A stretch of 64,000 nucleotides of DNA from Albula goreensis. Taxonomy: Eukaryota; Chordata; Actinopteri; Albuliformes; Albulidae. The stretch is from assembly GCA_022829145.1 (NCBI GenBank), contig CM040761.1, positions 21,568,245 to 21,632,244 on the forward strand, in the 5' to 3' direction. Positions 1 through 64,000 of the stretch are shown piece by piece. The notes under the pieces are model-generated. The model was not told the origin of the DNA, searched no databases, and worked only from the letters and a program-made list of their open reading frames with translations. The stretch's first letter is position 1, and each line of letters starts with the position of its first letter. Position numbers and translations under genes: made by a program.

Positions 1-3000
1 AACCGAATTGGAATAATATATTATTGATCTAATACATACTGATTTCATAACTGATTTTAATCTTTGCCAATATGCACTGATGTTTCTGTGAAAGTCTAAA
101 CATACTGACCCTCAATACAGGCTGTATGTTTGCCTAAATAGCAATGATAATGACAGTTAGGCCTCACCATTATACAGATCAGCCTGCAGGTTGGGATACA
201 GTATTCCAGGTCATGGATGAATGTGACTGAATCCGAGCCTTTGGCTGCGCTAGCGGAGTGTACCTTCTGATGGAAATACTTAGGAATTTTCATCTACAAT
301 CATTCAGTTACAGAAGAACATTAAATGAACTCTCCAACAACATCAGAAATTTGATTGTACGGTCACGGATGACTGATGTATGTTTTTGCTTAATAAAATG
401 AAAAGAGTGAAATGAAAGCTATAATCATAAGCACTCAGCAAATTATGAGTTATTATTTTCTTAGTCATATCCTGTGGTAGATAGCAGTCAGAAGCACATT
501 TCTATCACCATACAGCAACCAGGATACTTATTCATTTAATATTAACAATTGAGGGATTTTTCTGAGGACAAAATCTTATTTTTTATATATTTACAGTCCT
601 TGGGTTTTCTTTCCTTGTAGTATATGTGTGTGTGTGAGACTTGGTGTGTGTTGGGTGGGGCATTTCTGTACGCAGAAGATTGCTGTGTGTTTTTCATGTT
701 TGAACAAGCAACGTTGACCTCAGGCCCCCAATCTGATTGGTTCTTGCCCTGAGCTCACACCCTGGAAATTAGTCTTTCGTTTGAAAATTGGTTCCTGTCC
801 CTCCGCAATAAAACAGCCAGTCCAGCGCAGTGAAAATGACACTGCACGTGTGACCCAGAGATCAGCACGGCCAGTGCTCAGACAGCCCCTCCTCACCCCA
901 CCCGGGTCCACGCTGGCTTTTCACCCACCGAGTTTCAGGGAGAAACAGCCACTGGCCACTCCATGACCTTGAACAACTGAGCTACAGCTATAGCTACAGA
1001 TGAGCTTCAGCTTTCATTTATACATCAAGTGCAGGCAAGCTTGAGACTTTTTTTGAAAGTATTACTGTATAATTTTTTTTAATGCTGGTGTCTTTCATAT
1101 CTAATTTTTGGACCCTTTCTATTTACTCAGATTTCATTTATTTAACTTTCATGTTAAAAGTACTTCAGCCCTCTTTTCTTCTTAAAAGAAGCTTTGCTCA
1201 GCCCTAAAAGAGGAAAAGAATGCCAAATACTTTTAACATGAAAGAATCTCTTTCTTTGCCCTAAACTCAGAGAGGCCAGTGGAGCTCCACCACCTAACTG
1301 GAGAAGCTAAGACGCCACCCATGGGTATTCTGCAATCCATATTCAATACAAAGCAATGAGACTCTGTATCCACTTCCACGGAGGGCTGCATTTCTCCCCT
1401 GGCTAACACAGATGGATAATGAGCACCCAAAAAACTCCCTCATTAGGCAATGTTTAGCAAAATCCTGCTCCGCCAACTAAAGAAAAATATATATAAAAAT
1501 AATATATATATATATACACTCCTGTGATAGCAAAGTAATCTAATTCAAACTTTACCTGATTCAAAGTCATTATTCGACATTATGAAACCATTCTTGTAGC
1601 AGCAAGATATCCAAATTTAGAAACAAATTAAATTCTCAGAATGATTTTTAATCACTCGCTGAATGAGGCAATTACTGCTATCACTAAAAATCCTCATGGA
1701 TAAACTGTTAATCCGTTCTGATAAATGAATAAGTATGACAACATAAACACGCTCAAAAACAGACACACCATGTTAGGAGAGGTAGAGAGAGACTAAACAG
1801 CCGCTCCCTGCCTCAGACTCTGACAGTGTGTGATTTATGAGTAGATCATACAGTTCAGCAAATGCATGATTTTATCCTGGATTAGGCCCAGCGGAGAGCC
1901 GAGAGGTGCCCTGCAAACTGCGAAACCCTCTTCAGAAGCAGCAAAACTCGCATCAAGGGGTCTGTTTCCACATCCACCGCGACACCGCGTGTCAGCGCCG
2001 GGCTCATTCAGTACGAGCGTCTGAGAAGTTACTGTCTAACAGGCAAACGGGGCGATTGCTGCTTCAACATGAGGACGGAGACGAACGCAAATGCTGAGTG
2101 ACAGAAGCAGCCAGAGGCGAAGGGCTGTCATGAGGCATAACGCTAGGCCGCTGACTGCTCTGCAGAAGAATGCTGAGTCCAACAGTTTCCTGGAACTGCT
2201 GTTTCACGTTGCTCTTTTGTTTCCTCTCATCATTTTTTTTTAAATTGTATAACAATGTATCTGTTTCTCACCATATTTACTTACTTACATGCGCATTGAC
2301 TTGTTTACCTATGCATTTTCCCGATACATATCATATTATAGACCCTGGACAGTGATGAATTCCTGTGTCAACCTAAAAAAGGTTGAAAATAAAATGCATG
2401 CCGTTAAAGCATTCTTCTTTTTGCAGGTTAATTGGCTTCAGTTAGAATCCCCTTAGGTGTGAAGTGAAAAAAAAAAAGATATATGGTCAATACATACAGC
2501 ACCATCAATATTGTTCCACATATATTTGCACAGGCTGTTCTCCTGTTCTTCCAAGCTTCTGCCTTTATGTCTGACTGGCATAGCGCTGTTGTTTCTCTGC
2601 ATGAGCAAACAAGTGGGAGGAAGGGGGGAAATCGATGACAGGAGAGAGTCCACTCTCGCATCGATCGCCTTGATTGGACAGAGCTCTGCTGATTGTCTTC
2701 TAACCGTCCCATGACAGGAGAAAGGGAATTAGGAGGAATGGTTTGATGAGGTAGAGGTGGCGAAATGCAGGAGTGCATTCGAGCAAGGCGGCCAGCTGTC
2801 TTAACATGCAAGACCAGCACACCTCTGATTTATGGGAGTTAGGTAATGCCCAGGCAATGGCATAATGAGCGCTTAACAGAGCTCTCCGCCATCTTGGCGC
2901 AACAGACCTGCACCTGGGTGATTCAATGTTTTTCCACATTAACTTCCCAGTGCTGGTGTCTTGGGTCTGAATTGGTTGCAGAATGTCAAAGTTACAATAC

Positions 3001-4128
3001 TGCCCTTTAACTTCCTGGCTATCTAAAAAAAAAAGGATCAAAAAGAGACAGAGGGCGGTGACATAGGCGGTCACAGAGCTACCTGGAAAAGTGGCACCCT
3101 CTGATCTGCTCAATGTTTGTTTTTAAACAAAATAGCACCATCATATCTTTAAGATATCTAAGAACATACCTCATGGCCCATGAAAAATCATTTTGGGTGG
3201 AAGAAAGAAAATTCAGCTTGCCAGGAAAAACATAAATTCTTTTTTTGAAATGTAAGTTTCCTGAATTGGATCATTGTTCAACACTATTGTTCTAAAAATA
3301 AGTGAAAATGAGTCATGTTGGCTTTCATGGTGAAAACAAAAACCAGCAGGCCTTGGCGCTCTACAGCACCAGGACCCAGAGCTTCAGTGCTGTCAGAGGT
3401 GATCCTCACCCAGCATACACACTGGCGACTATCAGGGCCTCAGACACTGCAGCACAGGAGAGCTGAGATCCATCTCAAATGAAATTCTCCCATAACGGCA
3501 ACGGCTTCTTATTTCGGCTGAGCGAGCAACAGCTATCCCAGCATTCTGCTAGATTCCACTGCGCCGCAAAGGGTACGTGTCCCTAGAAGGGGAAAAGCTC
3601 TTCTAAAACAGTAAACAGACATACACAAATGGGCTTCTGAAACCTAGTCATCACCCCTCGGGGGAATTTTTATCTTTCTGCTTCTTTATTTATTTAGCTC
3701 CTTCTGTACTGTAAATACCAAGGCTGCTCTGTTTTTTATCGAATGTCGGCTCATTCATGAATTAAACCGTTTTTTGCAGAGCTTCTGGTGCATGGCAGGT
3801 GAACTTACTGACCTTACCGAAATACGTTAGGGATAAGCCATGACTAACTGCGCAGATGAGTGGTCCTGGGGCAAGTTAGTTATGTTTTCAGTTGGGATAT
3901 TCAATTGAAATAGAATTTTAAACAGGCTTTTAGCATTGATTTTCTGTTTCTCAAAGAAGGTTGTTGGAAACAATCTACACTTCTTTGACCCATCAGGATT
4001 GAGCTCTCAGTAAAGCCATGATATATACAGCAAACCTGATCTGCCTGCATCCCTAAACCTGGAGTTCCATAGCTGACTCTGATTGGCTGCAACAGCACCA
4101 GGTGATGGCGGGGCAGGTGTGGCCTTAC
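1..4128 (-). other. cckar-like intron 2 (partial), no exon seen
   Basis: This stretch lies downstream of the second coding exon of the receptor gene, so it is the 5' part of its intron 2; exons 3 onward must lie left of the window. I read both strands and found no segment resembling TM3-TM7 of a CCK receptor. Open frames of 130 and 137 codons around 2.4-3.1 kb match no family I know and are probably chance. A relic of the MITE found near 61.7 kb lies at about 3310-3395. Otherwise it is AT-rich sequence with short TG and TA runs. Confidence 0.7.
3310..3395 (+). repeat. Relic of the 61.7-kb MITE (right half)
   Basis: This segment shares the run gtgaaaacaaaaaccag, followed by a diverged 'gctct(c)cag..accagagct' stretch, with the right half of the element at 61650-61854, in the same orientation. 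I do not see a left half or a terminal inverted repeat here, so it is an old fragment or a different subfamily member. Confidence 0.5.
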
Positions 4129-4377
4129 CCATGAAGTAGGCCACAATCTTGCACATGGCAGCTCCGAAGATGAAGTCTTCCAGCAGGTTGGGGATGAGGG
4201 TGAAGGGCATGCAGAAAACAGCCATCATCAGGTCGCTGACCGCCAGGGACAGGAGGAATGAGTTGGTAACCGTCCGCATGCGCTTGTTTGCCATCAGCAC
4301 CACGATGATCAGGAGGTTACCAAACACACTGAGCAGGAAGATCAGGGAGTACAGCAAGATCCTCACTGAATCCATCT
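4129..4377 (-). CDS. cckar: cckar-like coding exon 2 (TM1-TM2 and start of TM3)
   Basis: This 249-nt exon runs from a cacag acceptor, immediately preceded by the GA/CT microsatellite, to a gtaagg donor. It carries TM1, the first intracellular loop, TM2, the first extracellular loop and the conserved Cys at the top of TM3. The junction residues (K|E at the 5' end, YFMG at the 3' end) match the human CCKAR exon structure, which supports both splice sites. No stop or frameshift is present. Confidence 0.9.
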
Positions 4378-7300
4378 CTGTGAGAGAGAGAGAGAGAGAG
4401 AGAGAGATCTACAGTTAAATCACACAAATTTAACTGGCACTTTGATGATAAACAGAAACACTGGCCAGGATCCAGACAAACAAACTTAGTCTCTTTAATG
4501 GCATAATCCAATTCAAACATTTACAATTTCAAAGGAGATATTTGCATCTCTCCAAAAAAAAATATAGCATACTCAAAGAAAATGATGTTGTAATGTAAAG
4601 CCTGTTTAGACGGAATTGCATTACGGCTTTAAAGAGACTGAGTGCATTTGATTGAATCTAACCTGTAATCTTTGCTGATTCAGCACACAAGGGAAAGAGG
4701 CAGAGAGATAAAGAGTGAGAGAGATAGTTATTATTTAATGCTCTTATAGACAATAATGCCTGCCATTCTGCATGGACTTTTTTTCTCTGCGCATTCCTGG
4801 CGATGACCAGTTGAACGTGTTGTGCTAATGTGAGGTTCAATATTTATGTGATCTAGATATGCCTCAGTTACAATATTAATGGCAGAGAAAATATATTAAC
4901 CCAGGTTGACATTTATATCAATCTTTAAGAATAAACATTGCATTCTCTCTGTACCCGCAGAACAGCTGAACGACTGTTTTGTTGCGTAAACCTTACTGTT
5001 TCCCTCTCTGAGAGAAAAACCTGGCTGGTTCTAAAGGGTGGAAACGCACACAGTACATTGCAAAGTTGCTGACCAGAAGAGCGTGAGTTAATTTGCCAGG
5101 ACTCTCCATTATAAATCAATGGAGAACATATACCATCTCCGGTGCCCTTTTCCATTGTTTTGATAAGCATTGATAGCCTGTGGATGGGTCAGGACTCAGT
5201 CGTAGGAGGCGGACACACCAGCTGCTTACAAATGCACTCTCAAATGACTGGAGGTGAAGCCACAGACTCAGTAAACAGGGGCGGGAGTAGGACCTAGCAT
5301 GCAGTGCTTCAGGCCATCCTACCGGGGTATTTGTGATCTGTTTTTAAAATAGATTTGTTAGCTCAAACCCACAGCAGCCACTCTTGTGTCTATGGGAATA
5401 CTTCACTCTGTCATTGTGGACAAGGACAAAGTTTCGAGTAATCAAAATCTACATCGCTGGAATGAGCTGCAATTAGTATGGACTCGACACCACCATGCAG
5501 GCCTGCGCTCGATTACATTTAAAGTTTTATATATTCTACAACAGAAGTTAGCTGTCTGTTAAACTACCATGACCGACTTACAGCGGCATCATTGTGCAGT
5601 CATTGGCCACTAACACACTCCCCTTGGCAAAGACCTCATTTGATTACAGTGAGAGAAATTGTGAGGAGGTTAGATACTATATTTAATCAACATTATTTAA
5701 CATATCAATTAACATATCAATCTGTACACACACCCAGGTCAACTCCCAAGACTAACATCAGGATAACAGCGAGGAATTTTCAGCTGGCAAAAATGAAAAC
5801 GCTTTTATAAACCTATGCGGCAGCGTATTTTCTGAAATACACAGAGCATGAAATCCACAACACCAAGGGCGTTCTTTGCCAGGATCGTACAATTAATTGG
5901 AAAGCAACTGCCCTTTTCGAGGGGATACCACGTTTCCACATCGCAGACCAATTCATTTAACTGGGTCATTGCCTGTCACCAAAAGAGAAATCTAAATTTG
6001 ACTCCATTTGTGTGCAATTAAAAAATGGTGAGATGATAAATCGTGTCTCAAGCTGAGTGAAGCTCTTCTTAAAACGATTCTCGATATTTAATTAGGGCTC
6101 ACCGTCACCCACGTCGCCATGGCCGGAGATCCTCAAATGTGTTTTCAATCCGCCGGGAACGCATGCTGTGTTCTGCTCAGACAAATGAGAGCCAGTGCAA
6201 CAGTGCAGCAATGCATTGTGGGTTTTAGGGAACTATTTGTCCTTTGATGGTAGGGGCATCACTGAAAATGTTCAATATCAAAGGGTATCTTGACTTTTTC
6301 TGAAATGATAAAAAAATGAAATATTTCTGAAGCATATACTTTTAGCTTTGATGAAACTCCCCATAACCTGATTCCATTGACAAGATTTGTGATTGGAGCA
6401 AATGACCTACAGAACCAATCACATGCTGGCCTAGTATTTTCACCAGCAAAACAGTTTTGAGATTTGTTCCTCCTAACTGTTTTTTGCTATTTTGTCTTCA
6501 CAAAACACTGAGATTTTTTCTCTGTAGTGAATGCAATTACTATAGAATATGTTGGATTCAGTGGGTATTTGATCTAAACTTTGACTCACAGTTAATTACA
6601 AAACAATCCTTTCTTTATTGTCCATACACATCTGGATTCAATCAGCATTTCAATTGTAAATAAATGCAGTTAAATAAATCTTTTTTTCCCTGGTAAGTAA
6701 ATTGAAATTGATTTCTGAACTTTCTGAACTTTCTGAACATGTGTTGATTGAACACAGGCCACTGTTTGACAACTTACTCTTGGTGATTGATTCAATACTC
6801 AACAAGCAGTTTGTTAGGGAAAAAAAGACTTTTTAACGTGAAAATATCGGCTGAATCCGGCCCATTTGTCATATTAGCTTGGCGGTAAAGAGACACCATT
6901 TTGATGTGCTGCCAACAAAATGCTAAAATTTTAATGGTCATCTTCAATTAAATTAAATGTAACTTTTTAATCCCCTCCACAAAAATGAAGAAATTGAGTC
7001 AACACAAGTACCTCCACATACAGTAGAAGGCAAACACCAAAATTAGCCTTCTGCAAACATCACACCCACACACAATACAAGCTCAAAAGTTACACACCTG
7101 GGCTATGCGTGCAAACAGAGTTTACAGTATGCTAATTAAAAACATAAATATGAACACCGGGAAAAAAGTGACAAGGTACATAAAATTAGGGATTGTGTGC
7201 TTCAGTCATGTGACAGTCTTTCACACCCTTTTTTGTTCTGGCTAGGAGGTTATTTCAAATGACATTTTTCATCTCATGCAAAACAAGATGTTGCGTGCTC

Positions 7301-10300
7301 AGACATCCAACATGATGAACACCGCTGTGTGTGTCTGTAAAATGACTACACAGCAGGGACAGCTCCACCAGAATGGCTCCTTATGCACAATGCTCATTGA
7401 CATAGTCAATATAACGTGTCTATAGCCCAGTATATAGTATTTAGTTCCCAGAAAATTCCTGCTCAGTTTGGTTACATCATCTCCACACACATACACACAC
7501 ACACACATACTTGCAAAGTTTCTAGGCTATTCCTTGAATGGTATTTGACAGGCATGTTTTTCGGTGTCTTTAACATAACATAACAAAAATGAAATCCTGA
7601 TAAATCCTACTACATAACTACATCCATTCCAGGCATGAAATCTCATTTTGACGCCTGGTACAAGCGTAAAATATAAACACTTGATGGGAAAAATACAATG
7701 ATAACTCTTTGCCAAAGACATACAGTCTTTGCCTGTTAGTTTGGTATTATATTTTATCAGATCCAGCATCATGAAATGAGCTTAATCTGCAGTATTTTAA
7801 TTAACATTGATTACTCAGGTTATACAAAGCGCAGGTCTGATATTTGCCTATGGCAGCACGATAGAATATTCAGGATCAAATGAATTGACAGGGTAATACT
7901 GCACTTGCTTTAAAAAAAAAAAGAAAAATCAATCCTGTTTACACTGCCAACATCTTATCCCACCCTGGCCGATGTGTTGTCAAAGCAAACACCTCCAAGC
8001 CTTCTCTGCCTCACACTGCCCAAGGATGAAACAACACATCCCTGTCTGTCAACTAAAGCGGAAAATTGGGAGGCCCAGTACCTCTCCATGGCAGACTGCC
8101 GGGCTCCCTCTCCCCCTCACAGTCTGTTTTTGCTGTGTAGCTGGGAGATGTAGTCCTGGGAGGGGAGGATTAGAGGATCTGGACGTGTTCTGGGTCAGAG
8201 CCCCCACTCCGCACTCTCCATCATCCAGTCCCGAGCTTAATTGGTCCGCAGCAGCCCTTAGCACGCTCACGGAACCCCACGAGGACTTCGCCGCTGCCGC
8301 GGGGGCGAGGTGGGAGGGGCTGGAGTCACACCAGAGCATGCTGGGTGTCCAGAGGTAGGTGGGTCTAACCCTGCTGACATAAACCACAGACGGTCCAGTC
8401 CTGCTGGTCTACTCAGAGTGCAACAAGTCTCAGACCAGTTCACGTCTGTCTGGCACACACAGGTATTGCAGACCAAAACCCTACAACAGGTATCAGGTTT
8501 AACGATCCCCAGTGGGCTGTCAGCTTAACCTGAGCTTCACTGAGCTGTAAGCACACAGAGAAAAGAGGTCCAGCATGGACAGAATTATCAGTCTGTGTAC
8601 AGCTGGGCTGGGAAGTTTTAAGAGGTATCTGGTATGTGTACATTCTGTGAAAATGAATGTCACTAACTTCATATATGGAGCTGTATTAAATCGGGAGGAA
8701 GTCTGCATGCATCATGCTCACAATCCAAACACCTCCTCTCAGAAATATCTGGACATAAGAAACAACTATATTTCACATCTATAGACATCCAAGGGCAGTA
8801 CATGTCTGAAAGTTAAATCTCGATGTAACAATAATATGGTGCATCTCAGTCTAACTACAGAAATGCACAGAAAAATAAATAGATGACATATTTATAATTT
8901 TGTCTCAAATATGAACCATTGGTACCATAATGCGGCACAGTATAGCCCAAATACCCTTTATGATTTCATTGGGCCCTTCTAAAAACGTTCAGTTCTCCGT
9001 TGGTTTTTACAGGCACGGACCACGGGACTCCATAGCAGGCCCAAGTGAGTCAGATGCTCAATGTATCTCCACAACGTCGAGGCCTCGTGGGCCAAAAAGT
9101 GGAAAGTATTTCCGCCGGGAGTTTTACTGGCTGTGAAATGATGAGGCGAGGGAAGCCCTCCACAAACAGGGACGTTAAAGGGGAGGAAATGGAGGTGATT
9201 CCACAGCCCTCGTTGTGTGAAGCACCTGAGAAGAAATGGGAGGCTTTTTTCACTGTCAGGCCATATTTACAGAATGTGTTTACAAGGGCAGAGTCAGGCT
9301 GGTAGAGTAATGGCCCCCGTTTTAATTTGTTCTGTATGGCTCCCTGCTGGCACAGGTAGCGAGTTGAGCCTTTAGCATCGCAGTAGGTGGAGCATCATTC
9401 CTGCATCCATCATTTAATCTCCATCCACCTCCACCCCCGCCAGTGCGAACCAGAACGTGACCCCCCCAAATCACAGCAATTACCACAGGCAGTGATGAAC
9501 TACGCTGAAGAGAAAAAATGTGATTCCACCACCTCCTCAACTGCAATATATATTTTTAAACAGACCCTAAGTCATTTCAGCATCATACGTCAGAAACCCT
9601 TCAGCAACTGGAAAAAGGTGCTGACAAAGAGAAATGAACACTAGTTCAGCACACAGATCACAGATAATTGTCGCATTGAACTTTTTTTTCTATCACTGGT
9701 ACAACCGATACAAATGGAGGCTTTGTGTGGGAAAGACTGAATCGTGTGATGAGCACTGAAACCAAGCAGGTACTGAGGAACCCCTCTCAAAGTTTATCCA
9801 AAAAAAAACCTGTAGCAGAAAAGTAGACTTTTTCACAAAGGCTTTACACAGTAAAAGGTGAGTCATCCCTTTATATCGAGAAATTGTCTCTGATAAAAGC
9901 CACATAATAATGCCCTTTCACAAAGGCAGGGGGGACTTGTAGAAAGCATGCCAGTGAGAGGAGGCTCGCGGCTCTGAGGCTCAGCAGCTGTGCCATCAGC
10001 AGCACCTAACGATGAGGAGCACGATCTCCCGAATGGAGTGACAAACCACGATCAAGGTGAGAATGAGTCTGAATACACAGGGAGAAACACTGTGTGTTAT
10101 GCTGTTTTAGAGATAAAACTGGATGTTAGCTGATTCCTGGAATTATACGAATCACAATCATAATTCTTAAATATGCTCTTTTATAATTACAAACATTAGC
10201 ATATTTATTTCATATTCATTTCATTTCGATTTTCTGGCACGGTAACGGAACCAAACAGCTGCCAAACGCAGAAATCTTTGGGGTATCAATGAGCATTCGT

Positions 10301-13300
10301 TTTTGAAGTTTTGCCGTCAGATGTTTGGCGAAGAGTGACCTGTGAGTATTCAGGTCGGTGTGTGGGTTTAGAATGCCCAGGGATTGTAACTGTACAGCTA
10401 GAAATGACTCGACTACAAAGGAGTGAATCCAGTCATGCCAAGTAGCCTTCAGCAAAGGAAGTTCTCAGCGTGAGACTCCAGAGGCGACTCATTGTTTATT
10501 TTATATATATATATATATTTAGATTTTTTATTTGCAAGGCTTTTTTTTCATGTATCCAGTTCGTAGTCGAACACACCAGCAATCTGACTGAGCTGAGTTC
10601 ACAAAACCTACGCTCCACCTAGTGGCGACAAGGGTAATAACGCACCTGTGGTGATGGAAAGCGTTCGGATGATTTCTTGGAAAAGCACCACGGCCAGGGG
10701 TGAGGCTCGGGCACGGCCGGCGCGCGCCGCAGTAATGTGGCGGAGCACTTCGCCCCCCACCTTCCCGACATGCAGCTTGCAATACAGAGCTCAGGCGGAC
10801 ATGTCCATGGGGGCACTGACTCCAATATTACTCACCACATAAATAAATAAAAGCTTTCTCGCGGTGTTTACGGATAACGTGAGCAGCATGGACAAAACAC
10901 TGGGAGGCCGCGCGTGGCTTCACTCAGGTTCATACGCGAGACGTGTGGCTGGAATCACAGAGGCGCCAAGTGCTGGTTACTACACGTGGGCCCAAATAAT
11001 AACTGCTAACGGACACTTCTCATTATTGCTCTTTTTTACCTAATGTCGGTCATTATGAAAGAAAATACATGTTAATTACAGTATATAGGATATAATAATG
11101 GTGCTGTGTGATAAGGGCCAATCTCTATCTCTATTCTCCAGTGGAAAAGGATATGAGCACATGACATCAGGAGGCTAGCTGTGCTAAGCCTTGCATCCAG
11201 AGTGTCATATTTTAATTAAAAAAAGGGAACCATTATCGTTGGCTCCTTACAGTGGGTATTTTTGTTTGTTTATTTATTTTTCTGCAAGGTATAAATTAAA
11301 ATCAAGCAATGAGCAAAGATATGTGTAAGATTTCCCACTAAAATGAACATATGGTGGAATTCTAACAAGCACCTTCAATGTTGTGTAGAGGTACAGCCAA
11401 TCAATTTGAACAGACATCATCCAAGGTTATATTTGGCTTTTCATTCTTTCACATTATTGATTAATTGCTTGTTTATAAAAGATGGCAATAATAATCTCTA
11501 TCATCTCAACCTATCATATTTATAGTATCTAATGTTTGGGTTATTTTATTTTATTTTATTTTATTTTATTTACACCTAATCCATTGATAGAGGTAATCAC
11601 TTCCTGATGATATTCAGGCAAAGCATCATATACAAAGTATCCCACTGAGGATTCAAACCTGCAACCTCTTAATATAGCCCAAGTCCCTCAGCCGTGGCAA
11701 CAAAAGCCTCTGTGTTATCTTCTCAGCATCAGGAGGATGGTCCATCTGAGCTCTGTCTTTAATCGTCTGCTTCCTCTCATCAAGAGCTTTTATTTTTAAG
11801 GCTTTGCTGAAAGGATTAAAGCTGAAATCGGTCCCGAGAGGAGGAGAGGGGCTTCCTACATGTTCCTCTCGCAGCCCAGACTGACGCTATCAGAGTCACA
11901 TGGGAAGGACTTAGCATGTGGGTCTGTGTGGTCTTGCTGCAGGCCTGCGACTGCAAAGAGGACTTCATCCAGACTACAGCCGCAGCCTGGCTTGATGTCA
12001 GCTCACAAATGGGAATCAAATGTGGCCCTTGCCTATTTGTTGGTTAATTACTTTTATTTATTTATATATTCAGTGAAAAGGCATCCATGAGAACAAAGTG
12101 GCTAAAACCACCCGGACGTCATGTTGCAGAAATGCAACAAGAAAGCCCTCAAGCTCCCAAACCCTAATCTTCATAAAAAGAACCGCAAAATAAGGTCCTG
12201 CTGTTTCATGGATGAAACCCCACAACGGGATTTTTATAACACAGACATGCACCCCTCAAAGTCCATGAGGGTTAACATCAGCCCGGGGGCCCAGGAAAGA
12301 CTCAACATGGCCATTCATGGGCAATAGAAGGTTAGCAAAGTCTCTCTGAAAATAGAGACCACCAGATCGCACCCTTCCTTTCACAGCCTGTGTGAGGCTG
12401 GGGGAGGGGGCAGTGGTGATGATGATGGGGGGGGGCAGTCAGTGCCTTGTGTCAAGGAGATGGCTGCTCCATCAGTGCTAGCAGTTTCTAAGTGGGGTTG
12501 GGGGGTTGATAAGTCCTCGGCCAGATTATGCCCTATATTTAGCATTGCCTTTGGGTGCACCATATTGAATGTAACATAAGCGTCAGAGTCCCACACACAC
12601 AGCACTGGGTGGAAACAATCAATACCCAGGGGCATACTGTTGTGATATTTCTTTGGTACACTAAAAATGGTCATTCGTAAAATAAAATTTCTAAAGCATA
12701 TTTTTTTATATTTGTATCTCCCTGTACATGTTTGCACATATTTGTACTTATGCTGATATGCAATTTACCTGAGAAAAATCCAATCCAGATTTAACATGAT
12801 TTGAAGCATAAGATGGCACTTAGGTTTCTGGTGGTCTACATAAAGTTGATTACAAAGAAAAACATTTGCATTCTTTTCTGATTGCCTGTGCATGAAATTA
12901 AGGACAGAGAGATTCTGGATGTGCTGTGAAATGTTCCCAGTCTGAGTTTATAGAGACCATGAATCCTCTGCTTATGTGATGCTCAGTGCAGGGTCCTTTC
13001 AGTGAGGGAGAGAAGGGAAACGGCTCTCTCTGAACTCACACAGGTGGCAATAGCAGAGGTGTTCAGCAGGCTGAACTGTGGACAGGGAGAGGAGCACTGC
13101 AGTGAGTGGACCTGTGGAAATTACACTGCACAGGAAAAAGCCCAAATTAAACCCCATGATTATCCAAAAATGTTCACCCACAGGCTAATGAGCTGCAGCG
13201 ACAGAACCTCTCAGAGACTCTCTACATCTGTAGAGAAAAGTCTGCTAATGTCAAATCCGCTTCCTTCCCCTATTTAACCTGCATATAAAGATTGTGTTTT

Positions 13301-15421
13301 TAATCCTCATGCTTTGTTATAATTTTAATAATTCATTTCTAACCACACTGAATTGATTTGACACTGGTGAGGTATTTATATGGTGTTCTTGTTATTCCCT
13401 GGCCTTTTATAATTTCACAGTATTTTAAAAGTTTTATAAAGAATCTATCCATTGAAATGAAACCCGGCTCTGTCTGTTCTTGATCATTTTCTGCATGTTA
13501 GATATCTACAGTTTCTTTTTGGTCTGTGTGAAAGGCGAGACAAAAATTTGCAAAGAACCCATTCTGCTGAGCAGAAATATGCCATTGGCTTTTGTGAGCT
13601 GTGACTTTCTCCACTTTATTTTATTTCTCATGGAGGTTTAGAATTTATAGAACTTCTAAACCTCCTGCTTGCATCTGTAGAGTAGATACAGTTTTTATGG
13701 TCTCACAAAGGGTAAATTCCAAATATACGCTACAAAGCCAGACAGCAATTTGAGTGCAATCCATAGTTTTTTTTTTACCGTGACGGACCTGGGGGAAAAC
13801 ATTTGCAAAAATCGGAGCTTTACCTCACTCTAATATCTAAGTTAATGAGGAAATGGCAAATGTTTTTGACCGAAACATTTGATTCAGATTACAGCCAGTA
13901 ATTGCTGTTGACTTTGTATGGATAATGACAAGGCAAACAAACCACTCAGTACTCCAGTCACTGGGATTCTGCATTCTTAATTCATTATACAACTGAACTC
14001 TGCATAAAAACTGGGTGGAACTAAGGTCTTCACCCAACCATAAAGAAGACCTCTAATGAGGTAGCGTGCTCATGCAGTTCAATTTGCATATGTTGCGTAT
14101 ATCCAATTTGTCTTAAAAATATTGCATAAAATGTTATCCATGATGACATGAGCAACAGTAAGATAAATAAGAATGGAATATTATTCACCAAAACAAAGCG
14201 TAATATCTCAGGCAAAGCAACAGTAAACACCGTCACACATAAGTGTTATTGTCCATTTACTTTCTCAACTAAATTTGGACAGGAGTCGCATGGGGCGCTG
14301 ATGTGAGCTTTTGTTTATCTCTGTGGACAAATCGACCCGCTCGTGCCAGACCGCTGTTAATGAGAGCGTGGCTGTAGACCGGGAGAGGATTGTGGGATTA
14401 CTGTACTTCGCACAGCGCGACTCAACTCTCCGGTATTCACAGTTCTGCGGCGCATACACGGCTCCTCCCAGGGGCACGACCGCAGAAGCCTGCTATGCTC
14501 TCCAATAAACTGAGCTGCAGGTAGAAACTTTTAAGCCGAAGAGGGATATTAATTAACGGATTGATTGACTTGACGGTTACTTTCAGGTTTGCTGAACCTC
14601 TTCAGACAAATCTTATTTTGTATTTAACAGTTTTGCTACAGTAAACAGCAGCACCCCACTGATTTAACAGTTAAACAATGGTAATACTTCATATTTTGTC
14701 TGCTTTTAAATATATAAATAATACACTATTTAAATCCCAATATGATTATTCGTAATATATGGCCATGAATCATTAAGCTACTGTCTACATTCATAAAATG
14801 TTTTGTTGTTCTCTGTAAAAACACAAACGATGATCACGGGATTAATTAACAAAGAGGAATGCTGAGTTAATGAGTAATTAGGAGATATACAGGGCGTTTG
14901 GCAATGCACAAACCGTAATTATTGTTGTACTGTACGAAGAAAAATGAAGAGAATTTGAAAAGAATTTGCCGTCTGATTCCATACCAAACAACTGAGGAAA
15001 AGGACACACAGTCATTTTTGTTAGCTTGGAACCCTTTTTCTGATTTGCGTGGGTTTCTGAGGAAACTCAGTAATGTTAAGCATGGAGGCGAGCGCAATGG
15101 TGCATCACTGCAGTGAAATAATTATCAGACTCATTTACCCAACGAGGTAGGTTTATTTCATTTGGTATGCCACCCGAAGTTGTTCAGCACGCGAAAATAA
15201 CCTATTTTCATGAATGTTATGTATGTTCTATAAACCCACAATTTTCCCTCACCTTTCTGCCGCGGGGGTTGCAGTTTTGGAGAGACGGACGCATTTCCAC
15301 AAGTGGTGATGTTGGTTACCTCCACGGTCATATTCGCGGTGTCGTTCAAGGAGGAGTTGCTCTGAGCTCTCATGCACTCCAGAAATGCCGCCGAGGCTTC
15401 ATTTAACTTCTGTATATCCAT
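4129..15421 (-). CDS. cckar: Cholecystokinin receptor-type GPCR, cckar-like (exons 1-2 only)
   Basis: Class A peptide GPCR that binds CCK/gastrin at the plasma membrane and usually couples to Gq. Two coding exons are visible: exon 1 15253-15421 and exon 2 4129-4377. They join in frame (one base plus two bases make a Glu) to give the first 139 residues. Residues 1-56 are an extracellular tail with Cys16 and Cys41 and five N-glycosylation sequons (N22, N26, N30, N37, N43). TM1 spans about 63-85 with the GN signature (N77), the first loop has NKRMRTVTN, TM2 has LAVSD (D105), and C132 is the expected TM3 disulfide Cys. Exon 2 ends at YFMG, the same boundary as human CCKAR. The residues mix CCKAR-like (NKRMRTVTN, YFMG) and CCKBR-like (IIVVL, MPFTL) signatures, so the paralogue is less sure than the family. 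The rest of the gene is off the window. Confidence 0.85.
4382..4407. repeat. (GA)n microsatellite forming the polypyrimidine tract of cckar-like exon 2
   Basis: About 13 GA units on the plus strand. Read on the gene's minus strand it is an uninterrupted CT run that ends directly in the cacag acceptor of exon 2, so the microsatellite itself serves as the polypyrimidine tract. Confidence 0.9.
10612..10625 (-). promoter_or_regulatory. CTCF-like motif (13 of 14 positions)
   Basis: Read on the minus strand, CCACTAGGTGGAGC matches the CTCF core CCASYAGRKGGCRS at 13 of 14 positions, with an A for C at position 12. By my estimate about one such near-match is expected by chance in 64 kb, so this site alone is weak. 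Confidence 0.3.
11541..11571. repeat. (ATTTT)n microsatellite
   Basis: About six ATTTT units in the cckar-like intron 1. A shorter run of the same motif lies near 30187-30209. Confidence 0.85.
11648..11702 (-). repeat. tRNA-derived SINE remnant
   Basis: On the minus strand, ggttgcaggtttgaatcct is a good Pol III B box of the type found in tRNA-derived fish SINEs. An A-box-like stretch (ccacggctgagggactt) lies about 40 bases upstream, at tRNA-like spacing. The body and tail of the element are not clear. Confidence 0.5.
15253..15421 (-). CDS. cckar: cckar-like coding exon 1 (N-terminal extracellular tail)
   Basis: This exon encodes 56 residues plus one base, starting MDIQKLNEAS and ending QPPRQK, followed by a good donor (G|gtgagg). 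A longer open frame starts 20 codons upstream, but I chose the internal Met because it gives a tail of family-typical length. It has two cysteines, which could form the N-terminal disulfide known in CCK1R, and a dense cluster of N-X-S/T sites. I cannot recognise a TATA box or define the 5' end. Confidence 0.75.
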
Positions 15422-15981
15422 CACAGATCCAGTGCCAGGACTATCTAACTGTCTGATGCGCGCATAAATATGGTGTGCCACTCTGCTTTCCGATATGAAG
15501 TGGAAACCGTTTTAAAAGTTACAGTTGTCTCAACAATTTTCCTTCAACACACAGCCGTGTCTTTATCTGAAATGTGCAATGCTGTCTCAGTCCTCGTAGT
15601 TCATGTGTTTAGCCTATGATATTTCTTTTCAGTTTGTGGATATTTCAGCTGAAGTGATTCAGCGATGAGTACGTTGTGACGATGTCATGTTCTGATCTTG
15701 ACAGTGACTTGAGGGACTGAGAAAAAGGTCAAGTGGTCTTGAGGAGGAAGGTAGAGTAGGATCACTTGGACAGCGTGGTATTCAGCGCTTCCCTCGCTGG
15801 CAGGAGAGCCGCAGACTGAGGAATCTGCGTGCAGGGGTCGGGGAGATGTATTTGAGCAGGGAAGGGGTGGAGGGTCCGTTTACAGTCATGGGGAAGTGGG
15901 GGCTGAGGGGGTGGGGGGAGGGTGGCAAAGGCTGGCTTAGAGTGCAAGCACAAGTGACGGGTTGACGGAAGAGCGGACATA

Positions 15982-15995
15982 CCGCCATCTAGTGA
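15982..15995 (-). promoter_or_regulatory. CTCF-like motif (13 of 14 positions)
   Basis: On the minus strand TCACTAGATGGCGG matches the CTCF core at all but the first position. It lies about 560 bp upstream of the cckar-like start codon, in the likely promoter region. Confidence 0.4.
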
Positions 15996-18009
15996 GTAAG
16001 ACTGAAAAGTTTTAGAATAGAAATAAAAATACTTACTGCACGCGTGTTTAACCTTGCGCGTCCACCCGGTACATTTTTTTATTTGCATACTTTATATTTT
16101 GTTAGTATTTGTATGAACATGCTTTTTTGCGCAGTCACCATTAAAATGTCAAATATTAACATTAATCATAAACTTTCCCCCAAAAATATAACTCAGACAG
16201 TTCATTTTATCCAGCTCTCTCTAATGCAGGAGGGGTTGGTTGAAATAACTGCATTTCAGCCCACTCACACTATCAGAATCGAATGATAATGTGTTGTAAT
16301 TGTAACTGAAAATTATGATTGTCATTCTTGTATGACAGCAAAACAATTACAAGCAAAACTTGTCATTTTATACATGTCATGAATGTGATGAAATAGAAGT
16401 CGGGGGAAAATGTGAGCCATTTATTTTTTCTAAAAAATTAATTACAACATGATTATTCACATCGCTACAGGTTTGTAATGATTACTCAGCTGTTCATTTT
16501 AATCTCCTTCCATGCTGACAAGTATTCATGCATATCTTAACAGTTAATCACGAGTTTCTCATGTTGTTTCCCAAGCCTGGAAGGAACGGGCCCAGTGAAG
16601 GAAGCTGATTGGATAACCTCAGAGCTGAGGTAATAGACTGTGAACACAGCACATGGGAAATGTTGGCTGGCCAAGGTGTGTCGGGCGGCATTGTCAACAA
16701 CAGGTAACTGATCGCATGAGGCCTCGCAGTTTTTAGGATCATCCTTGTGTGTTAGTTCAAACGCGCAGATCACCAGCCCGTCTTCCGCCTCAAACAGGCA
16801 CTGTTTATTTAGGAATTACATCCCATTCACGTAATCATTAGAGCATATTTGTTTAGGTGCTTCATTAGGAGAGTATGTTTAAAGTCCTGGCAAAACGTGT
16901 CAGGTGGTACTTGCAAAGTGACTGTATAATAAACACATTAAGAAACCAGGTAGGTGACTTTTGGTTATTTATTCATCCATTTCAAAAATAGATTTTGTGC
17001 CTTTCTATAAACAAACAGCCTGACTGGTACGCGGAGAAATGCAGCTTCAAAGAGAGAGCTCATTATCTGGGCATCGTATTGATTTCATACAGAGCATCTC
17101 TCTTACCCTCACTTTCACTCCGCAGCTGAAGAAGTGAACGTCTAATTGAGTCCTCCAGTGACTGAGGAGGAATGATCAGCACTCCTGATATTTTAAAACA
17201 AAACTGCGGCTCAGTTATCTATAGGAGCAGATATCCTTAGGGAGAGGCTCCCCCCAGCCAGCCAAAGGTCAGGCTATTACAGCATAGCATCGGTGCAGCG
17301 GAATAAGACACATGTTGGTGTGTTTATCTTTTAATCTCCTGCCCAAGTAACATGAAACAAAAACAAATATTGATGACCGTGACGGGGTCTTTACGATCTT
17401 GCTTTAGTTATGTGTTTTATGATAGTGGCCAATTTTTACTTGCGGCTTAAATAAAAACAGTGTGCAAAAAGCCAAGGAGTTATTCATTAATTGTGATGCT
17501 CTCAAACAGTCTAATGGTTTCCATTAATTAGACTTCTGAAGAATTGGGGAGTTGCAGATTGTTGGACCATGTTATTACTTTGGAAAGGAGGAAAGCAACA
17601 GCTTGTGCTGGTTAAAGTGTGACTGATTGCCACCTTATTTCAGTTACATAAATTAAGAGAACATGTTCTGCTTACAACAACGAAGAAAGGTTAAATTGCA
17701 TTGGCCAAATGAATAAATACGGAACTGGTCAACAGGATCGAAGGAATCAAATTAAAAATTGAGGATGATTGTGACAGCCAGATGAGCAAACAAACTTAAA
17801 TCAAGCAAAAAGGATCAACTGACCCAAGGCTAGGACAGATTAATTTGATTTGTTTTTTTTTTTTTTTTTTTTAGAAACATAAAATGTCAACCAAGACCTC
17901 ACATCGCTTTAATCCTTCTTGAGTCTGGACTTACGAAGTTACTCATCACCAGAGTGGTGCTCTATCTCCGGACCATGACATTAGATGTGTATTTGATCCA
18001 GAAGGAACA

Positions 18010-18023
18010 GTGCCCCCTACTGG
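18010..18023 (-). promoter_or_regulatory. CTCF core motif, perfect match
   Basis: On the minus strand CCAGTAGGGGGCAC fits the core CCASYAGRKGGCRS at all 14 positions. By simple counting, a perfect match is expected about 0.03 times in 64 kb on both strands, so this is the best-supported regulatory motif in the window. It lies between the receptor gene and the Ig gene. Confidence 0.6.
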
Positions 18024-20735
18024 TCCACCAAAACCCCTTCTATCAGCAACTTTTCTTTCATGGAATGCCTTCCATTCTTGAAACCGACAAAACACAACTG
18101 AGATCCAGCGTTATGTATCCAAAGGTCTTACCCTGCAAAAATAAAGCAAACAAAAGCAAAAAAAAATAATGGATTAGCAATGCCTAATAACTGCCATGCT
18201 TTGGGGCTTGGTCTCATTGGCTACACCACAAAGAGCCCACGGTTCTACTCGGCCTCTCCTGAAACTCGTGGCGAATGGCGGGTTTATGAATGGAGGCCTT
18301 GTTCCCCTGCAGGCAGACGCAGCTGGGCTGGACACCGGGTCACCGTGAGCGACACAGGTGAGAGGAAAGAGGACCCACTCTCCTGCTTTTACAGGCCAAT
18401 CTCACTTTGGTCCGAGCGCCAGAGGTTGTTTTAGTGCAGCGGTTTATGCGACTGGGTTGGAGCCATATGAGATGAAGGCTACTTCTGTTCCATTTGTCTT
18501 GTATTACAACATTTTTTGTTTTTTTTTCTTCCAGCGCACAATATGAATATATGGTTGAAGAGACAGGTTCTGCTTTGATCTCTGTGTTTTCAGCCTGCCA
18601 TCCAGACATGTGGTATTACAGCTATTGTGTTGTTATTATCTCTAATGGCAAGGCCCGGTTTGTGGAATTATGGGTAATACATTCCCCCTGTCTGAAATCC
18701 ATATTTCAGCTTCATAATGCTGCACTGACAACATTTCAGCCTCACAAACTGGCAAAGCAGCCAAAAACATTTATCACACACTTATCCCCTTTCTCCATTA
18801 TTTCCAGTGGGCAAAACATGATAGCGCCTCAGTGACGCTCAACCAGGCAGCAGCCGCCGGCGAGATATTAATATTAATACGCATAATCAGGTCCTGCCGT
18901 CGGGCCTCCATTATTTCATTGTTGACCGCCTTCAAAATGGGTAGAAGGGGCTGCTGTGTGACTCGTCCATAAAACTTACCATGTAGATGCATCTGTCAGA
19001 GAAAAACATTGTTTTGCATTACAAGAACTGTGTGTATCAAATGACTGTGGTTCAGGCTAGTGGATCTGACAAAGATCCTGAAGAATGGACATGCTGTTGG
19101 GTTTTTTTAGGGTGAATTACAGGTACCTCAGGTCTTCTCACAATCCTGGGGCTGCCAAAATAACCATGTGATCTATTCGAATGGATTTTATCTGTGCAGG
19201 TTTCCCGGGAAGCAGCTCACTAGACAGGACTTCATGTTTTCTGTGACCTCTGGGCAGAACAAAATGTCTTGCTCATCGATTTTGGAGCTTACAGATCTGA
19301 ACCGCACCCTCTGATGTTACGGAGTTTTCAGCCTGGAGCGAGAACGGCGAGGAAGCGGTGAAACCTGGAGACCAAAATATCGACTGCAAGCCTCAGAAAG
19401 AATGGTTTAACAAAGCAGAAGAGGATATGTCTCAGCCAAACCAAGACTCTCTTTTCTGACCTGTTTGAGCTGCCATTAAACTTAAAAGTGGAGGGAGAAA
19501 GAGAGTGGGAGAGAGAGAGATGTTTTTATTATTTCACTGCTGTAATTCTTTTTTTTTTATTTCTTTTTTTGATCGAGACATGTCTGAGCATGCATATAAG
19601 AATCTGTCCAATCTGAATTTTAATTGGGATCTGAAAGGCGGTGTGTTCGGTTTATAACTTACACCACATTTTAAATGATAAACATTTTGAATGGATTTTA
19701 GTGTTAGTCAAACTTTAGCGCCATTCAGAGCCAGTGTGGTGGTGTGGTGGGGGCGGGGGGAAGGGGGGGTGGCGAGGGGGTGCTCCAGGTGTTTGTACAG
19801 GGTGGTGATGGCGCGGAGACACAGACAGACATACAGGATGCTCATCCTCTTGACCTGCCAACCCCCAGGCTCCAGGACTCAGTGTACACTGCTGTTCAAA
19901 CACCAGCCTCTGGGGCCCCCGGTCCATTATGGAGCCCCCGCTGTTTGTGATAGCGGCCCCCCACGCCAGGGCCGGAGCGCGGGGCTAACGCACAGAGACA
20001 CAGTGTCGCCTTGCATCTCGCTGCTGGATGACTGGGCACTGTCCCCGTGCGACCCTGCGCCGTCCGGCAAGCTTCTCTGCTAATGTCCTCACCCTGTGTC
20101 TCCGTGACCTGACATGATTAAACCATTTTATTTCTTATTTTTGTATTTCTTTGATTGTTTATTTCAGTACTAATAACCTGTGCTGGTCTATCAATTGTGA
20201 GCTTTGAGGAAATTGGTTTTAAAATATTTTTAAATTTTTCAATCAAACAACCTAATAAAGGATCATCAGAAATACACTACATTAACAGTGCAAGGTTTCC
20301 TGGTTATCCAGCTGGGTCATAACTATCCTATCCTAATGTCTTTTTTTAGCTTTTAGCTATAAAATAGACCTTGCTGGTTGCCAACATGGGATGTGTTGCT
20401 GTAAGCACGTGTAGAACACATTCGACAATGTGCCAAAAATTTGTCACAGCAACTACTGACCTACAAACCAAGATGTTTTTTTTTGCCTGTGGTCTTGTGC
20501 GTTATATTTTAATCATGCTTCCCATCACCAGTAAATAACTCTGTTTTTGACATATAAAAGAGCTGCCTGATTCACGGTCAGCCGAGATAACTTGAAAGAA
20601 TAAATTGCCAAAGATAATGATCTTCCCTGAACTGGAAGTAAATACAACTTATTCAGTGGTGACTGTATGTGCTGATCTCAGGTCTGAAGGATTGAAAGAC
20701 AGTTAACGTCACTGATGGCAATGTGCACCCAGTGT

Positions 20736-20749
20736 CCAGCAGAGGGAGA
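20736..20749 (+). promoter_or_regulatory. CTCF-like motif, opposite orientation (12 of 14)
   Basis: CCAGCAGAGGGAGA on the plus strand matches 12 of 14 core positions. Together with the minus-strand site at 18010-18023 it forms a divergent pair 2.7 kb apart, the layout often seen at domain boundaries. Confidence 0.35.
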
Positions 20750-22609
20750 CATACAGCCATTCCCAGAATTACAATAGAGTGTACTTTAACATTGATATTC
20801 AAGCGAGGTTTTCAGGTCTGGTAACAGTGATTGGACGAATAAAATCACTTGTTCTCTGTTTCAGGTTGATTGAATCAGGTCCCAGTTTGGAACTCTGTTT
20901 GGACTCCAATATTCAATGGCTTCAGGTATGATTTGAGTACCAGCCAAAAACTAAAATGACATTATTCTGTCTGTTAAATGTGATTCACTCTTAATGGAAC
21001 AGAAGTTTGTTAAATGAGGTGAGAACTACCACATAACAGTTATCGTTCATTTTGCTCAGAGAACATTGGAGGTGACCCACAAATCTATTGTGAATTAAAA
21101 CCATATTAAATTCCAATTTCAATCCATATCAAATAAAAGAGTTTTGTGTGGAAAGAAACGCTGTGTGTCCTGTGCTAACTCAGCTTGCAGAGACTGCTTT
21201 TTTCTTTGTTTCTGCTGAAAAACGAGGACATCAGACGGCTGATACACAGTGAGACCACATTGAATGCATTGCATGACATTATACAGATTTGAATGTCAGC
21301 AGTGTTCTAAGTCTGCCTCAGCCAGCCTGCCCAGGAAGGCCCTGCAGTGTGGCTTTACTGACCTAAACTAGATTTTGCTCATGCTGCATGGGAGGAAGTT
21401 TGTTGTGGCTTCCTGTCACACCGATCGGGTTTTTCCACTTGTACAATCACGTTCGCTGTCCGTATAAGTGACCTTTTGAAGAGACATCAAAGTCAAGTGA
21501 CTGCTCCGTCAAAGCACTCCATTCAACTAGCTTATATATGAATAATATGGGGCATAAAACTGGCAAAATTATAGAGAACAAGAATAAAAAAACTCATCTG
21601 AAAGAAAACAAGATTGATAAACACTCTCATATTGACTGTTTCCTGGAGCAAAAACATGTTTGTTTTGTCACTCTTAACGTAAGATGAAAGTCAAAGTCAA
21701 GTTTAAGAATGAGTGGATGTTTTGGGATGTTTTCATTACTGCAGAAGTGTTCCTGAACTCGTCCAACAACAAGACATTCATCATTTTTATATCTCAGCGA
21801 CGTTGTCACAGGCATTTGGTATTTACGCAGATCAGAAGTTCTTGCTCAGTTTTTGTGTAAGCCTCAGATCTTGACATCAGATGAAGCTGGTGTAAGTCTG
21901 CGTCTGACTGAACCATGCCGCTGCGTTGGGTACGTTTGGTGTCTCACAGATGTCCTTAGATAAATAGATGTTGGTTCAGGTCAGGCATGTTGATCTCTGG
22001 GCAAAACCACATTAAAAATCCATAATGTTTTTGCTCATTTAAATCAATAGCCCGTCAGAATAAGATGTCCCGGTATCACCAACAGTAATTAATCTGTGGT
22101 CATCTTATATCGTCTTCCCTCTTAGAGCCCTGAAATTGTGGTGAAAAAGCCGATAAGATTTACATGCTGTCTAGCCCTATTAGAAAGCGGGCATTGGATT
22201 GAACAGAGAATATCATTATGATAAACAACCATAAAATCACAGCAAAAATCAATGAGGAAGAAGATGAATGAAGACAAATGGCAACATTCTGCTGTACACA
22301 GGGAAAGTCATTTATTTAAAATGACCGTTAAATACAAGATGATTTTTGCAAGCAGTCAATGTTTGAGGATCACACTTCCTGCGGCCATGCTAACTGAAGA
22401 CAGGATGATCAATGCAAGGAAGATGGATGTTAGCTGTGGTCACCACTGTGGTGATTCTTATCCTTTGCATTAAAAAAATGACAAGAGATCTCTGTCAGAG
22501 CTTTGTTTGTAGTTGTCTTGGTGGCAAACAGGAAAACCTGAGAAATACATTGAGAAATAAATTACATCAGAATATAATGTAACTGAATTTCACTGACATT
22601 TCAGTATAA

Positions 22610-22631
22610 TTTATTTGCTATTTAATTTATT
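22610..22631 (-). terminator. Candidate poly(A) signals for the CD160-like gene
   Basis: Two AATAAA hexamers on the minus strand (22626-22631 and 22610-22615) lie about 450 bp downstream of the predicted stop codon. Another AATAAA lies at 22311-22316. Which is used depends on whether the 3' UTR is spliced at the donor at 23061. Confidence 0.4.
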
Positions 22632-23073
22632 TGTGTATATTCACATGGTTCAAAATATCTATGATTTTTGTGCGTGAATATGTTGTGTTTGTCAAAATAT
22701 GACCTTAAAATTGTGAAAATTAATTATTAGAGGTTAGTTTTAAGCTTCCTTACTTTTCTTCACATATATTTTAAACAGAAACTCAGTGAAACTACAGTGA
22801 AACTGAGTTACAGTGAAACCGGATATTCACTGCAAAAAATTTATTCTCACCACTGCCATCTTGTATATACAGTATAGAAGAGAGACTAGAGTTAAAAATG
22901 AAACCCATAAATCACAGAGCAAATATAACTCACTAAATAAACAGGAGGATAACCTAATCAAATGAAAATGATGCATATATCCGTTGTTCCTGGTTTAAAA
23001 TGGTGTTGTTGTAAATAATTACTTGGACTGAGTTGAAGTATCACAGATTCATATCTCTTACCTGTGTGCTAAG

Positions 23074-24605
23074 CTACAACATGTGAGACATGAGAAGCAT
23101 TAGGCTCAGATAACACAGCCTGGTCGGAACGCTCTCCACACGGTGGATTCCGGAGCTGAGTGACAGCTTTCCTCTGCGATCAGCCTCTGAACACAGAGAG
23201 GAAAGCTCAGTGAGTATTCCTTCACAAACCTGTTATGTGTTATCACAACATTTTCTGAAGATGCACTAAATCACAATTATCAACTGGCATTGATAACTTG
23301 ATAGTGCAAAAGGCAAAGATACAGAGGTCCAAATGTTGAGGTTTCTTGGCCTTTACGTTTTCAGATTGGAGATTTTGCAGGCGATAAATAGAGTGTACAT
23401 GCTCCAAGGATGTCTACAGTAAATCTGATATATGAGATGTAGTAAGTCTGAGATGGGAGTCTTTCTCCAGTCATTGATTCTGATCTCTTAATGAACTGAC
23501 TGCCATGGAACCTTCCCTACATAGGATTTAACCATATAGGGAAGCCCATGGATTACTTTGTCCAAAAGTTTAAACCTGGATTTTATATTTTTGTTTTGGA
23601 AATGGTCTATATTTTTAACATATCAAAGACAGGTCAATCACCACCCCCCCGTTGGTGAAATGTTTTCCCCACAGTGATTTGATGCCATCAGACACAACAC
23701 TTACTCTGCACTGAGAGATGCATGAAGTTTCCTCTGCTGCTCTCACCACTGGGTTTACATTCTCCGTTGCACTGAAAAGTCCCGTTATCTCTCCCAGTCA
23801 GGTTTTTTATCTCCATGGCGACCACTCTGTTTCGGACAGCATTGTTTTGCTTGTCCTTTGTCTCTGAGATTTCGATGAAATATTTGCTGGATTTGTTGAA
23901 CTCGACACACGTGCTCTCTGACTGTAATTTACACCAGTATGCATTTACGCGTCCACACTTTTGTTGGTTGTACGTGACAGTGCAGCTGACTTTCAGCGTA
24001 TCTCCCTCTTGTTTTTTCAGGGCGAGTCTTGGAAATTTCACTGTCACCACAACACCATCATCATGATCTGTGCCACAAGGAGAAAGAAAGACATTCTTCA
24101 TCAGTACCTAAACATGAAAAATCCTTTTTTCTTGAATCTCCCCCTCTCACCTTCAGATGGTAAATGAATGGGTCAAGCCCACATCTTTCGGTTATCAGTA
24201 AGCTTATGGTGTGTTGCATGGAAACACATTTTAATACATCTAATAAAATTTATATTTTTACAGATAGAGTGCTGAATTCTACAGATAAAAAGATTTTTAT
24301 TGTAACAAAATTCACAAAAGAATTGATGAAAAACATCACTTTCATTTTTGATTTTGATACACATCGCACATTTTTGTGTGGCCCAACTACTTTATTTCAA
24401 TGTGAAAATCTGGCCCAGAACATCATTCTGTTTTACAGGCTCCTTTCCTAAGAGAAAAAGGCAGAGCGCATACAGTACCTGTCCCGGATGAAGGCAGGAC
24501 ACTGAAGCAGAAAAGCAGTGCTGTCAGAAACCATTCTGGTCCTGAACATGTGGACGTCCTGACCCGGTTCTGACTCAGGAGAGGGCACCTAAGAAAGACC
24601 CCCAT
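23074..24605 (-). CDS. cd160: CD160-like single Ig-V domain receptor, three coding exons, 200 aa
   Basis: Exons: 24479-24605, 23705-24067 and 23074-23186. Both junctions are GT-AG and keep the frame (first junction makes an Asp, second a Lys). Exon 1 gives a signal peptide with core WFLTALLFCFSVLP. Exon 2 is one V-type domain (residues about 50-163): B-strand Cys71, YWC Cys88, and the F-strand signature DNGTFQC with Cys142. Extra cysteines are C80, C96 and C146. Exon 3 adds 37 residues ending in a hydrophobic stretch (LCYLSLMLLMSHML), which looks like a GPI-anchor signal or a very short membrane segment; no cytoplasmic tail follows. Human CD160 is a GPI-anchored single V-domain lymphocyte receptor of 181 aa that binds HVEM and MHC-I; the 16-residue gap between Cys71 and Cys88 and the region after the F-strand Cys align with it without gaps as I recall it. 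The neighbours pdzk1 (+) and gpr89 (-) match human order and strand. Alternatives are a CD300/pIgR-like protein. The start Met could also be further upstream. Orthology is inference. Confidence 0.65.
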
Positions 24606-25794
24606 TTCAGCAGCCTGTCCCTGCAGATACAGACTGCAGTGGAGCTGGTAACACAATCATACAGTCTGTTCCCACAGGCCGAAATATCAATGACAAAAAA
24701 TCACCCACACCCTTGCTGCGAGAGCACATGCATGTGACAGTGTGTGGGTGTGTGTGTGTCTGTGTGTGCGTGTGTATGTGTGGGGGGCCAGCTATCTGGC
24801 TATATGCCTCACTCTGCTCTAAAAATACTGAGCTGAAAAAGTCAATAGGAAGTGTGATGGAACGGAAATTGAGAGGAAGGAAATGTTAAGAGGGCTCTTC
24901 TCTCCTGTTTTGTGTGTGGGTTTTAAATCTTTAGAGTCAAGTAAAAGCAACCAGAAGTTATGACTCTTATCAAGATCTGCATCCTGAAGATGGAGTGACT
25001 TGCACTTCCACTTGCACACAGGTAGACGGTTATGTGGCTGCACAGTTACTTAAAACCCACAATTGAACTTTGCTCTGATACAGATATTGCTCAATTGTGG
25101 ATTTTCAAATGAACGATGCATTAGTTATTTCGCAAAATGTGATCCTTTTATTATTGTGCCCTGAGCTGGGACCTTCATAATTGAGCCCATTGAGATATAA
25201 GACCCTCTGCACTTCCATCAGGCTGCATGCAGATTGTTGATTATCTAATCAGATGGAATTTGGTAAGCTGCAGTAACTCAAGATGGCTGGTTGAGCCACC
25301 TGCATCTCTACTTCATTTCTCCCCCACTGAAACAGTACAAGAATATCCAAACACAGTTTTGGGATAGCCCCTAATGCGTATTTAATCAATGATAATCCTG
25401 TATTTGAGCTGCTTGGGATGAAATAATATCGCCATGTCAGACAGAACTCATTTTTACTGCCTTAGACTTTGAGGAATGATGCAGTAAAACTGGGGAAAAA
25501 AAGTTTATAACTTTGTCTTCCACCGTTACTATCTGCGTCCATCAAATTGAAGAAAAGTATGTTGATGTGATGGCCTGGTAGGGGAATAATATATATCTAG
25601 CAATTTTACACATCATAAAAGTAAGCAAAGTGCACAAAATATGTATGGAAGTTTATGGAGTTTGGTTTAGTCCCCATCGCTTTTTAATGGCCCTCTTTTA
25701 ACTGAATGTACCAGTTTCTCCCCTTTGCTTCTGTCATTGTCTTTCTTACTATTTGGGCAATCCCAGTAATCCCATTCATTACCCAGCTCTGAAA

Positions 25795-25824
25795 CCCCAC
25801 CCCACCCCCACCCCCACCCCCACC
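25795..25824. repeat. (CCCCAC)n simple repeat
   Basis: About five units of 5-6 bp, CACCC/CACCCC. A short low-complexity run with no gene nearby. Confidence 0.85.
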
Positions 25825-26973
25825 ACGAAGAAAGCTATTGTCACCTTTGCTTTTCCGTGATGTCACACGAGTGGGAGCTGGTTAAATATCTCAACCTCGG
25901 AGCCAACCTTTGGTCTATATGAGAGGGCCAGATAACACCTGCACATATGCAGGAGTAGGCTTTCTTTGGGCTGCGACTCAGGGGTGACAGGTGAGTGTTT
26001 CTCTTGAGCCCTTTGCAGGACATAGTGATGTTAATGATCAGAAGTATGGATGAAACTTGTAATGAATGTACAATGAAAGAGTATGTTGCTTCCTGGAAAA
26101 CAGCCCTGAGAACATTAAACTCATACAGCTGTCATTATTGATAAGATGATCAATGATGTTCAGTTTCTCTGAGGACTGCAAATGTAAATTAGCTCCTATA
26201 CTATCCAATACATCAGATTTCATGTTTTGGAGTTAATGTGACAAATGGTTGGTGACAAATAAATGAAATTTTGTGAATTTTTATTTTATGAGAGTGTTAT
26301 TACTCTCATAGTATTATAGTTATTACTACATGTTTTGTAGTATGGATAAACTTTATTAAGATTTGGTCATTTTTATTTTTTTCACACATTTTATATGGGG
26401 ATATCTGTTTTTGAAAATGTTGATGATATTTGGTATTTCGCATAGATTCAATAGGTTAGTATTTGATCCAGATCCTCGCTAATGTTGCCCACATGTCATT
26501 ATAGAAAACAAGGTTGGGAAAGAGTGGTAATGGGGAGAGGGTGGGATGCCAGAGATGCAAAGCTTGATGGGAGATGAGGTACGTGCGCTTTTATGCTTGT
26601 AAGGAGACCTGAATTGATTGAAGGGGTTTGTTTGATTGCATGATTCTCCTGAACTTTGTTTCAACAAACTCTATTTAAAACATATGCAGGAGATATTGCT
26701 GGTTGGAGAACTACTCAAACCGTGCTGGTAAAGACAGAAAGACAACATTTTAGTGTGCATTATCAGACAAATGGTCAAAGATTTAACATCTCCAAATGAA
26801 TTTTAAAAGTATTTTTTTTTTTTTACTTATTTGTGCATTAAAGTTTTAAAGAGGGTATTGTTGGTTGGATCTAGGTGTAAATCTTAATCTGAGGATCTGT
26901 GTATTTGTTTTCATGGCAGCGTATCCCCGCCTGTATTGGTAAACTTCATTATGGAAACTTTTTACCGCAAGCA

Positions 26974-27173
26974 CACAATGTGGCATTGACAGATTCAGCG
27001 ACGCATTACCTGCCATCAAAAGCAACCTTTGGAATTTTTCATAAGCAGATCGAGTGGGCGACGTTGGGTGTGAGCGCTTCAATAAAAATGAAAAACCATT
27101 GCCCTCGCCTCAGTAAAGCGTGGACTTTTATCCTTCAAACAGCTATAATGTGATTAAGATCATGTTTATCAGG
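26974..27173 (+). repeat. Duplicated non-coding module, copy A
   Basis: About 200 bp that closely resembles 29186-29372 in the same orientation. Shared blocks include cttcaataaaaat, cattgc.ctc.cctcagt.aag, and taatgtgattaagatca. By eye the two are roughly three-quarters identical with small indels. It has no long open frame shared between copies, no terminal repeats and no Pol III boxes. Confidence 0.7.
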
Positions 27174-29185
27174 GAGTAGTTAGAACATACGCTCTCTGTG
27201 TTCATTTTTTTGATGTCAGATGGACAACTGATGGGCGTCTTGAGATGGGGAGTCTGTATACGTTTGAGTTCTGATGTTGTTCATTGTGTTTTCATCTGAA
27301 TCTTTAGTACTACCATGTATGTCTCATTATATTAACCCGAATACGACTTGTGATCCATGTTGAAAACAGAATCATTCTCATATCATACACTAAATGATTG
27401 GGAAGAATTTATTATTATGGACATTCTTACTTTTTGTTTGTCTATTCGAGGGATGGTGTGAAAGTGATGATTATAATTATTGTTGTTTTTGCATTTCAGT
27501 TCATATTGGAATGACTATGCTGTTTCCAAGCCTTTTCAGCTGCTAATTATTGACTAGTTAAATCTGATGAAAGGTCGAAAACATTTATAGGGTCAATTAC
27601 AAAATACATATCTATATATCGCAAGTTATTTGAAAGATATGAATGACTGAACGTACTATAGAGATAAGATAAAAGCACACAGATGGGACATGCCACTAGT
27701 TTGACGGAGCTGAGGTGTTAGGTCAATGCAATTTTATAGATATACTGAAAGGATGTTGATTAACCCCTCCTGAGACTAATTAGCCTGTCCAAAACACTGA
27801 TCAGAATAAGGTAGCTGCACTTTAACTTTTACAATGATGCCCTGTTTTCAGCATGCAACTATATGGATCTCACCATATTGAATGGAATACTTACATGGAA
27901 TACTTGTTTAAAGGCTTGTTGAACACAACCACAAGACATTTATACTGTGACAAGTGGACAAAGTCATTGTGTTTGCCCTTTCTGTTGAGATACTTATGGC
28001 GAATCTCATTGCATGAAAAAGTGTATCTTATTTGCTTTGTTTGGCTTTATTGAAACATGAGCAGTACCACAGAGTTCAGGCCCATTTGTGAAGTTAACAA
28101 AAGACAAACTGACATGATCTGAAACAAAAGAAAAAGAGGAGGCAGTAGACAGAAGTAAAGTTAAGTAAAAGTTAAAAGTTTGCAGAAAGTGGTTATGAAA
28201 TAGCTACATTGGTGAATGGACTCACTGTGGTGGTTTATCAAAACAGGTCTTATAACACAAGAGGTCACAGTTTCAATTTCCTGGAGGGTTTTCACTGTTT
28301 GACACTTCAAGAAAGTACTTAACGTGAGCAGCTTTTGAAAAAACATTCAGTTGTGTATGAATGGGCTGAGTAAAGCCGTGTGAGTCAGTTTGGATTACCT
28401 CGTTTTGTAAATACCTGAAAATATAAACGAAAAGCTGTACAGCCTGGGCCAGGGCTTCATTTGAGATGGATGCTGTCAGAACAGGACCCAAGACCTCCCA
28501 GACCGGATCTGGGACCTATTTGTGTGGCTACAGCACCTCATTGTGAAGCTGTCGTTGTGATCTATAAATTAAGCACCACACTGGGCCCTGTGGTTACACT
28601 GTAAATATACAGGAAGTGGAAAACCAGTAAATGGACACACCAGTGTTAAGTTGCTCCATTGGAGGTTTTGCAAACACACACAGGATCTGCACACATTATG
28701 ACATCACATTTGATACACTACAAGGAGAATATGGCAGCTGTCTTCCACATGAAAGTCAATTGAATCATTCCATGGAAGCTAGAACCATTGTCTTGGGTGT
28801 TGTTCCGCACATTCCCGTACACACTTGATAAGGTTCAGATCCCAGAACTGAGACGTCTATGACATGGATAATATTGATGTTAGGTTCCCAAACAAATGGA
28901 CGAGCACTCATGATCTGTTGATGGTGGAAGTGGAACCCTTCTCTGTAGAACAGAAGTGCGTTAATACGGGGTGCAGATTATGAGTCAGCTCCATGACACA
29001 GTGACCGACATCATGAAGTACTGGTGTAACTGTATGAGTAGACCTATTAGTGGATTATCCTTTTTTAATGCACCTGCAAAGAGATGCACATATTACGTCT
29101 GTGAATGTGTATCCACGTTCATGTTAGAGAAATCCTTTCAGTGGTGACATTGTTTACGGCCACAAGCTGCACAGTCAACAGTGTA

Positions 29186-29372
29186 CACAGTGTGGTATTG
29201 ACCAGCTTTGCAATGCATTATCAGTTATCAAAACCAACCTTCGGAATCTTCTATACTATGCAATGTTGGGTGTCAGCACTTCAATAAAAATTAAAAGTCA
29301 TTGCTCTCACCTCAGTGAAGTATGGACTCTTATCCTGTTTCCAGCTGTAATGTGATTAAGATCAAATTTATC
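29186..29372 (+). repeat. Duplicated non-coding module, copy B
   Basis: This is the second copy of the module at 26974-27173, about 2.2 kb downstream and 350 bp upstream of the first coding exon of pdzk1. The position is compatible with a duplicated regulatory element or with two copies of an unnamed old repeat; the sequence alone does not decide. Confidence 0.7.
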
Positions 29373-29725
29373 TGAGAGAGCAGTGGGTTCAAGTTTCTCA
29401 CGATTTTACGCAATCGAATATATTTTTTTTTTACAAAGTTCTGTGATTCTGTTATTTTAATTATTTATTTCAGGGACTGCTGCTGAGTTTTTGGTTTCTT
29501 AAATACTTTCAGGTAATTTAATTGGCTGAGTGCACACTGCTGCATTCTCCTGTCGGGGGTTCAGTGATGGGTGGTATAACTGAGAAGGCTCAATTGCTAC
29601 TTCCAAATTTAGACTGAAGTGGGAATGTAATTGTTTTGTAAAAAAAAAAGAGAGAGAGAGAGAGAGAAGAGGCAGAAAAATAAAGTGAAAATCAAACATG
29701 TGGCTTTCCCACTGCTGTGACAGAG

Positions 29726-32700
29726 ATGGCCTCGTACACGCCCCGAGTGACCAACCTGACCAAGAGGGATGGCCAGAGCTTCGGCTTCATGCTGAGGGCC
29801 GAGCTGGGCGAAGACGGCCACCTGATCCGAAGCCTGGACAAGGGAGGCCTGGCCGAGCTGGCCGGACTCCGGGACGCTGACCGGATCCTGAGAGTCAACA
29901 ACATCTTCGTGGATAATCTGAACCATGTACAGGTAATCTGAACTGCAGTCTGCAGGCCCACCTGTGTACACTCAGTCAAATGCACTTGTCAGGTGCACAT
30001 TTATGAAGACCACCGTTTCCATTGTGGCTCTTAACTAAGAGCCTGATTAACTACTATTTCTGTTCTGGAATTCATGCTGCCATTCTCTGAGAATGATCTT
30101 TGCTGATGTGCATCTATAGCACAATTAAGAAAATTTTGGAAACATTGACAACAGTTAATAATAACAATGGTAGGACCACCTACAGTCTTTTATTTTATTT
30201 TATTTTACTGACTTTTATTTTGACACATTATCCCCTGTAAGGATAGATTGACTACCAGCCAGCATCTCCAGTTTGAAACTATCACACACTGTATCCCACA
30301 TATCAGACATACTCTCCAAACCTGGAAAGTAAATAAGGAGAAAGATCATAAATGAAATCTTAAGAGAGATGAGAGTAAAGGTTGTACCCTCTGTGGTGTC
30401 TGTTTGGCCAGGTGGTGAAGATGGTGAAGGAAAGTGGGTCATCTGTCACTCTGCACATCCTGGACCAGACCTCCTACAAACGGGCCAAGGCCAGCGGTGT
30501 GGACCTGTCCGACCCCCAGCCCCGCCCCACCATGAATGGAATGGCTGGCACAGGACCCAAACCCAAACTCTGCTTCCTGGTGAAATCAAAAGCCGGCTTC
30601 GAGTTTACTCTTAAGTCTACAGAAGGTGAGGTGCTTCACGACTTTCCTTGCCTTTATTATCCGTTATCAGCTGAAAGGCTAAATTCATCCTTGGTCAGCA
30701 CTTTTGGTCTAAAACTCTTTATGATTAAGGAAACTGTGGAGTTACAATTCCATCAGTCTTACTGATAAAGTAACCTTCATGAGCCCTCCAAATCAATTAC
30801 AGAGGTTTTAAAATGAGAGGGTAAATGTAATGAACTCTACTAATGAAATGGCAAATTAGCTGTGTCTGGTACATCAACAGTGTGATTAGTCCATGGTGAG
30901 TGCACAGAGCCTAATGTCTGTCCTTGCTCTGGTTTTCTGTTTGTCCTCTTGGCCTCAGGTGAGAAAGGGGTGTTCATATCAGATGTAACTACCTCTGGAG
31001 TAGCAGATAAGGCTGGAGTCAAGGCTCAAGATCGCCTCCTGGAGGTCAACGGTGAAAATGTTGGGAAAGCCACCCACGAACAGATTGTACAGAAGGTCAA
31101 TAGCTATTATTCGTCCTCAAGTTCACACGCCTCACGTCTTACATGCAGCGTTATTTTTAACAAAGAAACAATGAAAATACACATTTTCCTCTTGGCATAC
31201 TGCTCAACCGATTACACAGATTGCCAGGAAAAAAGCTGAGTAAACCTTCAAATATTCTTTATAGGGCTTACCTAATTTTATACTCTGATTTTCTTATATA
31301 ATTCGAGCCAGGCACCACAAATAACTTTCTAGGTATCCCCTTCAAGAGCTATAAATGTAAATAGCTGGAATTTTATTGAGGTCCAGTTATCTTGTAATAG
31401 ACTCATGAAAGTCCATGTGAAGACCCAGGCTCACATTATCATCTTGATAAGAGCTGCAGTTCTCACAGCCTTATCTGAATGCACAAGTTGAGACCTGGAA
31501 GGTTATAACTGGCATGATGTCTGTTGAACAATTCATAAAATACATTTGCCCAGGGAATATACTTATGGAAAAATCAAGATTCAATTTAGGGGGAGAAATT
31601 ATTTAACTCATAGGGGAATGACCCTTGACAAGAAGAACTAAATTGAGCTGGAAATGTAGAATAGCAATTGCTTATGCAGCATTCAGACATTGTGCTGAGC
31701 CCTCCATGTTAAAGTGTGAGCCGGAAGTGAAGCTAACGGATGTGCGTGGCTAACGGATGAGTGCGGTTTATGAGCAAATTTAGGTAGCTTATTGTTGGAT
31801 GGCAAAGGGAAAAGCAAGGCTCCTCAGTTTTTGTAGTTTGTTTATATTTTTTGTTCAATTCTGATGGTGTCTCACCTCCAGATCAAGGCTGCAGGAAGCC
31901 ACATCATGTTCTTGCTGGTGGACGAGGAGACTGACAGACACTACAAGAGCAAGAACCTGAAGCCGGGGGTGGGGCAAGCGACAACAAAGCACCTCCCACA
32001 CAAACCACGCATCGCGAATATGACCAAGGGCTCCGACGGCTATGGGTTCTACCTGAGAAGCGACCCAAAGCTGAAAGGTGTGTGTGAGTGTGCGTGTGTG
32101 TGAGTGTACACAGGGTGATCTCATGGTACATTCAGCAACAGAGAGTGAGACAGTAGATCAAGTGGGTTTCCCCTGTTCCATCCACTGCTCAACACAGTGC
32201 ATGACCCTCACTTACCATTACCCTGCTCAGTGCTAACATGGAACACACCGTTATTTTTTCCATTATTTGCAGACAATTAATGGTTTATTTGACTGTATCT
32301 GTAAAATTAGACATGTCTCTCTCCTCCCTGTCTCTCACACACTCTCATTTGAAATCAATTCAATTCAGTTCAGTTCAAGTCAATGTGCTTGGTATGACAT
32401 ATATCTTCTCATATATTCTCATACTAAAGCAAATAAACAATACATACGAACAATTAATACACTACTACTATGCACTACTACCACAATACTATGCACAGTC
32501 ACTCCTATATGATACAGATAGGGATAGAAAGATGTTGATAAAGAGATATCTCACAAAAGACATAAAATACTTTGTCAGCCAATAATAAGCTGATGGCCCT
32601 TTCTCTACAGGCCACTTTGTGAAGGATATTGACAGCAGGAGTCCAGCAGATAAGGTAGGCCTGAAGGACATGGACCGGATAGTAGCTGTGGATGGAGACG

Positions 32701-34779
32701 CAACGGACCGCTGGAACCATGACCAGCTGGTGGAGCGGATCAGGCGGTGCGGAGAGAGGTGCTCCATGCTGGTGGTGGACAGTGAAACGGACAGCATGTA
32801 CAAGCTGGTGAGCAAACGGGAATACTCAGGAGAACCTCGCTAAAGTCCATTACACCTGTTGGAAACACAACATGTACAGGAATAACAATGGTGTGAAATA
32901 CAGTCGTGCAAAAGCAATGAAGTACAGGTTACACGTTCTTCTGTGTTTAGCTGAAAAATAATAGCTGCTATCTAGAATTAGCATGCAGTTTGCTAAATGG
33001 AGGGATTAGTTTTATTGGTTGGGAATTAACAGTCCTTCCCAAGAAAAGTGCTTGCGCAACTTCGGATGTGTTTGTATATGAGCTATCTTGTCTTGGATGT
33101 GGCTCAAAACAATAGTCCACACCAGTCACATAGTAATACAGACAGATAGGCTTTAAGCCAAGATAATATGCTTTACATGGCTTTCACTTGACAGATGATG
33201 CAAGATGCTAAATGAATGTTGATACAGCTGGATATTTTCCTGATCTTCTCAAATTTAAGTGCCTTGGTTAAGGGAAGGTATCTCTCCACTCATGTTTGAG
33301 GAGTGCCAGTGTAGATAAAGCCTTTTGTTCTGGTTCAGCGCTAGAGGTCTCCAATCTTCCCTGAGAAGGTTTGGTATGGGAAAAAGGCTAGAACACACAC
33401 TTGCAACTAGAATGGGTCGTCTCTGCTAAGACTGTAATCCCCTTTAAGAAACCCATGAAAATATTGGAAACTGCATTTAAAACATTAAAATTATTGTATG
33501 CATGCCCTGATTGTTATGTTGAAAACAATCTGATACATGCTTTCTGCTCTGATCAATAGGGGGGGGCATCTCCCATCCTGTACTGGGAGGAAATGAAAGG
33601 AACTGGCCTGCAGCCAACTCCGCCTCCATCTCCCAAGGCAACGCCTAAACCAATCACAGTCCCCACCCCTGCCCATGAGAAGCCCTCCAGCGCTGATTAC
33701 AAACCCAAACTCTGCAAGCTGGAGAAGACCCCAAATGGATACGGTTTTCACCTTAATGGCATCCGTGGACAAATTGGCAACTACGCCATCAATGAGGTAG
33801 GGGCACAGATTTTCTATATAAAAACAAGATGGTCAACTCTTGCATTTCTTCCTCCCTCCATATTTCCTTATTTTAAGTAGGGGTATTAAAAACTCAGGAC
33901 AGGTAGTTTGCTGAAGGATGAAATATCGGTGACTGACCTGGGAATCAAACCTGCAACCTTGTGAGATGCAGGCAAAAATCTCAGAACGTATTAGAAAGCC
34001 ACTGGCAGGGTTAAAGTGAGGTGAAATAAATCTGAACTAAGGTCATTGTACTGCCTCCTGTAAGGTGGCGAAGGGCGGAGCCGCAGACAAGGCGGGGCTG
34101 GAGGATGGCGACATCGTGATTGAGGTGGAAGGAGTGAACGTAGAGGAGGTCCCGTACGAGGATGTGGTGGACATGATCAAGGCCAGTGGCGACCGCCTGG
34201 TTCTGCTGGTCACCGAGAAACGGGTCTACGACCACCTCAAAGCCCAGCAGATCGCCATCACCACCCTCCTGCTGGCCCGGAACAGCCTGGAGGAGCCTCG
34301 GACACCGACCCGGCTCCAGGAGGTGAAAGAGGAGGAGGAAGAAGAGGAGGAGAAGGGGAAGAAGGAGGAGAGAGCAGAGGAGAAGAAAGAAGAGGAGACC
34401 CCCCGCCCAGCTACACCTACTGTCCCAGCAGAGGTTCCAGAGAGGGTGAGAACCTCTGTTTCCGTTGCTTTCCAGTCACTGTCAGATCCATAACAATCAT
34501 TAACGTGTGTACATTTTCAGTGCGATCAGTTTTGCTCTTCCTCACGCAAGCTGCTTTATTGCAATCTAAAGGTTCCTCCCCAAAGTCCATCCAGATCCAT
34601 TGAATATACTTTCGAGTGACAGTAACAGACAGAGACAGACGGTCATCTCTGGTCAGCCGACTGGTCTACATTTCAAAATGACTTTGCTTCACTTAACATG
34701 TTTCTGTTCTCTCTCTTCACAGAAGTCTTCTGTTGCGTCAGCTTCATCAGAGGCCTCAAGTGAAGATGCACAGCTGTGA
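29726..34779 (+). CDS. pdzk1: pdzk1 / NHERF3 scaffold with four PDZ domains, complete (8 coding exons, 541 aa)
   Basis: Exons: 29726-29932, 30412-30625, 30959-31095, 31882-32077, 32611-32807, 33560-33796, 34065-34445, 34723-34779; phases agree throughout. The product scaffolds apical transporters, channels and SR-BI under the membrane of kidney, gut and liver cells. PDZ1 is about 7-88 (loop FGF at 19-21), PDZ2 121-201 (GFEF 131), PDZ3 228-308 (GYGF 239), PDZ4 367-449 (GYGF 377). PDZ2-4 each begin with the family's basic-proline lead-in (for example KPKLC). A Pro-rich linker (about 330-360) separates PDZ3 and PDZ4. The C-terminal part has a Glu/Lys-rich run (about 484-506), absent from human PDZK1 (519 aa) as I recall. 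The Ser/Glu end SSEDAQL parallels human NSEDTEM but lacks Thr at position -2. The start follows an acceptor two bases upstream, as in human, where the 5' UTR is split. The donor of exon 3 (AAG|gtcaat) is weak. Orthology is firm. Confidence 0.95.
33931..34005 (-). repeat. tRNA-derived SINE remnant in pdzk1 intron 6
   Basis: On the minus strand aaggttgcaggtttgattccc is a strong SINE B box, with an A-box-like stretch (tgccagtggc) about 50-60 bases upstream. The B-box context resembles the copy at 11648-11702. It ends about 60 bp before the acceptor of exon 7. Confidence 0.5.
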
Positions 34780-35454
34780 AGACGCAAGATTTTTTTTGCT
34801 AAATTTGTTTTCTCTTCTCAGTTCCCTGTACACTATTGCTAAACAGATATACGTATTGGAGGGGACAGTGTGGAAAAACTGAATGCAATGAACAATCAAA
34901 GCATGGTGATACAGCCAAGGAATACATTTAAAATTCTTCAATCTTCAATTTGCCTTCTCAAAGTGTCATCTGTGGCTTAGGTCTGCATTGCTTGCATTGG
35001 TGTTTCATTTAGTTTACTATTTAGCGTATATGAGCCTAGAACACTAAATACTCAGAAAAGCATGAAAAATGTAATTTGTCATTTTAAAGCTGCTCTTGAC
35101 TGTGAAATTAAATGTCTTTAATGTAGAATTAATGAAGATTTTAAAATGCGTGCGATGTAGTTTGCTCCAAACCCCTTTATGTTGTACTATATGAAGTGTT
35201 AAATCCATTGTTCACATGCCTGGTGTCTTTAAAACTGCTCTTCTTCTTTCATGGCTCATCGAGACCCTGTCACAGAAATGTCCTTCTCATAAACCTGCGT
35301 CGTCCTTTAAATAACACGCCACTAATGAGCAGCACTGGAACTCTCAGGGACACCATGAAACATGCTGTCTCCAAGTGTCATTCACAGATCGGCAATAATA
35401 AGAAGACAGCAATAATTTGATTGTATGTAAAAAAATAATAATGAATTGTGCCGA

Positions 35455-35512
35455 GTAAATCCTTCCTGATACGAGTGTCTGCTAAATGCCTTAATGAAAT
35501 AAAGTGCACTAT
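35455..35512 (+). repeat. Degenerate SINE/L2-type 3' tail
   Basis: The stretch cgagtgtctgctaaatgcc followed by taatgaaataaa resembles the shared 3' tail of fish V-SINE-like and L2-like elements, commonly of the form gagcgtctgctaaatg followed by AT-rich repeats. Only the tail is recognisable; the head is diverged. Confidence 0.55.
35498..35503 (+). terminator. pdzk1 poly(A) signal AATAAA
   Basis: This is the first canonical AATAAA on the plus strand downstream of the pdzk1 stop codon that I noted, followed by a GT-rich stretch (gagggtgcccttgttatctg) about 25 bases on. It lies inside the SINE/L2-type tail. Confidence 0.6.
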
Positions 35513-35889
35513 ATCTGAACATGAGGGTGCCCTTGTTATCTGAACTGTAGGATTAGGTGTGCCTTTTTTTATGCGTGTCTGAATGACTCAGCAAGTCTGC
35601 TGTATGGTGCTTCTGCCTCTGTATGGAACACTGCCTGTCAATAATCAGGATTACCCAGGATTATATTTTTGCAAAGTGTGAGAGCTGACGAAATATGAAA
35701 TACAGCAAAGGTAATACATTGAGCAATTTGTATTGACAGATGCCAGGACTTATTTTTCTACAGTTGGACGATACTTCACACCTTGGAAAAGTTAAACCCC
35801 TGAACTTGCAAAAACCAAAGTTCCTGAGGCATAGGCAAACAAGAGGCAAACTGTTTGTCTTGTGGCTGTGGCGTGAGTTCATGACCATG

Positions 35890-35903
35890 TCACCATCTAG
35901 TGG
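35890..35903 (-). promoter_or_regulatory. CTCF-like motif (12 of 14)
   Basis: On the minus strand CCACTAGATGGTGA matches the first 11 core positions exactly. It lies between the converging 3' ends of pdzk1 and gpr89. Confidence 0.3.
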
Positions 35904-37221
35904 TGGCGCATCATTACTGCAGGCCATCATTGAGGGAGCTGCTTACTCTCCACCAATCACATCCATTTCCCAACCCTTATAAAGATATTCTAATGTGCAG
36001 TTTGTGAAAGTAGGGCTAAAAATACACAATGAACTCCCACCAAAAACATTGTTTATTTAGTGACCCTCAAGAATATTTACAAAATCAGTGTCACTTGTGA
36101 TTTATTCCACTTCTTGTGCAGAACTCCAATTCAATCAAAGGCAAACAAAAGATCAAATAAGCAGCCATTGTTAAGATGATATAACTGACAAATCACTGAC
36201 AGCCACAGAACGACAAAACACTCAAGTTTCTGTATTCTCCTCCAGGCAGTAAATGACAGTAATTCTTGCATGTCCCTCTGCAGGCAGAATTCAGCGTAGA
36301 AAATGTATGCGTTCCATGTTGTAATGCATGACAGGAGTCTTAATACTGTGGTAAGATGAAGCAGGCCTGTGTCGGTGACAATCAGCTCAACCTGTGCACG
36401 GCTCGGAATACTCAGTACACCTCAACAAAGATTTAGATTAATGAGACAAGACTGATCACTCTGCTCTGTTTTCTGATTGCCAGAAGCACTATGTTCTGGG
36501 CTGAATAATGAACAGACAGCAGCCTTCCCATTACTGATTTACAATACAGGGTGTCCCATCTGCTGAGCCTCAAAAGGAAGGATTTATTACACCTCTTTTT
36601 TCAGTTTTGCTGAAGTTGTAGAAAAACACAAAGGCTAATTCTGAGGAAAGCTAACTTCATTAATAAAAGGTAACTATTGTTCTTTTGTGTGCTCCTCTCC
36701 ATACTTACAATAAATCAGCATAAACACAGGGATATATCTCAGCATCTTGAGAAAATAGAACTTACTGTGTCAGTAACTGCATCACCAGTCATAGTTTTAT
36801 CTCTCAATTTGATGCTTATGAGCCTGGTTAAAAATTAGTGCTTGCATCTGCAAAACTGAAGGGTATCGTTTTGAACTACACTCCTTTCTCAAGAATTACA
36901 GTGGAGCGGTAAAAGCTTGGCTGCAAGGCTAGAGCTGTTTGTAAACGTGTAACACTGTATCAGCCTGTGTAAACAAGAAGAGTGAGTAAAACACAAGAAA
37001 GAATCAATTAAAGGTTCCAAGATACTACTTAAATTACACGAATATTTCCATGAGAGCAGACTCATGACACATCCTGGATATCCATGGCTACAGCAATCTA
37101 AAACAGAGCTCAGTGGGGTCTGCAGGTGAATGTGGCACAATAGTAATGCAGTGAGAATACTTGTGCAGAAAGGATGTTTTCTTCCGGAAGTGTGCTGTCC
37201 TGGTGATTGCATGGTGAGGCA

Positions 37222-37323
37222 GAGATGCATGATTATATGGACTGTTATATGAGCAGAGATGCATAAATATATGGACTAATATATGAGTAGAGATGCATGA
37301 ATATGTGGACTGATATATGAGTA
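37222..37323 (+). repeat. 34-bp tandem repeat, three copies
   Basis: Three consecutive 34-bp units beginning gagatgcat and ending atatgagta/ca (37222-37255, 37256-37289, 37290-37323), differing at a few positions each. It lies downstream of gpr89. Confidence 0.85.
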
Positions 37324-37505
37324 GATGTAAACATGAGCAGCGAGGGACAGACAGTCATTCGGGCGACACATTCCAAGCACTATACTGCTCTTGGCTGCTG
37401 AGCTTTGCGGTGGTGGGTGCTGGTAAAACATGGAGTTCTGCTGTAGGGCTGACGGAGTCAGGTGTTCAGGTCTGACCTGAGGTCAAAGGTCATCTCTGGT
37501 CACCT

Positions 37506-37511
37506 TTTATT
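37506..37511 (-). terminator. Candidate gpr89 poly(A) signal
   Basis: AATAAA on the minus strand, about 320 bp beyond the stop codon. A CA microsatellite (about 37618-37701) and a 20-base A run (37543-37563) fall inside the predicted 3' UTR. Confidence 0.5.
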
Positions 37512-37617
37512 TACCTTTCATTTGTTCAATAATTCAGTCATTTAAAAAAAAAAAAAAAAAAAAGTGACTTCCATATTAAATCTTAATATGGTAAGTTAAG
37601 TAAGCAACATGTGCCAC

Positions 37618-37701
37618 ACACAAACACACACACACAGACGTGTACACACACATGCGCGCGCATGCACATGCATACGCACACACACACGCACGCACACACA
37701 C
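37618..37701. repeat. Imperfect (CA)n microsatellite
   Basis: CA-rich tract with GCGC interruptions in the predicted 3' UTR of gpr89. Confidence 0.85.
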
Positions 37702-37832
37702 TTATTTCAGCCAATGACAGCTCCTGATTCAGGAGCTGAGAGGTGTGGCACAGTCTTCATTAAACAGCACAAATACTCCCAAAATTAAAAAAAGACAGGA
37801 AAGAGGAAGAGATGAAAGTTCCTCCGGTGATG

Positions 37833-40800
37833 TCACAAGCTCATGTGCTTCTCGGGTGCCTGCTTGTGGGCCAGGTAGAGGAAGAGGATGCTGGACAGGG
37901 CGCTGACGAGGAAGATGACGTCGAACCAGCGGTGGTAGAAGTTGAACTGCAGCTCGCCCAGGACCTCGGTCACGATGGTACGGTACTCCAGGGGCATACT
38001 CATACGCATCAGGAGCACAGAGGACACAAAGTACATGCCCTAAGACAGAGACAGAGACAACACTGTTTGTGATATACACACCCACGCAAGGACAAGGGGG
38101 AAGTGACAGAGAGAGAAATAAAGGCAACAAGGGTTCTGATTTTTTTCTTCAGCTCTTCATTTTTTTTTTTCCCAACTCACCATGATCTGAGCCAGAACCA
38201 GAACTATGACATTAGAAGACTTGCTGCTTGAAATGGCGTAGAAGAACTGTGGGGGGCACAAGGAGAGAGCACCGCGAGATTAGCATAAACAACGCTTTAT
38301 AGCGTCCTGAAGATTAAGCTCCATATATCAGCAGCAGTAATCACCCACCTTGGTAAGCGTGATCAATAGACCTCTAATGGAAGTGACGATGATGATGCCG
38401 ACGAGAATGAAGGATATGTGCTGGGACCAGAATTTGACCTGGGTGAGGAGTGAGAACAGACTGTTACAGAACAGTGTGTACGCAATGAGACCAGAACACC
38501 CCCCCTCCCTCCCTCCCTCCCCTTTCTGCCCAAACAACCAATAGGCTCGACCCACATCGAACTGGATGCCCAGGTAATTGACGGTGATCTCAATTCCTCG
38601 CGTCACAGGGTCAGTCTTCCCCACACGGTCGAACACGATGTTGATGGTGGCCTGGAGGGACACACAGCGTGTGCAGATTATGCAGTGCAGGTATTATAGG
38701 TTGTGAAGGGATCTCTGTTTCACAGCTGTCACACCATTCATATTCACTGCAGTCCAACAAATGTTAGAGCTTACAAATGCAACACAACACATGCAATAGA
38801 GAACAGAGAATTCAGAGCAGAAACACTACTCTTCTATTACTGGCTCAATATATATTAGTTCTATTTACTATATACTAAGACTTCTTTGAAAATTAATGAT
38901 CACATATAAAAGCTGCTAACAAGAAATAAAATAAAGGATAAATGAATAGGTTGCCGTCTCCAGATTTAATGAAACACAGACACAACAAACATTCTCAGTG
39001 TGCTCTCAGACCAGATGCTATTTTTCTTCCATGTACTAAACAATGAAAAATTCACTGAATCATAAACAACTTTTTTTTTTTACTACCTACCATGGCTGAG
39101 CTACCATCTGAAGGAGATCGGGCTGGCATCAGTTCTTACCATGAATATTTTCCACACACAGTAGATGGAGAAGAAGTATCCTAAGAAGTTGAAGTATTTT
39201 CCCTGAAAGGTTTTCGAGTACTCTATCCTTTCCTGGCAAAAGACGAGAGAGGAGAATACTGTCTGAGCTATGGCATATAGCCACTCATGCAGCTGCTATC
39301 ACACAGAAAGGCATTCTGGGAAATCTGTACCCTGTCCATAATCACTAGGGCTGTAATTCAGTATCACTACAAATACTGGCAAAACTCACAAAGCAGTCAT
39401 GACAAATTTGAAAAAAAAAAAAAAAAACACTAAATAAATAAAAAATACATCAGTGTGAAGCTTGCTTTCTACTTGAAAGTGCAGCAGAAGTAAATCAAAC
39501 AAATCTTAAAAAATGAAGCCATACGGCAGAAAACATGAAAGGGAAAAGATTTACAGCTTCCAGGACAGGCACTTTAGAAAGGTACTCTTTTTTTGGGTGT
39601 AGGGTAGAAAACTCAAAAAATGGTTTTGAGGTGTGGGCCAGGTTGGCGCGGATGCCTACCTTGGTGGCCTGCAGGTCCACCGTCTCCAGGAAGAGCTGTC
39701 GGCTGAGCTCCTCCAGAGCGTCCACTTCCTGCTGGATGAGAGACAGATCTGCACATACGAAGTCAAGGACCTGCCTTGACCACACCCATTATTACCCCAC
39801 CACAGAAGCCTGATCCACAGCACACCTCCTTGGACGCGCTGTATTAATATGGGTACTGTCTCAGACGTCAGTCTCACAATTGCAGCTATGGAAACCACCC
39901 GCCCGCCGGATCTGCTTCAGGTGGTTGGCCTACAGCATCCTTACCACAGTCTGACTCTCCAATAGAGGACTGAAAAGTGAGCCACCTCCCCTTAGCTATT
40001 TACTGAAGCCTGTATTAAATGCTGCTTTTACCGTAGGCCTGCATTGATATTTCCCCTTCAGAAAAGCATTTACACCCAGCAGTATGTTTAATTTTGCACT
40101 GTTTCTTTCAGGATTGCTTTGTCCATAATAGGAAGATTTGCTAAATAATCCAGGGTGACTGTATGAGGGCTCACACTTGGATGTGTGGAAAGGATACTCT
40201 CGCTGCCTGGAGGAGAGGAAGTGACACTTTTGATCATCCCCCAGAATCCTGTCTGCTTGTTCTGGTCCTCCCCGCGCTGGTACATCTGCCTGCGGGTCAT
40301 GGCGATCCTGTAGAGCCAGGAGAAAAACGCCAGTGAACAGAGGAGAGCAAACGAAACCCTCAGGGCCTGACAGACAGCAGACCACATACAGCTTCCCCAG
40401 CTTAACGCAGGCAAATGAGCTCCAGTCCCGTCCCAATCTGCATCACATTGTGCAATTATTCCGGTCCAGTTTAGTTTAGATCACTAAGGCTTTATTGTCC
40501 CAACATTGGCCAATGGGATTCACAGCAGCATACCGACATTTATGAAAGAACAAACAATCTGCAACACACAATAGACTAATTTAACAATACGCAAACATAT
40601 AATGTCATAGGTATCAAATGTTTCACATTTATAGGGACCAAACAAAAAACACAGGACATATGGAGATGCAGAGCTGTAAAGCATCATGAGAGCTGAGCTC
40701 CATTACTATGACAACCACAATAATTAAGAACAGACGCATGAACAGACAAGTATGAGAGCACAAAACCGTTGAATGCTCAGAGACAAAAGCACAAATGCAA

Positions 40801-43657
40801 ACTGCAAATGTAGGTGTGAGATCCTCTTACTGCTCGTAGCTCACCATAAAAACCACAAAAAAGCCTTTATCAGTGGAAGATCATGAACTTTTTGAACTGC
40901 TAGGGGTGGGACAGGGGCATCCGGCCACCTGGCCCCTAGTACTCTGTAACATGTTCACCACAGAGTCAATACACACGTCCTTCACCTTAAACAGAGAGAG
41001 CGGCTGCACCAGCCATCCTGAATCTCCTTACAAGTAGGAATGGGCCATGATGTAACACGGTAATGCTCCTAAAAGCTGCTTACCAACCACCATTACACAA
41101 CAAAAGAAGAAGAACGCGTTACCACCAGGCGCCGGTAAAACATGTGTGGCGCTGTGCGATTGATGCTACTGTCCAAACAGGACAAACATTCAAAGCCAAA
41201 GACTACTACAGTCTTCCAAAAGATTCTTATGGAATCGCTCTGTTGTGTATGGTCATCTGCAATCTTTCCTTCAAATAATTTGCTGTTGGGTCTCTAGGCT
41301 ACTTTGCATTGGATTTGTTTTCAATAAGTCTTTCCTCCTCTGCCTGCAAAACATGAGTCAGTTTGGCTGTTAATCACACTTGCAAGTACAAAACCATGCC
41401 AAGTGTATTTGCCAATGTGTCTATGGTCCATTTTCATGGTTCATTTTAGTATCTTACACTCACAGGACAGGAGAGTTTCCAAACCAACTGTTTCCCCGTA
41501 AAGCCACTGTTTCAGGCTTATCGCACAGGTTTTGCTCAGTTCATGTACTTCCTTTCTCACCTCTTCTTCTTGCTGACGATCATGTCCATAGTCTGGAGCA
41601 GTCTCCGCTCCAGGGCCAGGATGTCACTGTCCGTCACATTCCTGCAAACAAGCATGATGTTATTTCTCCTGACACTACTGCCTTTGAACGTGCAGATATG
41701 AAAATATTCAAATTTCTAAACTAGCTACAATCTTAATAAACCATGAAGGAAGACTGGGACTGTACAATGTGGTTGGTGTCAGGGCTGGAGAACTGTGGGT
41801 AATGGCTCACCTCAGGAAGTAAGACATGTAGGTGTATGGACAGTTCACCGCACCAAAGCCAGACAACAGGGCCATAAGTGTGACCCCAATGACCCCAACT
41901 CGACTGATCAGCTGTTCAATCGACAAGATCCCTAAAGGGAGGAAGTAGGAACCAATGTAACAAGTTATCAAGGGTGACAGGACACAATGCATGGTTGGAC
42001 AAAAATATATGATGAGGAGAGACCGCAGGACAATGGCCAGCAAAACGCTGGAATATCATCAAATAAAAAAATGGCAACATTCTAACACTAATACAGCCAC
42101 TCCATCAAGAATAAAAGCCAAAAAACAGGCATTCCACTTATATGATTCATTCACTTTAGTTTCAAGGCTAAAGTATAAGATGATTCATCCTAAAATTGAA
42201 AACACAAAAACACAGTCTTAGGTTTAAGGCTGTGTGACAGTTTGGCTATAAAGCCTTAATATTACTCCAATATGTGTGCATGTGTTTTTGTGTACATATA
42301 CATAAGCACGCATGGTTTCTGAAAGTGTTCAATATAGCAGATGTTAGTTGCTAATACCATGTTTGGGACTGAGGATGGGAAAAGGGTCACCCAACTTCCA
42401 GAAGAAATACATGAAGGTGAACCATACCACACAGGCAAAGAGCAGCTTCTGCCTCTGTACTGTGGGAACATGAGAAAGCATGGGATCATAGAAACGAAGG
42501 ATTCCTTAATTTCACATTATAAAGGTCAAACAAATCTATACACACTGTGATAACTGCTACTTGTCTCACATATAAATATGATTATTACTACCACTGCAGC
42601 TGTATAGCTGTTGTAGAGATTACTGCTATGTGACAAAGTCACTGAATGGGAATCTTATTACGATGTTTAAAATATTGATTCAAATAAAGTTAATAAGTAT
42701 AAAACACTCACATAGTCGTATGTTGCTGACCACAAAGTAACCAATATAGAAAGGCACCACGAAGATAAGAACCAACAGAATAACATACAGGTTGAGTTTC
42801 CAGTGAAAGTACCTGGATCTGGGAACAGAGAACAAAACAGAAATACTATTGGAAACAACAGAGAAATGAAGCAGAGTGCAGTACCTATATAGTACGCAGC
42901 AACTATGGTTCAATCTCCATGTACCAAATACGGCCACAGGAAGCCAGTTTCATAAAAACTAAAACCAATGTGATTTCATGACAAAACATGCCCGGAAGCA
43001 TACTTACGTGCTACTCAAGGCACCCAGTATCTCAAAGATAATGAGCTCAAACATGGTGCAGGAGAATGCAAAGGTGACGGAGAAGACAACTTGCACAACA
43101 TACTGCCGAACCTGTTAAGATGGTGAGAATGGTTGTATCCATAAATTGCCAGCCCCAAGCCCCAGGGTTCCGTTCAAAGTAAAACAAATCACAGATCTGG
43201 CTGTCAGCCTTACTTATCACACAAAGTTACTGAATGGGGATCTTATCACGAAGTTTAAAACAGTAATGCAAGACGGCGACAGCTTCAACACACATCCATA
43301 ATACTTTCAGCAACTTGGATATAGAATGCGTATTACCTCGTAATCTTTGAATAACTGTCTCATGAAGAAAAGCCACCCAAACCCGAAAAACAGCACCTGC
43401 GAGGAAGTGACAAGCTGAATTACACAGTGAGATGGGGAAGACATTGTTATTAATCCATACATTTACCAAGACAATTTTAGCTTAACGTTAGTCTGTTTTA
43501 TAGGAGACCACACTCCGCTTGTCTCGTACAGTGTGTACCAATAGTACAAAACTGTGAATAGCACGAGTAAACAGCTAGCTTGCTATGAAGCTAACTATCC
43601 AGCTGTCGTTATTACCTGAGAGGTGAACATGATCACTGAATCTACGAGAAATGACAT
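37833..43657 (-). CDS. gpr89: gpr89 / Golgi pH regulator (GPHR), complete (14 coding exons, 455 aa)
   Basis: Exons from 5' to 3': 43616-43657, 43337-43396, 43008-43111, 42712-42818, 42358-42459, 41811-41931, 41561-41641, 40198-40307, 39660-39748, 39140-39232, 38556-38651, 38349-38438, 38181-38246, 37833-38039. All have GT-AG ends and phases agree. The total is 1368 nt, giving 455 aa, the same length as human GPHR. The multi-pass membrane protein is a voltage-dependent anion channel that supports Golgi acidification. Visible features are the N-terminal hydrophobic hairpins ([24 protein letters not shown]), the near-invariant block [20 protein letters not shown], a cytosolic loop with the coiled stretch [15 protein letters not shown], and the C-terminal block [14 protein letters not shown]. 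The C-terminus APEKHMSL differs from human only in the last few residues. It is compact (5.8 kb) and converges on pdzk1. The human genome has near-identical GPR89A/B copies; only one copy is seen here. Confidence 0.97.
40484..40580 (+). repeat. Possible non-LTR retroelement 3' fragment
   Basis: The run aggctttattgtccc, followed by a 'tgggattcacagcagcat' stretch, recalls a common fish repeat with the pattern tttattgtcccc..ggggaaattt..cagca, which I associate with LINE 3' ends. It lies in gpr89 intron 7. Family unknown. Confidence 0.3.
42633..42672 (+). repeat. 40-bp direct repeat, copy 1 (gpr89 intron 4)
   Basis: These 40 bases match 43221-43260 at 36 positions without gaps. It lies just inside intron 4, downstream of exon 4 on the coding strand. 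Confidence 0.8.
43221..43260 (+). repeat. 40-bp direct repeat, copy 2 (gpr89 intron 2)
   Basis: Second copy of the 40-mer at 42633-42672, same orientation, in intron 2. Neither copy shows Pol III boxes or terminal repeats. Confidence 0.8.
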
Positions 43658-43930
43658 ATTGCTGGCCGTTAAAAACCTTCGTCCTCGGTTAAATGAGAGG
43701 TTCAGTATGGAAGTGGGTTGGTAGCTATGAAAATGCTTAAATTTCTGGGTTAAATATTATTTGCTAAACTGATAAAACGTAAAAACGAGGAACACGCAAT
43801 TTCCCCATTGTAAACATTAGCTACTGTCAAATTGAGAGTGTATTCAACGTCATCATTTAAGACAGTATCCGTCAACAAAATCTATTTCCGTCGCGAATTG
43901 TGACGCCAACATAGAGTTAACTGTTTGTAG
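43658..43930 (-). promoter_or_regulatory. Likely gpr89 5' UTR and proximal promoter
   Basis: This is the sequence just upstream of the start codon. On the minus strand around 43880-43910 it has ggcgtcac (CRE-like) and cgcgacggaaat (ETS-like core), which suits a housekeeping TATA-less promoter. The transcription start cannot be fixed from sequence. Confidence 0.35.
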
Positions 43931-44114
43931 GTCAGGTAGAATTTTATTCTAGACGAATAATGGTTTCAGTTTGCGATGTCTCATGGGTTAACAAACAGTA
44001 CAATGTTAGAATGATGCTCGATTAAGCTCGTTGGTCTAAGGCCAGGATAGACAATACCAGGTCCGAGTGAGAGACAGTTTTCAGGTTTATTTATTACTAG
44101 CTCGCCACCAACAC

Positions 44115-44435
44115 TCAAGAGAATTTGTTCTGAAAGATAGCGATTTTACTGGAATTACTCGACTTCGAGCCTTGAAACAGTTTGTTTGCGGCTAGAAATG
44201 TGGTATCATAATTAGCCAAGTGCGTGGTGTATGCAGAGTAATTAGGTAATGTAGGAAGGGACGGATCCATGCTATTATTGGAAACTTCTCTAACTTCAAC
44301 ATAACGATTCTTTCTTTGAAACACTTCAGTGAGTTGCGCTGCTAGCTCAATATCCACTGATGCTGTCTTGACTATTGCATTTACCGCAACTACAATAAGT
44401 AACTGAAGATGGCGACACAAGCACACATTGTACAT
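44115..44435 (-). CDS. Unrecognised 106-codon ORF upstream of gpr89
   Basis: An uninterrupted ATG-to-stop frame of 106 codons, on the same strand as gpr89 and ending about 460 bp upstream of its start codon. The product begins MYNVCLCRHLQLLIVVAVNA, with a short hydrophobic stretch (LLIVVAVNAIV), then a charged segment (AAQLTEVFQRKNRYVEV) and a Ser/Asn-rich end. I recognise no family. Near its 5' end the opposite strand carries aagatggcgac, a YY1-like promoter motif. It may be a chance frame, an exon of an unannotated transcript, or part of the gpr89 5' region. Confidence 0.2.
   Translation of the reverse strand: MYNVCLCRHLQLLIVVAVNAIVKTASVDIELAAQLTEVFQRKNRYVEVREVSNNSMDPSLPTLPNYSAYTTHLANYDTTFLAANKLFQGSKSSNSSKIAIFQNKFS
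44406..44416 (+). promoter_or_regulatory. YY1-like motif
   Basis: AAGATGGCGAC is close to the YY1 consensus AANATGGCGGC that typically sits just downstream of start sites. It suggests a transcription start near 44.4 kb, possibly for gpr89 or for a divergent transcript. Confidence 0.35.
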
Positions 44436-45829
44436 TAATCGACTCTGTGTGGAAAAGCTTTGCTGTGCTTTGCAGGTTTGAAATTAAATATAATTTAAAC
44501 AATATCGAAGTATATGTATAAAAATTTACTCAAACAATAAAAACCTCCGAAGGTATGACATAAGTTTAAAAAAAAAAATTATGAATATCTATTCTTAAAA
44601 AAATCCGTAGGCTACACTTCTTCCTTATGATCCAAGATGTTATTTTTATTTGGAGATCGAACTGATAATATCTAATATTAGCCACTTTATTTCGCTTCTG
44701 GTGTTGGCTGGCAGGGATGGGCCTACGTGTGGCAATTTCCTAATACTTGTTTTCACCTGCAGACGTTGTGTTGAAAGATACGATAATTGCATCAGTTTGG
44801 CAAGATGGGCAACAGATGTGAAGTGAAAAGACTGTAGTTCATAATCATGGGTGGGACTCTTCTATGGCACCCTTGGGCATGGTGCTTAGCCAGAATTGCT
44901 TCAATAAACGTCCAGCTGACTGAAGGAATACTGTGTGAAATGAAAGTTATTTATGGTGAGGAGGGGGTGGGGTTTGAAAGAAAAGAAGGAATGCCATGAG
45001 GGGCAATTGAAGAGGAAGTACTGTAAAAGAACTTCGTAACAGTTTTTTCTTACATTCTGCATTCTCAGATAAAAAATAATGATAACAGAAATAAACAGTG
45101 GTGACATATGCTGAGCTATTTTAGAGTGTCTACACAGCAAATATATATCTTTGTGGCTTTTCTTGGAATGACATAACCTCACCACAGCCTTTAATGTCTC
45201 TCACATGGTTTAATTTAATAGGAGCCAAAGACATACTCTGTCTTGTCACAAACACCTACATCATTGTGGGTGTGCCCCCTCTTGAGTCAATGGGATCTCA
45301 CCCCATTTCAATTGCATTACATTTCCTTCCCTCAGGTGTGAACTGTAGAATATGTGGCTGCATTCATGCTTCTTGTACCAGGGCAACAAACCCAAATCAG
45401 GGCCCAACCAATCAGGAAAGCCTTGCTTGTGAAATCTGCACACACCTTGCCCATGCTTATTCAAATCTGCATGTCCTTGGATACAGGCTTTGGCTGGGAC
45501 TCAGTCAGATGCAGGCAGCCACTTCAAGAGGATGTGCAATTCAGTCCTTGCACAATTTACATCACAACATAAGGTTCCTTGTTATTGGAGACAAGCAATC
45601 ATTCCTGGTATATGTGCTTTTCATTCCAAGACAGAATAGTATATGGCATTAAAAAAGAATGAAGTCAATTTTGATTGAATTGAATATGCCCTTGAAGAGA
45701 CTAAGTGAATTCAGTTGGGCCTTGGTGTTTGCCTTTGACATTCAGCCTGCAGATGATTGGCTCAGCTCACAAGCTGTCACCAGGGAGAGGATAGGGTGCG
45801 GGTGGAGGCTGGGTGGAGGGTGTAGGCTC
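44436..45829. other. Gene-free stretch
   Basis: AT-rich sequence without recognisable exons. A plus-strand frame of 152 codons at 45194-45652 has no family resemblance and no flanking promoter or splice support, so I do not call it. Confidence 0.55.
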
Positions 45830-46330
45830 AGTTTGAACAGCATTCTGAGGGCCTTTGGGGAACATCCAGCAAGTGCATCCAAAGTGAATTAGCATCTATG
45901 ACAGCTCTCTGGTGCTTCCAGGAAACCCGCCGGCCTCCGGATGATAAACTGCCGTGCAGGTCCCTGGGGACTCCCCCTCTGCAGCAGGGCCTCCATGTTT
46001 TCTCAAGAACAGAGTCCACCATGAACTCGGTGGGGGTTGAAAGCAGGAAAACCCTCTGGTGAATGAGAAATGGCCATAGCAACATGTCATTCAAATTATT
46101 TTGTCCACTTCCATGAAGTGTATCATGTGAGTGTTTATGGAGGAACACGATTGGATGAGGCTCCACAGTCTTCCAGACATGTCATTAACTTTAGCGGTGT
46201 GTATGAAGGACAGTGTCGCAAGAGGGTCAGTGCAGACGATAAGCTGGAGATCTGCTGGAGGGCATCACTGGAATCAGAAATGGCTGCATCCTGTCCACAC
46301 ATGATTTGACTGAGGCAATACCATGGGAAT
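45830..46330 (-). mobile_element. Fossil Ty3/gypsy LTR retroelement fragment (integrase region)
   Basis: Minus-strand translations of this stretch contain patches resembling the integrase core of fish Ty3/gypsy elements, including a YHPEAGG-type motif and a VF..STPTEFMVDS-type block. It is an internal fragment only: I see no LTRs, gag or reverse transcriptase nearby. It is broken, with several breaks, and looks old. The family assignment is by pattern recognition. Confidence 0.5.
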
Positions 46331-49300
46331 GCCATGAGCCTATCAGCAGAGGCAACATGTGACACTGCACCCAGTGCGCAGAATTAGGCCCAGCGAAGAA
46401 ATTTCCATTCGGGTATGTGTATGGCTAGGGGATAACGGTGCCCAAGATTTCTGACTTGCCCTCCAATATGGACATGCTCTTACAGAAGCACAGTCATTCT
46501 ATGTTTTTTTCTTTCTTTTTTGCCTTCACTGCTTCAGTGCTTTGATGTTTAGAAATTATTGTTGCAGTATTTTTGGATTTTATTTCCCTGTTTTTACTTC
46601 CCCCCTTTGCACCCCCCCCCACCCCCACCCCCAAAAAATGAAGATCTGTGCATATGTCCTTAATCACTCACACTGGCATCACAATTTTGCAAGGTTAATA
46701 GCCTTCAGTACCTCCTTTAGCTCACAATACAAAGGTGTGCATTTTGTATAAAAACAGTTTCAGCCAATCCATAAATAACTGTCGACTAGTTGTCTCATTG
46801 TAGTCTCCCGACATTGACATTATATAGACTTTACCTGCTACCTTTAGAAGCAAATATGTACATTTAATAATTTATAGTGAAGAAGTGGAAAAGGTTAGAC
46901 CTATATATCATCCATAAATTATTCACGGATTATTTAAGGTGGCTGGCTCTAATTGGTTCAAAGATGGAAGGAGTCATTAATTTTTTACCGGTGGCATGTG
47001 AAATGGATTCGGCTAGATTTGAGCTGTAGGAGAGGAGAAGAGTCCGACATTCCAGACGGACCCAGGGTGATTCATGTTCAGTAAAGCCTGTTCCCAGGAA
47101 AATGGCAATCAGCTACACCTGTTCCACTCACAGCTGCACGCTGGCTTGCTCACAGACCACACTGGCTCAAGAATTTTGCAGAAGCATGGAAAAAAAAAGA
47201 AAAAAACACTGGACAGATAACTGACAAGTCTGGCTTTGAAAAGAATCAAAAGAGTAATCATCCCTCCCTCTGAGAGCAGACTCATAAAAGAAGGAACAAG
47301 ACAGCACTCGTTGGAGGACCCTTTGCAAACAGAGCCAGCTCTATTTGTCTTTAGTTGATCTATGCAGAGATTGTGGCCATTCAGCTCCCCTCCAGCAAAG
47401 CTCTACATTAACCCTGCTTTGAGAACTCTATTTGTTTCCAAACTCACTTCCCTTTGCCATGGATCCTCTCAGCGAAATGAACCAGAACACAACCTTCTTG
47501 TCTGTTGTGTACCATGCAACATGTTTTTTTTCCAAACAAGGATTTACTTCTGAGCCTCATTACCTCCATAATCATCTTTCCTCTGTAATTATTTCCCTGA
47601 ATCAGTTATGAATTTTAATTGGCTGTTATAGGCCTATCAAAACTAGGCACTTTGAAGTTTAGCATTAAGGGATCTTAGTTGCTGGTCTCCTACTTTAAAA
47701 CAGGAACATTAAAGTTTAAAATTAGGGAATTACTATTGCATTCAGATATGTGTAACAAGGCAAACACTAGACTCCAGCACATCATTATGGTGTGCCTAAT
47801 GTTTTAACTATATAATAATATCTACTGTAAAAATGACTATGCTATCAATTTGAGGGGTTGGGAGGGGGAAGAGGGGGTTGTGGACTTGAGTTCTGCCTCA
47901 GTTTGTCAGTACATTTCCTTCTAACTGAAGAAGACACTCTGTTTCCCTTCCAATTGCCTGAGCCCCAGGGAAATGTCATTGGAAAAACAAGGGAACCCTT
48001 TCAAACTACATTTGAAAATGTTCAATTAATGTCAGATGTAGAGAAAAAAAAAGGTACTAAGGTATATGTGTCAAGTCATGCTTCAAGTTTCCTTTTATAA
48101 AACCCGTCTTCCCCTGAACAATGAAGAGCTCTCAGAACATGTTCAAACCCGCTGCCTTTCGGAGCGTTTACTCTGCCGTTCCCATTCATGGATCTGTGAA
48201 GTGGTGGCTGCCATCCAGAGCTAATCCAGTACCTGTCTTAAGCCATCAGGTAAGACCTAGCACAATCCCCATGACAACCTCAAACATCAAAGAATGCACA
48301 GTGCATTACCCAGGCATCCGTCCCTTTTCAGCACTTCCATAGATGTGCCTGCTGTTTGGCTTGCCCACATGTAATCAGAAACCTGCAGGTTCTGATCTTA
48401 GAAAGATTACATTCTTCATTCCTTAAACCAACAGCTGTTTTTCTGAAAGACAATAGCCTGAAACTTTTTTTTCATTTTGATGATCTTCAATTCTTATAGT
48501 TTTTTTTTCTCTTTTCACTTTTTTGTTTGAAAAGCAAACATATCAATATGCCAAAAAAATCCTACATATTGATGTACTTTCCTGCATATCTATCTCAGCA
48601 GCCAAGTTGGTAATAGATATTCAGAGTATTTTAACTGATTACAAAGACTTATTTTGTGAAGTATGGCAAACAGAGAAACAGGAAATAATAATATATGACT
48701 CTTCATTGGTTCTTTCACTGTAATAAACTCATATCACATAATATGACTATTTAAAAAGGCAAGAATATTGATTAGGCAACAGTATTGAGCATCTAAATCA
48801 TTTGAGGAATCATTTTTTCTCTGGACATGGCTATTGACTTTCTGTCTAAATAAGCAGGGCAGCTTTAATGGCCTTTTAAACCAAGCAACAGAGACTTAAG
48901 GCTTTGTAGTCATTACAGCTTAATTTGATTCAGCCTGCTGGCTAATGTGTTGCTGATTGGACTGCTGGAAGAACAGGTCCCCTAAATCAGCAGAAGGGAG
49001 TTAGACCTCTGGTTTCAGAGCAGGCGGCAGATGGGGGGTTGGGTGTTGGGTGCCACTGATTCTGAAATACATATCTCACTGCCGAGGCCCCAAGGGGTAC
49101 ATCATAGCACCCCCAGATAGTTGGAAACTAGGCAACCCTTCAGTTCATCAAAAGTGGGACATGGTTTGGAGGAGTGAGCTGGCAGAGCCCCTCAAAGTCA
49201 GGCTAGATTGTCAGGTTAAAGACCTACTCATTCTGACATTTTTAGCGATACGTAACATCCTCATACCATTTTTTCAGAGCTCCCCCTGAAATTATCTCCC

Positions 49301-51405
49301 AAGTGCCATGATGTATGTTTTTGCATAATTACAGAGGTGATGCAGCTATCATGTACGTTTGGTTTCAGAGTAAATAAAGGGGAATAAGTCATGCGTCACC
49401 ACTCCCTGCTTCTATTTTCCCAGCATTTCTTTGGTTAAAATCAGGGGGTAAGGTACTGGACTGGAATGGGCCAATTTTTAAGGGTAAAGTATCTGAATGC
49501 GAAAACAGTCGAAACTGAAATAAAAAGCAGTCCTGCAGTGACCAAAGCAGTTCTGTTCTTCTTATTTTAGCTTTCATTAATGAATTATACAAAGGAAGAA
49601 AAAAACACATGTGCATCCAACTCTGTTACACAGTAGAGATCTGGGGGAGGAAAAATACAGTAAGAGGGCCTAAACGAAGACTGTATTGGGTGACTCTTTT
49701 AGGATAGTGTTGTGCCATTCAACATAAAGACAGCACAAAATGTGCAACAGAAATACATAGGGAAGGGATTTAAAAAAACACAGTAAGGGGTTAAAGCATT
49801 GTGAATTTTTATACGTTTAAGCTATCCTTTTTGTAACTTCATTGTGGAGAAGAAAAGACGCACTTCTGTAGCTGAATAATTGCTTGGCTTGAATGAGTCA
49901 GTAAATTGCGTGTGGCACAGAACGGGGCAGCGAGTTTAGATCTCATTATCCTCTCACTCCCCCACTTTATCTCTGGTTTTAGTCAGGAGGTAAAATGTGT
50001 GACTGAGTAACTTGAAAGCTCTAATGGACCAGCGCTGAGAGCTCTCTCCAGCGCGCAGTTCCTCCGTTGTGCCATGGACATCTTCACTGAAACTTCATAA
50101 AAGGCTTCCTGGGTAGCTCCAGCTATGTCTGTACCAAAGGAGAGTTTAAAGTGCCCAGAGTACTTACGAATCAAACTTTCACTGCAAAGGCCATTTACCT
50201 GGTGTGAGCGTGATGTGCCCGACTACTCTTTGAGTCATGGACTTATTGACACTATGTGTTTTTTTTTCCCATTTCATAGCTCCAGACAGGAATGCTTGGT
50301 AACAGACAACCGCAAGGTAAGAGGTAACCGTCAGTATGAAACAAAAAGATTTACTGCTATTGTGAGTCATCTTTTTAAATACATTTTGCAGCAAGCCAGT
50401 TTTCCTCTCCCGGGTGGAAGATTTTTATGGAGGTAGGTGATGTGGTGTTAAGAGAGACCTGCACCAGTAAGGTTGAGCCTGTTGTCTGGTCAGATCGTAC
50501 CTGGCATTGAGGAAAGCACCTGTGGCATTGTAACCTCGCTAGTTCCTCACCATTGGCCAGTGCCATGAGCCCAGGTTTATTAAGTTTATGAAATATGTAT
50601 GCCCACTCCCTTGGAGTGTGCTCTGCTAATACACCGATGGTGAGTTACCTCTCCTGTTAAACTGTGAGCGTATGCATGATCTCACACAGCTTATGCTCCA
50701 ATCAGAGGCAGCGATTCAAGTCAACTCAAACAATGATACATGCTGGCTAAAACTTTCTAGAACCAATTAGATCCAGTTAGATAGAGACTAACAAACAAAC
50801 TGTAACTTCCCTTGCCCCCATCCCTTTTACAAAATATTGAAATGACTACATATATATATACGCTTACAGGATGAAAGGTGCCACCAAGATATATGTGATG
50901 TTTAAATGTGCCCTATATTGCTTAGTCTCTATGAGGGGGACTCTAAATAAAACAGTCCATGTTTTGTTCTCTCACTGAGCCCATTGACACAAGATGAGGC
51001 CAGACCGATCTCCACGGTATCAGGAGTTAGCATTGCCATGGCGCTTCCTCCCGTCTCACCTTTACCTTTCTCCATTCCCTGCCTGTCGCCTCGAGCTCCC
51101 ATCATTCCCTGGGTTTCCTGATTATCAGCCTGCCCCACTCCTTGAGTAAATACCTCCATCACACGCTCGATTACTTTACCTGGCCTTGGGGGGGAAAGGA
51201 GGAAGGCCTTCACTTTATCGTTCTTTTGATTGCTAAATTTTTCACTATCCCTCCATCCATCGGCCTCCCGGCAGCTGGAGCAGCACCTGGAACATCAGGA
51301 CGTGTGTGTAATACTTACAGCAGTCCATAGCATTTCTAAAGTGTGAGGCGTTGCAAAACACACATACACACACACACACACACACACATGCATACACACA
51401 CACAG

Positions 51406-51437
<32 letters not shown>

Positions 51438-54326
51438 AAAGAAGGGAAATATTAATTTGATTCAACCTGATAAAATTATAAAATTTAATTTCTTCTCTCT
51501 GCGTTTGGGCATATTGGATTTAATAAGCTTTGTCCTCATAAGGCAGTGTATACTGATAAAGCAGTGAAGGTAGATAAGGGAAATGTAATCATGTAAAATT
51601 AATTCGCTGAGGCACTGGGCACAATTCTGTTCTATTTCAGAATACCATGAATTCCCCTCCCTCCCCACAGCCTCTTTTTATAAAAATGGATGAATTTCTT
51701 ATGTACTGTCCAGGCTACTGGCTCAGAGGGGAAATTTGTTTCTCCATGTCATATTGTTTCACGACCATGAGGAAAACTGGAAATCTCATTAATTCATCAT
51801 ACATGGATCTTCTTAGTCTGAAATGATTGTCCTAAAATCTACACAGGAGGACTATGCATAAAAAACAAACAAACGAAGGGGCTAAGACAGATTTGTACAG
51901 GGTTAGGGTTAGGGACAGAGGAGACATGAGGTAGAGAAGAATGAATCTACAGGTTGTAAAGAGTTTCTTATCATGTGAACTTCACAGTGCCTCTGGTTTT
52001 CACAGGTAAAGACTGCACAGAAGCTCTAGTAAGTTCTTTGAAAGACGACAGGAATCCAATAGTAACGGCTGTGATTGCATTGCGCTTAAACTGCTGTTAA
52101 ACTGCATTTTTCACAGAAAAACCTGAAGCACATTGCACACTTTCATATAGCCCTGTGCATCCTTACCGTGATCTCATTTTCATCTGCAAGAAGTGCAAAA
52201 GGAAACCGAGATCTCAGTCTCAAATTTCCCCCACTCTTTTTGGCATTCAAAAAGCATAAGTATTATGTAATTATGTTACAGCAGGATTGTGTGTGGATTG
52301 CCAGTTTGCTTAGTTAAAATGAAGCCTTTTCATTTAAAAAACCTACGCATCACGGAACACTATACACATTGTGGAATATATTTTCGCCTTGCTCGAAATG
52401 GCGACTGTCCATATGAGGAAGCATACATTGACTGTAATATATCCACACTGTTATATAACACCGGGCAGGCCTCCTGACAGGGAACAGATATGCATGACCA
52501 GTGTATCTGGGCTTCAGTGGCAGGATGGCGACATGGCACCTGGCTCAGTCTCATTGGCTGAAAGCTGTAGCATAGTCGTGATTTGGAGCAGGACACGGAT
52601 GATTGACAGGTGACAGCTGACTGGGAATCCTCCATGTCTCCCCCATTCCTCTGCCTCAGGGAGATTAATCACATAAGTCCGATATGCGTGCAAATCAACA
52701 TTTTACGATGACATCACTCCTAAATTTACCACGGTGTCCCGATTTTCATAAAGGACAGCGTTGGGTGCATGGGATTTGTGACCAGAAAGTTCTAGAAATC
52801 AGTCCCAGGCAGAGAATGTTTGTTGTTGCACCTCTGGGTGAGGCATTTTACAGCAATGTGTCTCTCTTGAGTGGTGTACATTTTATTTACACAGAATGAA
52901 ATTATACGGCTGTCTGTTTAATGAAGGAAGGCAGTAGTTTCTAACCTAGAAGCTGAATCTGCAACATATAGATTAAAAGACCAGCTCCATAATTATGATA
53001 CTAAACTGTCAATGTTCACATGATTATCACATTATTTGTTAGATTTGATGGTTATTTGTGTTTGTATTCCTACAGAGTAAAACAAATGTGAATCACTGGA
53101 CAAAGCCAATAAACGATGTGAGCGAACAGCAGGTAGAGTCACTGCTGTCAAGCGTAGAAAATGACCCTCTATCAGAGGCAGGCAGAACCAGATGTTCTGC
53201 ACAGCAAACAGCTGTTGGAACTTTGCGAAGTCAGTGGCATTCCACCCTGTCGCCAGGGTGATTTCAGAACAGTTGTGTTAAGGATATACTGATAGCCCAG
53301 GAAACATAACAACAAATGGGAAGTCGTTTTTGGGGGTGTGGTGGGCTGGGGCTATTTAGACACAAAAACAAAGAGCTGTGTGAAATCGTAATTGCCATCT
53401 GTACTTCCTGCCAGAATATTTCAGTTCTAGGGGCTAATTCCAATCTGCGGTGCTCGTGAGGTAAAAAAAAAAAAAAAAATTACCTAGCTCAGAGCATCCA
53501 GTCTCTGATTGGCTCCTACCCAATCAGTCTCTCTTTAGCTGGAGCCAAAGAGACACTCAGTCACCAATTGGATCAGGCCCAATCATTTTCTCCTTGGTTG
53601 AACCCAGTCAGGCATAAACACAAAAAAATAAACCTGTGCTTTATTGGCAGGAAGTCATTTTTAACTATTTAAGACTGTCTAGCTAACTGAGTTCCAGGCC
53701 TGTGGATGCAAGTGACTCATAGACAACCTGTGAAAAGCTTGGGAAAGCAAAAAAAGGACCAGCAATTTTTTTTTTTATTACTTTTTAATTTTGTGTGACT
53801 CATTGAGCATGTCATTATGCCAAAAGGCATATGTGAGATGAGTCTGTTGTTTTGTAATAAAAAATAAAAAGGCTGAAAAGAAAACTGAAAAGAATGAATA
53901 CTGCAGTTTTTCAACTTTTGCTTCTGCCTGGAGTTGGTGTTTGGAAAACAAAATGTAAAAACAGGCCGAGCCCTGAACATTTTTTCAGCGCTCTCTTGAT
54001 GTTCTCAAGTTGTAGTTTTGCTTCAGTGCCCAGAGAATATTGATAAATCCCTTTGATTCGGCTGAGCACGCCAAAACAACTCCTGAAGCTCATCTGAGGC
54101 TCATGGCTCAGATATTCCCCCATGCTGTTTCCTGCTCCATTTTTTGGGACGGGAAAACTTCCCAGCAGAGAAGCGAAAGACTGGAACTCACCCACTGCTG
54201 AGCCCCCCTGCCCAACCCTGCCCCACCCTCTGTGGCAGTGCCAGAACGTTTGGACCCTTTCGGTTTCACCCGGACAGTCGACACTTTGTCTTTGACCGCG
54301 GCTGAAATTAAGCGGATCGCTCGGGA
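46331..54326. other. Gene-free stretch with simple repeats
   Basis: I found no exon with family resemblance on either strand. It holds a C-rich run near 46610-46633, and CA and TA microsatellites at about 51359-51433. Otherwise it is AT-rich sequence with small palindromes such as gattggctcctacccaatc near 53.5 kb. Confidence 0.55.
51359..51433. repeat. Compound (CA)n/(TA)n microsatellite
   Basis: CA repeats interrupted by a TG-containing segment, followed by about 14 TA units. Confidence 0.9.
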
Positions 54327-54381
54327 TCAATGAGCCAGCAATGAGACAGCAATGAGACGGCAATGAGACAGCAATGAGCTG
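54327..54381 (+). repeat. 11-bp tandem repeat, five copies
   Basis: Five units of gcaatgagaca with one to three differences in the outer copies. Confidence 0.85.
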
Positions 54382-55312
54382 GTATTCTATCCATGTATCT
54401 GCATGATTCCCCTGGCCTCTACCTGTCCAGGTGGGGTTAAGAAGCTAGCCATTCCACGGTTTCCGTGACACCGCTGGTGCTGTTTGGGATGACAAGCAGA
54501 GAGTGGGAGGAACCCCAGGGGTGGGGATGGGGGGTGATGGAGGAAGGGCTGGAGCAAAGATGAAAGGCTGGTGAAAATTGATGGCTGGTTGTGCACGGCT
54601 GGGTTTTGCCAGTTCTAATTCAGGCTTCGGCACGCTCTAAGACACATCGGGACTGACAGCTAGGAGCTCGGGCGGGGTGGGGTGGAGGGGGGGTTTGCGG
54701 TGGAGGGCAGAGTAGAGCGATGATTCACAAGCTATCTGTGCTCTGCAAGCGCCCGCCACCCAAGGGCCAGGGGTGGGTGGGGTAGGGGTAGGGGGCAGGA
54801 ATCTGTAGAATTTGTAACCCAGCAAGCAAATGAAGGCTCTCCTTTGCCGTGCCCTGAGAGTCTGTCCTCTCTCCAGCTCCACGACACTCGCAAGGGGCTG
54901 TGGTTTCAAAAGTCAGGCTCGGCAGCATACTGATGGAAACTCAAACTTGGAGCTGAAAGTGGCATCCCATGCTGTCTGCTTGACCTGCATAATGCTGGTC
55001 GCATACCACAAATACACAAGGAGTATTTTTAATAAAGTACCAAGAATCATTTTCATAAAGAAGTGTGATCTAGGATCAATTTTGTCTTATACCTAACAAA
55101 ACATAAGGGTGGGATACAGACATGACACATACACACACACACACACAGGCCACAGGACAATATGACAAGTGGGTCTTAATGAACCTCTCCCTGAGGTTTT
55201 ACAACAATGGCTTCAACCTCTCTGCTGCTGCCTTGACCTCTCCTCTTTCCTTGAATGTCATTATTCTCCCTGATACTAGCTCTCTCATTGGCTCACCTGA
55301 ATCATTCTCTCT

Positions 55313-55318
<6 letters not shown>

Positions 55319-55404
<86 letters not shown>
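55319..55404. repeat. (CA)n microsatellite, about 43 units
   Basis: A perfect CA dinucleotide run of about 86 bp. It makes artificial His/Thr and Cys/Val open frames on the two strands. Confidence 0.98.
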
Positions 55405-55407
<3 letters not shown>

Positions 55408-58348
55408 GGGCCATTCTTGAAAGGTCTGTTCTGCTCCATAAGACAGAGAAGGGTCTGCTGTTTTACTGAACCATTAAAGTGATACACACAGCTTACCTTG
55501 GACCTTTATCTGGATCAAGCCAGCCTGAGAGGGCTGTCTGTGCAGGCAAACCAGCTTCTGCTGCCCAAAAAGTCACAAGACCTGCACTGGCATTATTTCT
55601 ACCTGACCTCCACTGAGTTATTTCTACAGGGCAATTTCCTGGAATCAGTCAGTCACTGTTTAAGTTTTTTTCCATTACATGTGCTTGAGTAAATGGATGT
55701 AAATTTAAAGTCACCACGCTTATTTGTAAGGTAGTTGTGATCACTGAAAGAATTTATACATTTTGATATTGCAAGCATTGTAAATCAAACTTTGCATTGT
55801 TGTTATATGTTGTTGCTGTGTTTTTGTATGTTGTCAATATGACTGTTGCTGTCCTGCTAATAAAGCAAATTGAAAGTGAAATTGAATTTGTTGTGCAGCT
55901 GGCGAACTTTTCAGTGGACCAAGCTAAAGTTGCCATAAGGGTTACATAGAAGCACCAGGTGAAAGGAAGAGGCCCAGAAGAAACTGCTATGTGGCTACAT
56001 TGATTAGGATGTGCTGATGGATGGTTTGCTAGGATGTTAAGCTAGGTATTGCAAATGTCTGCTCTAAGTTCTGTGTAAAGGAAAAAAATTGGATTTGAAA
56101 AGCTGAACATGAGACTTTAGGAGTTCTTTGTTTCTACTAGTTCCTTTTTTATCTTCACCTTCATCCTTGTTTGGCTGTTTCTGATATGTTTTTTTTTCTT
56201 TTTTTTGCTTTGTTTTTTTTTTTGGGGCGTTTTTGGTTGACAGCATTAAACTGTTAAGTAGCTTAGAGGAAACCTGCCCAGAACTGATTAGATTTTGAAA
56301 AAGTCTCTTTCTCTCTTTCTCTCTCTTTCCCTCCCTCTCTCCCTCTCATTCTTTGCAGAATCACATCCACCTCCCCCCTTCCAACATCCACGACCTGAAA
56401 CAAACCTAAACAATCGTGGGTCTTCGTTTATGAAATGTGTCTTGCTACATTTGATGTTCTCAGCACCCCTCTCCCTGTTTTTTTGTTTTTTGGCACCGCA
56501 TCCCATAATGCACCTCCAAGCATATTTGTTTTCACGAGTTAATGTAATCGCTTTCATTGATTTCAATTCAGAGCACAGCATGAATTTCCCATATCCTTCC
56601 CTCCTGCTGCGTGTTGCTGCAGATCCCGCTAATGTTGGAAATACATTACAGTGAGAGGAGCTCAAAACCATTTCCTGATCATTAACAAGTGAATTCGTTT
56701 AATGAATTGTTAACTCCATTTTAACGATTTGCTAAATAAGTCATTAAATTTGTTAATTGATTTGCCTCTGTGAAAAATTGCATAAGAACATCTTTGTGTT
56801 CCTTTTCTTGAATTAAAACTTCAAATTTTTATCACACTTCACATTTCCTACAGGCACAGCATTATATAAAAACTCATTTAGAATTACACTAAGTTTTAAA
56901 GATTTTCCATGCAGCAAATACTATTTAACAACATGTACATAATACATTATACTTGCTTGTGTAATTCCTCTAGCACCAGACCACAGCAATGTAAAGTGTT
57001 ACTTAGCGTGTGTAATGCTATATGATAATAATTGACGGACTTGTGATTTGCACTTTACTTGTAATTTCTTGTAACCTGGCAAGTTCTTCCAAAGTGGTAA
57101 ATTTAAAGGAGGGAATTACGATCCTTTACAATAATGATAACCGTTACTTTCTAACACTTGCTTTGTGCTTGGATTGCTTGTTCTCTGTCACGTAACCCCA
57201 GATGTAGCTTGCCAGGTGGTAGAATGTCAAGCCAGCCAGTTAAGTCTGTAGTTCATATGCGGTGCGGTTAATAGTGCTCAGTGATGCATGGCTTTGTCCT
57301 TGCGTTATACAAAAATAACAATATTTTTAATGCAAATGCTGAAGATGAGTCATATTGAAATCTGTTGGATTGGTTCACTCAGCTTTAAATTCGCTTCTCA
57401 GTTGAATTTATTTCAGTAATTATCTCTTTGTTCTTCATGATTATTGTGATTGCATTTTAGGTTGTTGTTGTTGTGATGTTTTGGACTGCCAGTGCATCAT
57501 CAGTAATGGTTATTTTTCGATGTTATCAAGGAAATAATGCTACTTGGTTTGCTTTTAATAATGACTTCAAGTGAGTAGCTGTCAAGTCGTTCCCTGTGTA
57601 GATGGATCCGTACACGGTGACCGGAGCATGTCACTGTCATGAGGCAGGGAGTGAGGGAGTGGAACCCAAAGGAGACAGGCTGCAAAGTGTCCGACCCGCA
57701 GAGCGGCTGAAGGACCCTGCGTGGCTTTGCCTGCCGCTGAGAGCGTCGGCGTCTGAGATTTTGGCGAAGGACTCCTCGGTAGCGCTCAATACAAAGAGCT
57801 AAATGAGAGAGAGGGCGAAACAGAGAGAGAGAGAGGGAGAAAGAGAGAGAGAAACAGCAGGGGAGAAAGACTTTCTGCCAGAGACTGCAAATCAATGGAA
57901 GGCCATTTATAATCCCTGTGGCGTGCGATATATTGCTTTCATTTTGATGGGACAGATAGCATCAGTCTCTTTTTCGTTTTTTTTCCTCTATCACAAAGGC
58001 TGCAGAGCCCTCCATAGAGCCTCCCCAGGCTGTCTCTGACGGGCCCCGGCCTGCCTTCCCTTTCCATTCCCCTGCATTATTCTCTCAGCCACCCCCGGGA
58101 AACCTGCAGCGCTCATAACTGCTCCATCCATTCAGCGAGCAGGAAGAGAGCGTGCATGTGTGGGCAGGGGAGGTGGGGAGGGGGATGGGGGGATACGGGG
58201 ATGGGGGGGAGCGGTGGCGCTGAGGTGGTGGGATGTGGGGTGGTGGGGGGATGGAATAAGATTCTATAGTCTTAAATGCAAATTTACCCCCTGCTGAAAA
58301 TAAGCTGCCCATTGTTTGTTTTCACATTTCCGAACATTAAAGTCCGTA

Positions 58349-58427
58349 GAGAGAGAGAGAGAAAGAAAAGAGATAGAGACAGAGAGAATGAAAGAGAGAC
58401 ACACAGAGATGGAGACAGGGACAGAGG

Positions 58428-58452
<25 letters not shown>
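58349..58452. repeat. (GA)n-rich microsatellite
   Basis: Imperfect GA tract with a nearly perfect run at its right end. A similar tract lies at about 57806-57855. Confidence 0.9.
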
Positions 58453-58458
<6 letters not shown>

Positions 58459-59811
58459 GAGTGATGGATGACAGCTTTGCATGTTCACGCCCCAGTATTC
58501 CTCAGTATCACCAGATAACACTTCATGCTAATAAAGAGATTACGTCCCTGTTCTGAATGCATGTCTCTAATGAACTGAGATGTGAGCGGATAGCCCAGCA
58601 CCACCAAAGCCTGGAATTAGGCCTCTCCTCCTCCATCCCCACCAGCCCAACCAGCCCCCTACCCTCACTTGCATTCCCTGGGTAATTTAGAAGGGGGAAG
58701 GGGGGGTGTCTGGAACAGACATTTTCACTCTGAGAAGAAGTGGGGGGAAAAAGACACAGGATGTGTCCTGGTTTGAACATTCCGGGATGTTCCCTCTCTC
58801 CCTGTTGCCGCCGAAGCTGTTGTCGTGGGAACCCCTCTGCTCCACTCTGCGCCGGGACAGTGTGATGCAATGGGAACAGCAGACGCGGCCTTAGCCTGAG
58901 AACAACCCCCCCAAATAGGAGACCCCCTTCACCCACTGTACTCCCCCCATCTCCCCCCTCCCACCAGGCCCTCTCTCTCTCACTCCAGTGCCTGACTTAC
59001 GGCTATGTGTTCCTCCAGACATGACAGAAGTCGCGCAGGAAGTGAGCTTGCAGGCGCAAGCAAGACAGCAGCCGCCTGCTGCAGGGTGGGCACAGTCAGG
59101 ACAAATGACATTGTCATCGGCAGCAGACTGTCTCTCGCGCTCATACTTCTGGTTTCTTCAAACCCCAGTGGCTTTGATATTACCAAGGGACTTGTTTTCT
59201 TTAATCATTTTTATTAAAACAATCAAATTATATAAAAAATGCAATTTTATCCATGATTTATTTCCATTTGTCCTTAAAATTGATATTTGTGAAGTGAAAG
59301 CAATCTTACTATTTCATTCTATGTCCCAGGAAACCTGGAGTGATCTGAAGGTTTTCTTTGCTTACAGTTTGCTTCAGCTCCCTGCATAAACCTCCAGGTA
59401 CCATGTCCAACTGTATGTTTTCACATTCAGGTGAAGCATCTTCCCAGCTGTGTTCTGTGCAGAATGGGAAATCTCTGACCAAACAGAGAGGTGCACAATT
59501 TTTTATGATCCACAGATTTTTTATGATATTGCTTATGATTTGATATGATATTAGAAAAATGGTGTCTGGTTTCTTCATCCAGTCAGAGGTAAAATGCAGC
59601 ACAAACGAGCATAAACAGCAGGAATGGGGCTTCGAACCCTGGTCTAAGGTCTGAGAGGACTCAGGGCACTCCAGCACACACCACCTGCCTAAAAACGCCG
59701 TGTCAGAATTCAGTGAAAATGATGAGTGAAACAGGAAGCACCCGCGCCTATGCAGGAAGTCTGTTCCTCCGCAGACAAGGATAAGCCAAAGGGGATCAAA
59801 CCCAGGCCAGA

Positions 59812-59890
59812 CAGGGTGGCAGCACAATGGGAAAAGCTAATTTCACATCACCAGAAATGTGTCCAGTTTGAGCCCTGTATGCCCTCCCCT
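59812..59890 (+). repeat. Possible tRNA-derived SINE head
   Basis: An A-box-like tggcagcacaatggg is followed about 48 bases later by a B-box-like agtttgagccc, at tRNA-like spacing. No tail is evident. Confidence 0.35.
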
Positions 59891-61649
59891 TCACCTGGTA
59901 AGAGGGCAGTTCAGGGCTGCCTCCCTCCTTATCACTGTCAAAAATTTGATCCAAAATCCACACTGCTGGAAATCACAGCACAGTTCTGCTATGTTACATG
60001 CATGCATTGTTATATATAAATGTTTAACTCCACAGTTATGCAAGGCAGCGGACAGTAAAATAATAGAAAAATAAAAAAGTTACACAGTTACATATACAGC
60101 ACAATCAAACATTTTTCAACACGTGATTTTTTTTTTTTTTTTTTTGTTAAATCAGTGTATCCGGTCTGAGCTGAAAGAGACCTCCACAGTTGGGGGAGTA
60201 GCAAGTGCAGCATTTTGATCCCGCTGGCTTCAGGTGATATATCTGGGTGTTGAGAGCATGACATAGCCTTGCTTTTGTCAGAGCTCAATTTTTATGAGAC
60301 CCCAGCCGTTTTTCACTGTAGCTCTTGCTGTTGCTAGCGTGAGTGGGCAGTATTTCAAATGCATGTATTTGAAATATGCATTTGCAAGCAGGTGTAACAT
60401 GATGGGTTTCTCAACACTTTCTCTGGATAGTTTATACTTTGCCAACTGCTTCCTTCACCATTATAATTGTAGGCAGGGATGGTTAAAAATAAATAACAAT
60501 GTATCTTTGTCTATTACTCATCTTTTATTAATACACAATACAGACCATCAACCAGATAAATGTATCAATAAACTATGAGCAACAGAGCTAGAGGTGTAGG
60601 TGACATAGTATGAGAGGCCTTACAAAAAAAGTGATATTCATTCATATTATTATTATTATTGTAAGTAAAAGCATAGTTCTAGTGCATGTATTTTGAAATA
60701 CCACCCATTCACTGCAGGGTGGTATAAGTGTGTCTGACTGTATGTGTGTGTGTGCTTGTGCTTGTTTGTGTCTGGGGGGGAGTGTTTAAATGGAAGGAGG
60801 CTTGCCCTCTGCAGCAGCTCCGGAGGGTGCGTTTTTATGCATTTTGGGAGGAGACGAAGAGGCGCAGTGCAGGGCAGAGATTGCATAAGGTCCCATCACT
60901 TATTTATCTGCTCTGCGGAGGGCTGCTTAACTGGAGTGCTTCGTTAACATTTTATACCTGCCTTCGTATCGCCGACGCATGCTAGCAGAAGCAAGCGAGG
61001 TTAAACACTTTTGCAGTGGTGCAGCGCAGCGCCGTGAGAATTAAAACCCACAGGCCCAGGTGGTGTCAAATGCGTCACAGCTGGCCGGATGAGGCAGAGG
61101 CGCAGGAGCTCCACATGGTGCTGGCAGAGGCCCTGGGGGTGCTCAAGTCCAGACTTGACAGTTCTGGATGCTCTCAAGACAGCAGGCGAATGATGAGCCG
61201 AGATGAACGTCCAGTTCTCATGCTCAGACGTTCCTGTTATTATATTGGTCAAGTGTTGAGATTCGGACAAGTGAACTACACAGAGCTCAAAATAGCAGGC
61301 CTGGTCCCAGAACCTGGGAAGAGTGACGGCATGACCCTCCAGTGTATGTTTTAAATGGATGTTAAACTGTGCAAGAACCTTTGACTATAATGCATGCAGA
61401 ATGAATGCAATGAATGAATTCTACACCCATGCTGACCAGGTTTGTATATGTGTTAAAAATATTGGTTTTACAGTCTGAAGGCAAAAAATACTGCAAGTGT
61501 ACAGAGCGATGTAAATAGCCAGAACACTGTTTATGACTACCTGTCATAGGGCCCAGCTAATATGGATGGCTGCCATTTCATAAATTCATATTAGGGTAAG
61601 CATGTATCAAAGCCAAAGATGTACCACATTGTACCATTCCTTTACAGCA

Positions 61650-61854
61650 TGGTTCTCAGCACTGGAGGGGAACATTGTGGGCTGGTTTGTGTTTTTCTCA
61701 GCTTAATTGGTCAGATGACTGGATCAATCAAACCTGACAATAACACAGTTAACCCACCTCCCCTGCTTCCTTGGGTCTGAAGTGGTTGAGTGATGTTGGG
61801 TGAAAACAAAAACCAGAGGACCCTGTGGCTCTCCAGGACCAGAGCTGAGAACCA
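61650..61854. mobile_element. Short non-autonomous DNA element (MITE) with terminal inverted repeats
   Basis: About 205 bp bounded by TGGTTCTCAGC at the left and its exact reverse complement GCTGAGAACCA at the right; the inverted repeats continue imperfectly inward (actgg against ccagagc). The interior is non-coding. The right end (accctgtggctctccaggacc) is a pattern seen widely in fish genomes. No clean target duplication is visible. A relic lies at 3310-3395. Confidence 0.65.
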
Positions 61855-62675
61855 CAGTTTTACCAGACCTGCTGTGTGAACCCATTGGTGTTTATGTATA
61901 AAAATGTGCTAAAATGTTTCGGGTGTTTTAAGTATTCTGCCATCAGGGAAAATATTTGTAATGAAAAATAAATAACCCTCGCACTGAAATGACAAATTCT
62001 CTTTGAATTCCTTCATTTACAAAGCAAGTGACAAATCTGTCCAACTCGATCTTCCTCAAGGTCCAAACGCTCCCATCTCAAATGTCAGGGACAATCAGCT
62101 CTGTTTAGGTTCAGAGAATAGTTGACATTAATCTGCAGGCCAAGACTCAAAGGCAAGCTCTGTGAGGAGGAAGGCGGTTAGCGGTCACATGTCTACGGAT
62201 AAACAGCTCTGCAAATGCACAGAGCAGATCTCCTCTTTGTGTCAGCATCACTGAGTGCAGTCCCGGGTCAGCGAGGTGTTGCATTTAACAAACCTCGTGT
62301 TGTATCTGAAGCATTTCGTGCAGAGGTTTGGCCCCTGTTGAACAAGGTGTCAAGAGTCACATGCTATCTGATGATTTCATTGGTTCATCAGCTTTTGAAG
62401 TTCACAGAAAGTTTTGCACTCAAGGATCTGAAAGAATGTCACACATGCATCGCTGAGATTTCAGCTGAAACTGAAAGCCTCCTTTTGTAGGCCTTTGAGA
62501 TGAAGATATGGAGAAGATATATCTTCTCTGTTCTGTTCTGCTTTCACTGAAATGCTTCTGGGGTATACTGCCACCAGCCATCCAATAAGTCAGCTGAAGA
62601 AGCACTTTCTGGATTTCACTGAACATATTTGCATTATGTGCACTACTTCCATTGCTCCAAAATTTGTTTGTGTAA

Positions 62676-62707
<32 letters not shown>

Positions 62708-64000
62708 AAGAGAGAGAGATTGTGTGCATAGACACATATGTTTGCTTAAAGGCATGGACAGACTGTTTTAATAACACACCAACTTCCACATAACATAGTC
62801 TTCCAGAAAAACATATGGCTCAGTCCATACCCAGGAATGCTTTAAAATGTAAATTTAATTTGTAGTTATGAAAACCATGGCAGTGATGTCATGCAGGGGG
62901 TAGGCGACTCTGGTCATGGAGTGACAGAGATGTTTCTGGCTTAAGCTCCATCTTTTCCCTTGTCTGTATAATTGGATTAATTCTCAGGCTTAATGAACGC
63001 TGGGGGATTGTATGCAATCAGACTTCAAACATTGATACTATGAAAATCCATACTAAGACCCTACACAATCATCCAGACTCTACAGTCAAGCTCAGATGGA
63101 ATAAAACCCAGAAATATGTGATACTGTTGAACCCTGGATGGGATAGGTAAATGTATCACAGAGATTCTGTGCATATCTGCGGGAAACACTCAGAGGCAGA
63201 ACTGTGAACCGTAACAGAGACTGATGAAGCATGCTACCGTGGGTTGCCAAGCTTATAAGGGCATCCTGCTCACATTTCAGGGAGAAATGGGGCCAGTGTC
63301 GTCCCAAGCCCATCAACGATCTATCTGAGATCTGAGGCCGTGGTGGAGGACCTTACTATGCAGGAGTTTAGCAAAGGTTGTCAGGCAAAGCACGGAGAGA
63401 AATATACCAACCAACCAACCACCACAGCCACTGCCACCAGCCCTGCCTCCCCCAAGCACAGACTCGGCCCGCCTTCAGTAAACGGAATCATGTCGAGGTG
63501 TATATTTGCGTACGTATGAGCTAAAAAAAAGAGGAAATTAACCGTCTTTGTGGGTTCCTGAGAAGCCCAGTTCAAGTATGGGCTCGACTGATTTTATGGA
63601 CGTTTTGTGGGCCGTCTACATTTGGCCCGTGTACATTTTTTGTTCAGTCTGATGTTCAAGGGGAGAGAGATAACAACAACAAACAAAAAGAACAAGACAA
63701 AAAACATGTTTTATTCATGTAATGTTGTCCTGTTTTTTCCTAAATTGAGAAGAATGAAAAGGACTTCTTAAAAAAGGCATGACACAGGATGGCGATTTGC
63801 ATAATGGTGATCTTAAAATAAATCCAGGCATGAAAGCGGCACGTGTGACTGCTCTCCAGCTGCTGTAATTGGCCTTGCCGGGGTTTGAAACCAAAAGCAT
63901 CGGTCGGCTCCTCTCTAGAACAGCATGCCCCTGTACAGAACAGACCCATTTGGTTGACAGCGCCGTCAGAATTAAATAACGCCCGGGCACAGGTAATTGC
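61855..64000. other. Gene-free right end of the window
   Basis: No exon, RNA gene or recognisable repeat beyond short GA and GT runs near 62680-62720. Open frames up to 111 codons match no family. Confidence 0.5.

Follow-up and report, generated by a model that had tools for sequence, protein, structure and literature searches.

A three-exon Ig gene of the bony fish Albula goreensis, placed on the minus strand (23074-24605) next to pdzk1, is probably the orthologue of CD160 and would encode a GPI-anchored protein, a reading to which we assign a probability of about 58%. It lies within a window of 64,000 nucleotides, i.e. the whole stretch of DNA analyzed. If the argument from its locus holds, fish have CD160; the HVEM-BTLA-CD160 switch would then be open to testing in these animals, and its GPI-anchored arm could be given an age. 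In the open-access literature searched, no description of a fish CD160 gene was found.

Gene Model and Predicted Product

The coding parts of the Ig gene, rebuilt from canonical splice sites, are the following:

24605-24479, minus strand: exon 1, coding part, with the ATG and signal peptide and a phase-1 donor at its end
24067-23705, minus strand: exon 2, a phase 1-1 exon with one V-set domain, defined by splice sites and Pfam
23186-23074, minus strand: exon 3, coding part, with stem, LSSG, spacer, hydrophobic end and stop

The CDS is 603 nt long, stop included, and gives a product of 200 residues; both introns are in phase 1. Regarding the signal peptide, its hydrophobic core is FLTALLFCFSVLP, and a Pfam scan of the exon-1 frame found no match, as expected for such a sequence. 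Exon 2 matched Pfam V-set with 41.5 bits (cut-off 26, E 1.6e-10), and because of this score it is not a chance frame. The sequence-only reading had described a signal-peptide exon, one V exon and a short exon with a hydrophobic end, and both the rebuilt model and the V-set match agree with it.

As for the tail, hydropathy defines an LSSG small-residue site, a 10-residue spacer and a 14-residue hydrophobic end; this layout looks like that of a GPI signal, so that the anchor is a predicted one. On the question of a transmembrane segment, the 14-residue hydrophobic end is all that the gene model has, and it includes no exon with tyrosine motifs (ITIM/ITSM). The tail of human CD160 is close to this layout. 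A transmembrane isoform of the human protein exists as well (PMC9676924).

Locus and Synteny

The other genes recognized in the window are listed below:

4010-4408, minus strand: first exon of a CCK-A-receptor-like gene, which continues into the adjoining locus L023 (Pfam 7tm_1)
29726-34794, plus strand: pdzk1 (NHERF3), defined by Pfam PDZ, PDB matches and exon positions
37836-43657, minus strand: gpr89, with the ATG at 43657 and the last exon from 38039 down, defined by Pfam ABA_GPCR and exon positions

The Ig gene and pdzk1 are adjacent and divergent, pdzk1 starting at 29726, and the first three PDZ domains of the latter had PDZK1/NHE-RF3 as their best PDB match (E 5e-31). In gpr89, the last exon matched ABA_GPCR with an E of 5.9e-15, another exon scored 21.6 bits, just below the cut-off of 22.1, and a search of the genome for this family reported a single place, the gpr89 of the window. 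Exon positions, Pfam and PDB thus confirm the order and strands first read from the letters, Ig gene (-), pdzk1 (+) and gpr89 (-); the human strands are presumably CD160 (-), PDZK1 (+) and GPR89A (-).

The likeness to the human locus holds on the PDZK1-GPR89 side, for which the human order RNF115, CD160, PDZK1, GPR89A at 1q21.1 is in print (PMC5704537 and PMC5518118), and does not extend to the other: where human has RNF115, the first recognized gene is the cholecystokinin-A-receptor-like one, whose exon had CCK receptor type A as its best PDB match (E 6e-73), and POLR3C is on C20, not on C21. The microsynteny is therefore one-sided. Of 75 further frames, 19 that scored high and lay apart from these genes were scanned with Pfam, and none of the 19 had a match.

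Comparison with CD160

Besides the locus next to PDZK1 and GPR89, the Ig gene shares with human CD160 (PDB 6ng9/6ng3) the signal peptide, the single V domain and the GPI-type tail, the last predicted in the fish protein, at an identity of about 22-24%. The B-F and C-C' cysteines are at equivalent places, and the two disulfides known from human CD160, B-F (C44-C112) and C-C' (C61-C68) (PMC12714101 and PMC6355189), would form here as well. The pattern [YF]xC-x12-GxF occurs in the Ig gene, in human CD160, in mouse CD160 and in only one of the 43 other panel rows; in CD160 the stretch that it covers is fragment 110-128, which binds HVEM (PMC12714101). There are also differences: the C-C' loop of the Ig gene is one residue longer, two cysteines are additional (one in the BC loop and another that follows the F-strand Cys by four residues), the free Cys that directly follows the F-strand Cys in mammalian CD160 is absent, and D67 of the human C-C' loop, critical for HVEM, is not kept in the alignment.

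The sequence-only reading had also pointed to the cysteine spacing: the 16 residues between the B and C cysteines do equal those of human CD160, but they occur equally in the CD300-like V domains on C16, and therefore the spacing is not diagnostic. Likewise, the YWC-type motif with the C-C' cysteines, present in the Ig gene as AYWCKLQSESTC, is common to CD300/pIgR-like proteins, CD160 and BTLA.

Sequence comparisons gave a mixed picture. In the local panel, the Ig gene ranked first of 44 by shuffled alignment score against human CD160 (z 8.6; the next had 6.9); its own shuffled scores were 12.3 with a part of pIgR domain 1, 9.0 with BTLA and 8.8 with CD160. Against mouse CD160, it ranked third of 19, after two CD300-like domains. 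A PDB sequence search placed VNAR (E 1e-4) and pIgR before CD160 (0.039) and BTLA (0.41). Shark VNAR, a rearranging antigen-receptor domain, has a BC-loop Cys and a Cys shortly after the F-strand Cys, like the Ig gene; kinship was set aside despite this best match, as the likeness probably reflects the shared cysteine placement. With hhalign, the Ig gene matched the CD300-like set at 4.2e-9, the BTLA set at 1.9e-7 and the CD160 pair at 2.2e-6, from profiles of different depth, and the CD160 pair matched the CD300-like set (1.1e-8) better than it matched the Ig gene; since these E-values depend on profile depth, they were left out of the ranking (in alignment A4, some first letters are written as M). 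Taken alone, sequence comparison is equivocal on the identity of the Ig gene and cannot prove that it is the counterpart of CD160.

Genome Searches

The human CD160 V domain (query residues 1-118, verified) was searched against the whole genome, with three places reported and three candidates scored. The Ig gene was the sole V-set place among them, with query residues 8-104 covered, E 8.6 and 22% identity; the second was set aside as a frame with a stop, and so was the third, an Ig domain behind sequence read as leucine-rich-repeat. This one search thus reported no better candidate for CD160 elsewhere in the genome.

When the genome was searched with the Ig gene itself, its closest relatives were on C16, in the form of V domains of the CD300/pIgR-like kind (E 0.006). 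Such domains are scattered over C3, C8, C12 and C16 (43 matches in a further genome search, where the likeness between the Ig gene and this family had E 0.0015); several places that were partial, had stops or lay past the locus limit were omitted from the panels.

Relation to the CD300/pIgR-like Family

The main rival explanation is that the Ig gene is a stray CD300/pIgR-like (CMRF35-like) member, a chance neighbor of pdzk1 that lost its transmembrane part, the likeness of the locus being coincidental; we consider it unlikely, albeit a serious contender. It would fit the dispersal of the family, the top shuffled score with pIgR domain 1, the best hhalign match and the closest relatives on C16, with which the Ig gene shares the YWC motif and an identical C-x8-C-x7-C-x7-C spacing. 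Against it, none of the other places among the 43 family matches is on C21, the gene model has a GPI-like end and not a full transmembrane segment, and the F strand has FQCN where 10 of the 15 aligned CD300-like rows have Y-x-C-G. The B-to-C spacing is longer than in 11 of the 15 aligned CD300/pIgR-like rows.

The trees bear on both readings. In the narrow one, the Ig gene grouped with CD160 and BTLA, apart from CD300-like/pIgR, with support of 97/95, a value to be read with a long-branch warning that includes the Ig gene; in the wide one, for which the CD300-like rows were reduced from 15 to 10 and the further V or Ig domains from 21 to 11, the same grouping had 87/43. Union with the C16 CD300-like rows had a p-AU of 0.081 (four rows) and of 0.048 (two rows, wide tree), whereas on the wide tree a clade with all CD300-like/pIgR rows could not be rejected (p-AU 0.25). 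By path length, the nearest rows were C16 CD300-like in the narrow tree and a VNAR part in the wide one. CD160 alone as sister was neither supported nor rejected (p-AU 0.385 narrow, 0.392 wide), and the same applied to BTLA alone (0.383, narrow tree).

Regarding structure, the AlphaFold2 model of the V domain had a mean pLDDT of 85.1. Two structure searches with it did not have CD160 among the 50 matches listed in each; Ig folds tied within one Z unit, leaving the CD160, BTLA and CD300/pIgR-like families unseparated, and the identity of BTLA (19-23%) was among the highest of the matches listed. Neither tree nor structure comparison gave a firm placement with CD300/pIgR. Of the proposal that this is a fish CD160, position, order, single V domain and GPI-like tail fit; pIgR domain 1 is closer in pairwise comparison, and a CD160-only grouping is unsupported.

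BTLA in the Same Genome

A separate BTLA gene exists 0.93 Mb from the Ig gene, at C21:20.66 Mb, with its tyrosine motifs in an exon at L019:6978-7256; a second BTLA-like copy is at C5:35.97 Mb. The Ig gene is therefore not BTLA itself. It shares the C-C' cysteines and the WCK stretch with human BTLA and with both copies.

A further alternative, which we regard as quite improbable, is that the Ig gene is an additional, third branch of the BTLA/CD160 group, as close to one receptor as to the other and never CD160 proper, either from the stem lineage of the two or as a BTLA copy relocated within C21. The Ig gene occupies the position of CD160, and it found the C5 BTLA-like domain at E 3.64 only. 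In BTLA, moreover, the cytoplasmic part has tyrosine motifs and an N-terminal Cys is bridged to the BC-loop Cys, whereas the Ig gene model has neither those motifs nor a Cys before the B strand.

As for the origin of CD160 and BTLA, they may have arisen adjacent on one ancestral chromosome before the split of ray-finned fish and tetrapods, and both would have been kept here, 0.93 Mb apart on C21; this is a tentative proposal, somewhat doubtful at present, and the linkage makes it a concrete hypothesis for how the two receptors split. If true, the HVEM system would have had a GPI-anchored partner since the origin of bony vertebrates, and ortholog tables would give CD160 wrongly as a poorly conserved NK gene. 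CD160 has been named among NK genes with poor conservation across vertebrates (PMC5340972). An ATG3 family search of the genome gave five matches (C5:27.56, C1, C4), none of them on C21 or close to the C5 BTLA-like exons. Human BTLA is presumably at 3q13, with ATG3 as its neighbor.

Proposed Mode of Action

As an orthologue of CD160, the 200-residue precursor would yield one V domain in which both disulfides are conserved; as the tail layout suggests, a GPI anchor would probably attach the protein to the outer leaflet. Devoid of a cytoplasmic tail, the protein would act like CD160, possibly as a surface receptor of lymphocytes or NK cells, with the F-G face and the C-C' loop contacting an HVEM-like TNF receptor, an MHC-I-like molecule or a comparable partner, and it would signal through membrane partners.

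A good donor site is present 14 bases past the stop, so that further exons are possible; a decaying or unexpressed gene, its apparent tail the by-product of a lost transmembrane exon, is nevertheless very improbable, as the three exons are intact with canonical splice sites, the CDS is open throughout and the V-set score is well above its cut-off.

Genomic position and gene architecture

The best single explanation of the Ig gene (23074-24605, minus strand) is that it is CD160, on position plus architecture; its sequence is compatible with this assignment but insufficient alone to make the claim. The features concerned are the following.

24605-24479, minus strand: Ig gene, coding exon 1, canonical splice sites
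24067-23705, minus strand: Ig gene, exon 2, canonical splice sites
23186-23074, minus strand: Ig gene, exon 3, canonical splice sites
from 29726, plus strand: pdzk1; of the solved structures, PDZK1/NHE-RF3 is the best match to its first PDZ domains
43657 to 37836, minus strand: gpr89, the sole place given by a genome search with its family
4010-4408 and excerpted locus L023, minus strand: cholecystokinin-A-receptor-like gene, extending beyond the window; first recognised gene on the other side of the Ig gene

Regarding position, the human strands are CD160 (-), PDZK1 (+) and GPR89A (-). The human order is RNF115, CD160, PDZK1, GPR89A in PMC5704537 and PMC5518118; the microsynteny proposed in the sequence-only reading holds for the order Ig gene, pdzk1, gpr89, but the block stops at the Ig gene. 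The first recognised gene beyond it is the cholecystokinin-A-receptor-like gene, and POLR3C, two genes from CD160 in the published human order, is on chromosome C20 here, so that the shared block consists of three genes and ends at the Ig gene. One of the three BCL9-family matches is on C21, the chromosome of the window, at 17.0 Mb, and gives weak support to a wider 1q21 kinship.

As for architecture, the CD160-like layout proposed earlier (signal-peptide exon, one V-set exon, short exon with a hydrophobic end) is borne out by the gene model and Pfam: both introns are in phase 1, and the encoded protein of 200 residues comprises a hydrophobic signal core and a single V-set domain (41.5 bits, cut-off 26). 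The last exon encodes a short stem and LSSG, followed by ten spacer residues and a hydrophobic stretch of fourteen that closes the reading frame; the top 14-residue hydropathy window of this tail is 1.78, near the 1.99 of a provisional human CD160 tail sequence, and both stretches are shorter than is usual for a membrane helix. A polyadenylation-like signal occurs at 22845, and a consensus splice donor at 23059-23073, 14 bases past the stop, possibly denotes a 3' untranslated intron, an alternative tail exon or further exons; human CD160 has GPI and transmembrane isoforms through alternative splicing, according to PMC9676924.

PMC5340972 names CD160 as an NK gene with poor conservation across vertebrates, and the literature searched gave no description of a fish CD160 gene. 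A CD28-family study across jawed vertebrates (PMC11599192) likewise relied on domain structure and synteny, for other receptors; a text search of its main text found no CD160.

Sequence comparisons

The human CD160 V query (118 of 133 residues letter-verified) gave, in a heuristic first look at the whole genome, three candidates in all (E 0.97, 1.83 and 8.6); the Ig gene is the third, aligned over residues 8-104, and the only V-set one. When 44 V or Ig domains from the genome are scored against human CD160, it comes out on top (z 8.6); in a panel of 19 it leads for human CD160 and takes third place for a provisional mouse CD160 sequence. The motif [YF]xC-x12-GxF is common to the Ig gene, human CD160 and the provisional mouse CD160 sequence, and occurs in one of the 43 other panel rows. 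Stretch 110-128 of human CD160 is described as an HVEM-binding fragment in PMC12714101.

The main alternative is a stray CD300/pIgR-like gene standing beside pdzk1 by chance, and several scores point that way: z is 12.3 for part of pIgR domain 1, 9.0 for BTLA and 8.8 for CD160; VNAR and pIgR are the top solved structures by sequence (CD160 E 0.039, BTLA 0.41); and the best relatives in the genome are CD300/pIgR-like domains on C16 (E 0.006). With profiles of unequal depth, hhalign gives 4.2e-9 for the CD300-like set, 1.9e-7 for the BTLA set and 2.2e-6 for the CD160 pair; this pair in turn gives 1.1e-8 with the CD300-like set. It may be that pIgR/CD300 evolve at a slower rate than CD160/BTLA. 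The cysteine spacing, earlier adduced as CD160 evidence, has to be given up: the four-cysteine spacing is identical in the C16 domains and therefore cannot tell CD160 from CD300-like.

The C16 cluster of CD300/pIgR-like V exons (30.65-31.78 Mb, L029-L041) contains two subtypes, one with an extra BC-loop cysteine, in pairs about 3 kb apart; paired exons are perhaps two domains of one gene.

Phylogenetic analysis

Two trees were built, a narrow one of 23 rows, 16 of them CD300-like/pIgR, and a wide one of 30, with antigen-receptor V domains and one TIM-like V domain added; the V domain of L067 (C6:18.128 Mb) presumably resembles the TIM (HAVCR) family. The Ig gene, CD160 and BTLA split from the CD300-like/pIgR rows with 97/95 in the narrow tree and 87/43 in the wide one; the Ig gene falls outside CD160+BTLA in the former, on a very long end branch for which the program warns of long branches meeting, and beside BTLA (87/56) in the latter. 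A clade with CD160 alone is neither rejected nor preferred (p-AU 0.385, 0.392), nor is one with BTLA alone (0.383, narrow tree); p-AU is 0.081 and 0.048 for a clade with the C16 CD300-like rows, and 0.25 for one with all CD300-like/pIgR rows (wide set). Measured by path length, the Ig gene is closest to C16 CD300-like rows in the narrow tree and to the VNAR part in the wide one. Taken together, these sequence trees lean away from the CD300/pIgR-like alternative but leave it some probability.

Putative function

If the Ig gene is CD160, its protein would be held on lymphocytes through a predicted GPI anchor and, by analogy with human CD160 and BTLA, would engage an HVEM-like TNF receptor. In the human proteins, edge strands pair with a strand in HVEM CRD1 (PMC8558838), and CD160 requires D67 for binding (PMC12714101); this residue is not conserved in the aligned Ig gene, so partner and affinity are only putative.

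BTLA as a separate gene

The human BTLA query, its letters checked against PDB, has one match at C21:20663096 (E 1.4e-9); the other three, with E 2.5e-9, 7.3e-6 and 0.0018, are at C5:35.97 Mb. The C21 locus (L019, local coordinates) has a V exon at 8085-8393 and, at 6978-7256, an exon with the motifs YAALNH and EYAAIRV, both on the minus strand; tyrosine motifs are a BTLA hallmark. With this BTLA orthologue and its motif exon 0.93 Mb away on C21, the Ig gene is ruled out as BTLA and is thus a different gene. On C5 (35.966-35.974 Mb; L018, L021, L022), three consecutive BTLA-like V exons form a second BTLA-type cluster, which brings to mind a paper whose title reportedly speaks of 'multiple BTLAs'.
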